Shown: piece by piece, positions 1-57,789 of the stretch
Numbering within the stretch: the first letter of the stretch is position 1
How the letters are laid out: each line of letters begins with the position of its first letter
Assembly (NCBI GenBank): GCA_903859415.1
Contig: CAIOMN010000260.1
Location: 1 to 57,789 of the forward strand
DNA length: 57,789 nucleotides
DNA from: an uncultured Methylococcaceae bacterium
GTDB lineage: Bacteria > Pseudomonadota > Gammaproteobacteria > Methylococcales > Methylomonadaceae
Direction of reading: 5' to 3'
Notes under the pieces: model-generated
What the model was told of the DNA's origin: nothing
Database searches by the model: none
What the model saw: the letters and a program-made list of their open reading frames with translations, nothing else
Translations under genes and position numbers: made by a program

Positions 1-157
1 AGATGAAGTTACAAAAGTAGCAAACACCTTTAACGAAGCCGCTAACGAACTTGCAAAAGTCGCTGCGACAGGCGATGTTAACTTAATTAAAGCACAATTC
101 GGTAAAGTCGGCGAGTCTTGCAAAAGCTGCCATGACCTGATCCGCATTAAAGAATAA
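1..157 (+). CDS. Cytochrome c' (class II), C-terminal fragment
   Basis: Only the last 51 codons of this gene lie inside the window (reading phase starts at base 2, stop TAA at 155-157). The fragment is a helical, Ala/Lys-rich segment ending in the heme-binding motif CKSCH followed by DLIRIKE. A single CxxCH within about ten residues of the C-terminus is the hallmark of class II cytochromes (cytochrome c'), four-helix-bundle periplasmic heme proteins that bind NO or act in electron transfer. A c-556-like relative cannot be excluded because the N-terminus, signal peptide and axial ligand are outside the window. It converges with the response regulator gene on the other strand, with a shared hairpin between them. 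Confidence 0.8.
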   Translation, partial: DEVTKVANTFNEAANELAKVAATGDVNLIKAQFGKVGESCKSCHDLIRIKE

Positions 158-170
158 AGTTTCTCGCTAT

Positions 171-213
171 AAACTACAAACTGCCCATCCATCATCTGAG
201 CAGTTTGTAGTTT
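171..213. terminator. Bidirectional hairpin terminator between convergent genes
   Basis: A perfect 14-bp inverted repeat (AAACTACAAACTGC at 171-184, its complement at 200-213) flanks a 15-nt loop. Each arm ends in TTT on its own strand, so the hairpin can work in both directions. It sits 14 bp past the cytochrome stop and 22 bp past the response-regulator stop, as expected for a shared terminator. Confidence 0.7.
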
Positions 214-235
214 AATCAATACCTCGCCTACGCAC

Positions 236-937
236 CTAGTTTTCAGCTTCATTGAGTCGATACCCTACTCCCGCTTCTGTTAATAAATATCGGGGGCGGG
301 CTGGATCGGATTCTAATTTATGACGAAGTTGCGCCATATAAATTCTCAAGTAATGGCTATGTTCTACATGAGAGGCACCCCACACTTTTTCAAGTAATTG
401 TCGATGCGTTACCACGAAACCCGCATGACGTACCAACTCAGAGAGCAAATTAAATTCGATGGGCGTTAAGCTAATTTCCTTTATACTGACAAACACTCGA
501 CGCCGGGTTAATTCAACTTTGAGTTCACCCACCTGAAAAACCTCCAAAGCGCCTCCTGGTAATTTCGCCACACGCCTCAGTAACGCTTTGATCCGCGATA
601 TTAAAACGGCTGGACTAAAGGGCTTTGTAAGATAATCATCAGCACCATGATCCAATGCAAGTGTTATATCCGTTTCCTGGTCACGTGCTGACAACACAAT
701 AATTGGAATCTCTGACCACTTGCGTAATCGGGAGATCACCTCCTGACCATCCATATCTGGCAACCCTAAATCAAGAATTAATAAGCTGGGCTGTTGGTTA
801 CGGACTGCAATTAATCCCGCTTGTCCGGTGCCAACAGCAAGAACATAAAAGCCCTGACTCTGCAAAGTCGTATTAAGTAACATCTGAAATTGCGGATCAT
901 CTTCAATTAACAAGAGTAAGGGGTTACCCGATTTCAT
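236..937 (-). CDS. OmpR/PhoB-type response regulator, KdpE-like
   Basis: This 233-residue two-domain response regulator has a receiver domain (about 7-120) with acidic pocket EDD at 12-14, phosphoacceptor Asp56 in LLILDLGLPDMDG and the conserved Lys in YLTKPFS. A C-terminal winged helix (about 135-230) ends in the typical AGVGYRL. It most resembles KdpE. It is the last gene of a three-gene minus-strand operon and overlaps its kinase by 4 bp (ATGA type), so the two are translationally coupled. The kinase lacks the KdpD sensor domains and the operon carries a sodium/proton antiporter rather than kdpFABC, so the output is probably ion homeostasis through NhaD, not potassium uptake. That role is inferred from context. 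Confidence 0.85.
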   Translation of the reverse strand: MKSGNPLLLLIEDDPQFQMLLNTTLQSQGFYVLAVGTGQAGLIAVRNQQPSLLILDLGLPDMDGQEVISRLRKWSEIPIIVLSARDQETDITLALDHGADDYLTKPFSPAVLISRIKALLRRVAKLPGGALEVFQVGELKVELTRRRVFVSIKEISLTPIEFNLLSELVRHAGFVVTHRQLLEKVWGASHVEHSHYLRIYMAQLRHKLESDPARPRYLLTEAGVGYRLNEAEN

Positions 938-2076
938 AACAGTAACTCATTTTCTTCTAACTCAACACTCGGCGGAGATTCTAATATAGGGAGATAAATC
1001 TGAAACAAAGCACCGCCACCGCTGCGGTTAGTCGCTTGAATTTCACCGCCATGCGCTTCTATAATTGCCCGGCAAATAGATAAACCCAAGCCAACGCCAC
1101 TTTGTGCACTTTCTTCATTAATCCGAAAAAACTTTTCGAAAATCTTTTGTTGTAAACCAGCAGGGATTCCTGGGCCACGATCAGCAATGGTAATATATAA
1201 ACCTAGCGACATTGCACCTACCGATATATCTATAGGCAATCCAGAGTCTGAATATTTATCCGCATTATCCAGAAGGTTCACCATCACTTGTTGTAGCAAT
1301 ACGGCATCCACATTAATCAAGGCCAGATTTTCTGGCATGTGGATATTAACCGGCCTACTTTTAAGCTGCTTATCAAGTCGGCTTAAAGCACTACCGACAA
1401 TTTCCTCCGGCGCAAACCACTGCCTGTTAAGCATCACTTCACCGGCTTCCAGTCTTGCCATCTCCAAAATCTTGATAGTCAGATCGGACATTCGCTGAGC
1501 CTCTTCACTGATGACTTTAACCAGTTTTCTTCTACTCACTGCATCTAAACACTGTTCGTCGGACTCCAGGGTACTGGCAGCACCGACAATGATCGCCAAG
1601 GGATTCCTAAGATCATGGGAAATACTACTGAGCAGCGAGTTTCGTAACGTTTCTGCCTGCATTTTTAAAGTTACCTCTTTAGCCAATTCTATAGACTTAA
1701 CTCTTTCAATTGTATGGTGCAGGATATTTTCTGCCAAATTACTAGTGACGACACCCACCACCAACATCACAACCAAACCCATTAAATTTTCTTGATCGAC
1801 TATCGCAAATGAAAAAATAGGCGGAGCAAAGAAAAATGCGAAAGCCCCTGCACTAGTCAATGAGGCCAGAATAGAGGGCAATAAACCAAAGTGCATCGCC
1901 ACAAAAAAGACCCCCAATAAATACACCAACAATATATTACTTGGGGTCAGTACATTCCGAAAAGGCCAATCAACTAACGTTAGCAATAAAGGCACAGCAA
2001 TACCTAAAAACAACGCCAGGCAAGTGGACTCAGACCGCCTGAGCGGGATAAGGTTACCTTTCTTAAAAATGGCCAC
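934..2076 (-). CDS. Sensor histidine kinase, short KdpD-like (no Usp/KdpD N-terminal domains)
   Basis: This 380-residue membrane kinase has a DUF4118-type membrane block of about four helices (about 18-115), a HisKA domain with phospho-accepting His154 in SSISHDLRNPLA, and a HATPase domain with N box NLLDNADKYSD, G1 DRGPGIP, F box FEKFFR and G2 GVGLGLS. This is the C-terminal half of KdpD. The roughly 400-residue cytoplasmic KdpD and universal-stress domains that sense potassium and c-di-AMP in classical KdpD are absent, and no coding remnant lies upstream because the antiporter gene runs directly into this one. It overlaps nhaD by 14 bp and its regulator by 4 bp. The signal is unknown; membrane state or sodium is a context inference. 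Confidence 0.85.
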   Translation of the reverse strand: MAIFKKGNLIPLRRSESTCLALFLGIAVPLLLTLVDWPFRNVLTPSNILLVYLLGVFFVAMHFGLLPSILASLTSAGAFAFFFAPPIFSFAIVDQENLMGLVVMLVVGVVTSNLAENILHHTIERVKSIELAKEVTLKMQAETLRNSLLSSISHDLRNPLAIIVGAASTLESDEQCLDAVSRRKLVKVISEEAQRMSDLTIKILEMARLEAGEVMLNRQWFAPEEIVGSALSRLDKQLKSRPVNIHMPENLALINVDAVLLQQVMVNLLDNADKYSDSGLPIDISVGAMSLGLYITIADRGPGIPAGLQQKIFEKFFRINEESAQSGVGLGLSICRAIIEAHGGEIQATNRSGGGALFQIYLPILESPPSVELEENELLL

Positions 2077-3559
2077 TATTAATCATATAAAGCGTTGCAA
2101 TACTGGCAAAAAAACCTAATAAAATAGCAGGCATCCAACGGAAATGCAGGGTAAACGTATAGCCTTCACCCTCTTTCATCGTGCCTTTCATTAAACCCAA
2201 AACATGCAACGCAGGCGCTGAACCAATTGCTAATAAACTCCCACCCACACCTAAGGTCAGTGTTAATAGTAACCATTGTTCAACAGGAAGATTAGGATGC
2301 ATATTTAACACCGCAAACATCAGCGTACCATTATCAATCGATGAAGAAGACAAACCAATCAGGATATTTGCAATCGTAGGATTAATTTGGGTAAACAGAT
2401 AATGCGCCATTTCATCCAAATAACCTAAAAAGTTCAATGCACCCACTATCATCATGGCTCCATAGAAAAACAACAGCGTATCCCAATCAACACCAGCAAT
2501 ACATTTGAAAACATCAAAACCTTTTTGTGAATCAATTGTTTCTTGGGTTTCAGAAAGTAAAAAGTGACCCAGCTTCTCTGATTTAGTTAAATAATAAGCA
2601 AAGAACTGTAATATCGCTAAACCTAGCATCATCCCGGCAATGGCAGGCATATCAAGAAATACATTCGACAAAATTGTCATACTGAAAGTCAGTACAAATA
2701 TGAAAATAATCCGCTTACTTCCGCGTTTTAAAACTGGTGTTGCTTTAACAAATGCTGGCGTTGCTTTAGAGACTGAAAAACTCATGATAAAAGCCGGCAC
2801 TAAAAAATTAACAATACACGGTAGTGTTAAGGTAAAAAACTCCGTGAAATGCAACATATTTTGCTGCCAAACGAAAAAGGTAGAAATCCCCCCTAACGGA
2901 CTCATAGTTCCCCCGGCATTCGCGGCAACCACAGCATTTAGCCCTGCCAGACCGACGAATTTAGAATCTGCTTTTCCTATCACCAGTATAATGTAACCCA
3001 TTAACAAGCCTACTGTTAAACTGCTAATGACAGTGGATAACACAAAAGCCAGTATCCCCGTAATCCAGAATAGTTTTCGATAACTATATTGTCTATTGGA
3101 CAAGACAATGCGCAAGGCATCAAAAATACTCCGCTCTGTCATGGCATTTAAAAATGTCATCGACACAGTAATAAATAAAAACAACTCTGCATAAGACATT
3201 AGATTAGTCTGAAAAACGATAGCGACATTTTTTGCTGATCCAAACTCTACTTTATAATAAACAAAGATGGCCAGCCAAATTAATGCCGATCCCAAGACCA
3301 TCGGCTTGGCTTTACTCAATTGATGCAAATCTTCTGTCATGGCAATGGCATAAGCCAAAACAGTGATGGCAATACCTAGATAGCCGATAAAATGATGCTT
3401 TAAATCTAACTGTGTTGCCGATTGCATTTCTTCAGAAAAACTGACAGAAGGTAAAAGAAAAGCCGCTATTATGAGGAATACCCAACGACTATTCACTAAA
3501 ACCTTGTAACTACTATGACCCAAGCGGAAAGCTAAAAAAATTCGAGAGGCACTGTCCAT
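2063..3559 (-). CDS. nhaD: Na+/H+ antiporter NhaD
   Basis: This 498-residue polytopic membrane protein has about 12 hydrophobic helices and belongs to the ion-transporter (ArsB/NhaD) superfamily. NhaD exchanges cytoplasmic Na+ or Li+ for external H+. Supporting segments are the glycine/asparagine-rich stretch near residues 205-225 (NAVVAANAGGTMSPLGG) and the second half-repeat SSSSIDNGTLMFAVL, matching NhaD family signatures. The start at 3559 has an AAAAGG Shine-Dalgarno-like stretch 8 bp upstream. An N-terminal hydrophobic segment (about 25-42) could be a cleaved signal. It is the first gene of a coupled operon with a KdpD-like kinase and KdpE-like regulator, which suggests that antiporter synthesis is controlled by its own two-component system. 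Confidence 0.88.
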   Translation of the reverse strand: MDSASRIFLAFRLGHSSYKVLVNSRWVFLIIAAFLLPSVSFSEEMQSATQLDLKHHFIGYLGIAITVLAYAIAMTEDLHQLSKAKPMVLGSALIWLAIFVYYKVEFGSAKNVAIVFQTNLMSYAELFLFITVSMTFLNAMTERSIFDALRIVLSNRQYSYRKLFWITGILAFVLSTVISSLTVGLLMGYIILVIGKADSKFVGLAGLNAVVAANAGGTMSPLGGISTFFVWQQNMLHFTEFFTLTLPCIVNFLVPAFIMSFSVSKATPAFVKATPVLKRGSKRIIFIFVLTFSMTILSNVFLDMPAIAGMMLGLAILQFFAYYLTKSEKLGHFLLSETQETIDSQKGFDVFKCIAGVDWDTLLFFYGAMMIVGALNFLGYLDEMAHYLFTQINPTIANILIGLSSSSIDNGTLMFAVLNMHPNLPVEQWLLLTLTLGVGGSLLAIGSAPALHVLGLMKGTMKEGEGYTFTLHFRWMPAILLGFFASIATLYMINSGHF

Positions 3560-3644
3560 CGTTTAAACCTTTTAAGGTAGTTTCAACATTAGCTCATGGT
3601 AGTGTTTTTAGTATCAAGATTTCGTAAGGATAAGAATACCTGAC

Positions 3645-3661
3645 AGAAACAGAATGTTTCT
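3645..3661. promoter_or_regulatory. Small inverted repeat upstream of nhaD
   Basis: AGAAACA and TGTTTCT (7-bp arms, 3-nt centre) lie 86-102 bp upstream of the nhaD start. The position suits an operator or short hairpin in the nhaD promoter region, possibly for the regulator of the same operon, but no consensus was matched. Confidence 0.25.
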
Positions 3662-3726
3662 TAGTAGCAAACCAATAATATTTGCTCAAGTCAAACATAA
3701 ATGATGATTAACGTTTGGTACTCTCA

Positions 3727-3876
3727 TTAGTATTTATTGTATATCTTGAGCACTAGGTCATAAAACCAACTGGGTCTAAACAATATAACCCCTATTAAAA
3801 ATAACGGGGTAATTGGAACAGGGCCAATTTCAATGATTGAAATTAGTAAAAGTACCAAAACACAAAGAAAACGCAT
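3727..3876 (-). CDS. Small predicted membrane protein, 49 aa
   Basis: This short open frame lies in the gap between nhaD and draT. The 49-residue product begins MRFLCVLVLLLISIIEIG, a strongly hydrophobic N-terminal helix, followed by a second hydrophobic stretch (PLFLIGVILF) and a basic/aromatic end (RPSWFYDLVLKIYNKY). This layout, two short membrane segments with a conserved-looking RPxWFYDLV tail, looks like a real small inner-membrane protein rather than chance. No convincing Shine-Dalgarno sequence precedes the ATG, which weakens the call. It would be transcribed in the same direction as nhaD, ending 167 bp before it. The rest of 3560-4068 is AT-rich and must hold the nhaD and draT promoters; I could not assign them. 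Confidence 0.45.
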   Translation of the reverse strand: MRFLCVLVLLLISIIEIGPVPITPLFLIGVILFRPSWFYDLVLKIYNKY

Positions 3877-4068
3877 AATTTATTATCGTATTAAAGTGAA
3901 CTAAATAGAGTTTATCAATGAGACATTGAATTATCACTGATAATTCTAACTATAGCCATATTTCATCCGAAGCCAGCTAATAACCCTACTATATATATTG
4001 CTAAATGCGGCATTTGATGTAAAGATGACTCTATCAAATAATAGCTTAATGCATAGCCACAACACTAT

Positions 4069-4878
4069 ATGCCAGATGTATCTAAACAAGGTCACAGCAC
4101 AAACTTAATTGGTTTGTCGACTGCCTGTATAGCCAGTCTTGATTTTAATGAAACACCCAAACCTCTTCGTATTGCCGGCACCCGTGAATCTGCGTCAGGT
4201 TTGTTTGAGCAATTGCTTAGTCAATCGACACGCGAGGAGTGTGGGCGAATATTTCAGGACTATATGTGTGTAGTGTTCGGCTTTGAATCAGAACAAAGGC
4301 TCCGGGATGATGCTTCTGGGAGACGACGGTACCGGAATAGCTATCTTAAACTGATTCAGGATTGGGGGGTGGACTCAAACAACGCCCAAGGTGCAGTTTT
4401 TAAAGGCTGGGTAGAAAGCCGTTTTGGGTTATTTCCTAATTTTCATAAACAGCGAATTGCCAGTTTTAACTGTAAAGACTGGGTTATGTATATCGAAGAA
4501 AAGATGAACAGTCGTTATCACAACAATTGTATATATATGCAACTTGATCTTCTTTACGAATACTGTCAATGGATTATTGAACACTTTCAGTTTCCGTCGG
4601 CAACGCATAAAACACTATATCGTGGCGTTAACTCTCTGGAGGATCATTGTCTGGTTCAAGGGGAAGATAAACACCATAAAATCGTGCGCTTAAACAGTCT
4701 GGTTTCTTTTACCGACCGTCGCAGTATTGCCAGTGAGTTCGGCGCTTATATTCTGGAAGTAAACGTGCCGATGGTTAAACTGGTATTTTTCAATGAATTA
4801 TTACCGCATCATGCCTTGCACGGTGAAGCCGAATATTTGGTCATTGGTGGTGATTATAAAGTCAAACTAGAGAGATAA
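4069..4878 (+). CDS. draT: NAD+--dinitrogen-reductase ADP-D-ribosyltransferase
   Basis: DraT (269 residues; family members are about 270-280) transfers ADP-ribose from NAD+ to an Arg of nitrogenase iron protein NifH, switching nitrogenase off when ammonium or darkness/energy limitation is sensed. The ADP-ribosyltransferase core is visible: LYRGVN (the R of the R-S-E triad), VRLNSLVSFT (the S strand) and GEAEYLVIGG near the C-terminus (the catalytic E). The annotated ATG lacks a clear ribosome binding site but gives the expected length. The antagonist draG starts 3 bp after the stop, so the two form an operon. No nif structural gene is in the window. Confidence 0.93.
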   Translation: MPDVSKQGHSTNLIGLSTACIASLDFNETPKPLRIAGTRESASGLFEQLLSQSTREECGRIFQDYMCVVFGFESEQRLRDDASGRRRYRNSYLKLIQDWGVDSNNAQGAVFKGWVESRFGLFPNFHKQRIASFNCKDWVMYIEEKMNSRYHNNCIYMQLDLLYEYCQWIIEHFQFPSATHKTLYRGVNSLEDHCLVQGEDKHHKIVRLNSLVSFTDRRSIASEFGAYILEVNVPMVKLVFFNELLPHHALHGEAEYLVIGGDYKVKLER

Positions 4879-4881
4879 AAC

Positions 4882-5763
4882 ATGACAAACGAACACCTGC
4901 TAAACAGAGCGCTAGGCGCTTATTTAGGTTTTGCCTGCGGTGATGCGCTGGGTGCAACAGTAGAATTTATGACTCCGAAACAAATCCAAAAACGCCATGG
5001 GGTTCATCGAAATATTATTGGCGGTGGTTGGCTGGGCCTAGAAGCAGGACAAATAACTGATGATACCCAAATGTCACTTGCATTAGGACAAGCTATTATA
5101 GACCACATGGATTGGAATATTGAGGCCGTTGCTGATAACTTTGTCACCTGGCTTGCAAGTAACCCTCCAGATATAGGGAATACCTGTAGACGTGGGATTA
5201 TGCGCTATCGGGATAGTGGTGAACTATATGGTTTACCTCGCGATGATGATGCAGGAAACGGCGCTTGTATGCGGAATCTGCCTGTGGTGCTGGCGACATT
5301 AAATAGACCAGATCTTTTTAGGCTATGGAGCTTACAACAAAGCCATATTACTCACAATAATCCCTTATCTGATGCTGCAACGTTAACATTGGGTCTGATA
5401 GTCAAGCATTTAATTACCTTGGGTGACAGTGATGCATGTCAGCAGGAATCCGATGCGTTGCTTAATCAGTATAGCCAATTCTCTTATACGCCTTATTTGG
5501 GCAAAGCTTCTGCCTATATTGTCGATACAGTGCAAACAGTTTTGCATTATTTTTTTAGCACAGACAGCTTTGAATCCTGTTTGATTGCAACCGTTAATCA
5601 AGGTGGTGATGCAGATACAACCGGGGCATTGGCTGGAATGCTTGCGGGAGCAAAATACGGAGTTCAACAGATACCTGACCGCTGGTTAAAGCAATTGGAC
5701 TCAGCGGTTGCTGTTAACATACGCCGACAAACGACAGAGCTTATTAAGCTAACTCAATTGTAA
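4882..5763 (+). CDS. draG: ADP-ribosyl-[dinitrogen reductase] hydrolase
   Basis: DraG (293 residues) removes the ADP-ribose placed by DraT and so reactivates nitrogenase. It is an all-helical, dinuclear Mn2+ enzyme of the ADP-ribosylglycohydrolase family. Visible landmarks are the N-terminal GAYLGFACGDALGA, the metal-binding ITDDTQMSLALG near residue 60 and the C-terminal metal motif NQGGDADTTGALAGMLAG near 240-258. It immediately follows draT (3-bp gap), the arrangement known from Rhodospirillum and Azospirillum, implying coupled expression of the on and off switch. The 280 bp that follow to rimK hold no gene I can support. Confidence 0.94.
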   Translation: MTNEHLLNRALGAYLGFACGDALGATVEFMTPKQIQKRHGVHRNIIGGGWLGLEAGQITDDTQMSLALGQAIIDHMDWNIEAVADNFVTWLASNPPDIGNTCRRGIMRYRDSGELYGLPRDDDAGNGACMRNLPVVLATLNRPDLFRLWSLQQSHITHNNPLSDAATLTLGLIVKHLITLGDSDACQQESDALLNQYSQFSYTPYLGKASAYIVDTVQTVLHYFFSTDSFESCLIATVNQGGDADTTGALAGMLAGAKYGVQQIPDRWLKQLDSAVAVNIRRQTTELIKLTQL

Positions 5764-6043
5764 GCAATCATCAGAACCCCTACCTTCTCTGCTTATAGGT
5801 TTAATCTCACTGTTGAACACATATTCCAATACATCAAATAAATCACTCTTTTCTGCATCTACCCATTTTTTCTGGACAGGACAGTTAATTCATCTTTAGA
5901 AAAATCTGCATCCGCTAGCTTCATAAGTAACTCACTTCAAATGATAAAGTTACTCCAAAGTTAATATTAAAACAGTAATTCTGGTGCTTGATAGTTTATT
6001 TCGTGCCAAAATATGCACAATCTTAATATTCATTCGAGAAACC

Positions 6044-6976
6044 ATGAAAATTGCTATTTTATCGCGCAACCCAAAACTCTATTCAACCTCCAGACTGGTT
6101 GAGGCTGCGCATGCACGAGGACATGAAGTGCGCGTTTTAGATGTGTTACGCTGCTATATGAATATTACATCGCATAATCCCTCTATACATTATCGAGGCG
6201 AAGATTTAACCAAGTTTGACGCCGTTATTCCACGTATAGGCGCCTCTGTCACCTTTTATGGAACAGCTGTACTGAGACAATTCGAAATGATGAATGTCTT
6301 TCCATTAAACGAATCGGTCGCTATCTCTCGCTCCAGAGACAAGTTACGATCTGTTCAGTTATTAGCCAGAAAAGGTATTGGTTTACCGGTAACAGGCTTT
6401 GCCAATAACCCGGATGATATTGAAGATTTAATTTCCCAAGTCGGTGGCGCACCTTTAGTAATTAAACTGTTACAGGGCACTCAGGGAATTGGCGTTGTTT
6501 TGGCAGAAACTCATAATGCGGCCGAAAGTGTTATTCAAGCTTTTATGGGACTTAATGCCAACATTATGGTTCAAGAATTTATTAAAGAAGCCGGTGGCAG
6601 CGATATAAGATGCTTTGTAGTAGGTGATAAAGTCGTTGCATCAATGAAGAGACAAGCTTTAGAAGGTGAGTTTCGTTCGAATCTCCATCGAGGCGGTAGT
6701 GCCGAGTTAATTAAGTTAACACCAGAAGAACGCTCTACAGCGGTTCGTGCTGCAAAAATAATGGGGCTTAATGTGTGTGGTGTCGATATGTTACGTTCAA
6801 ACCATGGCCCAGTGATTATGGAAGTTAATTCTTCACCAGGTTTGAAAGGTATCGAAGCGGCAAGCCAAAAAGATATTGCTGACTTGATTATTCAGTTTAT
6901 TGAAAAACGCTTTGATTCAATGGAAACAACCAAAGACAAATCACCTACCCGAACACGAACACGCGGGAAAGGCTAG
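6044..6976 (+). CDS. rimK: Ribosomal protein S6--L-glutamate ligase RimK
   Basis: This ATP-grasp ligase adds glutamates to the C-terminus of ribosomal protein S6. The internal ATG at 6044 is chosen because the product then begins [18 protein letters not shown], colinear with E. coli RimK; the frame is open 20 codons further up but those residues are not family-like. The 310 residues include an N-terminal RimK fold ([11 protein letters not shown]), ATP-binding Lys and glycine loop ([15 protein letters not shown]), [18 protein letters not shown], and the Mg-binding end [14 protein letters not shown] short basic tail (TRTRTRGKG) extends beyond the E. coli protein. It appears monocistronic, 280 bp after draG. 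Confidence 0.93.
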
Positions 6977-6992
6977 TATTTTATAAAAAAAA

Positions 6993-7011
6993 GGGAGGCT
7001 AATAGCCTCCC
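6993..7011 (-). terminator. Rho-independent terminator of ftsH
   Basis: An 8-bp stem (GGGAGGCT/AGCCTCCC) with a 3-nt loop is preceded on the plus strand by an A-rich run (6983-6992). That run becomes a U tract on the minus strand, 17 bp past the ftsH stop. It may also stop rimK transcripts weakly from the other side. Confidence 0.8.
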
Positions 7012-7027
7012 CATAAATGAGCGCACC

Positions 7028-8947
7028 TCAAACTTGTCCGGCAGGTTTATTTTTGTTGATATTTGTTTTTATATGTTTCGTAATATCAACTTTTTCCTGC
7101 TTTGAAAAAATAGGTTTACTAGGCTCAGCATCTTCTTTGGGAGGACGAGGATCTTTTCCTGCCATCAAATCATCGATTTGATCTTTATCTATCGTTTCCC
7201 ATTTCATCAAAGCATCTGCCATGTTGTGAAGTATACTGATGTTTTCTTGCAAAATAGTTTCAGCGCGTTGGTAGTTACAATCGATAAAAGCACGAATCTC
7301 TTCATCGATATGGTGAGCAACCGTACTTGAAACCTTGCTACCTTGCGAACCAGGGTAACCCATAAATGGCTGACCATTTTCTTCGCCATAAACTAAAGGA
7401 CCCAATTTATCCGAAAATCCCCAACGAGTTACCATGTTACGAGCCAACTCTGTTGCACGTTCTATATCATTAGAAGCTCCAGTAGTAACTCTGTCTCCTC
7501 CATAAATCATTAATTCCGCAATTCTGCCACCAAATAAACTGGCTATTTGACTTTCTAACTTACGTTTGCTGGCACTGTACTGATCTCTTTCAGGTAAGAA
7601 CATCGTAATACCCAAAGCTCTACCTCTTGGCATAATGCTGACTTTGTAAACTGGATCATGATCAGGAGATAATTCACCCACGATACAATGACCTGCTTCA
7701 TGATAAGCAGTAAGCAACTTGTCATCTTCAGTCATAACCATGGTGTGTTTCTCAGCACCCATTAATATCTTATCTTTAGCTTTTTCAAGATCGCTCATGT
7801 TGACTTGAGCTTTGTTTGATCTTGCTGCAAATAAGGCTGCCTCGTTTACCACGTTAGCTAACTCTGCACCCGAGAAACCAGGCGTTCCTCTAGCGATATC
7901 TTTTAAGTTAACATCCTCTGCAGCTGGTACCTTTTTGATATGAACATTCAAGATTTGCTCACGACCGCGAACATCAGGCAATCCAACATTGACTTGACGA
8001 TCAAAACGACCGGGTCTTAACAAGGCTTTATCTAATACATCTGCACGGTTGGTTGCGGCAATGACAATCACTCCTTCGTTACCTGTAAAGCCATCCATTT
8101 CAACCAGTAATTGGTTCAGCGTTTGCTCACGTTCATCATTACCGCCACCCATGCCTGCTCCACCACGTTGGCGACCAACAGCATCAATTTCATCTATAAA
8201 AATAATACAAGGCGCATGTTCTTTAGCTTGGGCAAACATGTCTCTTACCCTTGAAGCACCCACACCTACGAACATTTCTACAAAATCAGAACCTGAGACA
8301 GTAAAGAACTTAACACCTGCTTCACCCGCTATGGCTCTTGCTAATAGAGTTTTACCAGTTCCTGGAGGGCCTACCATTAAAATACCACGAGGAATTTTTC
8401 CACCCAGCTTTTGAAACTTTTGTGGATCTGCCAAGAAATCAACCAACTCGGTCACCTCTTCTTTTGCTTCTTCACAGCCTGCGACATCAACAAATTTGGC
8501 ACTCAGCTTATCTTCTTCAAGTAATTTGGCTTTGCTCTTTCCAAAACCGTTTGCTCCCATACCGCCACCTTGGGTCTTACGCATGTAAATGATCCAAACT
8601 GCAATTAATAGCAACATTGGGAACCAAGAAATAAACAGCTGCATAAACAGCGACTGCTGAGCCGGTGGCTTAGTTCTTACCTGTACACCTGCACTTAAAA
8701 GATCATCTATTAAATGAGGGTCATTAGGATTATAGGTTTCATAACTTTGGCCATCAGAAGTACGAAGTTTAATCGTTTGGCCTGTCATTTCTACTCTTTC
8801 AACAAGCTTATTCTTCACCTTAACAATGAAGTCTGAATAAGCAATTGATTCATCAATTGGCGGCGTCGTGTTTACGCGGTTAAATATCAAAAATGCACCG
8901 GATAAAACAACACTCCAGAGAAGCGCATTCAGTATATATTTTTTCAT
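7028..8947 (-). CDS. ftsH: ATP-dependent zinc metalloprotease FtsH
   Basis: This 639-residue membrane-anchored AAA+ protease degrades membrane and regulatory proteins as a hexamer. There are two N-terminal transmembrane helices (about 3-22 and 102-121) around a periplasmic domain. The AAA domain has Walker A GPPGTGKT at 193-200, Walker B IIFIDEID and the second region of homology with RPGRFDRQ. The M41 zinc site is HEAGH at 416-420. An AGGGGA Shine-Dalgarno sequence lies 7-8 bp before the ATG. In E. coli ftsH follows rlmE and precedes folP; here it stands alone behind a sigma factor gene 169 bp upstream on the same strand, an unusual neighbour. A strong terminator follows. Confidence 0.97.
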
Positions 8948-9063
8948 GGTTTAATCCCCTGACCCTTAATGAGTCAATAGTAGTGTTGCAATTACCTACA
9001 GCAGCATCCAAAACTCGATGTTTCCACGTTACCCTATCATCAGTCTTAAATTATTTCTTTCTT

Positions 9064-9084
9064 ATCCTACCCTTAAAGTAGGAT
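9064..9084. terminator. Hairpin between sigma factor gene and ftsH
   Basis: ATCCTAC and GTAGGAT form a 7-bp stem with a 7-nt loop, 33 bp beyond the sigma factor stop on the minus strand. There is no clear U tract, so it is only a weak terminator candidate or a processing/attenuation hairpin in the ftsH leader. Confidence 0.3.
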
Positions 9085-9116
9085 TAAATCTTAACTATCT
9101 TTATGAATTTTGTACA

Positions 9117-10508
9117 TTATAAAAATGCTAACAATTGATCCCCAAAGCTACGTCTTATTTTATCAAGCGCTATAACCTGAATTTGTCTTACACGTTCTCT
9201 AGTTAAATTGAGCTCTATACCTATCTCTTGCAAAGTCATTGCATTCTCTGTATCAACACCAAAATGACACGAAATAATTTTTGCTTCTCTAGGATTAAGC
9301 ATTTTAATGGCTTTATTTAGCAGCCCCTCTAGATCTGTTTGGGCAATTTTCATAAATGACGAAGTAAAAACTTGTTGCTCAAGAAAATCAATTGGAGAAA
9401 ATGAACTCTCCTCATCATCTTCAGAACCTTCTAGAGACATAGCCGTTTGTGAAATAGACAAAATTGAACTCACTTCCTGACAGGATAGCTTTGTGTAATC
9501 CGCTAATTCATTTAAATTAGGCTCTCTTCCCTCTCTAACAACAAACTCGTCCTTACCGCGAAATACCTTATTTATATTAGCAACTTGTCCACAGGGCACA
9601 CGAACAACTCTTTCACTTCTAGATAATGCTCTTGAGATCGCTTGCCTAATCCAATAACCCGCATAAGTTGAAAACTGAAATCCCAATCGATAATCAAATC
9701 TATCAATGGCCTTTAGCAAACCCGTTTGACCTTCTTGAACCAGATCATCAAAATCTAAAAAACTGCCTTTATATTGGTTAGCAATAAATAATACTAACCG
9801 AGAGTTAGCTGAGGCTATTTTCTGTCTTAATTTTAACCACATGTGCTCTGATAACACTAACTCAGAGAAGTACTTATGCATCTCAGTACTCGTTAAGAAA
9901 AGAAATTGTTCATCATATGAGTAAACTAAATCGGCCCAACTTGAATCTTTACCTCGATTACGAGAGTTCACTCCTTCTAAACGCTTAAGTACCACATCAG
10001 ATTTCTGATCCACCATATGTATACTAGGCTGATAACAAAGCCCTCTAAACTTATAGGCATAAACAATAACGTCTACTAATTTTATTAAGTCGTGGAATGA
10101 ATAGGGAAACAACTCTAAAGCTGTTGTTAAATTTTGTTTGTCTGCAGCATAAGAGGCGTCAGTTAATGGTTTAACAGATAATGCATAAAAATATTTACTA
10201 ATTTCCGATATGTCAGTTGTTATCTCAGAATCCAGAGTTACATCATCCTCTTGACTGCTACCTGATGCTACACTTTGTTCATACTGGTTGAGTAACCATA
10301 AAGCAGTGACAGGAAATTGTGAAAGAGAACTGATTAACTTAGACTTTTCATTTTTTAACTGACTGGCTATATAGAAATTACTATTTTCTCCAACCTCAGC
10401 AACAGTCTCAATAACTTCGATCGTAGACTGTTCTGTTTGAATTAGACTAAAACCATCTACAACAACCCCTAATTCTTGTTTTGACAACTGTGTATTTAAA
10501 TAAGCCAT
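9117..10508 (-). CDS. Divergent sigma-70 family factor (RpoD-like paralogue)
   Basis: This 463-residue sigma factor starts at an ATG with GAGGA 9 bp upstream; a longer frame from a TTG at 10526 is less likely. Region 2 is clear (LDFDDLVQEGQTGLLKAIDR and FQFSTYAGYWIRQAIS, the promoter-melting segment), region 3 follows (VVREGREPNLNELADYTKLS), and region 4 ends with LQEIGIELNLTRERVRQIQV, the -35 binding helix-turn-helix. The first ~210 residues are weakly RpoD-like: LSQFPVTALWLLNQYEQ resembles the RpoD segment before its acidic stretch, and LELFPYSFHDLIKLV resembles the RpoD non-conserved region. It is too long and divergent for housekeeping RpoD, and I do not recognise RpoS- or RpoH-specific features. 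Its -10/-35 preference is probably close to sigma-70. Its target is unknown. Confidence 0.8.
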   Translation of the reverse strand: MAYLNTQLSKQELGVVVDGFSLIQTEQSTIEVIETVAEVGENSNFYIASQLKNEKSKLISSLSQFPVTALWLLNQYEQSVASGSSQEDDVTLDSEITTDISEISKYFYALSVKPLTDASYAADKQNLTTALELFPYSFHDLIKLVDVIVYAYKFRGLCYQPSIHMVDQKSDVVLKRLEGVNSRNRGKDSSWADLVYSYDEQFLFLTSTEMHKYFSELVLSEHMWLKLRQKIASANSRLVLFIANQYKGSFLDFDDLVQEGQTGLLKAIDRFDYRLGFQFSTYAGYWIRQAISRALSRSERVVRVPCGQVANINKVFRGKDEFVVREGREPNLNELADYTKLSCQEVSSILSISQTAMSLEGSEDDEESSFSPIDFLEQQVFTSSFMKIAQTDLEGLLNKAIKMLNPREAKIISCHFGVDTENAMTLQEIGIELNLTRERVRQIQVIALDKIRRSFGDQLLAFL

Positions 10509-11077
10509 AACGCCAAATCCTCGCAAACAGAGTGTGTTAAATATTTAAGCAACCGTAGATTTAATAAATAAATCCTCATCAGCTACGAAATTTTTAATAA
10601 CTTCAACTATGATCAAGTAACACCACTAATAAACTAGCTATTAACAATCTATTTACTAATCACTTAACAATAATGTATCAACTAGAAACAATATTGTCAA
10701 AGTATAGTTTTACAAAACATGAACAAAATAATTAAAATCCTGTATTAAAGCTAAAATAAATCCCACATAAACTCAGCTAAAACCATCCACTCAGTAAATA
10801 TATTAAGATATAACCAATTGATATTTTAGTTAATTATTACACGAATAACAGCCATAATCAGCTCTATTATTAATCACAAATGTTGTCCAATAGTAAACTG
10901 GACAACGCAATAAATAACAAAATTTTTTATAAGAGACGCATTAACTGCGTTCTTAGCAGCTAAGACAATAACAAAAAGAATTAATTCTTATTTATATTTA
11001 TTTTATTTGGTGTGCCCACATACTTCAAAATGAGCACATGTGAAGAATAGTCCGTAGACAAAAGAAGTTAAAAACTA
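10509..11077. other. 569-bp AT-rich intergenic region with an inverted repeat
   Basis: No coding frame is supported on either strand. The region must contain the promoter of the sigma factor gene and the end of the SNF2 operon transcript, both on the minus strand. The clearest structure is GTTGTCCA/TGGACAAC (10882-10889 and 10899-10906; 8-bp arms, 9-nt spacer), without a U tract, which could be an operator. Further small palindromes (ACGCA/TGCGT and AAGAATTAATTCTT) lie near 10937-10990. Confidence 0.45.
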
Positions 11078-11557
11078 TTACGCTTCATAAAGACGTAACT
11101 GAGTTAATTTTGCCAAAGATTCATTTCCATCAATATCAGGAATAATCCTTAATTCAAACTCTTTAACATGATTAAGTTCAACCGTATAAGACTCAAGTTG
11201 CCGAGTAGTCAACGGTGGACTAAAATTAAACTGTTGCCGTAGAATTTCTTGAAAGTCAGTCTCCTTATCCTTGCGCCAAAGCAATGCAAATTCTTGAGTG
11301 CGAGCTACTTCGAACTCATCAAATAAAAGCACAATACGCTTTATCGTCTGAGGGTCATCAAAAACAAGCCGTATCACTTGATGACCCACATCTGCAGCCT
11401 TCCAACCTGTATTATTTCCCGCCAATAAGGCAAACTCAATCGGCTGATCCTTACACTCAGAGCTGATTTCAACCTGAGCCAGTTTCTCTATGTCTAAGAA
11501 GTCTAGTTCAGGGGTAGTACCCTTTGTTTCAAGCTCACTTATCAATTTCTTTCGCAT
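11078..11557 (-). CDS. Discoidin (F5/8 type C)-like domain protein, unknown function
   Basis: This 159-residue soluble protein has no signal peptide. After a charged N-terminal helix (MRKKLISELE) the rest has the pattern of a galactose-binding-like beta sandwich: WKAADVGHQVIRLVFDDP, IKRIVLLFDEFEVARTQEFALLW and ESYTVELNHVKEFELRIIPD...LTQLRLYEA, close to the strand order of F5/8 type C domains. This is fold recognition by eye, not a motif match. It starts 40 bp after the stop of the large SNF2 helicase gene on the same strand, so the two are probably co-transcribed and may act together. A cytoplasmic discoidin-like domain beside a helicase could bind sugar, nucleic acid or protein; I cannot say which. 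Confidence 0.55.
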   Translation of the reverse strand: MRKKLISELETKGTTPELDFLDIEKLAQVEISSECKDQPIEFALLAGNNTGWKAADVGHQVIRLVFDDPQTIKRIVLLFDEFEVARTQEFALLWRKDKETDFQEILRQQFNFSPPLTTRQLESYTVELNHVKEFELRIIPDIDGNESLAKLTQLRLYEA

Positions 11558-11597
11558 TAAGATACCTTTGTCTGATATTGTTTATTTCACTTGTCCT

Positions 11598-14500
11598 CTA
11601 ATCAATATCGCTTATTAATGCCATCATATCCTCAACTGACATTTTTCCACTGATATCTCCACCTTCAAGCAAACTATTTGCTAAATCACGCTTATGCTTA
11701 TGTAAATCTACGATTTTATCTTCAATCGTATCTTTTGCGACTAGGCGATAAACCGTAACCGGTCGTTTTTGCCCCATACGATGCGCACGATCTGAAGCCT
11801 GATCTTCTACAGCGGGATTCCACCAGGGATCCATGTGTATAACATAATCAGCTGCAGTTAGGTTTAAACCTGTCCCGCCGGCTTTTAAGCTTATTAAAAA
11901 CAGATCGCCATCCCCCGATTGAAATAGGTTTACCGCTTTCTTTCTCTGGGGAACCGGTGTTGAACCATCTAAATAATGATATTGAATACCTTTTTTATCT
12001 AACAACTCTCGAATTAATCTCAAATGTCCAACAAACTGGCTAAACACTAACGCTTTATGACGGTTATCTAACAGCTCATCAACCAATTCTTCAAATGCCT
12101 GTAATTTAGAACTACTCAAAAGACTGCCTTCCATGACTAATCTTGGGTGACAGCAAGCCTGTCGCAACTTCATAATTTCTGCCAATATTTTCAATTGCTT
12201 ATGCCCGGGCTGCTCTGTATTTGTCATCATGGTCTGCATAGCATTTCGACGTAAAGCTTCATAAAGCGCACGCTCTTCCGAACTTAACTCTACATGCAAG
12301 GTTACTTCAGTTCGTGGCGGTAACTCTGTTAATACGTCGTTTTTAAGTCTTCGTAAGATAAACGGCCTTAACAGCTTCCTCAATCGTTGCTGTATCTCAT
12401 GATCCTGCTGATTTTCAATGGCCTGAGCGTAACGTTCGTTAAATTTCTGCAAAGACCCTAACAACCCTGGATTTATGAAGTTAAATAAATTCCACAACTC
12501 GCCTAAATGATTTTCAATAGGCGTGCCGGTAGTAATCAACTTAAAGTCTGCTTGCAATAACATGGCCGCTTTAGACCGTTTAGTCAGTGCATTTTTAATG
12601 GCTTGCGCTTCATCAGCGACTAAAGTATGCCAATTCTTTTGTGTTAACCGATCGGCTTCTGTTTGTAATAGGCCGTAACTACACACTATTAAATCAAAGG
12701 GCCCTGCGTTATCTAACATTTCTTGCCTAGCTCCACTCCCAAATTGATAGGCGTTAAGTGTTGGCGCAAAACGTTGTACTTCTTCTAACCAGTTAATACA
12801 GACTGAAGTAGGCGCTAGTATCAATGTAGGGCCTTGAGGCGCACGTGCTAAAATTAAAGCCAATGCCTGAACCGTTTTACCTAAACCCATATCATCTGCT
12901 AAACAGGCTCCTGCCCCCCAATGAGCTAAACGCATCATCCATTGAAAACCTTCGTACTGATAACTCCTTAACTCGCCTTGTAAAGTAGAAGGTACCTTAG
13001 GGTTTAAATCACCCATTTCATTGAGTCTTGATAATTGATCTTTCCAGGGTTTACTCGCTGTTATCTCCATACCTGCTGTAATTTCATCCAAAGCCAGGGC
13101 AGCTAATGGATGAAATCGTACTTTATCCTTCTGTACCTCACCTAAACCTGATAAATCATCCAAGCGTTTACGTAACTCTTGAGTAAGAGCAAAAACCTGC
13201 CCATCTTCCAGCTTAAGAAAACGACTTGATGAAGTATTTAAAAGGTTCATTAATCGCTGCATATCCAAGACTTGATCACCATCAACCTCTAAACTTCCTT
13301 CAACGCTGAACCAGTCTTTTTCTTTACGTACCGAAAACTGTACTTGCGACAAACCAATTTCACGACTGAGCTTGATCTTCTTACCTTTTGGCCATTCAAG
13401 GAGAGCAAAATCACCGAGCGACTGCAATTGCAACAATGCTTCGAGAGAAGACTCTGGGTCATCCAATTGCCACTTAGGTTCTTTGGTCGCATATAAACAG
13501 GAACATCCCTTTAAAACCTGATCTAAATATTGATTCTCTAAATCAAAATCACGCGTTGTTTGCAATTGCTTTCCATCAATTTCTGCTAATACCGTGACAC
13601 CCCCAGTGCCTGGAAGATAAAGCGGACCCCCGTCATTAAAGGGTTGCACAAAAATTTCTATTTGGATGCCCTGCCCTACCGGCTGTAGATGAACATGTAA
13701 CCGACTATCGGAATCAACTGTTAATGCGTAACTTGATATTCCACTAATATCCGATTGCACTGTCAACATGGAAGAAATCGAAGCGATTGAATCAATGACT
13801 TGCTGCCGAGCAGTGACGGGAACCGTCAAGCCCTTCTTGCCAAGTATTTCGGCAACTTGACGATGTGAATTATTAATCACATAGATTAACAGACCATTAT
13901 TTGCTGACTTTTGAGCTATTATTTTCTGATGAGTCAGTTGGGGGATTAACGAAATATGAAGCTTTTCTTGTTGCTCCTTAACAAGTAATTGTGGCTCAAC
14001 CAAACTGATGTTAACCGGAACTTCAGATGACTCCTGATTATTCCAATATATAAAAGGGTGTCCAACCGCTTCTAGAATGGCACTACCTGCTACTACATAG
14101 ATTTCCTTTGAATAATAGCCATAATAATCAGTGTCTTTCTCAATTTGTATGTGCGCACACATACGACGATCCTGCTCAGATAAATAATCAAATTCATCCA
14201 TGTTATGGTAAAGCCTTTTTAAAGCAACAACTCTGCCTTTTGTCCACCGCCCGCCTTTACCGGATCGTTGCTCTTTAGGCTCCAAACTGATTTCATTATT
14301 TATCAAACTTAATGACCAAATTAGCCGTAGCTCTTTTTGAACAACCGCGTCAGGATTAACGCTCAGTTGACTTAATGCCTCTAACGCCCTTTGCCAGGCA
14401 GACACTTGAGGTAATAAATCGATAAGCGCAACAAAGGGCAACGTTGCGTATTGCTTGGCTATCAACTGGCAATGCTTGTTTTTATAATTCAAACGTTCCA

Positions 14501-15722
14501 ATAATGTCGCGCTAATACACGCATACCAAACATAACCCAATTGTTGAGCTTGCTGACAGAACTTAAATAATTCTGTTAATAAGACATCTCTGCTCTCACT
14601 TTTAATATTTTCAATCTCACCTATCCAAAAGAGTAATAACGCTTGAAACAATTGATCAATGGGACTTTTTTTATTGTTCAATAAATAAGTAGTTTTCTCG
14701 ATTGAAGATTTACTTTGAAAAATATCAACAATCTCCAATAAAGCTAAATTTAGCCACCAGAACTGATTTTGGAAACCTTGCTTAGCGGTTAACAGTGCTT
14801 GTTGTCTTAATAGCTTTATATTATTAAAGTCACGACTACGGAGTAACGCCAAATTAAAAAAATAACCGTGCAACCCCCCTAAATTAATATTACGTTTTCC
14901 TGTTTCTTTTTTATAGGCTTTAAGCGCCAATTGAAAGAAACTAATCGCCTGATCATTTTGATTACGTAAAAAATATAAGGCTCCTAGTAATTTCAATCCA
15001 TCTGCTGAAAAATCACCTTCTAACCAGGCTTCTGCATCTGTAAAATCACCACGAAGTAAGCGCGCTTCAATCACTGCATGAACTATGACAGGATTATCAT
15101 GTTTTGCCGAACCAAAAAATGTTTCGAGTAATTGAAATTGAAATGATACATCTCTTAAAAGTAAATGACTGTCATTTAAATAATAACTTAATACCAGTGA
15201 TTTAATAGAATCCGATAATGAGGTGAACCATTCAACGCAATAATCTTTAAAAAATATTTTGTTGATGTAAAGAGAAAAAGTTTGTGGGTAATCACTATAA
15301 AAACGTTCGATATTAGCTGCGAAAGCCGTGTCATTACCTTGATATAAAAAGATACGTAGCTGCTTTATAGCATGAAAGACTTCCGTTCTAGCGGGATAAT
15401 AATACCCAGGCTGGGCAATAAGAAATTGAGCCAGTTTGTTAAACCACACTTCTTCAGTTGCCAACCTCATCAGATACTCGGCAAAATCTTCATTACATCG
15501 CCAACCATCAGGAATCACTACAATCAAGTTAGTTTTAAGTAATTTCTCCCGTAAAGGCTTGTCAAGCACGGCTAAACTTTTGATATCAAAACAGGCTAAT
15601 GTTTTCAAAAGTGTTTGTAAGTTAGATTGCCCTATAGGCGCATAAATAACCGATAAAACCAGCATAATAGTCTGCTCATCTTTTGATAGAGCGTTAAAAG
15701 AGGTCAATAATTTATCTTTCAT
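11598..15722 (-). CDS. SNF2-family DEAD/DEAH-box helicase with long N-terminal region
   Basis: This 1374-residue protein has a C-terminal SNF2 ATPase core of about 480 residues. Motif I is ADDMGLGKTVQAL near residue 940, motif II DEAQAIKN near 1037, motif III ITTGTPIENHLGELW, motif V GGTGLNLTAADYVIHMDPWWNP and motif VI DRAHRMGQKRPV. Such enzymes translocate on double-stranded DNA and remodel protein-DNA complexes. The N-terminal ~900 residues are mostly helical with TPR-like stretches (for example ALYFLRNQNDQAISFFQLAL near 255) and then a beta-rich part; a SWIM zinc finger is not evident. It is larger than RapA and not RapA-like at the N-terminus. The gene is followed by a discoidin-like gene in the same operon. 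A role in stress or phage defence is possible but unsupported. Confidence 0.85.
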   Translation of the reverse strand: MKDKLLTSFNALSKDEQTIMLVLSVIYAPIGQSNLQTLLKTLACFDIKSLAVLDKPLREKLLKTNLIVVIPDGWRCNEDFAEYLMRLATEEVWFNKLAQFLIAQPGYYYPARTEVFHAIKQLRIFLYQGNDTAFAANIERFYSDYPQTFSLYINKIFFKDYCVEWFTSLSDSIKSLVLSYYLNDSHLLLRDVSFQFQLLETFFGSAKHDNPVIVHAVIEARLLRGDFTDAEAWLEGDFSADGLKLLGALYFLRNQNDQAISFFQLALKAYKKETGKRNINLGGLHGYFFNLALLRSRDFNNIKLLRQQALLTAKQGFQNQFWWLNLALLEIVDIFQSKSSIEKTTYLLNNKKSPIDQLFQALLLFWIGEIENIKSESRDVLLTELFKFCQQAQQLGYVWYACISATLLERLNYKNKHCQLIAKQYATLPFVALIDLLPQVSAWQRALEALSQLSVNPDAVVQKELRLIWSLSLINNEISLEPKEQRSGKGGRWTKGRVVALKRLYHNMDEFDYLSEQDRRMCAHIQIEKDTDYYGYYSKEIYVVAGSAILEAVGHPFIYWNNQESSEVPVNISLVEPQLLVKEQQEKLHISLIPQLTHQKIIAQKSANNGLLIYVINNSHRQVAEILGKKGLTVPVTARQQVIDSIASISSMLTVQSDISGISSYALTVDSDSRLHVHLQPVGQGIQIEIFVQPFNDGGPLYLPGTGGVTVLAEIDGKQLQTTRDFDLENQYLDQVLKGCSCLYATKEPKWQLDDPESSLEALLQLQSLGDFALLEWPKGKKIKLSREIGLSQVQFSVRKEKDWFSVEGSLEVDGDQVLDMQRLMNLLNTSSSRFLKLEDGQVFALTQELRKRLDDLSGLGEVQKDKVRFHPLAALALDEITAGMEITASKPWKDQLSRLNEMGDLNPKVPSTLQGELRSYQYEGFQWMMRLAHWGAGACLADDMGLGKTVQALALILARAPQGPTLILAPTSVCINWLEEVQRFAPTLNAYQFGSGARQEMLDNAGPFDLIVCSYGLLQTEADRLTQKNWHTLVADEAQAIKNALTKRSKAAMLLQADFKLITTGTPIENHLGELWNLFNFINPGLLGSLQKFNERYAQAIENQQDHEIQQRLRKLLRPFILRRLKNDVLTELPPRTEVTLHVELSSEERALYEALRRNAMQTMMTNTEQPGHKQLKILAEIMKLRQACCHPRLVMEGSLLSSSKLQAFEELVDELLDNRHKALVFSQFVGHLRLIRELLDKKGIQYHYLDGSTPVPQRKKAVNLFQSGDGDLFLISLKAGGTGLNLTAADYVIHMDPWWNPAVEDQASDRAHRMGQKRPVTVYRLVAKDTIEDKIVDLHKHKRDLANSLLEGGDISGKMSVEDMMALISDID

Positions 15723-15896
15723 CTGTATAGTGTTTTATTCCAAAAGAAGAGAGGGAATAACATTAATGTCGAAACGATAAATTATTAACCCTAACTATTA
15801 AGAAGCTTAGTAGATCTAAAAGCATGAAGTTATAAATAATACCGTAAAAACTGGCTTGGCATCATTCATAACTCCATGGTTTATTATTTTAAAGAA

Positions 15897-17189
15897 TTAC
15901 AAAATATTAGCGTAATCTTGCTCAAGTTGACGAAAGTTAAGCGATGTCATAAAACGACTAAAACTCAACCAGGAAGACAAGCCCATTAAATCTTTAAACT
16001 GGGGTGGCAAGAAATGGGGTGCGATCACTGTCCCTTCTTCAACTAAATCAACCAAAACCTTCATATCTTCAATCATTGTTTTACCACAGAACAGCAATGG
16101 AATTCGATCAGGCTTGCCTTTACTGACCGCTAATCTCATAAAATTATAGGTCAGTACAAACCCCTTGAGATAAGTCAAATCTTTAGTAAAAGGTAATCCA
16201 TCCGAAGTGCTGCCTCTAAAAACCCGGCTACTTAGCATATAACTTTCTTCCTCATCCAGGCCTTTTTCTCTAAAGAAATTAAATATATCCATAAAGTCGG
16301 CACCTTCTTCAGTCAGAGTGATAGCACGTACCCGATTAATTAAACGCATCAACCGATGCGGTGTAGAACTAAACGTTAATATCTCCATCAATACAGCGAG
16401 GCCCTCTTGGGTCACTGTCGCAGATGGTGGCCCCTTTCCTAAGAAAGTACAATAAGGTTGCGCAAGTCCATTTAATGTCGTCCCCAAATGCACCCATATT
16501 TCATGAACTTCAAGGACTCGCAAATCACGCATATTAAAAAACGCATCAGCACGTAACTTTACATAATCAGTACCTGCCGCTGCATCAGCCAAAATACCAT
16601 CACTCAACATTGCTCGCAAGCCATCCCCAGGAAAGACACTTTCTATTTTTTCATTTAGAATGGCCACGGCATCTTTTGCATTAATCGTTTTAGGATCTTC
16701 GTCTAATGAATCAATTTGTATTAACTGGGATAAAGTTCCCTCCATCATACTACCCAAGTTCGCAATGGTCGGATCGCCTACATGAAAAACATCCTGAGAA
16801 GAGCCATATAACTCCTGAGAGATATTTGAAAACGAAGGGGTTCCACGCGCTTCAAGCATACAAACCACATCCTGATATTCCCTACTAATTCGCCGCATGA
16901 TGACGCTAAGAGGATTTAACTGCCCCAGCTTACGCACTAAATCTCGCTCAATCTGATAAAACTCCAGCTTTTTTTCAGCCGGATCAAAACCCAAAGGACG
17001 ATTATTATAATAGTCAGTTGTAACAGAAGGCAGAGACTTACAATTGCCTTTAAAAAACTCATGTTTAATACTATCGTCCCACTTAATGGCATCAAGAATT
17101 CGAATCGGTTGCTGTGCTTTAACAATTCGATCAGAAAGCGCTTTAACTTCGGTTAGATAAGTCGATGGTTTAGCTATTTTTCCACTCAT
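15897..17189 (-). CDS. QEGLA-motif (DUF1704, MATCAP-like) putative metallocarboxypeptidase
   Basis: This 430-residue soluble protein belongs to the family labelled 'flavohemoglobin expression-modulating QEGLA motif protein'. The namesake QEGLA is at about 260-264. Thirty residues earlier lies HEIWVH (about 229-234), an HExxxH zinc motif. The same HExxxH plus downstream Glu pattern defines the eukaryotic MATCAP tyrosine carboxypeptidases, whose family (DUF1704) includes these bacterial proteins, so a zinc-dependent C-terminal exopeptidase activity is a reasonable inference; the bacterial substrate is unknown. It stands alone, 174 bp upstream of the SNF2 gene on the same strand and divergent from the MepK-like gene. 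No flavohemoglobin gene is nearby. Confidence 0.8.
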   Translation of the reverse strand: MSGKIAKPSTYLTEVKALSDRIVKAQQPIRILDAIKWDDSIKHEFFKGNCKSLPSVTTDYYNNRPLGFDPAEKKLEFYQIERDLVRKLGQLNPLSVIMRRISREYQDVVCMLEARGTPSFSNISQELYGSSQDVFHVGDPTIANLGSMMEGTLSQLIQIDSLDEDPKTINAKDAVAILNEKIESVFPGDGLRAMLSDGILADAAAGTDYVKLRADAFFNMRDLRVLEVHEIWVHLGTTLNGLAQPYCTFLGKGPPSATVTQEGLAVLMEILTFSSTPHRLMRLINRVRAITLTEEGADFMDIFNFFREKGLDEEESYMLSSRVFRGSTSDGLPFTKDLTYLKGFVLTYNFMRLAVSKGKPDRIPLLFCGKTMIEDMKVLVDLVEEGTVIAPHFLPPQFKDLMGLSSWLSFSRFMTSLNFRQLEQDYANIL

Positions 17190-17397
17190 GTCTAAACTCC
17201 GTTATTAATATATCGTTAATGGTAATAATTTACAGTAAGCATCAGTATATATAGCAGAACCTGCACCAATAGATCAACAGATTAAATAGTAAACTGGAAT
17301 TGATTCAAAAATAACTGGGGCTATTAATTTTCACTTAAGATTAATTTAAGACTATATGGTGGAAAATATAATACAAAGTGATATCTGAGACTATTTT

Positions 17398-18102
17398 ATG
17401 AACAAAGACCACCAAACAAAGACTATTGACCAAGAAAGTAAAATTGCCTCAAGAAGAAAATTTCTTAAACAAATCGCCTGTGGATCTTTGTTAGCGTTCA
17501 GTGGTTCTGAGATAGCATCAGCCGCAATAAGAGACATCATAAAACCAGGTAAATACGGCCATGGTCGTATTTACAGACATAAATCACATAAAGAGCCAAG
17601 ACAACATCAGAGTACTTTCCAGAATGAAAGCCGTTTACAACCTCAGGACCCTGCAATTTACAAAACACTGTCTTTTGAACATACTCAAACCGGCGATAAA
17701 TTAATAAAGCTAACCTATTTCGAAAACGGTAGATATATTAAGGATGCTCTGAACGAAATTAATTATCTGCTTCGCGACTGTCACACAGATGATATTCACC
17801 CGATAGATACTGCACTTTTAGATCAATTACATGATTTAAAAGAAACCCTTGGAATCATCAAACCTTTTCATATCGTCTCCGGTTATCGGTCTCCCACCAC
17901 TAATGCTGAGCTTCGCAAACACAGTAATAGAGTCGCAGAACATAGCTTCCACATGCAAGGAAGAGCTATTGACATAAGAGTTGAAGGCTTAGAAGCAAGA
18001 ACCATTAAAAATGCAGCCCTATCAATGGCCAGAGGGGGTGTAGGCTATTATCCTTATAATAATTTTGTACACCTGGATACTGGCGATATTAGAAACTGGT
18101 AA
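17398..18102 (+). CDS. MepK/YcbK-like murein endopeptidase (DUF882), Tat-exported
   Basis: This 234-residue protein carries a twin-arginine signal (ASRRKFLKQIACGSLLAFSGSEIASAA, shown in part: SRRKFLK at 18-24) and a C-terminal DUF882/peptidase M15-like domain. The zinc-site residues are visible in IVSGYRSPTTNAEL, HSFHMQGRAIDIR and NNFVHLDTGD. E. coli MepK (YcbK) is a periplasmic endopeptidase cleaving meso-DAP-meso-DAP (3-3) cross-links, the bonds that L,D-transpeptidases make. The next gene, convergent and 27 bp away, is a YcbB-type L,D-transpeptidase, the same pairing as ycbB-ycbK in E. coli, which supports a joint role in 3-3 cross-link turnover. A His/Lys-rich linker (about 55-80) separates signal and domain. 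Confidence 0.85.
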   Translation: MNKDHQTKTIDQESKIASRRKFLKQIACGSLLAFSGSEIASAAIRDIIKPGKYGHGRIYRHKSHKEPRQHQSTFQNESRLQPQDPAIYKTLSFEHTQTGDKLIKLTYFENGRYIKDALNEINYLLRDCHTDDIHPIDTALLDQLHDLKETLGIIKPFHIVSGYRSPTTNAELRKHSNRVAEHSFHMQGRAIDIRVEGLEARTIKNAALSMARGGVGYYPYNNFVHLDTGDIRNW

Positions 18103-18129
18103 AATAAAACCTTTAAACCACCTAAATAA

Positions 18130-20199
18130 CTACGGCTCTTTATCGCTTGCCTTATCAATTTCAGGATTGTTAGTCGTTCCAAACGGATCTAAAGCGACAA
18201 CCGCTGGAGGCGGTGGAGCAATCATCTCCTGATCAGACAAATCAACAGACTTTTTCAGTTCCTCCTGTAAAACCGCATCATACCCATAAACATCTGGATA
18301 AAAAGCCAGGTTACCGTGTTGATCAATGAATGACGTCGAATAGAAAAACAACACAGGAATGGATTTCTTCAAAACCACCCTACGTGTTTTTTGAGTTTGT
18401 AACGCTTCCTCTATAGCCTCTTTACTTAACTGATTTTTCAGCACAAACTCAGCCAATTGGTCTGGATTTTGTACCCTGACGCAACCATGACTAAAGTCTC
18501 TACGTGACCGACTAAACAAAGACCGAGAAGGTGTATCATGCAGATACACATCGCTTTTATTTGGAAATATAAACTTGACCTTACCCAAAGCATTTTTCTT
18601 GCCCGGACGCTGCCTGACTCTCACGGTACCTTGATTCAGTCCCGAAATTGTCCCTGCACTAAAAGCAACCGCTTTACTCTCATTTCCGAAAGTAGAAACC
18701 AGCTCCATATTCTCACTGGCTAAATAACCCGGATTCTGCATTAACTTGGGTAATATTTCTTTCTTGACTATATTGTAGGGGACATTCCAATAGGGCATAA
18801 AATCGATAAAACGCATTTCTGCCATCAATACCGGCGTTTCATTCTTCAATGCCTTACCGACGACGACTCTCATATTAGGAATATTTGTCTCGAAATCGTT
18901 AATATCATCATAAGCCCATAATTGAAAGGCGGGTATATTAACAATGATAGTGGCTCCAGAACTCATTTCAGGCAGCCATCGAAGTCGTTCCATGGCCAAC
19001 TCGATTCGGGTTACGCGCTCACTGAGTGGTGTATTTAACTCTGCAATCGTACTTTTACCCAACACGCCATCTGGCTCAATTCCATGTCGAGATTGAAATT
19101 TTTTAATTCCCAAAACAAGTTTGCGAGTGTATTGATTAGTTTCCTTCGATGAGCCTGTACTCTCATTGGGCAAGTCTCCTAATGCCATTAAAAAACGCTC
19201 TAACTCCTGGGACTTTGGAAAAGCTTCACCTTGCTTAATTGGCTTAGTAAACACAAAACTATGCGGGATAAAACTTTTAGATGCTAACAAATAGGTATTT
19301 AATGCCTGTTTTAACTTTTGATACTGCTTTAATTTTGGTTCTACCCGATCAGGCAGTTCAGCAATATTGGATTGATTCACACTTGAATTAATAACCGTAG
19401 GTAAATCAATCAGCTTTTTTTCTCTTAATTTAAGATTAAAATTAATTCCTTTTGGATTGATACGACCATAATGTAAATCATGCAAATATCGTATCAAGGA
19501 TAAGCTGATAGCCGTATCATAAAGCGCTAGTTGCTTATAATCATTACTATCAATAACCGACTCTGTTGGCAATTTATTTTGAAAAACCTGACTATCATAG
19601 TCAGCAGAATCTAGCCCATTGAAAGCAGCATCTTCCAGTAACTTTAATACATCAGCTCTATTTTTATCCGCTTGAGAATCAGCTAACCATAACAACTTAT
19701 AACCAGCCAGTTTATATAAGGCTTCGAGATCTTCAGCCCGATTCTGAAAATCTGATCTCTTCAAATAGGGGTGCTGTTTTGTCGCAATAATCGCAGTAAT
19801 TTCATTTTCTAAACCCGTTGATTCATGTGTTATCAATGCACTATCAGAAGCTTCTTCTTTAGGCTTTTTTTGACTATCCTCTGGTTCACTGCCACTCGCT
19901 GAACTCAGTATTTCAGGAACCTTTTCCTCAGCAAACAGCGTTTGACTTTGAAAACCCAGCATAAGAAAAACCAATAAATACTTAGGCAAATTAAAACATC
20001 TTGGTTTAAAAACGTTAGGATAAAGACTTAAGTCAGCCGGATTATTTACTTTACTTTTAAATGAAAGAAATAACTCACTCAAATCCAATATAAACCGTCT
20101 ATTTGCTAATATTCTTAGTTGCATACAATAAATGCCTATCATTAAATCACTGGTTTTCAATTTAAATATAATCAAGGGATGCAATACTAACATTAACAA
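18130..20199 (-). CDS. L,D-transpeptidase, YcbB/LdtD type
   Basis: This periplasmic enzyme forms 3-3 cross-links in peptidoglycan. The frame codes for up to 689 residues, with a hydrophobic export segment LPKYLLVFLMLGFQSQTLFA at about 73-92. The ~70 residues before it look atypical for a signal peptide, so the true start is probably further in, perhaps at a non-ATG codon. Domain order is a scaffold region, a peptidoglycan-binding segment (RHGIEPDGVLGKSTIAELN) and the YkuD catalytic domain with SHGCVRVQNP, whose Cys is the nucleophile. A Pro/Glu-rich tail ends the protein. The MepK-like endopeptidase gene is convergent next door. The 290 bp upstream (20200-20489) show no gene; they should hold its promoter. 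Confidence 0.88.
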   Translation of the reverse strand: MLMLVLHPLIIFKLKTSDLMIGIYCMQLRILANRRFILDLSELFLSFKSKVNNPADLSLYPNVFKPRCFNLPKYLLVFLMLGFQSQTLFAEEKVPEILSSASGSEPEDSQKKPKEEASDSALITHESTGLENEITAIIATKQHPYLKRSDFQNRAEDLEALYKLAGYKLLWLADSQADKNRADVLKLLEDAAFNGLDSADYDSQVFQNKLPTESVIDSNDYKQLALYDTAISLSLIRYLHDLHYGRINPKGINFNLKLREKKLIDLPTVINSSVNQSNIAELPDRVEPKLKQYQKLKQALNTYLLASKSFIPHSFVFTKPIKQGEAFPKSQELERFLMALGDLPNESTGSSKETNQYTRKLVLGIKKFQSRHGIEPDGVLGKSTIAELNTPLSERVTRIELAMERLRWLPEMSSGATIIVNIPAFQLWAYDDINDFETNIPNMRVVVGKALKNETPVLMAEMRFIDFMPYWNVPYNIVKKEILPKLMQNPGYLASENMELVSTFGNESKAVAFSAGTISGLNQGTVRVRQRPGKKNALGKVKFIFPNKSDVYLHDTPSRSLFSRSRRDFSHGCVRVQNPDQLAEFVLKNQLSKEAIEEALQTQKTRRVVLKKSIPVLFFYSTSFIDQHGNLAFYPDVYGYDAVLQEELKKSVDLSDQEMIAPPPPAVVALDPFGTTNNPEIDKASDKEP

Positions 20200-20489
20200 A
20201 CAATTTCACAATAGCAATAACGCGCATACTGACTAAGCTACCCTGATTTAGTGACTGAAATCCTATAAAATATAAGCCATTTTACACGACCTTAACTAAA
20301 GTACTTTTGGCTAAAAAGTAATCGTTTAATAGCGCTATCTCCCTAACAGCACTATGATGGTCGTAGAAATTAATGAGAAAATCAAGAAATATAGACTACA
20401 GCTATGACTCAACTAATAGTAAATGGCGACACCAGTACCAATTAAGTTGATCGATAGGAAATATAACGTAGGGGGGATAAAATTACTTT

Positions 20490-21578
20490 CTAACAAATAC
20501 GTGGCAAAGGGTCTTCTTCCAGCTCTTGTAAAATACGCTCGCCGCCCAGCACCGTTTCGATTAGCGCATAAGCCGGCCCCTTTTCTATACGACCAATAAT
20601 CGCTGCCTCAAGATAACCTAAGCCATGCAAATCCTGAAGCGCCTGCTCTGCCTCAAGGGGATCAATGACCGCTAGAACACGTCCTTCACACGCCATATAT
20701 AAAGGATCATAGCCCAACATTTCTGCCACGGCCTTAACAGACTCATTAATAGGGATTTTACTCTCATAAAAACGCACGCCAGATAGAGTCGATTTAGCGA
20801 TTTCGTGAGCAATGGTAGCAATTCCTCCTCGGGTTGGATCACGCATGAATCGTAACCCAGGGTGTTTAATTAATGCTTGAGTGATAGGCAACACACTCGC
20901 CGCATCAGATTTCAAACTCCCAGATAAACCAAATTGCTCACGTGCCAACATCACAGCTGTACCATGGTCGCCCGCTGTACCACTCAATAAGATCAAGTCA
21001 CCGGGTTCTATCTGCTTGATACCTAATGTTAACGATGACGAACGTTGACCAATCCCCGTGGTTGCAAAATATACACCGCCACCCTGCCCTCGCTTTAGGA
21101 CTTTAGTATCACCTGCGACTATTTTTACGCCACACTCCTGGCAAGCTTTCGCCATGCTTTGGACAATCCGGTCAAGCAAGGCTATTTCCAGGCCTTCTTC
21201 GACAAAGGCGTTCAAGGTTAAATACAAAGGTGTTGCCCCTGACACCGCTAAGTCATTCACCGTACCATGCACCGCCAAACTACCAATATTGCCGCCAGGA
21301 AACTCCAACGGTTCGACTGTAAAACCATCAGTGGTTACTACAATATCACCCCCGTGTAAATTTAAAGGGATATAGGCGGCGTCAGTATCGGTATCTAATA
21401 AATCATTTTTTAAATGACGAGCAAAAAGTTGCTCAATTAACTCTCGCATTAAGCGCCCGCCATTCCCATGAGCGAGACTAATGAACTGATCAGATAATAT
21501 TTTTTGTGAAGTCAACGGTACGGCCTTAAACTGTAATTTAAATTGCCACCACCCTAATAACTTCAAACACATCCGCAT
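20490..21578 (-). CDS. hypE: Hydrogenase maturation protein HypE (orphan)
   Basis: HypE dehydrates the HypF-delivered carbamoyl on its C-terminal cysteine to thiocyanate, the source of the CN ligands of NiFe hydrogenase. The family is recognised by AHGNGGRLMRELI near the N-terminus, TTDGFTVEPLEFPGGNIGSLAVHG, DPTRGGIATIAHE and the obligatory C-terminal PRIC with the reactive Cys. About 30 residues before the AHGNGG core are not family-like, and neither ATG nor the GTG at 21590 has a ribosome binding site; the true start may be the TTG about 75 bp in. No other hyp or hydrogenase gene is in the window: the neighbours are two L,D-transpeptidase genes. The rest of the pathway must be encoded elsewhere. 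Confidence 0.92.
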   Translation of the reverse strand: MRMCLKLLGWWQFKLQFKAVPLTSQKILSDQFISLAHGNGGRLMRELIEQLFARHLKNDLLDTDTDAAYIPLNLHGGDIVVTTDGFTVEPLEFPGGNIGSLAVHGTVNDLAVSGATPLYLTLNAFVEEGLEIALLDRIVQSMAKACQECGVKIVAGDTKVLKRGQGGGVYFATTGIGQRSSSLTLGIKQIEPGDLILLSGTAGDHGTAVMLAREQFGLSGSLKSDAASVLPITQALIKHPGLRFMRDPTRGGIATIAHEIAKSTLSGVRFYESKIPINESVKAVAEMLGYDPLYMACEGRVLAVIDPLEAEQALQDLHGLGYLEAAIIGRIEKGPAYALIETVLGGERILQELEEDPLPRIC

Positions 21579-21638
21579 CTTGTTCTGCACGAAATGATTA
21601 AACCTATTATTGTGTAAGCATAAAGCTTAATTATAGTC

Positions 21639-22994
21639 TCAATCAACTGAAACTGTCCCCGGATTTAAAGCCTTAACATCCATCTCAAAATCCATTTTAA
21701 TCCGCTTTGAAACCGCAATGACTTCCTTCTTGTTTTTGAAAGGTCCCGCAATCACCTGATAGTCTTTATTATTTTGAACCTTGCGGGAAGGAATCATGGG
21801 GCCCTGATGATTAAGCATGGTTGCCAGTTTTTGTGCCTCTGCTTCATTATCAAAACTGGCCACCAAAATCGCCCAGTCGCTATCCTTTAATTCACTGACA
21901 ACCGGTTGATTATATAAATGCTCAGGGTGCTCCCATTGCACCGCATTCGCTAGAATGGCTGATTCATCCGGGCTATTGGTCAGAATAGGTGTAGGAATAC
22001 CATCGGCCCGCTCAAGAATTTCATCTACCCGAGTCCAATCAATTGAAACCTTTCTCTTGGCACTGATCTGCTGTAATTGTTTTAATAACTTCTTTTTTAG
22101 TTGTGCCTTATTCTGCTCCCATTTTTGTAATGGCTCATTGGCTTCCAGATAAAGCATATCGTGATCCCAAGCCGTCAAATAGGGTTCATGAATGATACGA
22201 ACCGGCATGCCCACAGACGCATTTTTAAAAAGCACCTCAATATCTTCTGGATAAAGTTGCACGCAACCATGACTAATTTGCATGCCAATACCATAAGGCT
22301 TATTGGTGCCATGAATAAGATAACTTGGAAACCCAAGACGCATTGCATAAAGCCCCAGCGGATTATTGGGTCCAGCAGGTACAACACCCGGTAGCATGTC
22401 ACCTTTATCTTCATGCTCCTTATGAATAGAATCAGGCACTACCCAAATTGGATTTGCTTTTTTATCGACAATACTGGTTAATCCCATCGGGGTATTCCAA
22501 CCTTGCCGACCAATACCGACTGGATAGGTAAACACCGTATCAGGTTGATTTTTGGGATAATAAAACAAGCGCATATTGGCCAAGTTAAGAATAATCCCTT
22601 TATGAGGCTCATTAGGAAGAATAAATTGTAACGGCAATATCACACGACTATTTACTGGGGGCGTCCAAGGCGGAACCGATGGATTAGCAATACTGATATC
22701 GTTATAACCTAAACCATAATGTCTAGCTATATCAGATAACGTGTCATCTTTACGCGTCTTAACAGCAGCGATCAAACCAATCATATTTTGATCATCCGCT
22801 AACTGAAATTCATGGGAATCATCAAGTTCAGTTGATGTGGTAAGCACTTCACGACCGGCATTGATAGCCACCGGCTCAGCATCATTTGAAAAAATGCCTA
22901 AATGCTGACAACCGCTCGTTAATAGACTCAGTAATATCAAACCGATTAACTGACTCCTCGAGGTTGTTGTTCTTTTTAAGGTTAAGCTGTTCAT
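21639..22994 (-). CDS. L,D-transpeptidase lipoprotein with LysM and SPOR domains
   Basis: This 451-residue envelope protein begins with a lipoprotein signal (hydrophobic LIGLILLSLLTSGC, lipobox Cys near 29), so it is anchored in a membrane. A LysM domain follows (DDTLSDIARHYGLGYNDIS, near 80-120), then a YkuD catalytic domain with YGIGMQISHGCVQLYP, whose Cys is the nucleophile. Finally there is a SPOR-like repeat near 370-445 (WAILVASFDNEAEAQKLATM) that in other proteins binds glycan strands stripped of stem peptides. ErfK/YbiS-type enzymes attach Braun lipoprotein or form 3-3 links; the SPOR addition suggests septal targeting. It lies 60 bp upstream of hypE on the same strand. Confidence 0.88.
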   Translation of the reverse strand: MNSLTLKRTTTSRSQLIGLILLSLLTSGCQHLGIFSNDAEPVAINAGREVLTTSTELDDSHEFQLADDQNMIGLIAAVKTRKDDTLSDIARHYGLGYNDISIANPSVPPWTPPVNSRVILPLQFILPNEPHKGIILNLANMRLFYYPKNQPDTVFTYPVGIGRQGWNTPMGLTSIVDKKANPIWVVPDSIHKEHEDKGDMLPGVVPAGPNNPLGLYAMRLGFPSYLIHGTNKPYGIGMQISHGCVQLYPEDIEVLFKNASVGMPVRIIHEPYLTAWDHDMLYLEANEPLQKWEQNKAQLKKKLLKQLQQISAKRKVSIDWTRVDEILERADGIPTPILTNSPDESAILANAVQWEHPEHLYNQPVVSELKDSDWAILVASFDNEAEAQKLATMLNHQGPMIPSRKVQNNKDYQVIAGPFKNKKEVIAVSKRIKMDFEMDVKALNPGTVSVD

Positions 22995-23144
22995 TTAATT
23001 TTACCCAAGACACGCTTTACTATTGATACGTGACTTCACTGTGATTTTAAATTGTGTAGAATAGTGGCTTAAGTTAATACAACTAACCTTAATGGACTAT
23101 TAACGAGTTGACGGTAAGCCAAAAATAACACAACACTTTATAAT

Positions 23145-23597
23145 ATGATGCAAATATGGGTCGATGCAGACGCCTGCCCAAAGGCGGTCAAAGAAGTTTT
23201 ATACCGTGTAGCTAATCGCACTAAAATACAAACAACTTTGGTTGCGAATCAATTCCTTCAGACGCCACCCTCGCGGTACATTACGTCATTACAAGTCAAA
23301 TCAGGCTTTGATGTTGCTGATAATGAAATTGTTAAGCGATTAAAACCTGACGACCTTGTGATTACCAGTGATATTCCCTTAGCCTATGAAGCCATTGAAA
23401 AAGGGGGTCATGCTATTAACCCACGCGGTGAACGCTATACACGGGAAAACATCAAAGATCGTTTAACCATGCGGGATTTTATGGACACCTTACGAGCCAG
23501 TGGTATTGATACAGGGGGGCCTGCAGCACTTAATTCACGGGATATACAGGCTTTTGCAAATCAGCTAGACTCATTTCTGGCTCAACGACTCAAATAA
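23145..23597 (+). CDS. yaiI: UPF0178 (YaiI/YqxD) family protein
   Basis: This 150-residue protein of the YaiI/YqxD family (DUF188) has the family signature at its start, [11 protein letters not shown], and then [33 protein letters not shown] and [15 protein letters not shown], covering the full family length. The conserved Asp pairs (DADACP, TSDIPLA) recall PIN/5'-nuclease-like folds, but the biochemical role is not established. Two adjacent ATGs (23145 and 23148) are possible starts. It converges with ygjP, with only 3 bp between stops. Confidence 0.92.
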
Positions 23598-23600
23598 ACA

Positions 23601-24104
23601 TCAGTAAAGTTTACCGACCAGATCCAGATGGGTTAAATACAGCCGCATATCAAACTCCAATTGATGATAGTTAGGCTCCATATACTCACATAATTTATAG
23701 AATGCCTTGTTATGCTCTTTCTCTCTTAAATGAGCCAGTTCATGGACCACAATCATCCGTAAAAACTCAGGGGCGGCACTTTTAAAAACCGAACCAATCC
23801 GTATCTCGTTTTTGGCTTTTAAATTGCCCCCCTGCACTCTGGAAACAAACGAGTGCAAACCTATAGCCTGATGGACAACATCAATTTTATCATCGTAAAC
23901 CACTTTGCTCAGTGGATTTGATTGCCGAAGATACTGATTCTTTATATCAATGACATAACTGTACAACGCTTTATCCGTTTTAATAGCGTGGCTCACCGGA
24001 TACTTTTTTAAGAGCACATCAGCTAATTTGTCACTATCAATAAGTTTATAAACCTGATCAGTAACTGTTGTGGAGTAACCGGCTAAATATTTTAATGTGT
24101 TCAT
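23601..24104 (-). CDS. YgjP-like (DUF45) zinc metallopeptidase
   Basis: This 167-residue protein is closely similar in length and sequence to E. coli YgjP. It contains VVHELAHLREKEHNKAFY, an HExxH metal site with the family-specific downstream His in REKEHNKAF, and SRVQGGNLKAKNEIR, all typical of YgjP/SprT-like peptidases. The substrate is unknown. The ATG overlaps by 4 bp the stop of a truncated MazF-like frame (24101-24217), so the gene now sits at the end of a toxin-antitoxin remnant and may be translated by coupling. It marks the left border of the accessory island. Confidence 0.9.
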   Translation of the reverse strand: MNTLKYLAGYSTTVTDQVYKLIDSDKLADVLLKKYPVSHAIKTDKALYSYVIDIKNQYLRQSNPLSKVVYDDKIDVVHQAIGLHSFVSRVQGGNLKAKNEIRIGSVFKSAAPEFLRMIVVHELAHLREKEHNKAFYKLCEYMEPNYHQLEFDMRLYLTHLDLVGKLY

Positions 24105-24217
24105 AAAACAAGAAAATCGCCAAAGCCAGGCATTTGCAGAAGCATAACTACAGGACGATTTTTTATTACACCATCAGCTTGCGGAATAGGTGTTAAGGCA
24201 ATATCGCATTCTTTCAT
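24101..24217 (-). pseudogene. Truncated MazF/PemK-like toxin, first 38 residues
   Basis: This short frame starts with an ATG overlapping the antitoxin stop (ATGA) and encodes MKECDIALTPIPQADG, then KNRPVVMLLQMPGFGDFLVL. The beginning looks like a PemK/MazF toxin N-terminus (first beta strands and the KNRP loop), but the frame ends after 38 codons, whereas the family needs about 110. Its stop overlaps the ygjP start. The catalytic and RNA-binding remainder is absent, so it should be inactive. Family assignment from such a short piece is moderate. Confidence 0.55.
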
Positions 24218-24426
24218 CGTTTGATATTCTCTACTGAATATTCTGGTTCGTTATCAGAATAAGCATCAGATAATCCTTTTGTAGCGATATTAACCCACGG
24301 ATCATTTTCATTATTAAAACTTGGTAAAACCGTTATCATTAAAGAAGAATTAACAGGTAAATCAAACGGTTCGTCAAGTAAAATACGTTGACCATCATAA
24401 TGAGCTTTTAGAGTAATAGCAGGCAT
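24214..24426 (-). CDS. Small antitoxin-like protein (AF2212/DUF104-like), 70 aa
   Basis: This 70-residue protein begins MPAITLKAHYDGQRILLDEP, a beta-hairpin pattern (AxYDGxxIxLDEPxxLP) seen in the small antitoxin-like partners of PIN or MazF toxins. It then has LMITVLPSF and an acidic tail with SDNEPEYSVENIKR. Its stop overlaps the start of a truncated MazF-like frame by 4 bp, the usual antitoxin-toxin coupling. With the toxin broken, it is probably an orphan antitoxin. The family label is tentative. Confidence 0.6.
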   Translation of the reverse strand: MPAITLKAHYDGQRILLDEPFDLPVNSSLMITVLPSFNNENDPWVNIATKGLSDAYSDNEPEYSVENIKR

Positions 24427-24470
24427 ATTATTATATTTCCAAACTTACAAACACTTAAAAAAGTTGTAGG

Positions 24471-24550
24471 ATATGACCATTGAGGCCGTTTATGAAATGG
24501 GGCGGACATTCCATTAGGGTAAAGTTATATTTAAGTTTACCCTAATCCTG
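24471..24550. repeat. Degenerate dispersed repeat, copy 1
   Basis: About 80 bp sharing with 25184-25266 the ordered blocks TTGAGGCCGTTTA, GTGGGGC-like ATGGGGCGGA, TTCCATTAG, AGTTA-AT, TTTAAGTTTAC and a C-rich end. The two copies are in the same orientation, each just downstream of a minus-strand toxin-antitoxin-like gene pair or singleton. Confidence 0.6.
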
Positions 24551-24556
24551 TTAGCT

Positions 24557-24787
24557 TCAAATGGGTTGACTTTGATTGTCGGTGACTGACCGTTGTGCAA
24601 TCTCAATTAAGGAACGTAAAGCTTGGTTCACTGCTTCTTCCGTAGGAAATGCTTTTGCCACATCTGGAGACAGTAATACTAAATTTGTACCTTTATTGTA
24701 CTCTTCGAAATATTTACCCCGAACACCTTCGCCCAGTTCTTCCCGTTTATATTCGGGACGTAATTCATCATGCTTAGCCATCTTCAT
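24557..24787 (-). CDS. Putative antitoxin of the BrnT toxin (BrnA-position gene)
   Basis: The start at 24787 follows GGAGA by 4-5 bp and gives a 76-residue protein beginning MKMAKHDELRPEYKREEL; a second in-frame ATG at 24781 is equally possible. It overlaps the end of brnT by 14 bp, so the two are coupled. The sequence (GVRGKYFEEYNKGTNLVLLS, then FPTEEAVNQALRSLIEIAQ) lacks the usual C-terminal BrnA ribbon-helix-helix motif in a form I can identify, but VLLSPDVAKAFPTEEAVNQAL is plausible as a strand-helix-helix DNA-binding element. Function as antitoxin is inferred from position and size. Confidence 0.7.
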   Translation of the reverse strand: MKMAKHDELRPEYKREELGEGVRGKYFEEYNKGTNLVLLSPDVAKAFPTEEAVNQALRSLIEIAQRSVTDNQSQPI

Positions 24788-25046
24788 ATATTCTCCGTTC
24801 ATAGCGCGTTGCTTCGCGAGCACTAATAATTCTTACGGTGCCTTTTCGTTCTGTATAGGACACCACCAGTAGTTTGTTAGACTTTGATACGCCAAAAACA
24901 AGAAAACGAGTTTCATTTTTAGAGTTATCAGGGTCTGGAAAAGTAATAGCTAGTGGGTCGCCAAACACTGATGCAGCCTCGTTAAAAGAAATACGATGCT
25001 TGCTTTCATTTGTGATTGATTTTTCAGTGTCCCACTCAAATTTCAT
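24774..25046 (-). CDS. brnT: BrnT family ribonuclease toxin
   Basis: This 90-residue protein has the full BrnT pattern: MKFEWDTEKSITNESKHRIS at the start (WDxxKxxxNxxKHxIxF), then AASVFGDPLAITFPDPDN, RFLVFGVS, LLVVSYTERKGTVRIISARE and a final ATRYERRIYE. BrnT toxins are RelE-fold ribonucleases that block translation. Catalytic-type basic and aromatic residues (K, H, R in IISAREATRYE) are retained, so it looks intact. The antitoxin gene overlaps its 3' end, the toxin-first order normal for BrnT/BrnA. This is one of the few apparently complete modules in the island. Confidence 0.9.
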   Translation of the reverse strand: MKFEWDTEKSITNESKHRISFNEAASVFGDPLAITFPDPDNSKNETRFLVFGVSKSNKLLVVSYTERKGTVRIISAREATRYERRIYEDG

Positions 25047-25183
25047 ACGAATTGTATTTTCTTTAAGGTTTAATTAATGGGCATTGTAGCCTGTAATTGC
25101 TTCTGATAGTTCCATTTGCTAACCGCATAGTAAGTTTGATTTAGACGTATCTACAGGGTCAATTCTTATCGCATTATTAAACA

Positions 25184-25266
25184 TCATGACCCATTTGAGG
25201 CCGTTTAGGAAGTGGGGCAGATTGTTCCATTAGAGTTTAGTTAAATTTAAGTTTACTCTGCCCCCG
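25184..25266. repeat. Degenerate dispersed repeat, copy 2
   Basis: Second, better preserved copy of the ~80-bp repeat at 24471-24550 (TTGAGGCCGTTTAGGAAGTG, then TTCCATTAGAG, TTTAAGTTTACTCTG and a C run). It ends 8 bp from the stop of the DUF2442 gene. Confidence 0.6.
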
Positions 25267-25273
25267 CTTCGCG

Positions 25274-25513
25274 TTATTCGTTAAGCTTAATTTGTTCACG
25301 TAAAAATTCAGGTGCAAAATCGGCACCGTTGGGCCAAGATAGCGTGTGCCCTTCTAATTCAAAGGACTTGAAAAATTCTTTATCTTTTAAAGGTTCAAAT
25401 ACCTGACCATACAGTTCAGAGGCTAAATCAACTTCACCTGCTGTACCGTCATTAAATGCCAACCAAACTTTGTATTCACCACAATATTTTGCATTTGTAA
25501 CATGAATAAACAT
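25274..25513 (-). CDS. DUF2442 protein, partner of DUF4160
   Basis: The ATG at 25513, four bases after the DUF4160 stop and preceded by GGAATAAAG, gives a 79-residue protein: MFIHVTNAKYCGEYKVWLAF, then NDGTAGEVDLASELYGQVFEP and LSWPNGADFAPEFLREQI. This is a full-length DUF2442 domain (strand-rich, with the xLxWPNGxDxxPexL end). DUF4160-DUF2442 pairs are widespread and usually regarded as toxin-antitoxin-like modules of unverified activity. The frame is intact, in contrast to the broken DUF2442 copy about 400 bp away. Confidence 0.85.
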   Translation of the reverse strand: MFIHVTNAKYCGEYKVWLAFNDGTAGEVDLASELYGQVFEPLKDKEFFKSFELEGHTLSWPNGADFAPEFLREQIKLNE

Positions 25514-25517
25514 AACT

Positions 25518-25775
25518 TTATTCCAACGGTTCAATTTTAGACAACGGCTTTCTGTCAATAGCGGCTTGCCAGTTAGCCATTAATTCTTCTTGATGAAGCA
25601 CATACCAGTCAAGAACAGCACTTAGCGCTCTTCTTGGAAAACTGCCGGTAACAACTCCAGTTTTAATATCAACGGTAATCTCGTACTCGCCATATTCTGC
25701 GTGAAAATGCGGCGGGGCGTGTTCACGCAGATACATACGTATGATTATTCCAAGAAATCGGCTAATTTCGGGCAT
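25518..25775 (-). CDS. DUF4160 protein, putative toxin-like partner of DUF2442
   Basis: This 85-residue protein has the complete DUF4160 signature: MPEISRFLGIIIRMYLREHA, PPHFHAEYGEYE and FPRRALSAVLDWYVLHQEELMANW. The PPHFHAxYGxYE motif with conserved His residues is diagnostic. The family pairs with DUF2442 and is suspected to be a toxin-antitoxin system, but the activity has not been established to my knowledge. The partner gene follows after 4 bp. A palindrome (25797-25811) sits in its promoter region. Confidence 0.88.
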   Translation of the reverse strand: MPEISRFLGIIIRMYLREHAPPHFHAEYGEYEITVDIKTGVVTGSFPRRALSAVLDWYVLHQEELMANWQAAIDRKPLSKIEPLE

Positions 25776-25796
25776 AGTTTATTTTTAAATTCTTAT

Positions 25797-25811
25797 AATT
25801 GAACTTCAATT
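25797..25811. promoter_or_regulatory. Palindrome upstream of the DUF4160/DUF2442 pair
   Basis: AATTGAA-C-TTCAATT is a perfect 7-bp-arm palindrome, 22-36 bp upstream of the DUF4160 start. The position suits an autoregulatory operator of a toxin-antitoxin-like operon. It also lies just past the ancestral end of the broken DUF2442 gene. Confidence 0.35.
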
Positions 25812-25834
25812 GATCGCTCATCCAAGCTACTTGC

Positions 25835-26150
25835 TTAAGCATTTTGTATGTCCCAAATAATGGTATCAAAACTAAAATTCTGCTCATGAGGCAAGGCAAT
25901 CCCAAAATAAGCTGGAATAAGCTGGATGCACCAGACGAAAATAGGACTCATCGGTAAGCTCTTTGAAGGCACTGCCTTTTAAATAGGGTTTGACATCAAA
26001 AATACCTGAAATGCCGCTGCTGGTCAGTATTTCGATTCTGTAATCTTCAAGCGGTATGGCTTCTTCAAAAGTCTTTCTCTCAACTTGATCTTGCGATTCG
26101 GTGAGTGCATAAATATAAATATTGGTGCCTATAAAAACCTTAGCGGTCAT
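25835..26150 (-). pseudogene. PIN-toxin N-terminus fused to a frameshifted DUF2442 gene
   Basis: The reading frame starts MTAKVFIGTNIYIYALTESQ, the first strand and helix of a PIN nuclease, with the catalytic Asp of FIDTN changed to Gly. After about 26 residues it switches to a DUF2442 sequence (PLEDYRIEILTSSGISGIFD, VKPYLKGSAFKELTDE, YFRLVHPAY). The frame then runs out early at a stop near 25884. One frame over, the expected end is present: GIALPHEQNFSFDTIIWDIQNA ending at the TAA at 25835-25837. A perfect 10-bp tandem duplication at 25907-25926 causes the shift; removing one unit restores a continuous DUF2442. So a PIN gene was deleted into a DUF2442 gene and the hybrid was then inactivated. 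Confidence 0.75.
25907..25926. repeat. 10-bp tandem duplication causing a frameshift
   Basis: ATAAGCTGGA is repeated twice head to tail (25907-25916, 25917-25926) inside the DUF2442 remnant. Ten is not a multiple of three, so the extra unit explains the frame change seen in the protein. Confidence 0.85.
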
Positions 26151-26324
26151 ATAATTCGTCCCGTTTAGCAATGTTTTTGTAGTTGCTTATAAGGAGAGGA
26201 TTTAAATTGTTTAATAGTTTGGTAGTTTGGTATTTTGGTATTTTGTGGCTCATGTGTAGCGTAAGCGAAATATGGAAAAGGTAGCGTTTTGTTGTGTTTA
26301 CCCTGTATTTCATAAAGGCTATCA

Positions 26325-26353
26325 AATTATATTTAAGTTTACATTGACCCCGT
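26325..26353. repeat. Partial third copy of the island repeat (3' end)
   Basis: TTATATTTAAGTTTAC followed by a C-rich GACCCCG repeats the right end of the copies at 24471-24550 and 25184-25266, upstream of the PIN/DUF2442 remnant. The left part is not recognisable. A low-complexity TTTGGTATTTTGG-like stretch lies close by (26215-26245). Confidence 0.4.
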
Positions 26354-26429
26354 AATTTCCTCTGTTTATCCTAAAGGGTTTTAGGCTATCGTCCAATACT
26401 TAAAAACTTGAAGATCGAGTATAAGGGTC

Positions 26430-27074
26430 TTATCTGTATTTAGTGAACAAATACCATCCTAAGATTACAACAACTGCTAGAAAAATGATTTGCAAGAATT
26501 TTGTCAATGATAGAATTGGAATAAGAGATTTTTTAATTTCGGAAAGTATTTCTGGTGGTGTAGACTCAACGGAATTTTGTAGGCTTAATAAATCGTCGTA
26601 CATCCGCGATGCCCGAAACATTAATTCGGTGATATCTGTGTCGTCATAATCATTAGTCCATTTATCTAAAAAAAATTTAGTCATATCTACATATTTTGAT
26701 ACATTTGAGTATATGCCTGCCGCACCAGCCTCTGGACTTTCCGCAATTGTAGTTGCAAGATATATTGCAGATATAACTAGTGCTGATGACGGGTTTTTGC
26801 TTGCGACTTTCTTCAAGGCTGATTCAAACGCCTGTCCACTTGACGCAACCTTCCACATTCCTTTTTCAAGTGGCTTGCTGTAACGAGAATAAGTTTTGTG
26901 ATCTATTACATGTCCTGATGCATGCTTTGGCGGTTTTCCAGCATATAACTGCTCCCCAGAAGTACCGCATTTAGAGTGTGGGATAGGCCCAGGTGGCAAT
27001 TGGCTTAGGTCTACTCCTGTGCGACTTACAGTACTGCTTATTGGCCCACATTTTGGGCAATATATGTTACTCAT
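26430..27074 (-). CDS. Hypothetical protein: N-terminal Cys-rich region, C-terminal membrane anchor
   Basis: I do not recognise this 214-residue protein. It opens MSNIYCPKCGP, a CxxC pair, with a further Cys near 36 (SKCGTSGEQ), possibly half of a zinc ribbon. A helical middle follows (SSGQAFESALKKVASKN), then an acidic stretch (TNDYDDTDITE) and a single C-terminal transmembrane helix (about 190-210, FLQIIFLAVVVILGWYLF), so the protein would be tail-anchored with its bulk in the cytoplasm. It lies among toxin-antitoxin remnants and is followed upstream by another unknown membrane protein on the same strand, so it is likely acquired accessory DNA. No transfer gene is nearby. Confidence 0.65.
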   Translation of the reverse strand: MSNIYCPKCGPISSTVSRTGVDLSQLPPGPIPHSKCGTSGEQLYAGKPPKHASGHVIDHKTYSRYSKPLEKGMWKVASSGQAFESALKKVASKNPSSALVISAIYLATTIAESPEAGAAGIYSNVSKYVDMTKFFLDKWTNDYDDTDITELMFRASRMYDDLLSLQNSVESTPPEILSEIKKSLIPILSLTKFLQIIFLAVVVILGWYLFTKYR

Positions 27075-27187
27075 TTTTGTCTCCTGAACAGTTATGCTCG
27101 AAACGTTATACCTAAAGCAATTAAGGCCATGATTAACATCCTGCGCAACACGCTTCGCTATGTGCTCTACGGCCCTTCAAAATTAAA

Positions 27188-27616
27188 TCATCTTGCCAAA
27201 TTGGCAACAGTTTTTCCGGCAATGAACATTCCGATGAAATATGCAAAACCTTCTCGAAATTCAGGGGAATCTATACCGACCTTCGCTACAAATACAAACC
27301 CGCCTAAAACTCCAGCTAGGATTGCAAGCAAACCCAAAATAAGTAGCAAAGGGTATCGAGGGGGAAGATTAGTGTATCTAAGAATTTCTTCCTTTCTTAG
27401 TTTTCTATCTTCTCGTGTAATGCCTAATATTCCTATACATATCCACGCGAATCCCATAAGCTTAAGAAAGTTGCGTGTTATCTCCACCTGCTCTTGAGTT
27501 GTACCTGGTTGCAGTATAACTGTCCCGATGAGACCTCCAATATCCTTGGTATCGACATTTACCATTAGACACATCAATGCGAATGCAACACAAATCAGCA
27601 TCACGAGTACATTCAT
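27188..27616 (-). CDS. Hypothetical polytopic membrane protein, 142 aa
   Basis: The start at 27616 follows a GGGGGG run 4-5 bp upstream. The product has four hydrophobic segments: MNVLVMLICVAFALMCLM at the N-terminus, FLKLMGFAWICIGILGI near 48-64, PLLLILGLLAILAGVLGGFV near 90-110 and FAYFIGMFIAGKTVANL at the end, with a charged cytoplasmic-type loop (TREDRKLRKEE) between the second and third. I do not recognise a family. It lies 113 bp upstream of the CxxC/tail-anchor gene on the same strand and may belong with it. Confidence 0.65.
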   Translation of the reverse strand: MNVLVMLICVAFALMCLMVNVDTKDIGGLIGTVILQPGTTQEQVEITRNFLKLMGFAWICIGILGITREDRKLRKEEILRYTNLPPRYPLLLILGLLAILAGVLGGFVFVAKVGIDSPEFREGFAYFIGMFIAGKTVANLAR

Positions 27617-27650
27617 GCTACCCCCCAATATCTTGTATGACTAACGCTAA

Positions 27651-27684
27651 TTAGATATCTGTGCGACTTAGATATCTGTGAGAC
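27651..27684. repeat. 17-bp tandem repeat (two units)
   Basis: TTAGATATCTGTGCGAC and TTAGATATCTGTGAGAC follow one another with one mismatch, 35 bp upstream of the membrane protein gene. Each unit contains the palindrome AGATATCT, so the pair could be an operator. Confidence 0.6.
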
Positions 27685-28291
27685 GCAAAACATTACATCA
27701 TTCTTTATGTCTAATCATTTATAAAAATGTAGAATGACTTAAAATTCATTCATGTAGCGAAATCTATCACATCCTAACAAAAATACAATACCTTTGAGAA
27801 AATAGCCGTATACCACCCCCTAATAATTAAGTGGTTAAGCCATACAAATGTCCATATTATCAGCGAGCCATTGCGAATATCAAATGGATGATAGCCAAAC
27901 TCTAATACAATCCAGGCAAAAGTCAAATGAAAGCCCCAGTTTTATTGACCCATGATTTAATTTTTTGCGATTCGATTGGCATGTTATCCTAACCGAATGC
28001 GAATTGAGTCCGATCACTTCGGAACTTAAGCCAGCCGATTCCCATTTGTTTGGACAAACATAGCCAGGGAAAGCGATTTAATTGCGATTCGGCCGCAATA
28101 AATTCGCATATTAACGGCCAGGATTCGCAATCACGAGGGTCAAGCATAGTTACTCGTCGCCTTCACTTCGCATTCGGGTGCTCTCGATTCCGATTCGGGT
28201 TGAAAGAGTTCGCATTCTAAAGGAGACAAATGGCAATAGAGAGCCAACAATTGCGATGTTAAATGCGTAAAATGCCCCGATTACCGAAAAA
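27685..28291. other. Gene-free stretch with clustered ATTCG/CGAAT motifs
   Basis: I find no supported gene in these ~600 bp. From about 27865 to 28215 the motif ATTCG or its complement CGAAT recurs about ten times, often as TTCGCATT, GATTCGCAAT or TGCGATTCG (for example 27966-27974, 27994-28005, 28082-28092, 28099-28108, 28121-28131, 28168-28176, 28190-28199, 28208-28217). Spacing is irregular. It may be decayed repeat or a cluster of binding sites. Confidence 0.4.
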
Positions 28292-28523
28292 TTATTTGTA
28301 AGGTAGTAGCATCTGCCGGCAATCCAATGCTGCAAATTCTGGGTCTTTGTGTACCAGCACAGCGTCTTCTAATATCGCTGATGCAGCAATCCAGGCATCG
28401 GCCAAAGATAATTGATAGAGGGCTTTTATCTCCGCCGCCTTTTCCAGTAAGGCTTGATTTTCATGTATCCATTCAATGGGTAGCGACAAGCATTGCTGAT
28501 AAGCCAATCGGCCTTCTTGCTCA
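28292..28523 (-). pseudogene. VapC PIN toxin, N-terminus deleted
   Basis: The C-terminal half of a PIN-domain toxin is present: EQEGRLAYQQCLSLPIEWIH, then EKAAEIKALYQLSLADAWIA and LVHKDPEFAALDCRQMLLP. LSLADAWIAA contains the conserved downstream Asp of the active site and HKDPEF the final strand. The first ~50 residues, including the first catalytic Asp, are missing; the homologous part starts exactly where the upstream vapB stop lies. A deletion fused the vapB end to the middle of vapC. The frame stays open into vapB in another phase but has no proper start, so the toxin should be inactive. Confidence 0.75.
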
Positions 28524-28739
28524 ATTCCGGTCTTGTGCTCTTTCCGCCAATAGTCTGGCAGAGGCACCTCCGGCACCACGTCCACGAAATGCATCGACAG
28601 GATCGGTTTTGACTGGAATCACACGGATGACAGTGCCATCGACAATCCATTCCAGTCGATCAGACGGCGATAGGTGAAAATACTGGCGAATTTCAGAGGG
28701 GATAACCGTTTGGCCTCTAGCGGTAATAGTGCTTCTCAT
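28521..28739 (-). CDS. AbrB/SpoVT-type antitoxin (VapB)
   Basis: The ATG at 28739 gives a 72-residue protein: MRSTITARGQTVIPSEIRQY at the N-terminus is a swapped-hairpin AbrB domain, followed by LEWIVDGTVIRVIPV and a C-terminal toxin-binding tail DPVDAFRGRG...ARLLAERAQDRN. Such antitoxins bind DNA and neutralise a VapC RNase. The cognate toxin behind it is truncated (28292-28523). A 9-bp inverted repeat in its promoter region (28755-28787) is a probable operator, so it may survive as an autoregulated orphan. A frame extending upstream to 28817 is not family-like. Confidence 0.85.
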   Translation of the reverse strand: MRSTITARGQTVIPSEIRQYFHLSPSDRLEWIVDGTVIRVIPVKTDPVDAFRGRGAGGASARLLAERAQDRN

Positions 28740-28754
28740 GAGAAATGATCTTCT

Positions 28755-28787
28755 TTGAATTACATTTATGTGATTATAGTAATTCAA
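28755..28787. promoter_or_regulatory. Inverted repeat, likely operator of the vapB operon
   Basis: TTGAATTAC (28755-28763) and GTAATTCAA (28779-28787) are perfect 9-bp arms separated by 15 bp, starting 16 bp upstream of the vapB ATG. AbrB-type antitoxins bind such palindromes to repress their own operon. Confidence 0.55.
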
Positions 28788-28852
28788 TGAACATCCCTTG
28801 TCTACTATTTGCTGCACTACGATTCGCGGTCGTGGTATCTCATTACATAAAA

Positions 28853-29902
28853 CTACCCCAACAGCGATATAAATCGGTCAACTTGATCGGCCTCGGTTGC
28901 AAAGCTGGTCACCAATCGAACTAACACTTCCTGCTCATTAACCAAACCGGCCTTGGCACGTGGTGGATTCCACTCATAAAAAACCGCCCCCTGATTCTGA
29001 AGTTGCTCCATATCCGTTTTATCCAGAATTGCAAAAACTTCGTTTGACTCTGCTACCCAAGCTAATCGGGCTCGCTTAGAACTTACAATACCGGCCTGCA
29101 ATCGCTGAGCCATAGTATTGGCATAAGCAGCCATCTCCAACCAAAGCCCATCCTTTAAATAGGCATCAAATTGCGCAGCGATAAAGCGGCTTTTAGACAA
29201 TAACTGAGCCGCACGTTTACGGATAAACGGTAAATCTTTAGCCAGTTCTGGATTCATAAACACTAAGGCTTCGGCACACCAACACCCATTTTTAGTCGCC
29301 CCAAAAGACACAATATCCACGCCTCGCTTCCAGGTCATTTCAGCGGGTGATAAATCTAACGCCACCAAGGCATTGGCAAACCGAGCGCCATCCATGTGTA
29401 GAGGTAAACCATAAGACTTCGCAATTTCAGCGATACGATCAATTTCACTAGGCTGATATAACGTGCCTATTTCAGTCGCCTGTGTAATAGAGATAGCCAT
29501 CGGCTGCCCTGCATGAATAAAATTGGATGGGAAGCGTTCAATTTCAGCTTTAAGGTTTTGGGGATTTATTTTTCCATTATCCCCATCGACCGGTGCCAGC
29601 CGAGCACCATGCGTAAAAAACTCTGGTGCACCACATTCATCTTCCAGCATGTGCGCTTCCCGATGACAAAATGATACCCCGCCCGGACGATTGACTGCAG
29701 CCAATGCCAGCGAGTTCGCGGCAGTTCCTGTACTCACGAAATAAACCGCCACCTCTCGCTCGAATAGCTCATTAAAACGTTGCTCGATATTTCTATCGAA
29801 GACACTGGTTCCATAAGGCGCCGAGAACCCTGAGGAAACATCTAACAAACGTTGTGCAATGGCAGGATGTACGCCTGCCCAGTTATCGGAAGCGAAATTC
29901 AT
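28853..29902 (-). CDS. Low-specificity L-threonine aldolase (beta-eliminating lyase family)
   Basis: This 349-residue PLP enzyme is predicted to cleave L-threonine or L-allo-threonine to glycine and acetaldehyde. Family marks are MNFASDNWAGVHPAIAQRL at the start, TGTAANSLALAA, HMLEDECGAPEF, LHMDGARFANAL and the PLP-binding Lys204 in VSFGATKNGCWCAEAL. Length and motif order fit the bacterial LtaA/LtaE-type enzymes. It is read alone on the minus strand, divergent from the metallo-hydrolase gene. The glycine cleavage genes gcvT-gcvP lie 2 kb away, so this neighbourhood concentrates glycine metabolism, though no shared operon exists. Confidence 0.9.
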   Translation of the reverse strand: MNFASDNWAGVHPAIAQRLLDVSSGFSAPYGTSVFDRNIEQRFNELFEREVAVYFVSTGTAANSLALAAVNRPGGVSFCHREAHMLEDECGAPEFFTHGARLAPVDGDNGKINPQNLKAEIERFPSNFIHAGQPMAISITQATEIGTLYQPSEIDRIAEIAKSYGLPLHMDGARFANALVALDLSPAEMTWKRGVDIVSFGATKNGCWCAEALVFMNPELAKDLPFIRKRAAQLLSKSRFIAAQFDAYLKDGLWLEMAAYANTMAQRLQAGIVSSKRARLAWVAESNEVFAILDKTDMEQLQNQGAVFYEWNPPRAKAGLVNEQEVLVRLVTSFATEADQVDRFISLLG

Positions 29903-30338
29903 AATATTATTCTATTACTCATGGGTTGTTTGAGGTCTTGGCCTTAACAATACATTCTAAGCTAGGTAACTCGCAATAATTAATTTAGCTCCTAACGCAT
30001 ACCACCCCAGTGCCGTTAAGTTAAACTAGTTTAAAAAAACAGGAGTGCAATCGCTTCAGCTATTGCCTATAAAAAACAGCTAAAGCTGTTTTACTCCAAT
30101 CTTGCTGATTGTGTGCTGATAAACAAACAGCACTAAGTCATAGGCTGCTGATAGTTCAACACCTGTCACACTCATTAAGTCATGTCTCCGGCTTCATAAC
30201 AAACTCTTAGTCCCTGTTATACAAGGGCTCACGCTATTATTCATACGAATGTTATCACTTGGTATGGCCTTTGCTTAATCATTAAGCAGTTATACCTACT
30301 TTAAGAATTATTAACTGACAATAACCCTAAGGAGATTT
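29903..30338. other. 436-bp divergent intergenic region
   Basis: This region separates the threonine aldolase (minus) from the secreted metallo-hydrolase (plus) and must contain both promoters. It holds one copy of the REP-like element (30039-30100) and, just before the plus-strand gene, the Shine-Dalgarno AAGGAG at 30329-30334. I see no coding sequence. Confidence 0.5.
30039..30100 (+). repeat. REP-like double-hairpin element, copy 1
   Basis: A 62-bp unit runs from ACAGGAGTGCAAT to TTTTACTCCAAT. It contains two internal hairpins (GCAATCGCT/AGCTATTGC, one mismatch, and AACAGCT/AGCTGTT) inside an outer GGAGT/ACTCC pair. It matches the inverted copy at 47096-47156 with three substitutions and one indel. 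Outside the core, both copies also carry AACTCGCAATAA on the same side. The structure resembles REP/BIME elements or a small MITE. Confidence 0.8.
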
Positions 30339-30339
30339 C

Positions 30340-31803
30340 ATGCGTAAATCGATACATAACACTATTGCTAGTCTTTCTATAGCATTTGCTGCCGCTGGTT
30401 CTTTTGCTGTTCAAGCACAGACCTTACAAGAAGCTGCAGATGCGGCTGGCGTATCTAAAATCAAATCAGTAGAGTTTTCAGGTACTGGACGCTGGTATCA
30501 ATTTGGTCAAGCCCCCAATCCTGAATCTGCTTGGCCTCCATTTGAAGTTAAAAGCTATACCGGCGATATCAATTACGAAACAGCCAGTGCGCGCGTTCAA
30601 TCAACCCGCTTTCAAGTGGTTGAGCCAGGCCGTTTTCGCCCTGCCCCCGTTGAACAACGCAACGACCAGTTTGTGAGTGGCAACACCGCCTGGAATGAAT
30701 CAACTACTGGCAACGCAGCCACCGAACAACCCGCTGCCGTTGAAGAACGTATAGCAGAAATCTGGTCAACCCCACACGGCTTTTTAAAAGCGGCTCTGGC
30801 AAACAATGGCACTTCAAAACCGCTTAGCGACGGTATTGAGGTTTCATTTACTGTGGGTGGTAAATATCATTACGTAGGCACGGTAAACGCTAAAAATCAA
30901 GTCACTGAAATAAGCACCTGGATTGATAATCCAGTCTTAGGTGATACTTTGGTAGAAACCAAATTCTTTGATTACAAAGATTTTGGCGGTATCCAGTTTC
31001 CTAGCCAAATCGTTCGTACCCAAGGTGGTCATCCCGTATTGGATATTAATGTAGCAACCGCCAAAGCTAACCCAAATATTGAAATTAAAGTACCTCAAGA
31101 TTTAACTAAAGCCCCTGCTGTTAATGTGGCTTCCGAGAAGATTTCAGAAGGGGTTTTTTATCTGACGGGTGGCACTCATCACAGTTTAGCAATTGATCAA
31201 ACAGACCATATCACCATTGTTGAAGCACCTCAAAATGAAGAGCGTTCGTTGGCTGTTATTGCAAAGGCTAAGGAACTGATTCCTAACAAACCCATTAAGT
31301 ACTTAATTAATACCCATGCTCACTTTGATCATGCCGGTGGCTTAAGAACTTTTGTGGACGAAGGTGCTAGCATTGTCACTTTGAAAGCTAACAAACCTTA
31401 TTATGAAAAAGTCTGGGCAACGCCTCACAGCATTCATCCCGACCGTTTAGAAGTCTCAAAGAAAGCACCCAACTTTGTTGCCCTGACTGATAAATGCGTA
31501 TTAGCTGATGAAAAACATCCTATAGAAATACACAGCATTGCTAACAATGGTCACAATGATGCGTTTGTTTTAGCTTACTTACCAAACGACAAAGTACTTA
31601 TAGAAGCGGATGCCTATACCCCATTAGCTGCAAACGCCCCAGTACCTACTTCATTGAACCCCTACGCAGCCAATCTTTACGAAAACGTTCAAAAACTAAA
31701 TTTGAATGTTGAAAAGATTGCTGCCCTGCACGGTCCTCGCCTCGTTGGTCTAGCTGATTTGCAAGCCTACATCGGCATACCACAGCAAGTTGCTGCTAAA
31801 TAA
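30340..31803 (+). CDS. Secreted metallo-beta-lactamase-fold hydrolase with ~260-aa N-terminal domain
   Basis: This 487-residue exported protein has a strong Shine-Dalgarno (AAGGAG) and a Sec signal (SIAFAAAGSFAVQAQ, cleavage after about residue 27). The C-terminal half is a metallo-beta-lactamase domain with metal motif INTHAHFDHAGG (about 324-334), further ligands in NNGHNDAFVL and EADAYTP, and a late His in LHGPRLV. The first half, after the signal (residues 28-260), is an unassigned beta-rich region (VEFSGTGRWYQFGQ, VEVSFTVGG-type strands) reminiscent of outer-membrane lipoprotein-carrier-like folds. The substrate cannot be deduced; the domain hydrolyses esters, lactams, thioesters or nucleotides in other proteins. 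It appears monocistronic with its own terminator. Confidence 0.82.
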   Translation: MRKSIHNTIASLSIAFAAAGSFAVQAQTLQEAADAAGVSKIKSVEFSGTGRWYQFGQAPNPESAWPPFEVKSYTGDINYETASARVQSTRFQVVEPGRFRPAPVEQRNDQFVSGNTAWNESTTGNAATEQPAAVEERIAEIWSTPHGFLKAALANNGTSKPLSDGIEVSFTVGGKYHYVGTVNAKNQVTEISTWIDNPVLGDTLVETKFFDYKDFGGIQFPSQIVRTQGGHPVLDINVATAKANPNIEIKVPQDLTKAPAVNVASEKISEGVFYLTGGTHHSLAIDQTDHITIVEAPQNEERSLAVIAKAKELIPNKPIKYLINTHAHFDHAGGLRTFVDEGASIVTLKANKPYYEKVWATPHSIHPDRLEVSKKAPNFVALTDKCVLADEKHPIEIHSIANNGHNDAFVLAYLPNDKVLIEADAYTPLAANAPVPTSLNPYAANLYENVQKLNLNVEKIAALHGPRLVGLADLQAYIGIPQQVAAK

Positions 31804-31815
31804 TACCCTCCGCTT

Positions 31816-31857
31816 AGATCAAGATAGAAGTGCAATGCTTTTATCTTGATCTTTTTT
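31816..31857 (+). terminator. Rho-independent terminator of the metallo-hydrolase gene
   Basis: AGATCAAGATA (31816-31826) pairs with TATCTTGATCT (31842-31852), an 11-bp stem, followed immediately by a T run (31852-31857), 13 bp past the stop codon. Confidence 0.9.
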
Positions 31858-31935
31858 CAAACTGGCATCGGTTTGGTTAGTTGATTAGATTTGAGCTATA
31901 CTCATCCCTAACACAACATACATTTTTACAATCCT

Positions 31936-33018
31936 ATGTTAAAACAAACACCCCTACATCAACTTCATCTTGAACTGGGTGCCAAAATGGTAGACTTTGC
32001 CGGTTACCATTTACCCATTTATTATCCAGAAGGTATTATTCGGGAGCATCTGCATTGCCGAAGTCATGCCGGGATTTTCGATATTTCTCACATGGGGCAA
32101 TGCCTAATTACGGGCGATCAAGCTGCAAATGCACTTGAACGCCTGACTGTCAGTGATATTTCAGGTTTAAAACCCGGTCAACAAAAATACACGCTGTTAA
32201 CAAATCAGGCAGGTGGTGTCATTGACGACATTATCATCTCTCGGTTAGAGACCGGCTTTATGATGGTGGTCAATGGTGCCTGTAAAGATAAAGACTTCAG
32301 CTATTTAGCGAGCCAGTTATCCGACCAATGCCAATTTAACGAACTTGACTCACGCGCCCTTATCGCTATTCAAGGACCCAAAACAGCGGACATTATTAGA
32401 AGATATTCAACCCTTGCGGCTGACTTATCATTTATGCACCTGTGTGAAACCGAACTGTGTGACATAAAATGTATCATCAGTCGAAGTGGCTATACGGGTG
32501 AAGATGGCTTTGAACTATCGGTTCCTAATAGTGATGCTGAGGCTTTAGCGCGTATACTGCTAGCAGAAACAGAGGTTAACCCGATAGGACTGGGCGCACG
32601 GAACACCTTGCGTTTAGAAGCGGGCTTGAGCCTCTACGGTCATGAACTCAGTGAAACTATAACGCCCATAGAAGCAGGACTACAGTGGGTCATTAATAAA
32701 GGTCATAACCAGTTCCCCGGTGCTTCTAAAATTCTTGAACAAATGAGACTGGGCACTGAAATAAAGCGGGTCGGATTGATGGTTGATAGCAAGTTACCGA
32801 TTCGGGAAGAGAGTATTATCTTAAACGAGGACGCGGTTGAAGTCGGCTATGTAACCAGCGGCAGTTTTTCACCCAGTCTTGGCAAGCCGATTGCCTTGGC
32901 ACTGCTAAATAAACACTATACTAGCGTGGGCACCCGATTATTCGCCATCGTACGTGATCTTAAGGTGCCAGTCACTGTGACACCGCTACCGTTTGTTCCT
33001 CATCACTATCACCGATAA
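31936..33018 (+). CDS. gcvT: Aminomethyltransferase (glycine cleavage T protein)
   Basis: GcvT (360 residues) releases ammonia from the aminomethyl-lipoyl H protein and passes the one-carbon unit to tetrahydrofolate. Family landmarks are [20 protein letters not shown] at the start, [51 protein letters not shown] (folate-binding core) and [20 protein letters not shown] at the end. The ATG gives the canonical N-terminus. gcvP follows after 5 bp, so the two are co-transcribed. The usual middle gene gcvH is missing from the operon and from this window. Confidence 0.95.
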
Positions 33019-33023
33019 CCGCT

Positions 33024-35927
33024 ATGACTACCGCACACACTCGTTTGAATCGATTGAATCCATTGGACATGCAGGATGATTTTGTCCATCGCCATATTGG
33101 GCTTACCCCGCCGCAACTGCATGACATATTAACCGAACTGGGCTTAACTGAACTGGATGACCTCATTGAACAAGTCCTGCCAACTGACATTGTTAATCAT
33201 GAAGCGTTTACAGTCACTGACACGCTCAGTGAAAACGCCCTCATTAAACGAATGCGCCAACTGTGCGAGGGTAATAAAGTCTTTACTTCAATGATCGGTA
33301 TGGGTTATTACGATACCTTCATGCCAGAGGTAATTAAACGTAATGTCCTGGAGAATCCCGGTTGGTACACGGCTTATACGCCTTATCAGGCAGAAGTTAG
33401 CCAAGGGCGGTTGGAAGCGTTACTCAACTTTCAACAAATGATCATCGACTTAACCGGCATGGACATAGCCAATGCCTCATTGCTCGATGAAGCAACAGCC
33501 GCAGCAGAAGCCATAAACCTGTCGAGACGCTTATCCAAGAGTACGTCTAATACCGTTATCGTTGATCATCATTGTCATCCACAAACGTTAGCGGTGGTCA
33601 AAACCCGCGCCCACTCAATGGGTTATGAGGTTATTGTTACTGACCCTTTTGATAACTTACAGCACTATGATTTCTTTGCTGTGTTAGTCCAATATCCAGA
33701 TACTAACGGCGAGATCAGAGACTTAAGTCCACTTACTGAAATAGCCCACACAAAATCAGCTTTAATGACCGTCGCCGCCGATTTGCTTAGCCTTGTGCTA
33801 TTAAAACCACCAGGGGCATTCGGTGTCGATATAGCGGTTGGCAGCGCCCAACGGTTTGGCGTTCCCATGGGATACGGTGGACCACATGCGGCTTTTTTTG
33901 CTACGAAGGATGAGTATAAGCGCTCCATACCGGGACGTATCATTGGTGTATCCAAAGACAGTCACGGCCATGTTGCCCTGCGTATGGCCTTACAAACCCG
34001 GGAACAACATATCCGTCGGGATAAAGCCACCAGTAACATTTGTACAGCACAAGTTTTACTTGCCGTTATCGCTGGCTTCTATGCCGTCTATCACGGTGCC
34101 GAAGGATTACGTCGAATTGCTGGACGTGTGCATCGCCACACCCTAATTCTGGCCACAGGTCTTGTTCAATTAGGTTATGAAGTAACGACGCAATGCTATT
34201 TTGATACGCTAGTCATTCCGGTTCCAAACCAGGCCAAACAGTTTATTTCACAGGCAGCCGAAGCCAATATCAACCTACGCCTGATTGATGATGACCATAT
34301 TGGTATTGCTTTAGATGAAACGACTACCCAACAACATATTCAAGCACTTTGGCAGCTATTTACCAAATCTACTGATGAAATGCCTGATATCAATCGCTTG
34401 AATGACGCGATGACTGAGTGCATCCCTGATTCATTATTACGTACCGACACCATTTTACAGCACCCCGTCTTTGAGCGTTACCATTCGGAAACCGAGATGA
34501 TGCGCTATCTGGGTAAACTCGCCAGACGGGACATTGCATTGGATCGTTCCATGATACCACTGGGTTCGTGTACGATGAAGCTGAATGCCGCGACAGAAAT
34601 GCAGACTCTTTCCTATCCTGAGTTTAGTGCCCTGCACCCTTTTACACCACGCTATCAGGCGCTTGGATTCCAACAGATGTTTAAGGAACTGGAAGAGAGG
34701 CTGTGTGATTTAACCGGTTTTGATGCTTTCTCGTTTCAACCGAATGCAGGTTCTCAAGGCGAATATACGGGCTTATTGGTGATTCGTAAATACCATGAAG
34801 TCAACGGTCAGGCTTACCGTACTATTTGCTTGATACCGGCTTCTGCACATGGCACTAACCCAGCCAGTGCGGTCATGGCAGGGCTTAAAGTGGTGGTGAT
34901 TGCCTGTGATGAGAAGGGCAATATCAGTCTGGATGATTTGCAGGCGAAAGTCACAGAACATCAGCACGCATTGGCAGCGCTAATGATTACTTATCCGTCC
35001 ACACATGGGGTTTTTGAAACCTCGTTCCGGCAAATATGCACGTTAATCCATGCGCATGGCGGACAGGTCTATCTGGATGGTGCCAATTTTAATGCCTTGG
35101 TCGGTTTGTGCCGACCCGGTAAAATAGGCGCGGATGTTGCCCACTTAAACCTGCACAAAACCTTCTGTATTCCACACGGTGGCGGTGGGCCAGGGGTGGG
35201 GCCTATCGGTGTCGGCGCCCATTTAGCGCCTTTTTTACCGGAACATCCGGTCGTTGAAGGCATCAATCCGGCTAAGGGCGCTCATGGCACTATTGGCACT
35301 GTTTCTGCCGCCCCTTGGGGTTCAGCCAGTATATATAGTATTCCCTGGGCTTATATAGCCATGATGGGTGTAGCCGGATTAAAGCGTGCGACCCTGACAG
35401 CGATTTTAAACGCCAATTACATAGCAAAACGTTTAGCGCCACATTATCCTATTTTGTACACAGGTAAAAATGGTTGGGTTGCGCATGAATGTATTATTGA
35501 TTGCCGTGAGTTTAAAAAAACTACCCACGTCACCGTAGAAGATATTGCCAAGCGCCTGATTGATTATGGCTTTCATGCCCCAACCGTGGCCTTTCCGGTT
35601 GCTGACACCCTGATGATCGAACCCACTGAAAGTGAGGATAAAAATGAACTGGATCGTTTTTGCAATGCCTTGATCGCTATCCGTGATGAAATCCGTATGA
35701 TTGAAACCGGCAACGCTGATATTAAAAATAACCTACTACACAATGCGCCGCACACGCATCGATTATTAATGGACGAATGGACATTTCCTTATTCCAAAGA
35801 GCAAGCATTTTTTCCTGACAGCCATCAACATAAGGATAAATATTGGCCGCCCGTAGGGAGAGTTGATAACGTCTATGGGGATCGGCATATTGTTTGTGCT
35901 TGTCCGCCTTTGGAGGAATATCTGTAA
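33024..35927 (+). CDS. gcvP: Glycine dehydrogenase (decarboxylating), P protein
   Basis: This 967-residue single-chain P protein is a PLP enzyme that decarboxylates glycine and loads the aminomethyl group on lipoylated H protein. N- and C-terminal halves are fused, as in most Gammaproteobacteria. Landmarks are [17 protein letters not shown] at the start, [29 protein letters not shown] at mid-protein, [16 protein letters not shown] and the PLP lysine in [17 protein letters not shown] near residue 712. With gcvT it supplies 5,10-methylene-THF and ammonia, relevant to serine and one-carbon metabolism in methylotrophs. It converges on the ATP-grasp-like gene, 26 bp between stops. Confidence 0.96.
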
Positions 35928-35953
35928 TCCAAGATTTGGGTTGGCATCTAACT

Positions 35954-37468
35954 TTATAAGCGAAACTGAGCCAAACCACTCCACATTTTAAGACTGACGC
36001 CATTTTGGGTCGATGACATAATATCCTCTGTCAATAGCCGAGAATGACTCAAACCTGCTGGCCGTGAATTTGCCTCTAAAAACACCGGGATGATATTTCC
36101 GTAGGGGTCATGGTCAAGCAGGACATCCAGTCCAATCAGAAGTAACCCCGGAAATAGACCGGCAGCCCGTTCGGATTGCTCACGTATTTTGTACCAGTCC
36201 TTCTCACTTAACTCAATAGGCTTACCCTTGGCATCATATCTAGAAATCAAGCCAGATAAAACTTCATTAATCGCAACGATATACCCACCTCTTCCACAAG
36301 CAGCAGGATAGTGCTCGTTAAGCCCCAGTTGTGCATACCCAGATTCCAAACAGAAACACTTGCCGTCGAATGCAAGATTTAACCGCAAGGCTAAGCTGTG
36401 AGTTGTCCCGGTAGCAAGATCACGAAATATTATTCCGTCACAGCGTTGTTGAACGAGGGCAGCACCCAGCTCCCAGCAATTGTTCAGATGCTGCTCCAAC
36501 CCAATTTTGGACTCAGCTTGATCGCGCCTAAAGAAGTCTACAAGTTTTCCTTCAGTGGCTTGATTAGGCTTAACAACGATCTCTTCAAAACTATCCAGAA
36601 ATCGCATGGCCGTATCCAGCTCTCCAGCTTTAACTTCTTGATAAGCCGGTATGGTCAGGCCTAAAGCTGACCAGCCAGACAAAGTGGCCGCTTTATTATC
36701 CGCAAACTGAGAAACACCTAATGGATTCAACTGCTTACAATTGAAAGGCTGCGAAAGAAGCGCATGTTTATTTATCTCTTGATCGCCCAGACATAGAAAT
36801 TGAGCACTATCGGCTCGCACATACAATTCCAGATCCGTTTCTATAAACCGACCCGTCGTGAAATCCAGGTAAATAATCCGTTTAAGTGTTCCATCTTCAT
36901 TAAGCCAATCCATATTGGCTCCCAGAACATTAATGCGTGGGCGTCCAAAGTTTTCGGAATCATGTACAAAAGCATCAATGACCAAGGGATAAAACTCATG
37001 GGTAAAGAAAAGCGCTGATGAGAAAATGATTGCGTGATTCCACTCTCCTTGCAGCGTAACCGAAAACTCATGCTGAGGTAGATAAGAAAATTTAATACAA
37101 ATCTCCGGTGCCAAAGGTTCACTTAACACCGCCTCCATTGCAAGTTCGATAATCCGATGCCGGTAAAGTGACGAGGAAAGGCAAAAGGTATCCCATGCAA
37201 TGCCCGGCACAGTCTTTAATTCCTTTTTGGCTGCCTCTATATCTATTAAAAGCCCTTCTATACGCTGTATCAGAGCTGCGCACGAATCAGATGATCGACG
37301 TATCCGCCAATAGTTTATTTCGTCTAGATCCAGCCCTTCCAACAAGAGGTATTTTAAAAAAACACTGACCTTATCTTGAGTTAGAAGAGAATTGGCAGCC
37401 ATTCCAAGACTGTCCAATGTCCGGCAATAGGCACTAACCACATGATTGCAATCAGGGAATAAAGGCAT
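35954..37468 (-). CDS. ATP-grasp-like protein, last gene of the giant-protein operon
   Basis: I do not recognise this 504-residue soluble protein as a known enzyme. Its C-terminal ~230 residues have an ATP-grasp pattern: FADNKAATLSGWSALGLTIP (lid-entry helix), EEIVVKPNQATEGKLVDFFR near 300 (Lys and loop binding ATP phosphates) and GLDVLLDHDPYGNIIPVFLEANSRPAG near 450-470, shown in part, the Glu/Asn metal-binding end. The N-terminal half has no assignable domain. ATP-grasp enzymes join a carboxylate to an amine or thiol through an acyl-phosphate. Its start lies inside the 3' end of the 2485-residue gene (17-bp overlap), so the two are translationally coupled and probably act together. The product of the reaction is unknown. 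Confidence 0.6.
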   Translation of the reverse strand: MPLFPDCNHVVSAYCRTLDSLGMAANSLLTQDKVSVFLKYLLLEGLDLDEINYWRIRRSSDSCAALIQRIEGLLIDIEAAKKELKTVPGIAWDTFCLSSSLYRHRIIELAMEAVLSEPLAPEICIKFSYLPQHEFSVTLQGEWNHAIIFSSALFFTHEFYPLVIDAFVHDSENFGRPRINVLGANMDWLNEDGTLKRIIYLDFTTGRFIETDLELYVRADSAQFLCLGDQEINKHALLSQPFNCKQLNPLGVSQFADNKAATLSGWSALGLTIPAYQEVKAGELDTAMRFLDSFEEIVVKPNQATEGKLVDFFRRDQAESKIGLEQHLNNCWELGAALVQQRCDGIIFRDLATGTTHSLALRLNLAFDGKCFCLESGYAQLGLNEHYPAACGRGGYIVAINEVLSGLISRYDAKGKPIELSEKDWYKIREQSERAAGLFPGLLLIGLDVLLDHDPYGNIIPVFLEANSRPAGLSHSRLLTEDIMSSTQNGVSLKMWSGLAQFRL

Positions 37469-40400
37469 CTTTAGTCATTGGCTGATTCAGATAAGCTTCA
37501 CCGGCACGATTTAAATCTCTCAGCACGATACGTGCGTTCTCGCCAATACGATCCCAGTTTGGATTATCACCTTCTGTACGGGCTCGCTCAAGCTCCTGAT
37601 ATTCCTCTCGTAAAGCCACTCGATCCCATAAGCCCACACCGATATTGGGTTCAATAAGCACAACCCGCCAATCGACAATAGTTCCTGGAATAAGCATAGC
37701 ACCCTGTTGCAGCATAAAACGGGAACCCGTCCGATTACCGAACTCATCAAAGATCGGTTGAATTTCAACAAACACGCCGTCTTGATCAAATACAGGGGCG
37801 ATAAGAAAATCCAGCATTAAATAACGCGGCATACCATAGGAAACGCCCATCAAGTCGGCACCCACTTTTCGCCCGGTTTCAAATGTATATTGGGCTGCAC
37901 TTTTCGCCTCATACCGAGATAAGGCTTCCATAACGCGCTGCCCGGCATCGGCTAACTTACTGATGATAGACCGTCGGTGTTCAGGACGAATAGTTTCCGG
38001 CTGTAACTGTTCGAGAGTGCCGCCTCTGCCCACATTAGTAATTAACTGTTTGCTGTTAAGGGTAATCCAATGGGAGATATGCCATTTCTTTTCGAGATCA
38101 ACCTCATTCGGATTATCCGTAGAAAGGATGATGCGATGCGAACCAAAGATAGGTGTGTACGGTTGGCGTTGACGGTTTACCGCGTTACCCCATTCAGTAA
38201 TTTGTCGATGGACAAAATTGCGCATAAACTCCTCGGTTGCCCAATGTTCTGGGGAACTGAGAATAACTTCCTGTATACACACATGATGCGTCAATGAGAT
38301 CTGGTAGATAAATTCGACTGCCAAGTGAAGTTGCGTTGAATCAAGACTCCCATCTGCCCTGCCTAGCTTAAACGCTTGAGCATTGCGCCCCCCGGATTCA
38401 GCTGCATCCTTGATCATGACCAAAGGATTGCGACGGGCAAAAGCGAGTAGACCCGGGTAATCCGTATCCGCTAGTCCGTTCAGAATAGTGTCTTTGATTT
38501 CCGACTTTTCAGTTGATAGTCCGGTATATTCGCTCAGCCAATCGATCTCATCGGGCATATTCACACCGCTGTCACGAAAAATGTCCCGGTATTTCGCTTT
38601 ATCGTATGTTGTCCAGGTATGAAACAGTGATTGCACCGTGAAAGGAAATCCACAAGCCTCAAGTTTACCTGTGTTATAAATCGGATCACCATGAAAAGGA
38701 TAAACTAATGCCGCCAGGATTGGGCGAGTAAACTTTGCCGCTATGCGTATGCCTTTAGGATGCAATCGGCTAGCCAAATATTGCGCAGCTTCCTGCCTGG
38801 AGTAGCCCTTGTGTGCCACTAGCGCATCTTCGTAAGTGGCAGGCTCCACATAAAAATGGCCACTGCTAATATATGCCACTGAACGAGAGTAGTGTGGTTC
38901 ATCTACGATATCGATTTTGCGGGTAATGATTAAATTGCACCCACGTCGGCCTTCTTCCGCCAATTCTCTGGTCAAACTTGGACCTTCGCACAGTGCACGA
39001 GAAAAATGGGTGCGGCCTACTGGAACAGCAAAGATATGATTGACCCTTGAAAGATCGTAGATCAGGTCTGGATGGAATTCTGCAAACACATCTGGAATCA
39101 CAAATCCATCATTACGGATAAAAGCCAATTCCCGTAACTGACCATAAGAACGCCAAATCTTTTCCGCATGTCCATCAGCCTCTGCACCAATAGCTTCAAC
39201 TTCATTGGCATTCAGATAATTGCCTAACAGCAAGTCCTGCTCTTGAACAGGCAACTCTCTAAGCTCGGAATAACAGGTAACGATGAATCGCAAGTAGCTG
39301 TATAGCCACTGATGGCGTTCCACTGCGAGCCTGTACATTTTCTCTCCCTTATAATCTGCATATCCAGTACCTCGACTGTAGACCCAAGGACGATATTCAT
39401 AACTATGATCATTTATAGTCATGGAGAAGAAACTGGATAATGCTCGCCATAACAACAGGGCATCCATTGTAGAAGGCGCCTCGCGAGTGAATTCCAGGGT
39501 ACTTTCGATCGCTAGAATGATATAGAACAATTCGGCACCTTGGGCAACGCAAACTAGCCCGTACTCCAGCGTTTCGGTATTGATTTTTCCTTGCAGGCCA
39601 CGCTCACGAATTCCTTGCGCCATACGCCCAAAGTCACCGATATCTTCGTAGCCCCCAGCAATCGATTGATAAACCTTCTCATCGGTTTGTCGCCCCGTTA
39701 AAAGTTGCTCCAGCCGTAACAACAGTCTCTGAGATTCCTCTGGATGCGCCTCGTTTCGGAACTCTTCGGCCAGTGCTAGCAAGGCATTTCGGGTATACCC
39801 AAGAAAAGCTCCGAATACTTCATCAGTAACAGGCTGATTGCCCGATCCTAGAACATCAATGGCCTTTCTGTAGTTATTTAAGAAACCGTCAGTGTCGTTT
39901 TGTATGCTGTTGAATGCGGCTTGACGCAGATTAAACGCACGAGCTTTTGCAATGCGCGTCGCCAAGTGTCGTCGGGTTTCCAAAGCAACCGTCGGCCTGT
40001 CCTCCATAGCTTTGTTTGAGCTTTCGACGCCTTTTTCCTGACGAAACTCAGAGACAGGCGCCCATTTAATTGAGGGTAAGAATACCGAAACACGTTGTCT
40101 ATCGGTCTGGCTGGCATTTCCTCCCAAAAAGGCAATACCCTTGATGAAGGATTCCTCTGCGGCACGAACATATTCCTCTGTTGCACCGACCAATATATAA
40201 AGCCCACCCAAAGCCAAAAAATCAATAAAGCTTAAGTCTTTTAGCAGGATTCCGCTGCCAATATGACTCAAGGTTTCAGAGAGTAATCGATCTCGCTCAT
40301 TGTCTCGGCCAAACCGAACCAGCTTATCCGTTTCAGACAAGGCCGACTCAATTTCGTGGTCAAGCTTTATCTCGCTAAGAATACGTTCATAAACCTGTTG

Positions 40401-43400
40401 AGCGATTATTGAATCCTGGTCAGTTAAGCTTTTCAAGAGCAATTCGGCTCTGCGACGTCGACGCCGCATATCCATCCTCCAGGCTTCGGCCGTTTGCTGC
40501 CCCAAACCCACGCTCATGTAAACAGTCTCTCGTCCTAAATGTTCCCCAGCGGCAAACCAGAGCATCACATCACCCCTGTTCATGGCCCGATGTCTCGCTC
40601 CAGCTGCTCCATCTACAATGACTAATGCACTATTTGGATTACCCTCTAGCATTAGCCTACATAGATGCGCGGGATCAGCTAGTACATCCAAGAGACTACG
40701 GTGTGGAATGCCGGTATCAATAACATCTGCACCTTTTAAGGCATACTCGTATTGACGTTCAGGCCCCAAGGTCGCCAATGCCAGCACATGGATGCGACCG
40801 CTAAACCGCTCCTCCAGATCGATCTTGATCGGTGATTCATGTCCGACACGATAACTCCATTGACTAAGCCGGGTACCCCAGGTTCTCAGGTTAGCTTCGA
40901 TTTCTTTGGCCGTCAGTCCTAAAGCCAGCAGTTCCTTTCGAGTTTCATCGGCAATGATTTCAAGTTGGGTATCACTGGTATAACTCAACAAATCCTGAGT
41001 GGACAATCCAGTCGGAGATACCATGCGAATTTCTGCAGGTGGCTGGGTGGCGGGGAACAAGTTGTGTAGTTGCCCCTCTATGAGATTGTCTTCTGTGTCG
41101 ATAGCCAACATTTCACGCATACGACCTGCCCAACCCTGCTCTTGTAACGCCTGATACCCCTCATGCATCAATACCGCAATAATCCGGCCATCCCTATCAA
41201 GCGCATTGAGTAAATGGCTCGCTGTGCCTGCAAGAATCTCGAACTTACGAAGCCCCGTAGCAAATCGGGCATCTTGTGTATCCGGTTTATATTCGGCAGT
41301 CAGCACGACGACCGAGTTTTCTACGGTAATAGGTAGTTGTGGGTGCCGCTTTGCTGCTTCCGCGATCGACTGACGAATGAGCCAAGCCTTAAAAAAGGGC
41401 ATAAATCGATTAACCTGTTCGCCCCCCGTCACCATCTTATGCAATCCCCAACCAGCTGCCAGAGAAGATGCAACCTTATACGAACTGCGCAATTCCGGTT
41501 TACCCAGATTATCCAGCACATGCGCGATACGGGTGATTTGAAACACCTGCACACCACGGTTCATTGAAAAATAGGGCTTCAGACAATCCTGTTGTTGCAA
41601 TTGGTTGGCGGCCCATTCTTCCCATTCTAATTGGCTGACAAACTCCGACTTATAATCTAGTAGATGATTGGCCAGTAAAATGACATTGTGATGATAGGCT
41701 TCTGGCAAACCAATCTGGCGTAATTTTTCTGCCCTATTTAAGGTCAGCACGAACTCCAGGAAAAGGCCGTCCTTGGGAACACAATAGCCACCATAACCTT
41801 CACCGGCTGGATGTATGTGTCGATCAAAACGTCGATTCATGAGATCGGCCATCACCTCAAAATCACCGTGTGCAGACGCAGTAATCATCATGCTAAGCGC
41901 GTTAGAAAAAGCGTAATGGGATGCCATCGACGCATTTTCACCTGTCTTTAAAATCTCGGGTTCGGTGAGACTTTCAAAAATACGAACGTCTTTGTTAATC
42001 AGACTGTATATTTGTCGCCCTGCCTGAATGGCCGCTCGGTCAGCACCACCGATCCATTGTGACCAGGTTTCTACCGACTCACGTTCACGTTGTCCTAAAT
42101 CTACCCGGCTGGGTGTATAAATAAGATGGTATCGCTTACCACCACCGGTTGCCTTAAAATAATAGAGTGGATTGAGGGTCAGGTGATTCAAACCTTCTTC
42201 TGCAATGACCTCTTTGCGTGCCGTCGTCTTACGCAGTTGTTGAAATCGTCGCAAATAGGTTTCACAATATTCACCAAGATGAAGTTGTGGATGTTCCTTA
42301 TTTAAGTCCTCCAGGACACGGCGACGGGCAGCGAAGCGCATAGAGGCCTGTAAATCCTGACGGTAGTATTCGTCTTCCAAAACTATACAACGTAAAGATT
42401 CAGGGTGATTTTGCTCCGAATTATCACTCTCCGCTTCATTTATCTGACGGCTTAGTACCTCGTGGTTACGTGAGATAACAAGCATTAATGCAGCATCTTG
42501 CAATGCTTCGGAATGCTGATTCAGACAGTCCTCGACCGCGTTGATATCCTCGCATTCTTCAGCCAGTCGTCGACCCTGTTTAATCTCGTCGAATTCAATC
42601 AGCATACCCAGACAGGACAACTCATCCTGAATGAGGCGATTTCTATTGATGAGTCTCAGTATAGCGGTTGATTGCGATAGTTGCTCATTGACACACAACT
42701 CATCAACTTCTATCCAGGCACCCAATTCAAGGATTATCTTCTTACCCAAACTGACTAAGCGGGAAGTAAAAAAGGCTTCACGTTCTGCGATTTCTTCATG
42801 CAAGCCCAAATCTTCGGCAATATTAAAAAGCGCCATGGACTCTTCGAGCCAAGTACGAATATACCCTTCGGTCATGCCGGCTGACTGGGTGGTCAGAACA
42901 TGTAACGTAGGAAATACACGCCGCGGCTTCAAAGCATGATGTTTAAAGTCAGCTAGTTGTTGCTCAAAGTTTTTATTAAACCCCCTTGATTGGAGCACCT
43001 GCCTTACGGAAATTGCCCAAGACCCAGACACCCGATAATGTTCTTCAAGCTGCTGCAAACTTTCGCTAGCTAACAGAATTTTCCGCAGGGCATCAAAATG
43101 ACAAAGCTCTTCGGCTTCAATCAACTTTTGGATTTGATCAAGCTGTTCGCGATAAATCTCACCCAACAAGATACCCAGGGCAGCGATTTCTCCTGAGTCG
43201 AATTCCTCTCTTAACCGCTGACGCTTAACCTCTTCGTCAAGATCAGGAAATTTCCCTGCTGACACGTATTCCCTGGCTAAACACAATAGCTCACTTTTCA
43301 GCACTTGCTGAATATTGCGTGCCCATAGATCCGCCATTTCCTCTCGAAATGATACTTCCATACTGGAAATATCGATGACGGTACGAGTCGTTTCCTGGCC

Positions 43401-44909
43401 CTCATGCACCCATATTTCCTCTTTGATAAAAAGAGGAATAGCTTCGATCCAGTGATCGGCCACTTCCAGCCAGCCGTAGTCTGGACTGCAGTAGATTCGC
43501 TCTCCAGCAAGTCGAACCAGCTTTCGTAAATTTTCCGCCTTACCTAAATAAGGGTCCTGAAACTCATTGGTCTTGATCAGTAGATGTGACCCGGTAGGCG
43601 AAGGCCGTTGACTGATTACCACATAAGCCGCATGTCGTTTAGCAGAGCTCAAAAACGCCTGACGAATAACTTCTATCTGGTGTAAGCATTTTCCTGTTAA
43701 GGTCATTACCGCATCGTGTGTAACAATGGGGTTGAATTGTCCCGCCAAGGGATCATTGCAATCCTCCATCCGTGCACGTGAAGATGCAATAGCATTCGAT
43801 AAAGCTCTTTTTTGTTCTTCAAGAACAGTATCCTCGAAACGCTCACAAGCACCTTCAAGCGTTGTTAAGGGCACTTCCTCGGTGCTAGTCAATAGCAACT
43901 TTAACGCGCCCGTACTGGGTAGCAAAGCCGGAATTTTTTCCACCAGTAAAAACAGCTCAGCAGCCAATTCACGCCAGGCTAAATTGGGCTTCAGTAAGAC
44001 CGCATTGGCGAAAAGCGTTGCCTGATTATGAAAAGCACGACTCATGCGCCCAAAAATCAATTGTTGTTGGGCTTCGTGAACTTCGGTGGAGATACGCTCA
44101 ATATTACGACCTTCTAGCGCTCTATCATAGGTTCGTAGCAAACTGTAAAGCTGTGAACGCTGCTCGTCCGGGTCCGTATCTCCCTTCAGGATATCTATTG
44201 CTACCTGTCGCTGATAAGGTAAATCAACCCTATCCTGCCCCAGTAGCCAGGTAATATGGTGATCTAGCAATACCTTTTGATCCTGCGTTTTAATATCGTC
44301 AGTTGATTCTAATGCTACCCGCTTAAGGAAAATTGAAAACGGGTTGCCACTATCCAGCAAAGGACCCTCCAGCATCGCATGTAAGATGTCTCTTTCAGGT
44401 TTTGAAAATGAACTGTAGAGATCAGCTACTTTGGCTAATGCCTGGCGCTTAGATAAACCCTGCCAAAGCAAAAAAAGATGACAGTGTCCCAATAGCAGCA
44501 AGTATTCGAATCCCTGCTGCTCTTTTGTCTTGGCTAGCCGTATTGCCACGTCGCAGGCAATTGAAATGATTGCACCCGTAGCATCTATGTCGAGTAAGTA
44601 CTCGTGAGCTTCGATAAAGTTGATAGCAAACTCACGCCCAGCCAACTTTTCATAGATGTCCTTAACTATTGGATCATCCTTGAAACGGGTGTACATTAGC
44701 GTGAGTGCATTTTCACAAGCTTGTGCAGTCATTGAAACCCCTTGATCGGGATCATCAATTACAATGACTTGAGTATTTGCTAAGGGATGTTGTCCAAATC
44801 GGTAAACGCCCCTGGCAACACACTTCCCAATACCACGGCGACCCAGTGAAGCTCCATTCTGAGTATTGATCAGTTCGACAATACGTAATGGAAAGCTATC
44901 AATACTCAT
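37452..44909 (-). CDS. Giant uncharacterised protein, 2485 aa
   Basis: This single uninterrupted frame of 7.5 kb has no signal peptide and no clear transmembrane helix, so it is a soluble cytoplasmic protein. I cannot assign it as a whole. The N-terminal ~600 residues are helical, followed by a coiled-coil-like, acidic helical region (about 600-900). The middle (about 920-1500) is mixed alpha/beta with distinctive segments such as YKATGGGKRYHLIY-type (YYFKATGGGKRYHLIYTPS), HPAGEGYGGYCVPKDGLFLE and ALVIVDGAAGARHRAMNRGD. The last ~400 residues carry an ATP-grasp-like pattern: LVMIKDAAESGGRNAQAF near 2170, IQEVILSSPEHW, ITNVGRGGTLEQL and LIAPVFDQDGVFVEIQPIFD near 2380. Its partner gene, overlapping by 17 bp, is also ATP-grasp-like; a DUF47/PhoU-like gene lies 33 bp upstream. 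Confidence 0.8.
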   Translation of the reverse strand: MSIDSFPLRIVELINTQNGASLGRRGIGKCVARGVYRFGQHPLANTQVIVIDDPDQGVSMTAQACENALTLMYTRFKDDPIVKDIYEKLAGREFAINFIEAHEYLLDIDATGAIISIACDVAIRLAKTKEQQGFEYLLLLGHCHLFLLWQGLSKRQALAKVADLYSSFSKPERDILHAMLEGPLLDSGNPFSIFLKRVALESTDDIKTQDQKVLLDHHITWLLGQDRVDLPYQRQVAIDILKGDTDPDEQRSQLYSLLRTYDRALEGRNIERISTEVHEAQQQLIFGRMSRAFHNQATLFANAVLLKPNLAWRELAAELFLLVEKIPALLPSTGALKLLLTSTEEVPLTTLEGACERFEDTVLEEQKRALSNAIASSRARMEDCNDPLAGQFNPIVTHDAVMTLTGKCLHQIEVIRQAFLSSAKRHAAYVVISQRPSPTGSHLLIKTNEFQDPYLGKAENLRKLVRLAGERIYCSPDYGWLEVADHWIEAIPLFIKEEIWVHEGQETTRTVIDISSMEVSFREEMADLWARNIQQVLKSELLCLAREYVSAGKFPDLDEEVKRQRLREEFDSGEIAALGILLGEIYREQLDQIQKLIEAEELCHFDALRKILLASESLQQLEEHYRVSGSWAISVRQVLQSRGFNKNFEQQLADFKHHALKPRRVFPTLHVLTTQSAGMTEGYIRTWLEESMALFNIAEDLGLHEEIAEREAFFTSRLVSLGKKIILELGAWIEVDELCVNEQLSQSTAILRLINRNRLIQDELSCLGMLIEFDEIKQGRRLAEECEDINAVEDCLNQHSEALQDAALMLVISRNHEVLSRQINEAESDNSEQNHPESLRCIVLEDEYYRQDLQASMRFAARRRVLEDLNKEHPQLHLGEYCETYLRRFQQLRKTTARKEVIAEEGLNHLTLNPLYYFKATGGGKRYHLIYTPSRVDLGQRERESVETWSQWIGGADRAAIQAGRQIYSLINKDVRIFESLTEPEILKTGENASMASHYAFSNALSMMITASAHGDFEVMADLMNRRFDRHIHPAGEGYGGYCVPKDGLFLEFVLTLNRAEKLRQIGLPEAYHHNVILLANHLLDYKSEFVSQLEWEEWAANQLQQQDCLKPYFSMNRGVQVFQITRIAHVLDNLGKPELRSSYKVASSLAAGWGLHKMVTGGEQVNRFMPFFKAWLIRQSIAEAAKRHPQLPITVENSVVVLTAEYKPDTQDARFATGLRKFEILAGTASHLLNALDRDGRIIAVLMHEGYQALQEQGWAGRMREMLAIDTEDNLIEGQLHNLFPATQPPAEIRMVSPTGLSTQDLLSYTSDTQLEIIADETRKELLALGLTAKEIEANLRTWGTRLSQWSYRVGHESPIKIDLEERFSGRIHVLALATLGPERQYEYALKGADVIDTGIPHRSLLDVLADPAHLCRLMLEGNPNSALVIVDGAAGARHRAMNRGDVMLWFAAGEHLGRETVYMSVGLGQQTAEAWRMDMRRRRRRAELLLKSLTDQDSIIAQQVYERILSEIKLDHEIESALSETDKLVRFGRDNERDRLLSETLSHIGSGILLKDLSFIDFLALGGLYILVGATEEYVRAAEESFIKGIAFLGGNASQTDRQRVSVFLPSIKWAPVSEFRQEKGVESSNKAMEDRPTVALETRRHLATRIAKARAFNLRQAAFNSIQNDTDGFLNNYRKAIDVLGSGNQPVTDEVFGAFLGYTRNALLALAEEFRNEAHPEESQRLLLRLEQLLTGRQTDEKVYQSIAGGYEDIGDFGRMAQGIRERGLQGKINTETLEYGLVCVAQGAELFYIILAIESTLEFTREAPSTMDALLLWRALSSFFSMTINDHSYEYRPWVYSRGTGYADYKGEKMYRLAVERHQWLYSYLRFIVTCYSELRELPVQEQDLLLGNYLNANEVEAIGAEADGHAEKIWRSYGQLRELAFIRNDGFVIPDVFAEFHPDLIYDLSRVNHIFAVPVGRTHFSRALCEGPSLTRELAEEGRRGCNLIITRKIDIVDEPHYSRSVAYISSGHFYVEPATYEDALVAHKGYSRQEAAQYLASRLHPKGIRIAAKFTRPILAALVYPFHGDPIYNTGKLEACGFPFTVQSLFHTWTTYDKAKYRDIFRDSGVNMPDEIDWLSEYTGLSTEKSEIKDTILNGLADTDYPGLLAFARRNPLVMIKDAAESGGRNAQAFKLGRADGSLDSTQLHLAVEFIYQISLTHHVCIQEVILSSPEHWATEEFMRNFVHRQITEWGNAVNRQRQPYTPIFGSHRIILSTDNPNEVDLEKKWHISHWITLNSKQLITNVGRGGTLEQLQPETIRPEHRRSIISKLADAGQRVMEALSRYEAKSAAQYTFETGRKVGADLMGVSYGMPRYLMLDFLIAPVFDQDGVFVEIQPIFDEFGNRTGSRFMLQQGAMLIPGTIVDWRVVLIEPNIGVGLWDRVALREEYQELERARTEGDNPNWDRIGENARIVLRDLNRAGEAYLNQPMTKDAFIP

Positions 44910-44942
44910 ACTTAACTTAGCCCTATAAACAAGAAGGACAAT

Positions 44943-45575
44943 TTATTTTTGGCGGAACTTGACAATTCGCTCTAGCAAGAGCCCTGCATGATAAGCATCA
45001 TCCGTTATTTGCTCCAATACGCCTAAAATCTCAGTCCAGTTATTTTCTTCGATCAATGAAAGCACCAGCACTCTTCGCTGTTTCTTCCGCCATTCATGAT
45101 AGATCAAGTCCGCATTTTCTTCATGCTTTTTAAGTGTTTTAGTACACAGCTTTATACTTGCCAACTCAATGTCTGGATAGTGTGCTATCTCAATCTGCAG
45201 TGTTTCAATCATTGATACGAGTGTTGCCAAAATCTCATAAGCGGCATTCTCAATTTGCCTTGGATGACAGATATCAATCAGCCTGGCCGTATCATTCATT
45301 CCATCGACGATATCATCCAGGCGTTTAGTTAACTGCTCAGTGATATAAATATATTCGGAGTAAGTCAGCAATTCAAGACTGCTGTAGGCTTCCGCTGTCA
45401 ATTTATCGCCTATTTCTTCCAGGTTTTTAACCTTCGAAATATAATGATCCGGGTCCACAAGATTCAAGAAAAGCTCGTTAAGAGCCTTACCGCATTCAAG
45501 GGTGTTATCGAGATGCTCCTTAAAGATAACTTCCAGAGGGCGTAAATTTTGATGATCAACTTGATCAATGCTCAT
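44943..45575 (-). CDS. DUF47/PhoU-like helical protein
   Basis: This 210-residue all-helical protein fits the DUF47 (PhoU-related, phosphate-transport accessory) family: two three-helix halves with acidic metal-binding-type motifs. Visible are FKEHLDNTLECGKALNELFL, EEIGDKLTAEAYSSLEL, RLDDIVDGMNDTARLIDIC (E/DxxxD-like) and KKHEENADLIYHEW, then LEQITDDAYHAGLLLERIVK. Family members partner with Pit phosphate transporters or act as phosphate-signalling adaptors; no transporter is adjacent here. Instead it is the first gene of an operon with the giant protein (33-bp gap) and the ATP-grasp-like protein. A second, canonical PhoU lies 5 kb upstream on the same strand. A sensory or adaptor role for the operon is inference. 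Confidence 0.75.
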   Translation of the reverse strand: MSIDQVDHQNLRPLEVIFKEHLDNTLECGKALNELFLNLVDPDHYISKVKNLEEIGDKLTAEAYSSLELLTYSEYIYITEQLTKRLDDIVDGMNDTARLIDICHPRQIENAAYEILATLVSMIETLQIEIAHYPDIELASIKLCTKTLKKHEENADLIYHEWRKKQRRVLVLSLIEENNWTEILGVLEQITDDAYHAGLLLERIVKFRQK

Positions 45576-45848
45576 AGTGGTCTAGTCTCGTAAGGTTTAT
45601 ATATGAAGGTCCAAGTATGCCATAAAAGCATATATTTAATCTTCAAATAGACAATGCTGCATTGTTAACAGTAAAAATGTTTAACATAGCCTCAGCTTTC
45701 TGTAAATTTCCTTTATCTATTCTGAGTTGCAATCATAAATAAACTTTATGTCAAAATGATTAATTCCTGACTAGTCGCATTAATCTTGTTTAAAACAATC
45801 CATAATACTAGCGGAAAAATGGGTTGCCGAAAGATCATTAACGGGTTC

Positions 45849-47036
45849 TTAGATGAATATCCGGTCCAACGTATGACGAGCAATCATTTGATTTTCATCG
45901 GTCGCGATTACCCAGGCAGACACTTTTGAACCCACGATTGAAATACACGTATCACCCAATTCATTAGCCGAAGCATCCAGCTCTAAACCCAGCCAGGCGG
46001 CCTGATTACAAATTCTCGCACGAATAACGGCAGAGTTCTCACCAATACCCCCCGTAAATACCAGCGCATCCAGCCCTCCTAAAGCTGCGGCCAGCGAGCC
46101 TATTTCACGTCCAATACGATACACAAACAAAGCAATCGCCTCTTCTGCCTGAGGATCTTGACTGGCAAGCAACTGACGTATATCACTTGAGATGCCTGAA
46201 ACGCCCAATAACCCCGATTCATGATAGAGCAACTGCTCTAAGGCGTGGACATCCAGATGGTGATATTCCATCAGATACAACAACACGCCCGGATCAATAC
46301 TGCCACAGCGCGTCCCCATCAACAAGCCATCTAATGGCGAGAATCCCATTGTCGTTGCTACGCTACGTCCGTTATAAACCGCGCATAAACTAGCCCCACT
46401 CCCTAAGTGAGCGATAATAATCCGCGCCTTAGCAAAGCAAGGCTGAAGATCGGGCAAAATGGAGACGATATATTCATAAGACAAACCATGAAATCCGTAC
46501 CGACGAATACCCGCATCAGTCAAGTGCTGAGGGATTGCGAAACATTGCGCAACAGTCGGTTGTGTACGATGATAGGCCGTATCAAAACACGCTACTTGCG
46601 GTAACGAAGGCATCCTATTCAGAAGTTCACGAATAATCGCAAGATTGTGTGGTTGATGGAGTGGCGCTAAGGGAATAAGCTTTTCTAATTCAATGAGCAC
46701 ATTTTCATCAATTAACACCGGTGCAAAATAATGCGGTCCACCATGCACAACACGATGCCCCACCGCGAGCAATGTCACCTTCGAAAAATAATCCTGTAAC
46801 CACCCCATCATCAGATCAATAGCGGCTTTATGATCATGCACACCGGATGCAGATAGGTCAGGCGTAGCGAGCACTGAACCCTCTACATTTTTTACTACAA
46901 AATTTAACTGAGTGTTAATACCCTCAATTTGCCCAGTAGCCTCGACTATTTGTTGTTCTGATAAATAATCTACTGAGTAAACAGTAAACTTGATGCTTGA
47001 AGAACCCGCGTTAACCACCAGCAAATAACTATTCAT
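45849..47036 (-). CDS. ackA: Acetate kinase
   Basis: AckA (395 residues) interconverts acetyl phosphate + ADP and acetate + ATP. The start is set at the ATG giving MNSYLLVVNAGSSSIKFTVY, the canonical N-terminus with the phosphate-binding NAGSSS. The frame stays open 96 bp upstream, but that stretch is the REP-like element at 47096-47156. Other family marks are VGHRVVHGG, FDTAYHRTQP (catalytic Asp), RRYGFHGLSYEY, AHLGSGASLCAV and FTGGIGENSAVIRA. It follows the phosphoketolase gene on the same strand (221 bp), so acetyl phosphate made there can be turned into ATP here. Confidence 0.96.
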   Translation of the reverse strand: MNSYLLVVNAGSSSIKFTVYSVDYLSEQQIVEATGQIEGINTQLNFVVKNVEGSVLATPDLSASGVHDHKAAIDLMMGWLQDYFSKVTLLAVGHRVVHGGPHYFAPVLIDENVLIELEKLIPLAPLHQPHNLAIIRELLNRMPSLPQVACFDTAYHRTQPTVAQCFAIPQHLTDAGIRRYGFHGLSYEYIVSILPDLQPCFAKARIIIAHLGSGASLCAVYNGRSVATTMGFSPLDGLLMGTRCGSIDPGVLLYLMEYHHLDVHALEQLLYHESGLLGVSGISSDIRQLLASQDPQAEEAIALFVYRIGREIGSLAAALGGLDALVFTGGIGENSAVIRARICNQAAWLGLELDASANELGDTCISIVGSKVSAWVIATDENQMIARHTLDRIFI

Positions 47037-47095
47037 AAACCTGATTATCTTTCTGTGAACGTCAAGGTAAGACGCAATAATAATACGCCGTTTAT

Positions 47096-47156
47096 ATTGG
47101 AGTAAAATAGCTTTAGCTGTTTTTACAGGCAATAGCTGAAGCTATTGCACTCCTGT
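47096..47156 (-). repeat. REP-like double-hairpin element, copy 2 (inverted)
   Basis: The reverse complement reads ACAGGAGTGCAATAGCTTCA... to TTTTACTCCAAT. It forms a perfect 9-bp hairpin GCAATAGCT/AGCTATTGC with a 2-nt loop, a second imperfect hairpin (ACAGCT/AGCTAT) and an outer GGAGT/ACTCC pair. It lies between phosphoketolase and acetate kinase genes and may set their relative mRNA levels. Its partner is at 30039-30100. Confidence 0.8.
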
Positions 47157-47191
47157 TTAACTATTTTATTTATTGCGAGTTGCCCAAGTGC

Positions 47192-47225
47192 CTGTAAGCT
47201 CTCATAAACCAAGGAGAGCTTACAG
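47192..47225. terminator. Strong 12-bp hairpin behind the phosphoketolase gene
   Basis: CTGTAAGCTCTC and GAGAGCTTACAG pair perfectly over 12 bp with a 10-nt loop, 33 bp past the xfp stop. There is no U tract on either strand, so it may be an mRNA-end protecting hairpin or partial terminator rather than a classical one. Confidence 0.5.
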
Positions 47226-47257
47226 TTACAACTTCTCAATAATACCTTAATGGTCGC

Positions 47258-49645
47258 TTAATAAGGCCATTCCCAGTGATCATCTTCTGGCCTATCGATG
47301 CCGTGTTCGTAAGCGTAATTCTGACATTCAATTTGCTGATTACGGAGCTTTTCTTTAACGTGAGCGCCAGCAACCTGTAGCGACGGAATACGATCAATGG
47401 CATCAATCGCCAGACTAAAGCGATCCGTTTCATTTTGAATAGCCAACTCTAAAGGCGTATTAATGCTGCCTTTTTCTTTATAACCACGGACATGCAGATT
47501 CTTGTGGTTATTACGTCGATAAGCCAGACGATGAATGAGCCAGGGATAACCATGGAAATTGAAAATAACCGGTTTATCCAAGGTAAACAAGCTGTCAAAA
47601 TCACGATCCGAAAGCCCATGCGGATGCTCACTGCTGGGCACTAGCTTATAAAGATCGACGACATTAATAAAGCGAATTTTAAGCGTCGGAAAATTTTCAC
47701 GTAACAATACGGTTGCAGCTAGCGCTTCTTTTGTCGGAATATCACCGGCACTCGCCATCACCAGATCAGGCTCAAAGCCTGCATCGTTACTCGCCCATTC
47801 CCAGATACTAATCCCTTTTATACAGTGCTTAATGGCTGAGTCCATATCAAGGTATTGTAGATGCTTCTGTTTGTCGCAAACAATCACATTGATATTATCT
47901 GTACTTTTAAGGCAATGGTCAGCGACTGATAACAAGCAATTCACATCGGGCGGCAGATAAATGCGAGTCACAGAAGGACTCTTATTCACCACAAGATCAA
48001 GAAAGCCAGGGTCTTGATGCGTAAAGCCATTGTGATCCTGACGCCAGACAGTCGAAGTAATCAACAGATTAAGCGAAGAAACGGAAGCACGCCAAGGGAC
48101 AGCTTTAGCCATCGCTAGCCATTTCGCATGCTGATTAAACATAGAGTCGATAACATGCACAAATGCTTCATAAGTAGAAAAGAAGCCATGCCGACCGGTC
48201 AATAAATAGCCTTCCAACCAACCTTCGAGGGTATGCTCGGACAACATCTCCATCACCCGCCCAAAAGGTGATAACTCACCGCCATCCGCGTCTTCAACAA
48301 ACGACTCGGCCATCCAGGTTTTCTTGCTGACCTCATAAATACTATCTAACTTGTTAGAACTATTTTCATCCGGCCCAAAGACTCTAAAATTATGCATGTT
48401 TGAACGCATAATATCCCGTAAGAACTGTCCCAACGGTGGCGTATTTTCAGCACTCACTTTACCCGGCCCTTCAAGTGCTAAGGCATAATCCCTAAAATCA
48501 GGCATCCGTAAAGCTTTACGCAGTAAACCGCCATTGGCGCTGGGATTTGCGCTCATCCGGCGATGTCCTTTAGGCGCTAATAGTTTAAGCTCGGGAATTA
48601 ACCGACCTTTCTCATCGAAGAGTTCTTCCGGTTTATAACTCCGCAACCAGTCTTCCAGCATTTTCAGGTGAGCTGGATTTTGTTTTACGTTTGTTAAAGG
48701 CACTTGATGAGCACGCCAAAAGCCTTCCACTTTATGTCCGTCTACTTCTTTAGGGCCTGTCCAGCCTTTCGGACTCCGCAGCACAATCATCGGCCAATGC
48801 GGACGTACTGGAATACCTGTGCTTCTTGCCTCATGTTGAATCCGCTTAATCTCAAGGATACATTCTTCAAGAACCCCCGCCATTTGCTGATGCATAGCTT
48901 CAGGGTCACTGCCTTCTACAAAGTAAGGCGCATAACCATAGCCCTGAAACAACTGCTTTAACTCATCATGGGGAATACGGGATAAGAAAGTAGGATTGTT
49001 TATTTTATAGCCATTCAGATGCAATATAGGCAATACAGCGCCATCACAAATGGGATTAAGAAACTTATTAGAATGCCATGACGTAGCCAATGGCCCTGTT
49101 TCGGCTTCACCATCACCGACAACCACAGCGACTATTAAATCAGGATTATCAAAAGCGGCTCCATAAGCATGAGAAATACTATAGCCTAGCTCTCCACCTT
49201 CATGAATAGAACCCGGTGTTTCTGGTGTACAGTGACTACCAATCCCGCCCGGAAAAGAAAACTCTTTAAAAAACTGCAATAAGCCGTCTTCATCTTCACC
49301 TTTATTAGGATAAATTTCTGCGTAAGTACCTTCAAGATAAACCGGTGCCAATACGCCGGGCGCACCGTGTCCCGGGCCTGCTAAAAATATAGTATCCAGA
49401 CCGTATTTATTAATCATTCTGTTTAAATGAATATAAATAAAACTTAAGCCCGGACTGGAACCCCAATGGCCTAACAGCCGATTCTTAATATGTTCTGGCT
49501 TTAACGGTTCTTTCAGTAAAGGATTATCCCGAAGATAAATCATACCCGCCGCTAAATAAGTTGATGCACGCCAGTAGGCGTTGATATGATTTAACTCCTC
49601 TACACTTAATGGTGTAGAACCAGTTGATTGTTCAGATAGTGTCAT
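47258..49645 (-). CDS. xfp: Phosphoketolase (xylulose-5-P/fructose-6-P)
   Basis: This TPP enzyme splits xylulose-5-P or fructose-6-P with inorganic phosphate into acetyl phosphate and glyceraldehyde-3-P or erythrose-4-P. The ATG at 49645 gives a 795-residue protein beginning [19 protein letters not shown], matching the family's usual distance to [18 protein letters not shown]; the frame is open to an ATG at 49717 and neither start has a good ribosome binding site. Family marks are [63 protein letters not shown] (TPP/metal motif) and [14 protein letters not shown]. It precedes ackA on the same strand, an arrangement that makes acetate and ATP from sugar phosphates without carbon loss. Confidence 0.96.
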
Positions 49646-49847
49646 TAGAGCATAACTCACATAAGGGGTTGAAGGATTTAAAGCAATGCTTGGGTTTATT
49701 GGATAAACATTATTCAACTGGATACGTTAACCCTGATTAAAGATGATTAACATACATAATGATTCCCTAAGCAAAGTTATTATACTGTCTAGTATTCAAG
49801 GTATTAATACTATATTTGATGTCTTACTATAAAAACTAGCGTGGAAA

Positions 49848-50549
49848 TTATTCCTGCAGTTTCTCTTCCAATTTTACTATGCGCACATCATCGCCATTAA
49901 TGATATAAACTAAATGTTCGGCGATATAACAAGCATGATCCCCCATTCTTTCGATTGCACGAATTATCTCAATCACTTCTAAAGATCGAGAGATATTTCT
50001 TGGGTCCTCCATCATTCGAAAAATCAACTGTCTAAGAATACCCTCATATTCCCTATCAACCTGTTGATCGCGTTCAGCAATCGTAGAAACGTCTTCAATG
50101 CTCATTCTAGCAAAGCTGTGCAGGGCATCATGTAACATCCCCTTCACCAGTTCAGCCATATGCTCTATTTCGTAATGAGAATGTAAGTTGTTGACACGCG
50201 CTAACTTTATGGCCATTTGAGCCACACGTTCAGCCTTGTTGCCTATTCTTTCAAGTTCATGTATGGTTTTAATGACCCCAATCAACAACCTTAAATCAAA
50301 GGCTCTAGGCTGTCTTAGCGCCAGAATAGTCATACACTCCTGATCGATAGACTTTTCCAGGGCATCGATCGGGTAGTCTTGCTTGATAACCCGCTCCGCC
50401 AGCTCCATATTCCCCGTCAGCACGGACTGTATAGCCAGTTCAAGTTGCCGTTCAACCAAACCACCCATGGCCAACACTTTATTGTGTATATCCACCAGTT
50501 CTTTATTAAATTGCTCAGATATGTGATGCTTTATTTTACTGTTTTCCAT
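49848..50549 (-). CDS. phoU: Phosphate signalling protein PhoU
   Basis: This 233-residue protein starts at the ATG with AGGAGA six bases upstream, beginning MENSKIKHHISEQFNKEL; upstream in-frame ATGs are rejected because they lack this site. It has two PhoU repeats of three helices with acidic metal motifs (ELERIGNKAERVAQMAI in the first and RAIERMGDHACYIAEHLVY in the second). PhoU represses the Pho regulon with PstSCAB and PhoR when phosphate is ample and also affects metabolism. No pst or pho genes are adjacent; instead it lies 57 bp behind glycogen phosphorylase and 202 bp before phosphoketolase, both phosphate-consuming enzymes. Confidence 0.93.
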   Translation of the reverse strand: MENSKIKHHISEQFNKELVDIHNKVLAMGGLVERQLELAIQSVLTGNMELAERVIKQDYPIDALEKSIDQECMTILALRQPRAFDLRLLIGVIKTIHELERIGNKAERVAQMAIKLARVNNLHSHYEIEHMAELVKGMLHDALHSFARMSIEDVSTIAERDQQVDREYEGILRQLIFRMMEDPRNISRSLEVIEIIRAIERMGDHACYIAEHLVYIINGDDVRIVKLEEKLQE

Positions 50550-50606
50550 TATTCTCTCCTGATTATCCATTACGATAAACTTTACTTTGGCAGCCTTATT
50601 CAACCA

Positions 50607-53117
50607 CTATTCATGCCCTACGGGTTGCGGAGTTAATTTCCAGATTTCCCGATTGTATTCACCTATCGTTCTATCAGTAGAAAACTTGCCACTGTTTGCA
50701 CAATTTAAAATACTCATTTTGATCCAATGATCTTTATTTCGATAAGCATCTTCAACCCGTTGTTGGGCATCAATATAACTTCGAAAGTCAGCAATCGTCA
50801 TCCAAGGGTCATGCGGAGTTTTAATGGCGTTAATCAGATCATCGAACAGTCCGGGTTCAAATTGATTAAAATGACCTGACTCCAAAAGATGCATCACTTG
50901 CTGTAAGTCTTCATCCTGATCGATCAAAGCCGCAGGGTTATAATGCCCCCGTTTTGCTTCAATTTGTTCTTCTGTTAAACCAAACAGGAAAAAGTTTTCA
51001 TCACCCACTTCTTCACGAATTTCAATATTGGCACCATCCAGTGTACCAATAGTAATTGCACCGTTCATCATCAGTTTCATGTTGCCCGTGCCTGAAGCTT
51101 CTTTACCTGCGGTCGATATTTGTTCTGATAAATCGGCGCCGGAACATATTTTTTCCATGGCTGATACACGATAGTCTTCTAAAAACAATAAGGTTAATTT
51201 TTTGTTCACAACTGGGTCTGAATTAATAACCTGAGCAACATTATTGATCAATTTGATGATTTTTTTTGCCATCCGGTAACCGGGAGCCGCTTTACCACCA
51301 ATCAATACACACCTTGCCACCCGCTTATCTGCGTTACCTTTTTTAAGGCAGTTATAAAGATGAATAACATGCAAAATATTTAAAAATTGACGCTTGTATT
51401 CATGTATCCGTTTGACCTGGACATCAAATAAAGCATCCACACCCAAATTTAGATCCATATTGTGTTTGAGTTTTTTAAAATCAATCAAACCCTGTTTGGC
51501 CGACTGCTTAATAGCGTGCCAACGTTGTCGAAATTCTGCATCGTCAGCGTAGGGTTCCAGTTTTTTTAACTGCGATAAATCAGTGATCCAGCCATCACCG
51601 ATGGTTTCCGTTATCAAACTGGCCAATTTCGGATTACAGCCGGCTAACCAGCGTCGTGGCGTTACTCCATTGGTCTTATTATTAAATTTATGCGGCCATA
51701 AGGCATAAAAGTCACTGAATAAGCCTTGTTGCAATAACTGGGTATGCAGTTTTGCAACCCCATTCACAGAAAAACTACCCACGATGGCGAGATGAGCCAT
51801 TCTTACCTGTTGTTGATGGCCTTCCTCTATGATGGACATTCTACGTAAAATATCACCATCTCCCGGCCAATAGGCGGAGACTTCACTGATGAAATGCGCA
51901 TTAATTTCAAAAATAATGTCCATCAGCCGGGGCAATAACTGTTGCATCAAGGTGACGGACCATTTTTCCAGCGCTTCGGGCAATAAGGTATGATTGGTAT
52001 AAGCCATGGTCGTTTTTGTGATGGCCCAAGCCTCATCCCAGCTTAAGCCTTGCACATCCATTAACAGACGCATCAATTCAGCAATGGCAATGCTTGGATG
52101 CGTGTCGTTTAACTGGAAACAGCTTTTTTCAGCGAAGTGTGTAAAATTATTTCCATGCAGGCCTGTCCAGTGGGAAATGACATCTTGCAAACTGGCAGAA
52201 GCCAGAAAATATTGTTGCTGCAACCTTAGAATCTTACCATTTTCATTGGCATCATTGGGATACAACACCATGGTGATATTCTCGGCCGTAATTTTTGCCG
52301 CAACGGCTTCTGCATAATCACCTGCATTAAATTCATCCAGGTTAAACTCTTCAGTAGCGACAGCCTTCCACAGGCGTAACGTATTAACCGTACCATTCTG
52401 ATAACCGGGTATCGGCGTATCAAAAGGCACTGCTAACACGTCATGCGTGTCTACCCAGCCAAATTTCTGTTTACCATCAGCATCCGTCCATACCTTGGAA
52501 TGACCACCAAATTTTATGCGATGTGAATATTCCAGGCGCTCAATTTCCCAGACATTACCATAACGCAGCCAATGATCGGGTTTTTCAATCTGTTCACCAT
52601 TGACAATGGTCTGGGTAAACATACCGTATTCATAACGTAAGCCATAGCCTATAACCGGCAGTTGCAAGGTGGCGCAACTGTCTATAAAACAGGCTGCGAG
52701 CCGCCCCAACCCCCCATTACCGAGACCCGCATCCGCCTCACTGCTGATTAATTCTTCAATAGCAATACCAAGATCATACATCGCCTGAGTCACATTATCC
52801 GTTACGCCCAGATTAAGCATGGCATTGCTTAAGGTGCGTCCCATTAGAAACTCCATTGACAGATAATAACCGCGCCTACAGTCATTGTTTTTATAAGTCT
52901 TATGAGTCGCTTTCCAGTGTTCCATCAAGTGGTCACGAATCACCATCGATAAGGCTTCACCTGCATAAAAAGGCGATTGGTGGCTCTCATCACGACCCAA
53001 CAAATGCACATAGTATTGTTTAAAATAATTAATAAAATCCTGTTTTTCCACCCCCTGTTTTGGAAGTTCAGTAATGGATGGCTTGGGATGACTGATAACA
53101 TATTGGTTAATGGGCAT
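50607..53117 (-). CDS. glgP: Glycogen/alpha-glucan phosphorylase
   Basis: This 836-residue PLP enzyme releases glucose-1-phosphate from glycogen or maltodextrin with inorganic phosphate. AAGGA precedes the ATG by 8 bp. Family marks are GYYLSMEFLMGRTLSNAMLN (in part), LGNGGLGRLAACFIDS, GYGLRYEYGMF, FQLNDTHPSIAIAELMR, GVTPRRWL, IHEYKRQFLNILH and EASGTGNMKLMMNGA, in which the Lys (near 680) carries PLP. The N-terminal regulatory segment is bacterial-length. Pyruvate kinase-like and phoU genes flank it closely (29 and 57 bp), suggesting one transcript for storage-carbon use and lower glycolysis. Confidence 0.96.
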   Translation of the reverse strand: MPINQYVISHPKPSITELPKQGVEKQDFINYFKQYYVHLLGRDESHQSPFYAGEALSMVIRDHLMEHWKATHKTYKNNDCRRGYYLSMEFLMGRTLSNAMLNLGVTDNVTQAMYDLGIAIEELISSEADAGLGNGGLGRLAACFIDSCATLQLPVIGYGLRYEYGMFTQTIVNGEQIEKPDHWLRYGNVWEIERLEYSHRIKFGGHSKVWTDADGKQKFGWVDTHDVLAVPFDTPIPGYQNGTVNTLRLWKAVATEEFNLDEFNAGDYAEAVAAKITAENITMVLYPNDANENGKILRLQQQYFLASASLQDVISHWTGLHGNNFTHFAEKSCFQLNDTHPSIAIAELMRLLMDVQGLSWDEAWAITKTTMAYTNHTLLPEALEKWSVTLMQQLLPRLMDIIFEINAHFISEVSAYWPGDGDILRRMSIIEEGHQQQVRMAHLAIVGSFSVNGVAKLHTQLLQQGLFSDFYALWPHKFNNKTNGVTPRRWLAGCNPKLASLITETIGDGWITDLSQLKKLEPYADDAEFRQRWHAIKQSAKQGLIDFKKLKHNMDLNLGVDALFDVQVKRIHEYKRQFLNILHVIHLYNCLKKGNADKRVARCVLIGGKAAPGYRMAKKIIKLINNVAQVINSDPVVNKKLTLLFLEDYRVSAMEKICSGADLSEQISTAGKEASGTGNMKLMMNGAITIGTLDGANIEIREEVGDENFFLFGLTEEQIEAKRGHYNPAALIDQDEDLQQVMHLLESGHFNQFEPGLFDDLINAIKTPHDPWMTIADFRSYIDAQQRVEDAYRNKDHWIKMSILNCANSGKFSTDRTIGEYNREIWKLTPQPVGHE

Positions 53118-53146
53118 GATTTAATCCTTAAATTAAGTTAATCGGC

Positions 53147-55027
53147 TTACCAGTGAAGAGCTCTTAAGCGGGAGAATTTTTTGCGTTGATGCTCTTGCAT
53201 ACGCACCATCACGTTCACCAGTGCTTCTATCGCATCTAGAATATAGGGACCTTTATTCAACATGACGCATTCAGCCCTAACCGCCATGGCCGCATCGGTA
53301 AACTCAGGTCTGGAGCGGGTGCCTTTTTTGGCGATGGATTCCAGTACCTGGGTGGCCCAAATAACTGGAACATGTGCTGCTTCACATAACCACAGGAGCT
53401 CTTCTTGAATTTCAGCGAGTCTGGCGCTACCTAATTCAACGGCTAAATCCCCTCTGGCAATCATGATGCCGAGATTATGCCGGCCAATAGTCCCCAATAT
53501 AATATCCGGAAGATTTTTGACGGCACGATTGGTTTCGATTTTGGCGATTATAGGTAACTTTGATGCCTTCCGTTTGGCAAGTTCTGTCATTAATTGCTCC
53601 ATATCCGCAAGCGTTTCGACAAAGGAGAACCCAACCATATCAGCATGTAAGCAAACAAAATCCAGATCTGTTAAATCTTTCTGAGTGAGCGGGGACAACT
53701 GTAATTCAGCCCCGGGAAAATTAATGCCTTTATCACTTTTTATCCGTACACCACCGGCTTTTGCTACCGTTACCCGTAACAGCACCCCTTTTTCTGTGAT
53801 GGTTTCGACAATTGCACCCAACTTACCATCATCAATCCAGACGGATTGACCGATTTCCAGTTTTTCTATTGCAGAAGAAAGCGTACATCCTATTTGAGCT
53901 GGATGAATCAAGTTCTGGTTTTCATCGTATTCGGCGGGTTTACCGTTGATATCGCCAGATGTTAACAACAACAACTGGTTTTTAAGTACACGAATAGCCA
54001 GTGGCTCACCGACAAAATCCCCTAAGGTAAACTTTTCTGATTTGTGCTTATCCTTTTTATGAGGGGTTGTCAGCGTTAAGGAACAACCTGAGGCAAGAAA
54101 AGCTGATTTTTCACAACTTATCAGCCACTCCGTCTCGGAGAGCGCTTTTTCTACTTGCAGATAACGTTGTTTGCTTCGATTGTCGATAAAACCAATGTTC
54201 ATTCCTGGTTCAAGCTTTTCATGCAACGCTATTGGAATGAGCACTCTGAATAATGAAGGATCGACTGAAGGACTTTCAAAATCAGTAGCAAAAATCAAAT
54301 ACCCCGGCTCTACAACCTGACCGGTCAGGTCCTTTTTAACGCGGATATGATGAATAGGAGGACCTAGGGTAATAGGGCCCGTACGAATCTTGTGTCCTGC
54401 AAGATCCATAAGAATACGGCAAGAACGATTGATTTCTGTTTCTGCGCGGCGGATATTGTTTACGATTCCTTGCCAGATAATAGGGTCATCATGCGCACAA
54501 TTAATCCTTGCACAGGTCATACCCTTTTCCAAAAACGCTCTTACCAGCGCATAATCCCAAGCCGCTTCAGGGGGCATGGTCACCATTACATGAGCCCGAC
54601 CCTGTTGGTGAAAGGGACCGAACAAGTCAATGGTATGCTGATTCAGAAACTGCTGACCACGAATAAAGCAAATTTCGTGATTTTGTTCGTTCAGTGGATA
54701 ACGCTTGTCTGTTGCCCGTTTCAATACATCGATCAATGAATCCAACGTCGTTAATACCGCTGCTTCAGCTCTACCCAAAGACGTTAAACTGGTCTGAGCC
54801 AGACGATCCTGTAGATCACGTAGATCAAATTGCCGCATAGCAAGATAATGCGCAAGGTTATAAGCGCTTTTAGAAAAAACGCCTGAAGGATAATGGCACT
54901 GATATTTTTGCAGGCGCTGGTTTGCCTTGATTTCAATCTCTTTTCGTAAGTCATCAATCTCTGCAAGTATGTGTTTCAGAACATCTTCGCAGGGATCAGG
55001 TGTCTTTTTTTTACTGCTCCATAGCAT
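53147..55027 (-). CDS. Atypical pyruvate kinase with N-terminal extension and no C-terminal regulatory domain
   Basis: This 626-residue pyruvate kinase-family protein begins with ~135 residues of helical extension, not part of the classical enzyme. The TIM barrel follows. Active-site equivalents are ARINCAHDD (Arg and Asn), ILMDLAGHKIRTG, IIAKIETNRAVKNLP (catalytic Lys near 496), GIMIARGDLAVELG and ATQVLESIAKKGTRSRPEFT. The B domain is enlarged (about 240-440). After VMLNKGPYILDAIEALVNVM the protein ends, without the ~110-residue PK_C domain that binds allosteric effectors in type I and II enzymes, and MLSGET is replaced by MLNKGP. It probably converts PEP + ADP to pyruvate + ATP without the usual allostery. 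It is the first gene of a run continuing into glgP (29-bp gap). Confidence 0.85.
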   Translation of the reverse strand: MLWSSKKKTPDPCEDVLKHILAEIDDLRKEIEIKANQRLQKYQCHYPSGVFSKSAYNLAHYLAMRQFDLRDLQDRLAQTSLTSLGRAEAAVLTTLDSLIDVLKRATDKRYPLNEQNHEICFIRGQQFLNQHTIDLFGPFHQQGRAHVMVTMPPEAAWDYALVRAFLEKGMTCARINCAHDDPIIWQGIVNNIRRAETEINRSCRILMDLAGHKIRTGPITLGPPIHHIRVKKDLTGQVVEPGYLIFATDFESPSVDPSLFRVLIPIALHEKLEPGMNIGFIDNRSKQRYLQVEKALSETEWLISCEKSAFLASGCSLTLTTPHKKDKHKSEKFTLGDFVGEPLAIRVLKNQLLLLTSGDINGKPAEYDENQNLIHPAQIGCTLSSAIEKLEIGQSVWIDDGKLGAIVETITEKGVLLRVTVAKAGGVRIKSDKGINFPGAELQLSPLTQKDLTDLDFVCLHADMVGFSFVETLADMEQLMTELAKRKASKLPIIAKIETNRAVKNLPDIILGTIGRHNLGIMIARGDLAVELGSARLAEIQEELLWLCEAAHVPVIWATQVLESIAKKGTRSRPEFTDAAMAVRAECVMLNKGPYILDAIEALVNVMVRMQEHQRKKFSRLRALHW

Positions 55028-55114
55028 GGCTTATTGACTCGTATTACATAACATTTTTTATTATGTATATATTACTTAAAAAATGTGACAGCTTGATTAT
55101 TATGAAAGGGTATC

Positions 55115-57493
55115 TTATAGCGCTTGAAAATATAAGGTATGTATACGCTTGCCTGGCATAAACGGAACTACTTTACCTTCTTGCCAAAACGGTTGTTGAT
55201 CCCGGTAATGTTTTGAAAAAGGATTACCCGATTGACCGCCCGGCATTTCCAATATACCACTTTCTGGATGATCAGGCGCCAGCACTAATCTTTCACTCGC
55301 ACCATGCTCATGTGACATAACCCTTACACAGACACTCGCACAGCCCGAACTTTCAAAATCGGCAATATCCAAAAAGTTTGCCAGAATGGGGAAACTTTTA
55401 CTGAAAGGATGATGCTGAGTAATCCGGTTAACAGTCCCCCAATTGAGGTCTGCAAGCTCAATTTCAGGATACTTATTTTGCAAGTCATTTGCCGCCGCAC
55501 TCAAGGTATCCAAAATGAATACCTGCCAATTGTCCTTAAACTCTGCAGGAATAACGCCATTAGGACGTTCCGTTAATAACTGTCGGAGCGGGGTTTCCAT
55601 TTCACGCCAGGCATAATTAAAGTGAGGGTCAAATTGTTTACAACGAGCCACGACTTTAGCAAACAAGGCTTCAGCCAGTTTTGTTCGAAACGTCTTCAAC
55701 AGCGCGGCGCCTTTACTATCAGCATCCATATGCCCATCCCAGGCCAGCAACGTTTGTCCCTTTTCATTTAGCTTACCGTCCTTGTCCTTAAAAGGCTGTA
55801 AAGCCTTTAAAGCGAGTTGCTGATAAAACTCATAAAACTCACTGCGCGTATCGAGCTGTATATTTAACATAGACTGTTCGGTAAGACTGTTAGACTCCTT
55901 CAGTAATTCTGAGATGCGATAGGCTCGGTAGCCTAAAGCCCAATTATGACCTACTACATAAGGATAATCACGACCCAAGGTGCGGTTATTGGCAGTAACA
56001 ATAAAGCCTTCTGACGGATCGTATATGCGGGGTAACTGTTCTGCTGGTATAAACCCATCCCAAGCCCTCGAAGCATCGGCCCATGACCGGCTGACCATAC
56101 CATTAAAGCCTTTTCGATTAGGAAAACGCCCCATATAAGTCCAACCGATATGACCCGCCCGATCCGCAAACACGACATTTTGCGGGGGACCCCCTGCCTG
56201 ATTAATCACCGTCATCGCTTCTTTGACAGTAGCCACTTTATCCATATCAAGCATCCCTAAATCTACCGCTGTTGTTTCTAGCGCGGTCCATTTTATTGCA
56301 ACAGAATGACCTAACAAGGGTTTTGATGAGACAGGGCCCCAAATCGTAGAGCGTAATGCGATAGGAATATCAGCTGCGTCTTTGACCTTGATAATCTCTG
56401 ACTTGTTAGTAAAAGGAATCCAGCCTTTTGGCGTTAAATATGCTTGCGGGTTATCAGATTTTATCTCAAGCGTAATTAAATCCAGTAAGTCGGCGGTTAC
56501 ATTGGTAAATCCCCAGGCAACATTTTTATTCCCACCCACAATAACCAACGGCAACCCCGGTAAAGTAACCCCGTTAAGCGTGTTATCGGTATAATTTAAT
56601 TCAGCCCGATACCAAATATTCGGCGAATTTAAGCCCAAATGCATATCGTTGGCTATCATCGCATGGCCTTCGAGGGTCTTCTTACCGGCTACCACCCAAT
56701 TATTTGATCCTGCGATACTGCTATCCACATTAACTGAACCTTTAGCCAATTTGACAGACGACTCATCCAGCGAAGCAAAGGCACTGGCGGGAATTGGCTT
56801 TGCTGGTCGGTGCGACTCCGGTCCACCCAGTAATACAGTGGCATACGTATCCGTATCGGGCGTCAGAAAATCCACTAATTCTTTTGGCAAGGCTTTTTCC
56901 ATCACCGTCACCATACGCTCATCGTCTTCTTCACCATTGAGGTTCTGAAACATGCCCAAAGCCACCAGTATGCTGTCTTCTGCACGCCAGGGTTCAGGAC
57001 GAAAATCAAGGGCAATAAACTCAGGCGGCAACACTTTAACCTGATTAATAAACGCATTTACGCCTAATACATAGGCATCCAGTACCTGTTTCTGGTCTAC
57101 AGGCAAAGCAGCAACAACATTTTTGGCCACTTGCTCAAACTGGTAATCACGCTGACTCTTATCCAGTTCAACAGCCTTTGGACCGAAGACCTCTGATAAG
57201 CGCCCCGCGCTTTTACGGCGCATTAATTCCATTTGAAACAAACGATCGCGGGCATGTAAAAATCCCAGCACCTGAAAAGCATCATTGCGACTAGCCGCAT
57301 TAATGGAGGGAATACCCAGACTATCCGCATCGACAGTTACGGGATTTTTTAAATCTGCAAGGGCTATCTCACCGTCTTCAGTACCTAATGACGTATTGAG
57401 AAAATAAAAGCCCGTCGTTGCAACGATAAGCAACAGCGCGAAGAGAAAGCTAAAAGCGTATTTAAATTTTTTGGAAAGCACAGCAGAACTCAA
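55115..57493 (-). CDS. Penicillin acylase family protein (Ntn hydrolase)
   Basis: This 792-residue precursor has an N-terminal hydrophobic segment (FSFLFALLLIVATTGFYFL, about 14-32; signal or anchor) and is probably periplasmic. The family processes itself into alpha and beta chains. The new N-terminal Ser of the beta chain is visible in IAGSNNWVVAGKKT near residue 262, followed by ANDMHLGLNSPNIWY and GLPLVIVGGNKNVAWGFTN. The alpha-chain part contains FLHARDRLFQMELMRR. Late motifs are SLPG-like MPGGQSGNPFSKHY. Relatives hydrolyse amide bonds of penicillins or N-acyl-homoserine lactones, so quorum quenching or recycling is possible; the substrate cannot be read from sequence. It is 87 bp upstream of the pyruvate kinase gene. 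Confidence 0.9.
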   Translation of the reverse strand: MSSAVLSKKFKYAFSFLFALLLIVATTGFYFLNTSLGTEDGEIALADLKNPVTVDADSLGIPSINAASRNDAFQVLGFLHARDRLFQMELMRRKSAGRLSEVFGPKAVELDKSQRDYQFEQVAKNVVAALPVDQKQVLDAYVLGVNAFINQVKVLPPEFIALDFRPEPWRAEDSILVALGMFQNLNGEEDDERMVTVMEKALPKELVDFLTPDTDTYATVLLGGPESHRPAKPIPASAFASLDESSVKLAKGSVNVDSSIAGSNNWVVAGKKTLEGHAMIANDMHLGLNSPNIWYRAELNYTDNTLNGVTLPGLPLVIVGGNKNVAWGFTNVTADLLDLITLEIKSDNPQAYLTPKGWIPFTNKSEIIKVKDAADIPIALRSTIWGPVSSKPLLGHSVAIKWTALETTAVDLGMLDMDKVATVKEAMTVINQAGGPPQNVVFADRAGHIGWTYMGRFPNRKGFNGMVSRSWADASRAWDGFIPAEQLPRIYDPSEGFIVTANNRTLGRDYPYVVGHNWALGYRAYRISELLKESNSLTEQSMLNIQLDTRSEFYEFYQQLALKALQPFKDKDGKLNEKGQTLLAWDGHMDADSKGAALLKTFRTKLAEALFAKVVARCKQFDPHFNYAWREMETPLRQLLTERPNGVIPAEFKDNWQVFILDTLSAAANDLQNKYPEIELADLNWGTVNRITQHHPFSKSFPILANFLDIADFESSGCASVCVRVMSHEHGASERLVLAPDHPESGILEMPGGQSGNPFSKHYRDQQPFWQEGKVVPFMPGKRIHTLYFQAL

Positions 57494-57594
57494 GTGAACA
57501 GACTATTAACAATTGACCTAAACTTTACGCTAAAAGATTTAACAGGGTCAAGTTAACGTTAAGTATTGAATAACTCACTAAAGGAATTGATAAA

Positions 57595-57675
57595 ACAGGT
57601 CAGGTGCTAGCACTACTTGCAGAGGTGCTGAGAGTGGTTATACCGATGCTGAACCTGTTAGCAATGCGCTCACTG
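57595..57675 (+). promoter_or_regulatory. Possible degenerate TPP (THI-box) riboswitch-like sequence
   Basis: GAGGTGCTGAGAGTGG, ATACC and CTGAACCTGTTAGC occur in the order and spacing of the thiamin pyrophosphate riboswitch core (GGTGC, CTGAGA, ACC, GAACCTG). The expected TAATGCCAGCGTAGGGA end is poor (AATGCG... only), so this may be a decayed or chance match. Any controlled gene would start at or beyond the window edge. Confidence 0.25.
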
Positions 57676-57691
57676 GCTCCAGCGGGCCAAA

Positions 57692-57789
57692 ATGACAGCT
57701 AGTAAAGGTATTAAAAGCCACTGCAAAGCTATTGCCGTAGCTCATAGCCTGGCTGAAGCAGTTAATGCTAATTCAGAGGGCCATCGTTG
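57692..57789 (+). CDS. Possible start of an unidentified gene, cut by the window end
   Basis: An ATG at 57692 opens a frame that continues to the last base: MTASKGIKSHCKAIAVAHSL, then AEAVNANSEGHR. No ribosome binding site precedes it and I recognise no family; in particular it does not resemble ThiC. Only 32 codons are visible, so it may be chance. Confidence 0.2.
   Translation, partial: MTASKGIKSHCKAIAVAHSLAEAVNANSEGHR

Follow-up and report, generated by a model that had tools for sequence, protein, structure and literature searches.

Two described systems are among those closest to the locus analysed here. The glucuronokinase of zebrafish is fused to a putative UDP-sugar pyrophosphorylase domain, the activity of which is given as putative (PMC3938481). 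The TupA-like ATP-grasp domain at the C-terminus of Cj1438, an enzyme of capsule formation, amidates glucuronate at its C6 carboxylate (PMC11800379). A limited search of the literature found no description of the system presented below.

The window, the whole stretch of 57,789 nucleotides that was analysed, belongs as one contig to an assembly of 3.7 Mb (G000), and its host is presumably a methanotroph of the order Methylococcales. The ORF listing of the window contained three minus-strand ORFs, all with ATG starts. The first encodes a 210-aa DUF47/PhoU-like protein (44943..45575, minus strand), the second a 2485-aa protein, termed the giant, which is the core of the system (37452..44909, minus strand), and the third a 504-aa protein, the partner of the giant (35954..37468, minus strand). 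The genes for the 210-aa and 2485-aa proteins are separated by a 33-bp gap and those for the 2485-aa and 504-aa proteins overlap by 17 bp, just as the sequence-only reading of this DNA had described the three genes and their spacing. Upstream of the DUF47 gene, positions 45849-55027 hold a same-strand run of genes for acetate kinase, phosphoketolase, PhoU, glycogen phosphorylase and a pyruvate-kinase-barrel protein. On the other side, gcvT and gcvP (read by eye; 31936-35927) lie between a metallo-beta-lactamase-family gene and the system; both are missing at the same place in the sister genome G017 (locus L031, 5913-7491, compared with window 31803-37468). Farther away, at 4069-6976 of the window, genes for DRAT and ADP-ribosylglycohydrolase precede a RimK gene.

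Within the order, 311 genomes were searched with residues 1060-2485 as query, and 15 of them have the giant. These 15, one of which is the window's, belong to two families and to 6 of the 50 genera. Outside the order, no convincing match to the giant sequence was obtained: 398 genomes of the phylum returned the window's own copy and one chance-level match (query residues 1060-2485), and 350 genomes of the class returned the window's own copy only (profile of residues 1290-2485). The chance-level match, in G110 (30% over 106 aa, with one stop), was in a small ORF with an unrelated neighbourhood and was rejected. An exact-peptide-pattern scan of genome contigs matched the sister genome alone.

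Twelve genomes, the window's included but not G017, have uninterrupted complete copies of the giant. The 11 complete uninterrupted relatives outside the genus of the window were 2417-2544 aa in length and shared 50-71% identity with the window's protein, and alignment of 12 giants from six genera gave 710 invariant columns; the giant is therefore a real gene. Comparison with the G017 copy showed a dN/dS of about 0.13 overall, 0.34 for residues 1-300 and 0.045 for residues 921-1250, the most constrained of the seven segments compared; in the DUF47 gene the ratio was 0.09, and in the gene of the 504-aa partner 0.24. The G017 giant (L031) has an in-frame stop at codon 1042, beside a conserved cysteine, which reflects either decay or an assembly error.

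The sequence-only reading could not assign the giant to any family; this needs correction, as profile searches placed a UDP-sugar dehydrogenase catalytic-core region at residues 923-1055 (41745..42143, minus strand). PF00984 matched at E 7e-6 with 26.5 bits (cut-off 25.4), was the only Pfam family at E <= 1 in the 2485 residues, and was found by Pfam in all 12 aligned giants. TIGR03026 (NCBIfam) matched residues 923-1055 at E 1e-16, with a score of 60.8 bits that is far below the full-length cut-off of 189.8; the one other NCBIfam match was unrelated (E 0.02). Phmmer comparison with PDB sequences matched dehydrogenases, a PDB sequence profile of the giant retrieved dehydrogenases only, and hhalign aligned residues 883-1174 at E 2e-11 with a set of ten ordinary dehydrogenases from related genomes, the tail of this alignment being doubtful. 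As judged by these profiles, the core of the giant is homologous to UDP-sugar 6-dehydrogenases. Most of the remainder of the 2485 residues matched no named Pfam or NCBIfam family.

Two motifs of the core could be aligned with those of the dehydrogenases. KTGEN (residues 988-992; 41934..41948, minus strand) aligned with their invariant K...N, and GGYCVPKD (residues 1040-1047; 41769..41792, minus strand) aligned with their invariant GGxC...D. Both sequences were invariant among the giants, so that all 12 aligned proteins, that of the window among them, have the Lys/Asn (KxxEN) and Cys/Asp (GGxCxPKD) motifs; in the dehydrogenases, the residues of these motifs have catalytic roles. Each of the ten ordinary dehydrogenases has a glutamate in the PER motif, where the giant has a serine (PSR, residues 933-935). 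KPDTQDAR (residues 1208-1215; 41265..41288, minus strand) resembles a motif of the C-terminal, UDP-binding domain of dehydrogenases, and hhalign of sub-segments in three cuts placed it in register with that domain (E 0.007, 0.01 and 0.074); this match is only suggestive because the tail of the longer 883-1174 alignment puts the motif elsewhere. Hhalign of three stretches in residues 400-930 with the dehydrogenase N-terminus detected no NAD-binding Rossmann domain, and for this reason the giant was not filed as a standard dehydrogenase.

AlphaFold2 was run on sub-alignments of residues 120-1315 and 1290-2485, with 13 and 14 rows, and gave models with mean pLDDT of 59.6 and 63.9. Both the dehydrogenase core and much of the C-terminal part were predicted with low confidence. 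The best-predicted part was a mostly helical region at residues ~1471-1895 (39225..40499, minus strand), with pLDDT mostly 80-94 and a weak stretch near residues 1610-1650. Foldseek comparison of both models with the PDB gave no match at E <= 0.001, the models being too weak, and the predictions neither support nor refute the domain assignments.

These observations bear on a reading in which the dehydrogenase-like core has no redox activity and serves to sense or bind a sugar nucleotide, the giant acting as a regulator or scaffold whose output comes from the ATP-grasp partner. The loss of the PER glutamate, the result for residues 400-930 and the predicted helical nature of much of the giant, as in scaffolds, are consistent with it; however, all 12 proteins keep the Lys, Asn, Cys and Asp residues of the two motifs, a conservation that binding alone would not call for, and we regard this reading as rather doubtful.

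Both the 504-aa protein and the last ~400 residues of the giant had been described as ATP-grasp-like in the sequence-only reading. For the 504-aa protein, this description was upheld: hhalign matched it to the RimK-like profile at E 2e-5, and PF14397 matched 13 of 13 scanned members of its family at E <= 0.5, the lowest E being 5.5e-6; the protein of the window scored 18.1 bits, under the Pfam cut-off of 31.4. YheCD matched 6 of the 13 scanned members (best 1.2e-8). An assignment of the 504-aa protein to the ATP-grasp proteins is supported by these profile matches. Its matches to a designer pentatricopeptide protein and other weak matches were dropped, as single repeats score at chance.

In the giant, a possible ATP-grasp domain was located at residues ~2160-2430 (37620..38432, minus strand). 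All 12 proteins had the motif order K..GG / QE / N..RGG / D / E.N in the C-terminal 270 residues; 0 of 20000 shuffles reproduced this order, for a pattern chosen post hoc. The match of the C-terminus to the RimK profile (E 0.015-0.024) was not significant, and Pfam ATP-grasp matches were sub-threshold and found in one of the three C-termini scanned. Profile comparison of the C-terminal half and the C-terminus with the 504-aa family gave no match. A single PDB sequence profile match of the C-terminus (E 0.27) was at chance level and was rejected. In the relative at L057, the separation of the LDFL and IEPN motifs is 18 residues, not 49; the motif spacing of ordinary ATP-grasp proteins is closer to 18 residues. 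For the giant, the earlier description is thus partly supported, by motif order. The idea of two ligases is half secured, the 504-aa partner being ATP-grasp by profile and the C-terminus of the giant a candidate by motif order.

In all 15 genomes (13 loci, G017 and the window), the gene of the 504-aa protein comes directly after that of the giant, so the two form a conserved pair. The 210-aa protein matched PhoU_div/DUF47 in Pfam with 27.1 bits, above the cut-off of 24.4, and its earlier naming as DUF47/PhoU-like was correct. Its gene directly precedes that of the giant only in the window's genome and G017. Among the other 13 genomes, upstream genes were visible in 11, and a DUF47 gene was adjacent in none of the 11; in G488, a DUF47 homologue lies about 3.5 kb upstream of the giant. 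The order of the three genes is thus not conserved across genomes, the pair alone being kept.

The sequence-only reading had further suggested a three-gene machine in which the DUF47/PhoU protein serves as a phosphate-type sensor. The 33-bp spacing in the window, the same gene order in G017 and the G488 homologue are in keeping with such a machine, but the adjacency is confined to the window and its sister genome, four f4 genomes that lack the giant have their DUF47 homologues elsewhere, and the window's DUF47 gene is also part of the run of same-strand genes that encode acetate kinase, phosphoketolase, PhoU and glycogen phosphorylase. The sensor was not borne out as a part of the system, a three-gene machine of this kind is highly improbable, and the DUF47 protein is probably outside the conserved system.

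Two companion genes were found in relatives. A GHMP-type sugar kinase was present in 7 and a GalU-type uridylyltransferase in 6 of the 15 giant-bearing genomes. The kinase gene directly follows the ATP-grasp gene in four genomes; it follows GalU in G492, where it is split over two contigs, in G493 it is a fragment that contains stops, and in G494 it stands next to GalU on a separate contig. GalU follows the system on the same contig in five genomes, in G495 at about 1 kb downstream. Two of the six GalU companions were tested with TIGR01099 and scored 333.8 and 356.7 bits, above the cut-off of 326.8; the remaining four were 62-66% identical to one of the two tested. PF00288 was found in three of the three kinases tested, and their best NCBIfam matches were mevalonate and heptose-phosphate kinases, far under the cut-offs. 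A motif may link this kinase to glucuronokinase. At E 1e-10, a kinase match was missing in 8 of the 15 genomes, the window's included, some assemblies being fragmentary.

Of the eight kinase-bearing genomes among the 311 of the order, seven also have the giant (hypergeometric P 1e-9, calculated as if genomes were independent and with no correction for kinship). In G650, the kinase is beside an unrelated gene and no giant was detected. A plasmid of Rufibacter tibetensis carries an adjacent kinase (48.5% identical) and GalU (54% identical), and the plasmid search with residues 1060-2485 did not find the giant on it; because they are paired there without the giant, kinase and GalU look like a self-contained module for UDP-sugar supply.

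The patchy distribution of the giant (15 of 311 genomes, 6 of 50 genera) and flanking genes that differ in most genomes would also suit a mobile conflict or phage-defence cassette built on a large ATP-dependent protein pair. The search results make this very unlikely. No PADLOC model matched the giant, the 504-aa protein or the DUF47 protein at E 0.1, and a weak match of the L055 kinase to a restriction-enzyme model (E 0.0016, 15.8 bits) is probably spurious. The giant had no match in phages at E 0.01, none in viral contigs by peptide patterns and, for residues 1060-2485, none in plasmids at E 0.01; the whole giant at E 10 gave 308 plasmid records, of which the 30 matches listed all hit the dehydrogenase region. 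Moreover, the companions are sugar-nucleotide genes.

The reading we prefer, which is put forward tentatively and at somewhat less than an even chance, is that the two proteins serve one pathway, in which the giant acts on a UDP-sugar by oxidising or remodelling it and the carboxylate so formed is linked to an amine by the ATP-grasp partner. Where present, the GHMP kinase and GalU would make the UDP-sugar from free sugar. The dehydrogenase-type core of the giant would then act at C6 of the UDP-sugar via its cysteine, the most likely reaction being oxidation to the uronate. The ATP-grasp partner would activate the carboxylate with ATP and join it to an amine, giving a uronamide or an aminoacyl-uronate, and the giant's own C-terminal ATP-grasp domain would perhaps share in the activation of the carboxylate. 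The reaction and its direction are inferred, as are the amine, the product and the place where NAD would bind. Published precedents are the glucuronate-amidating domain of Cj1438 for the final step (PMC11800379) and the zebrafish fusion enzyme for the supply of the UDP-sugar (PMC3938481).

The invariant core motifs (12 of 12), the strong constraint on residues 921-1250, the ATP-grasp partner (15 of 15), the sugar-nucleotide companions of relatives and the co-occurrence of kinase and giant argue for this pathway. Given that no Rossmann domain was found in residues 400-930, that the score is far below the full-length cut-off and that the PER glutamate is a serine, the core may not oxidise anything. 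It also counts against the pathway that GalU is beside the system or its kinase in only 6 of 15 genomes and the kinase is unmatched in 8 of 15, as do the G650 kinase without the giant, the stop at codon 1042 in G017, the low AlphaFold2 confidence at the core and the merely putative pyrophosphorylase activity of the zebrafish enzyme. A further point against it is that no glycosyltransferase family was recognised in the giant/504-aa pair by Pfam and NCBIfam, or beside the pair in the window. A more specific form of this pathway, which we consider unlikely, is a single-chain, assembly-line-like synthase, in which the giant would oxidise the UDP-sugar at a core with a non-standard cofactor site; the uronate, either free or still bound to the cysteine, would then pass to the ATP-grasp sites of the giant itself and of its partner, where the amide would be formed.

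An unknown giant ORF now has defined residues and companion genes for testing. If its core is active, it would be a UDP-sugar dehydrogenase of unusual build, without a recognisable NAD domain, and part of an unfamiliar pathway of sugar-acid modification in methane-oxidising bacteria; a single-chain synthase, if true, would be a multi-step enzyme family seen so far in one bacterial order.

Like the UDP-glucose/GDP-mannose dehydrogenases (TIGR03026, PF00984), the giant has the K...EN and GGxCxPKD motifs in its core and a possible C-terminal-domain motif. In contrast to these enzymes, which are about 400 aa long, its core is embedded in a chain of 2485 aa, hhalign of residues 400-930 showed no NAD-binding Rossmann domain, and serine takes the place of the PER glutamate. 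The GHMP-type kinase beside the GalU-type uridylyltransferase in some relatives resembles the zebrafish fusion enzyme (PMC3938481), whereas kinase and GalU are separate genes in the relatives and the kinase is absent from the window's genome. Compared with the TupA-like amidoligase domain of Cj1438 (PMC11800379), the 504-aa protein differs in matching the ATPgrasp_ST, YheCD and RimK-like profiles, mostly weakly; like that domain, it is an ATP-grasp protein, in a context of uronate formation that is putative in this locus.
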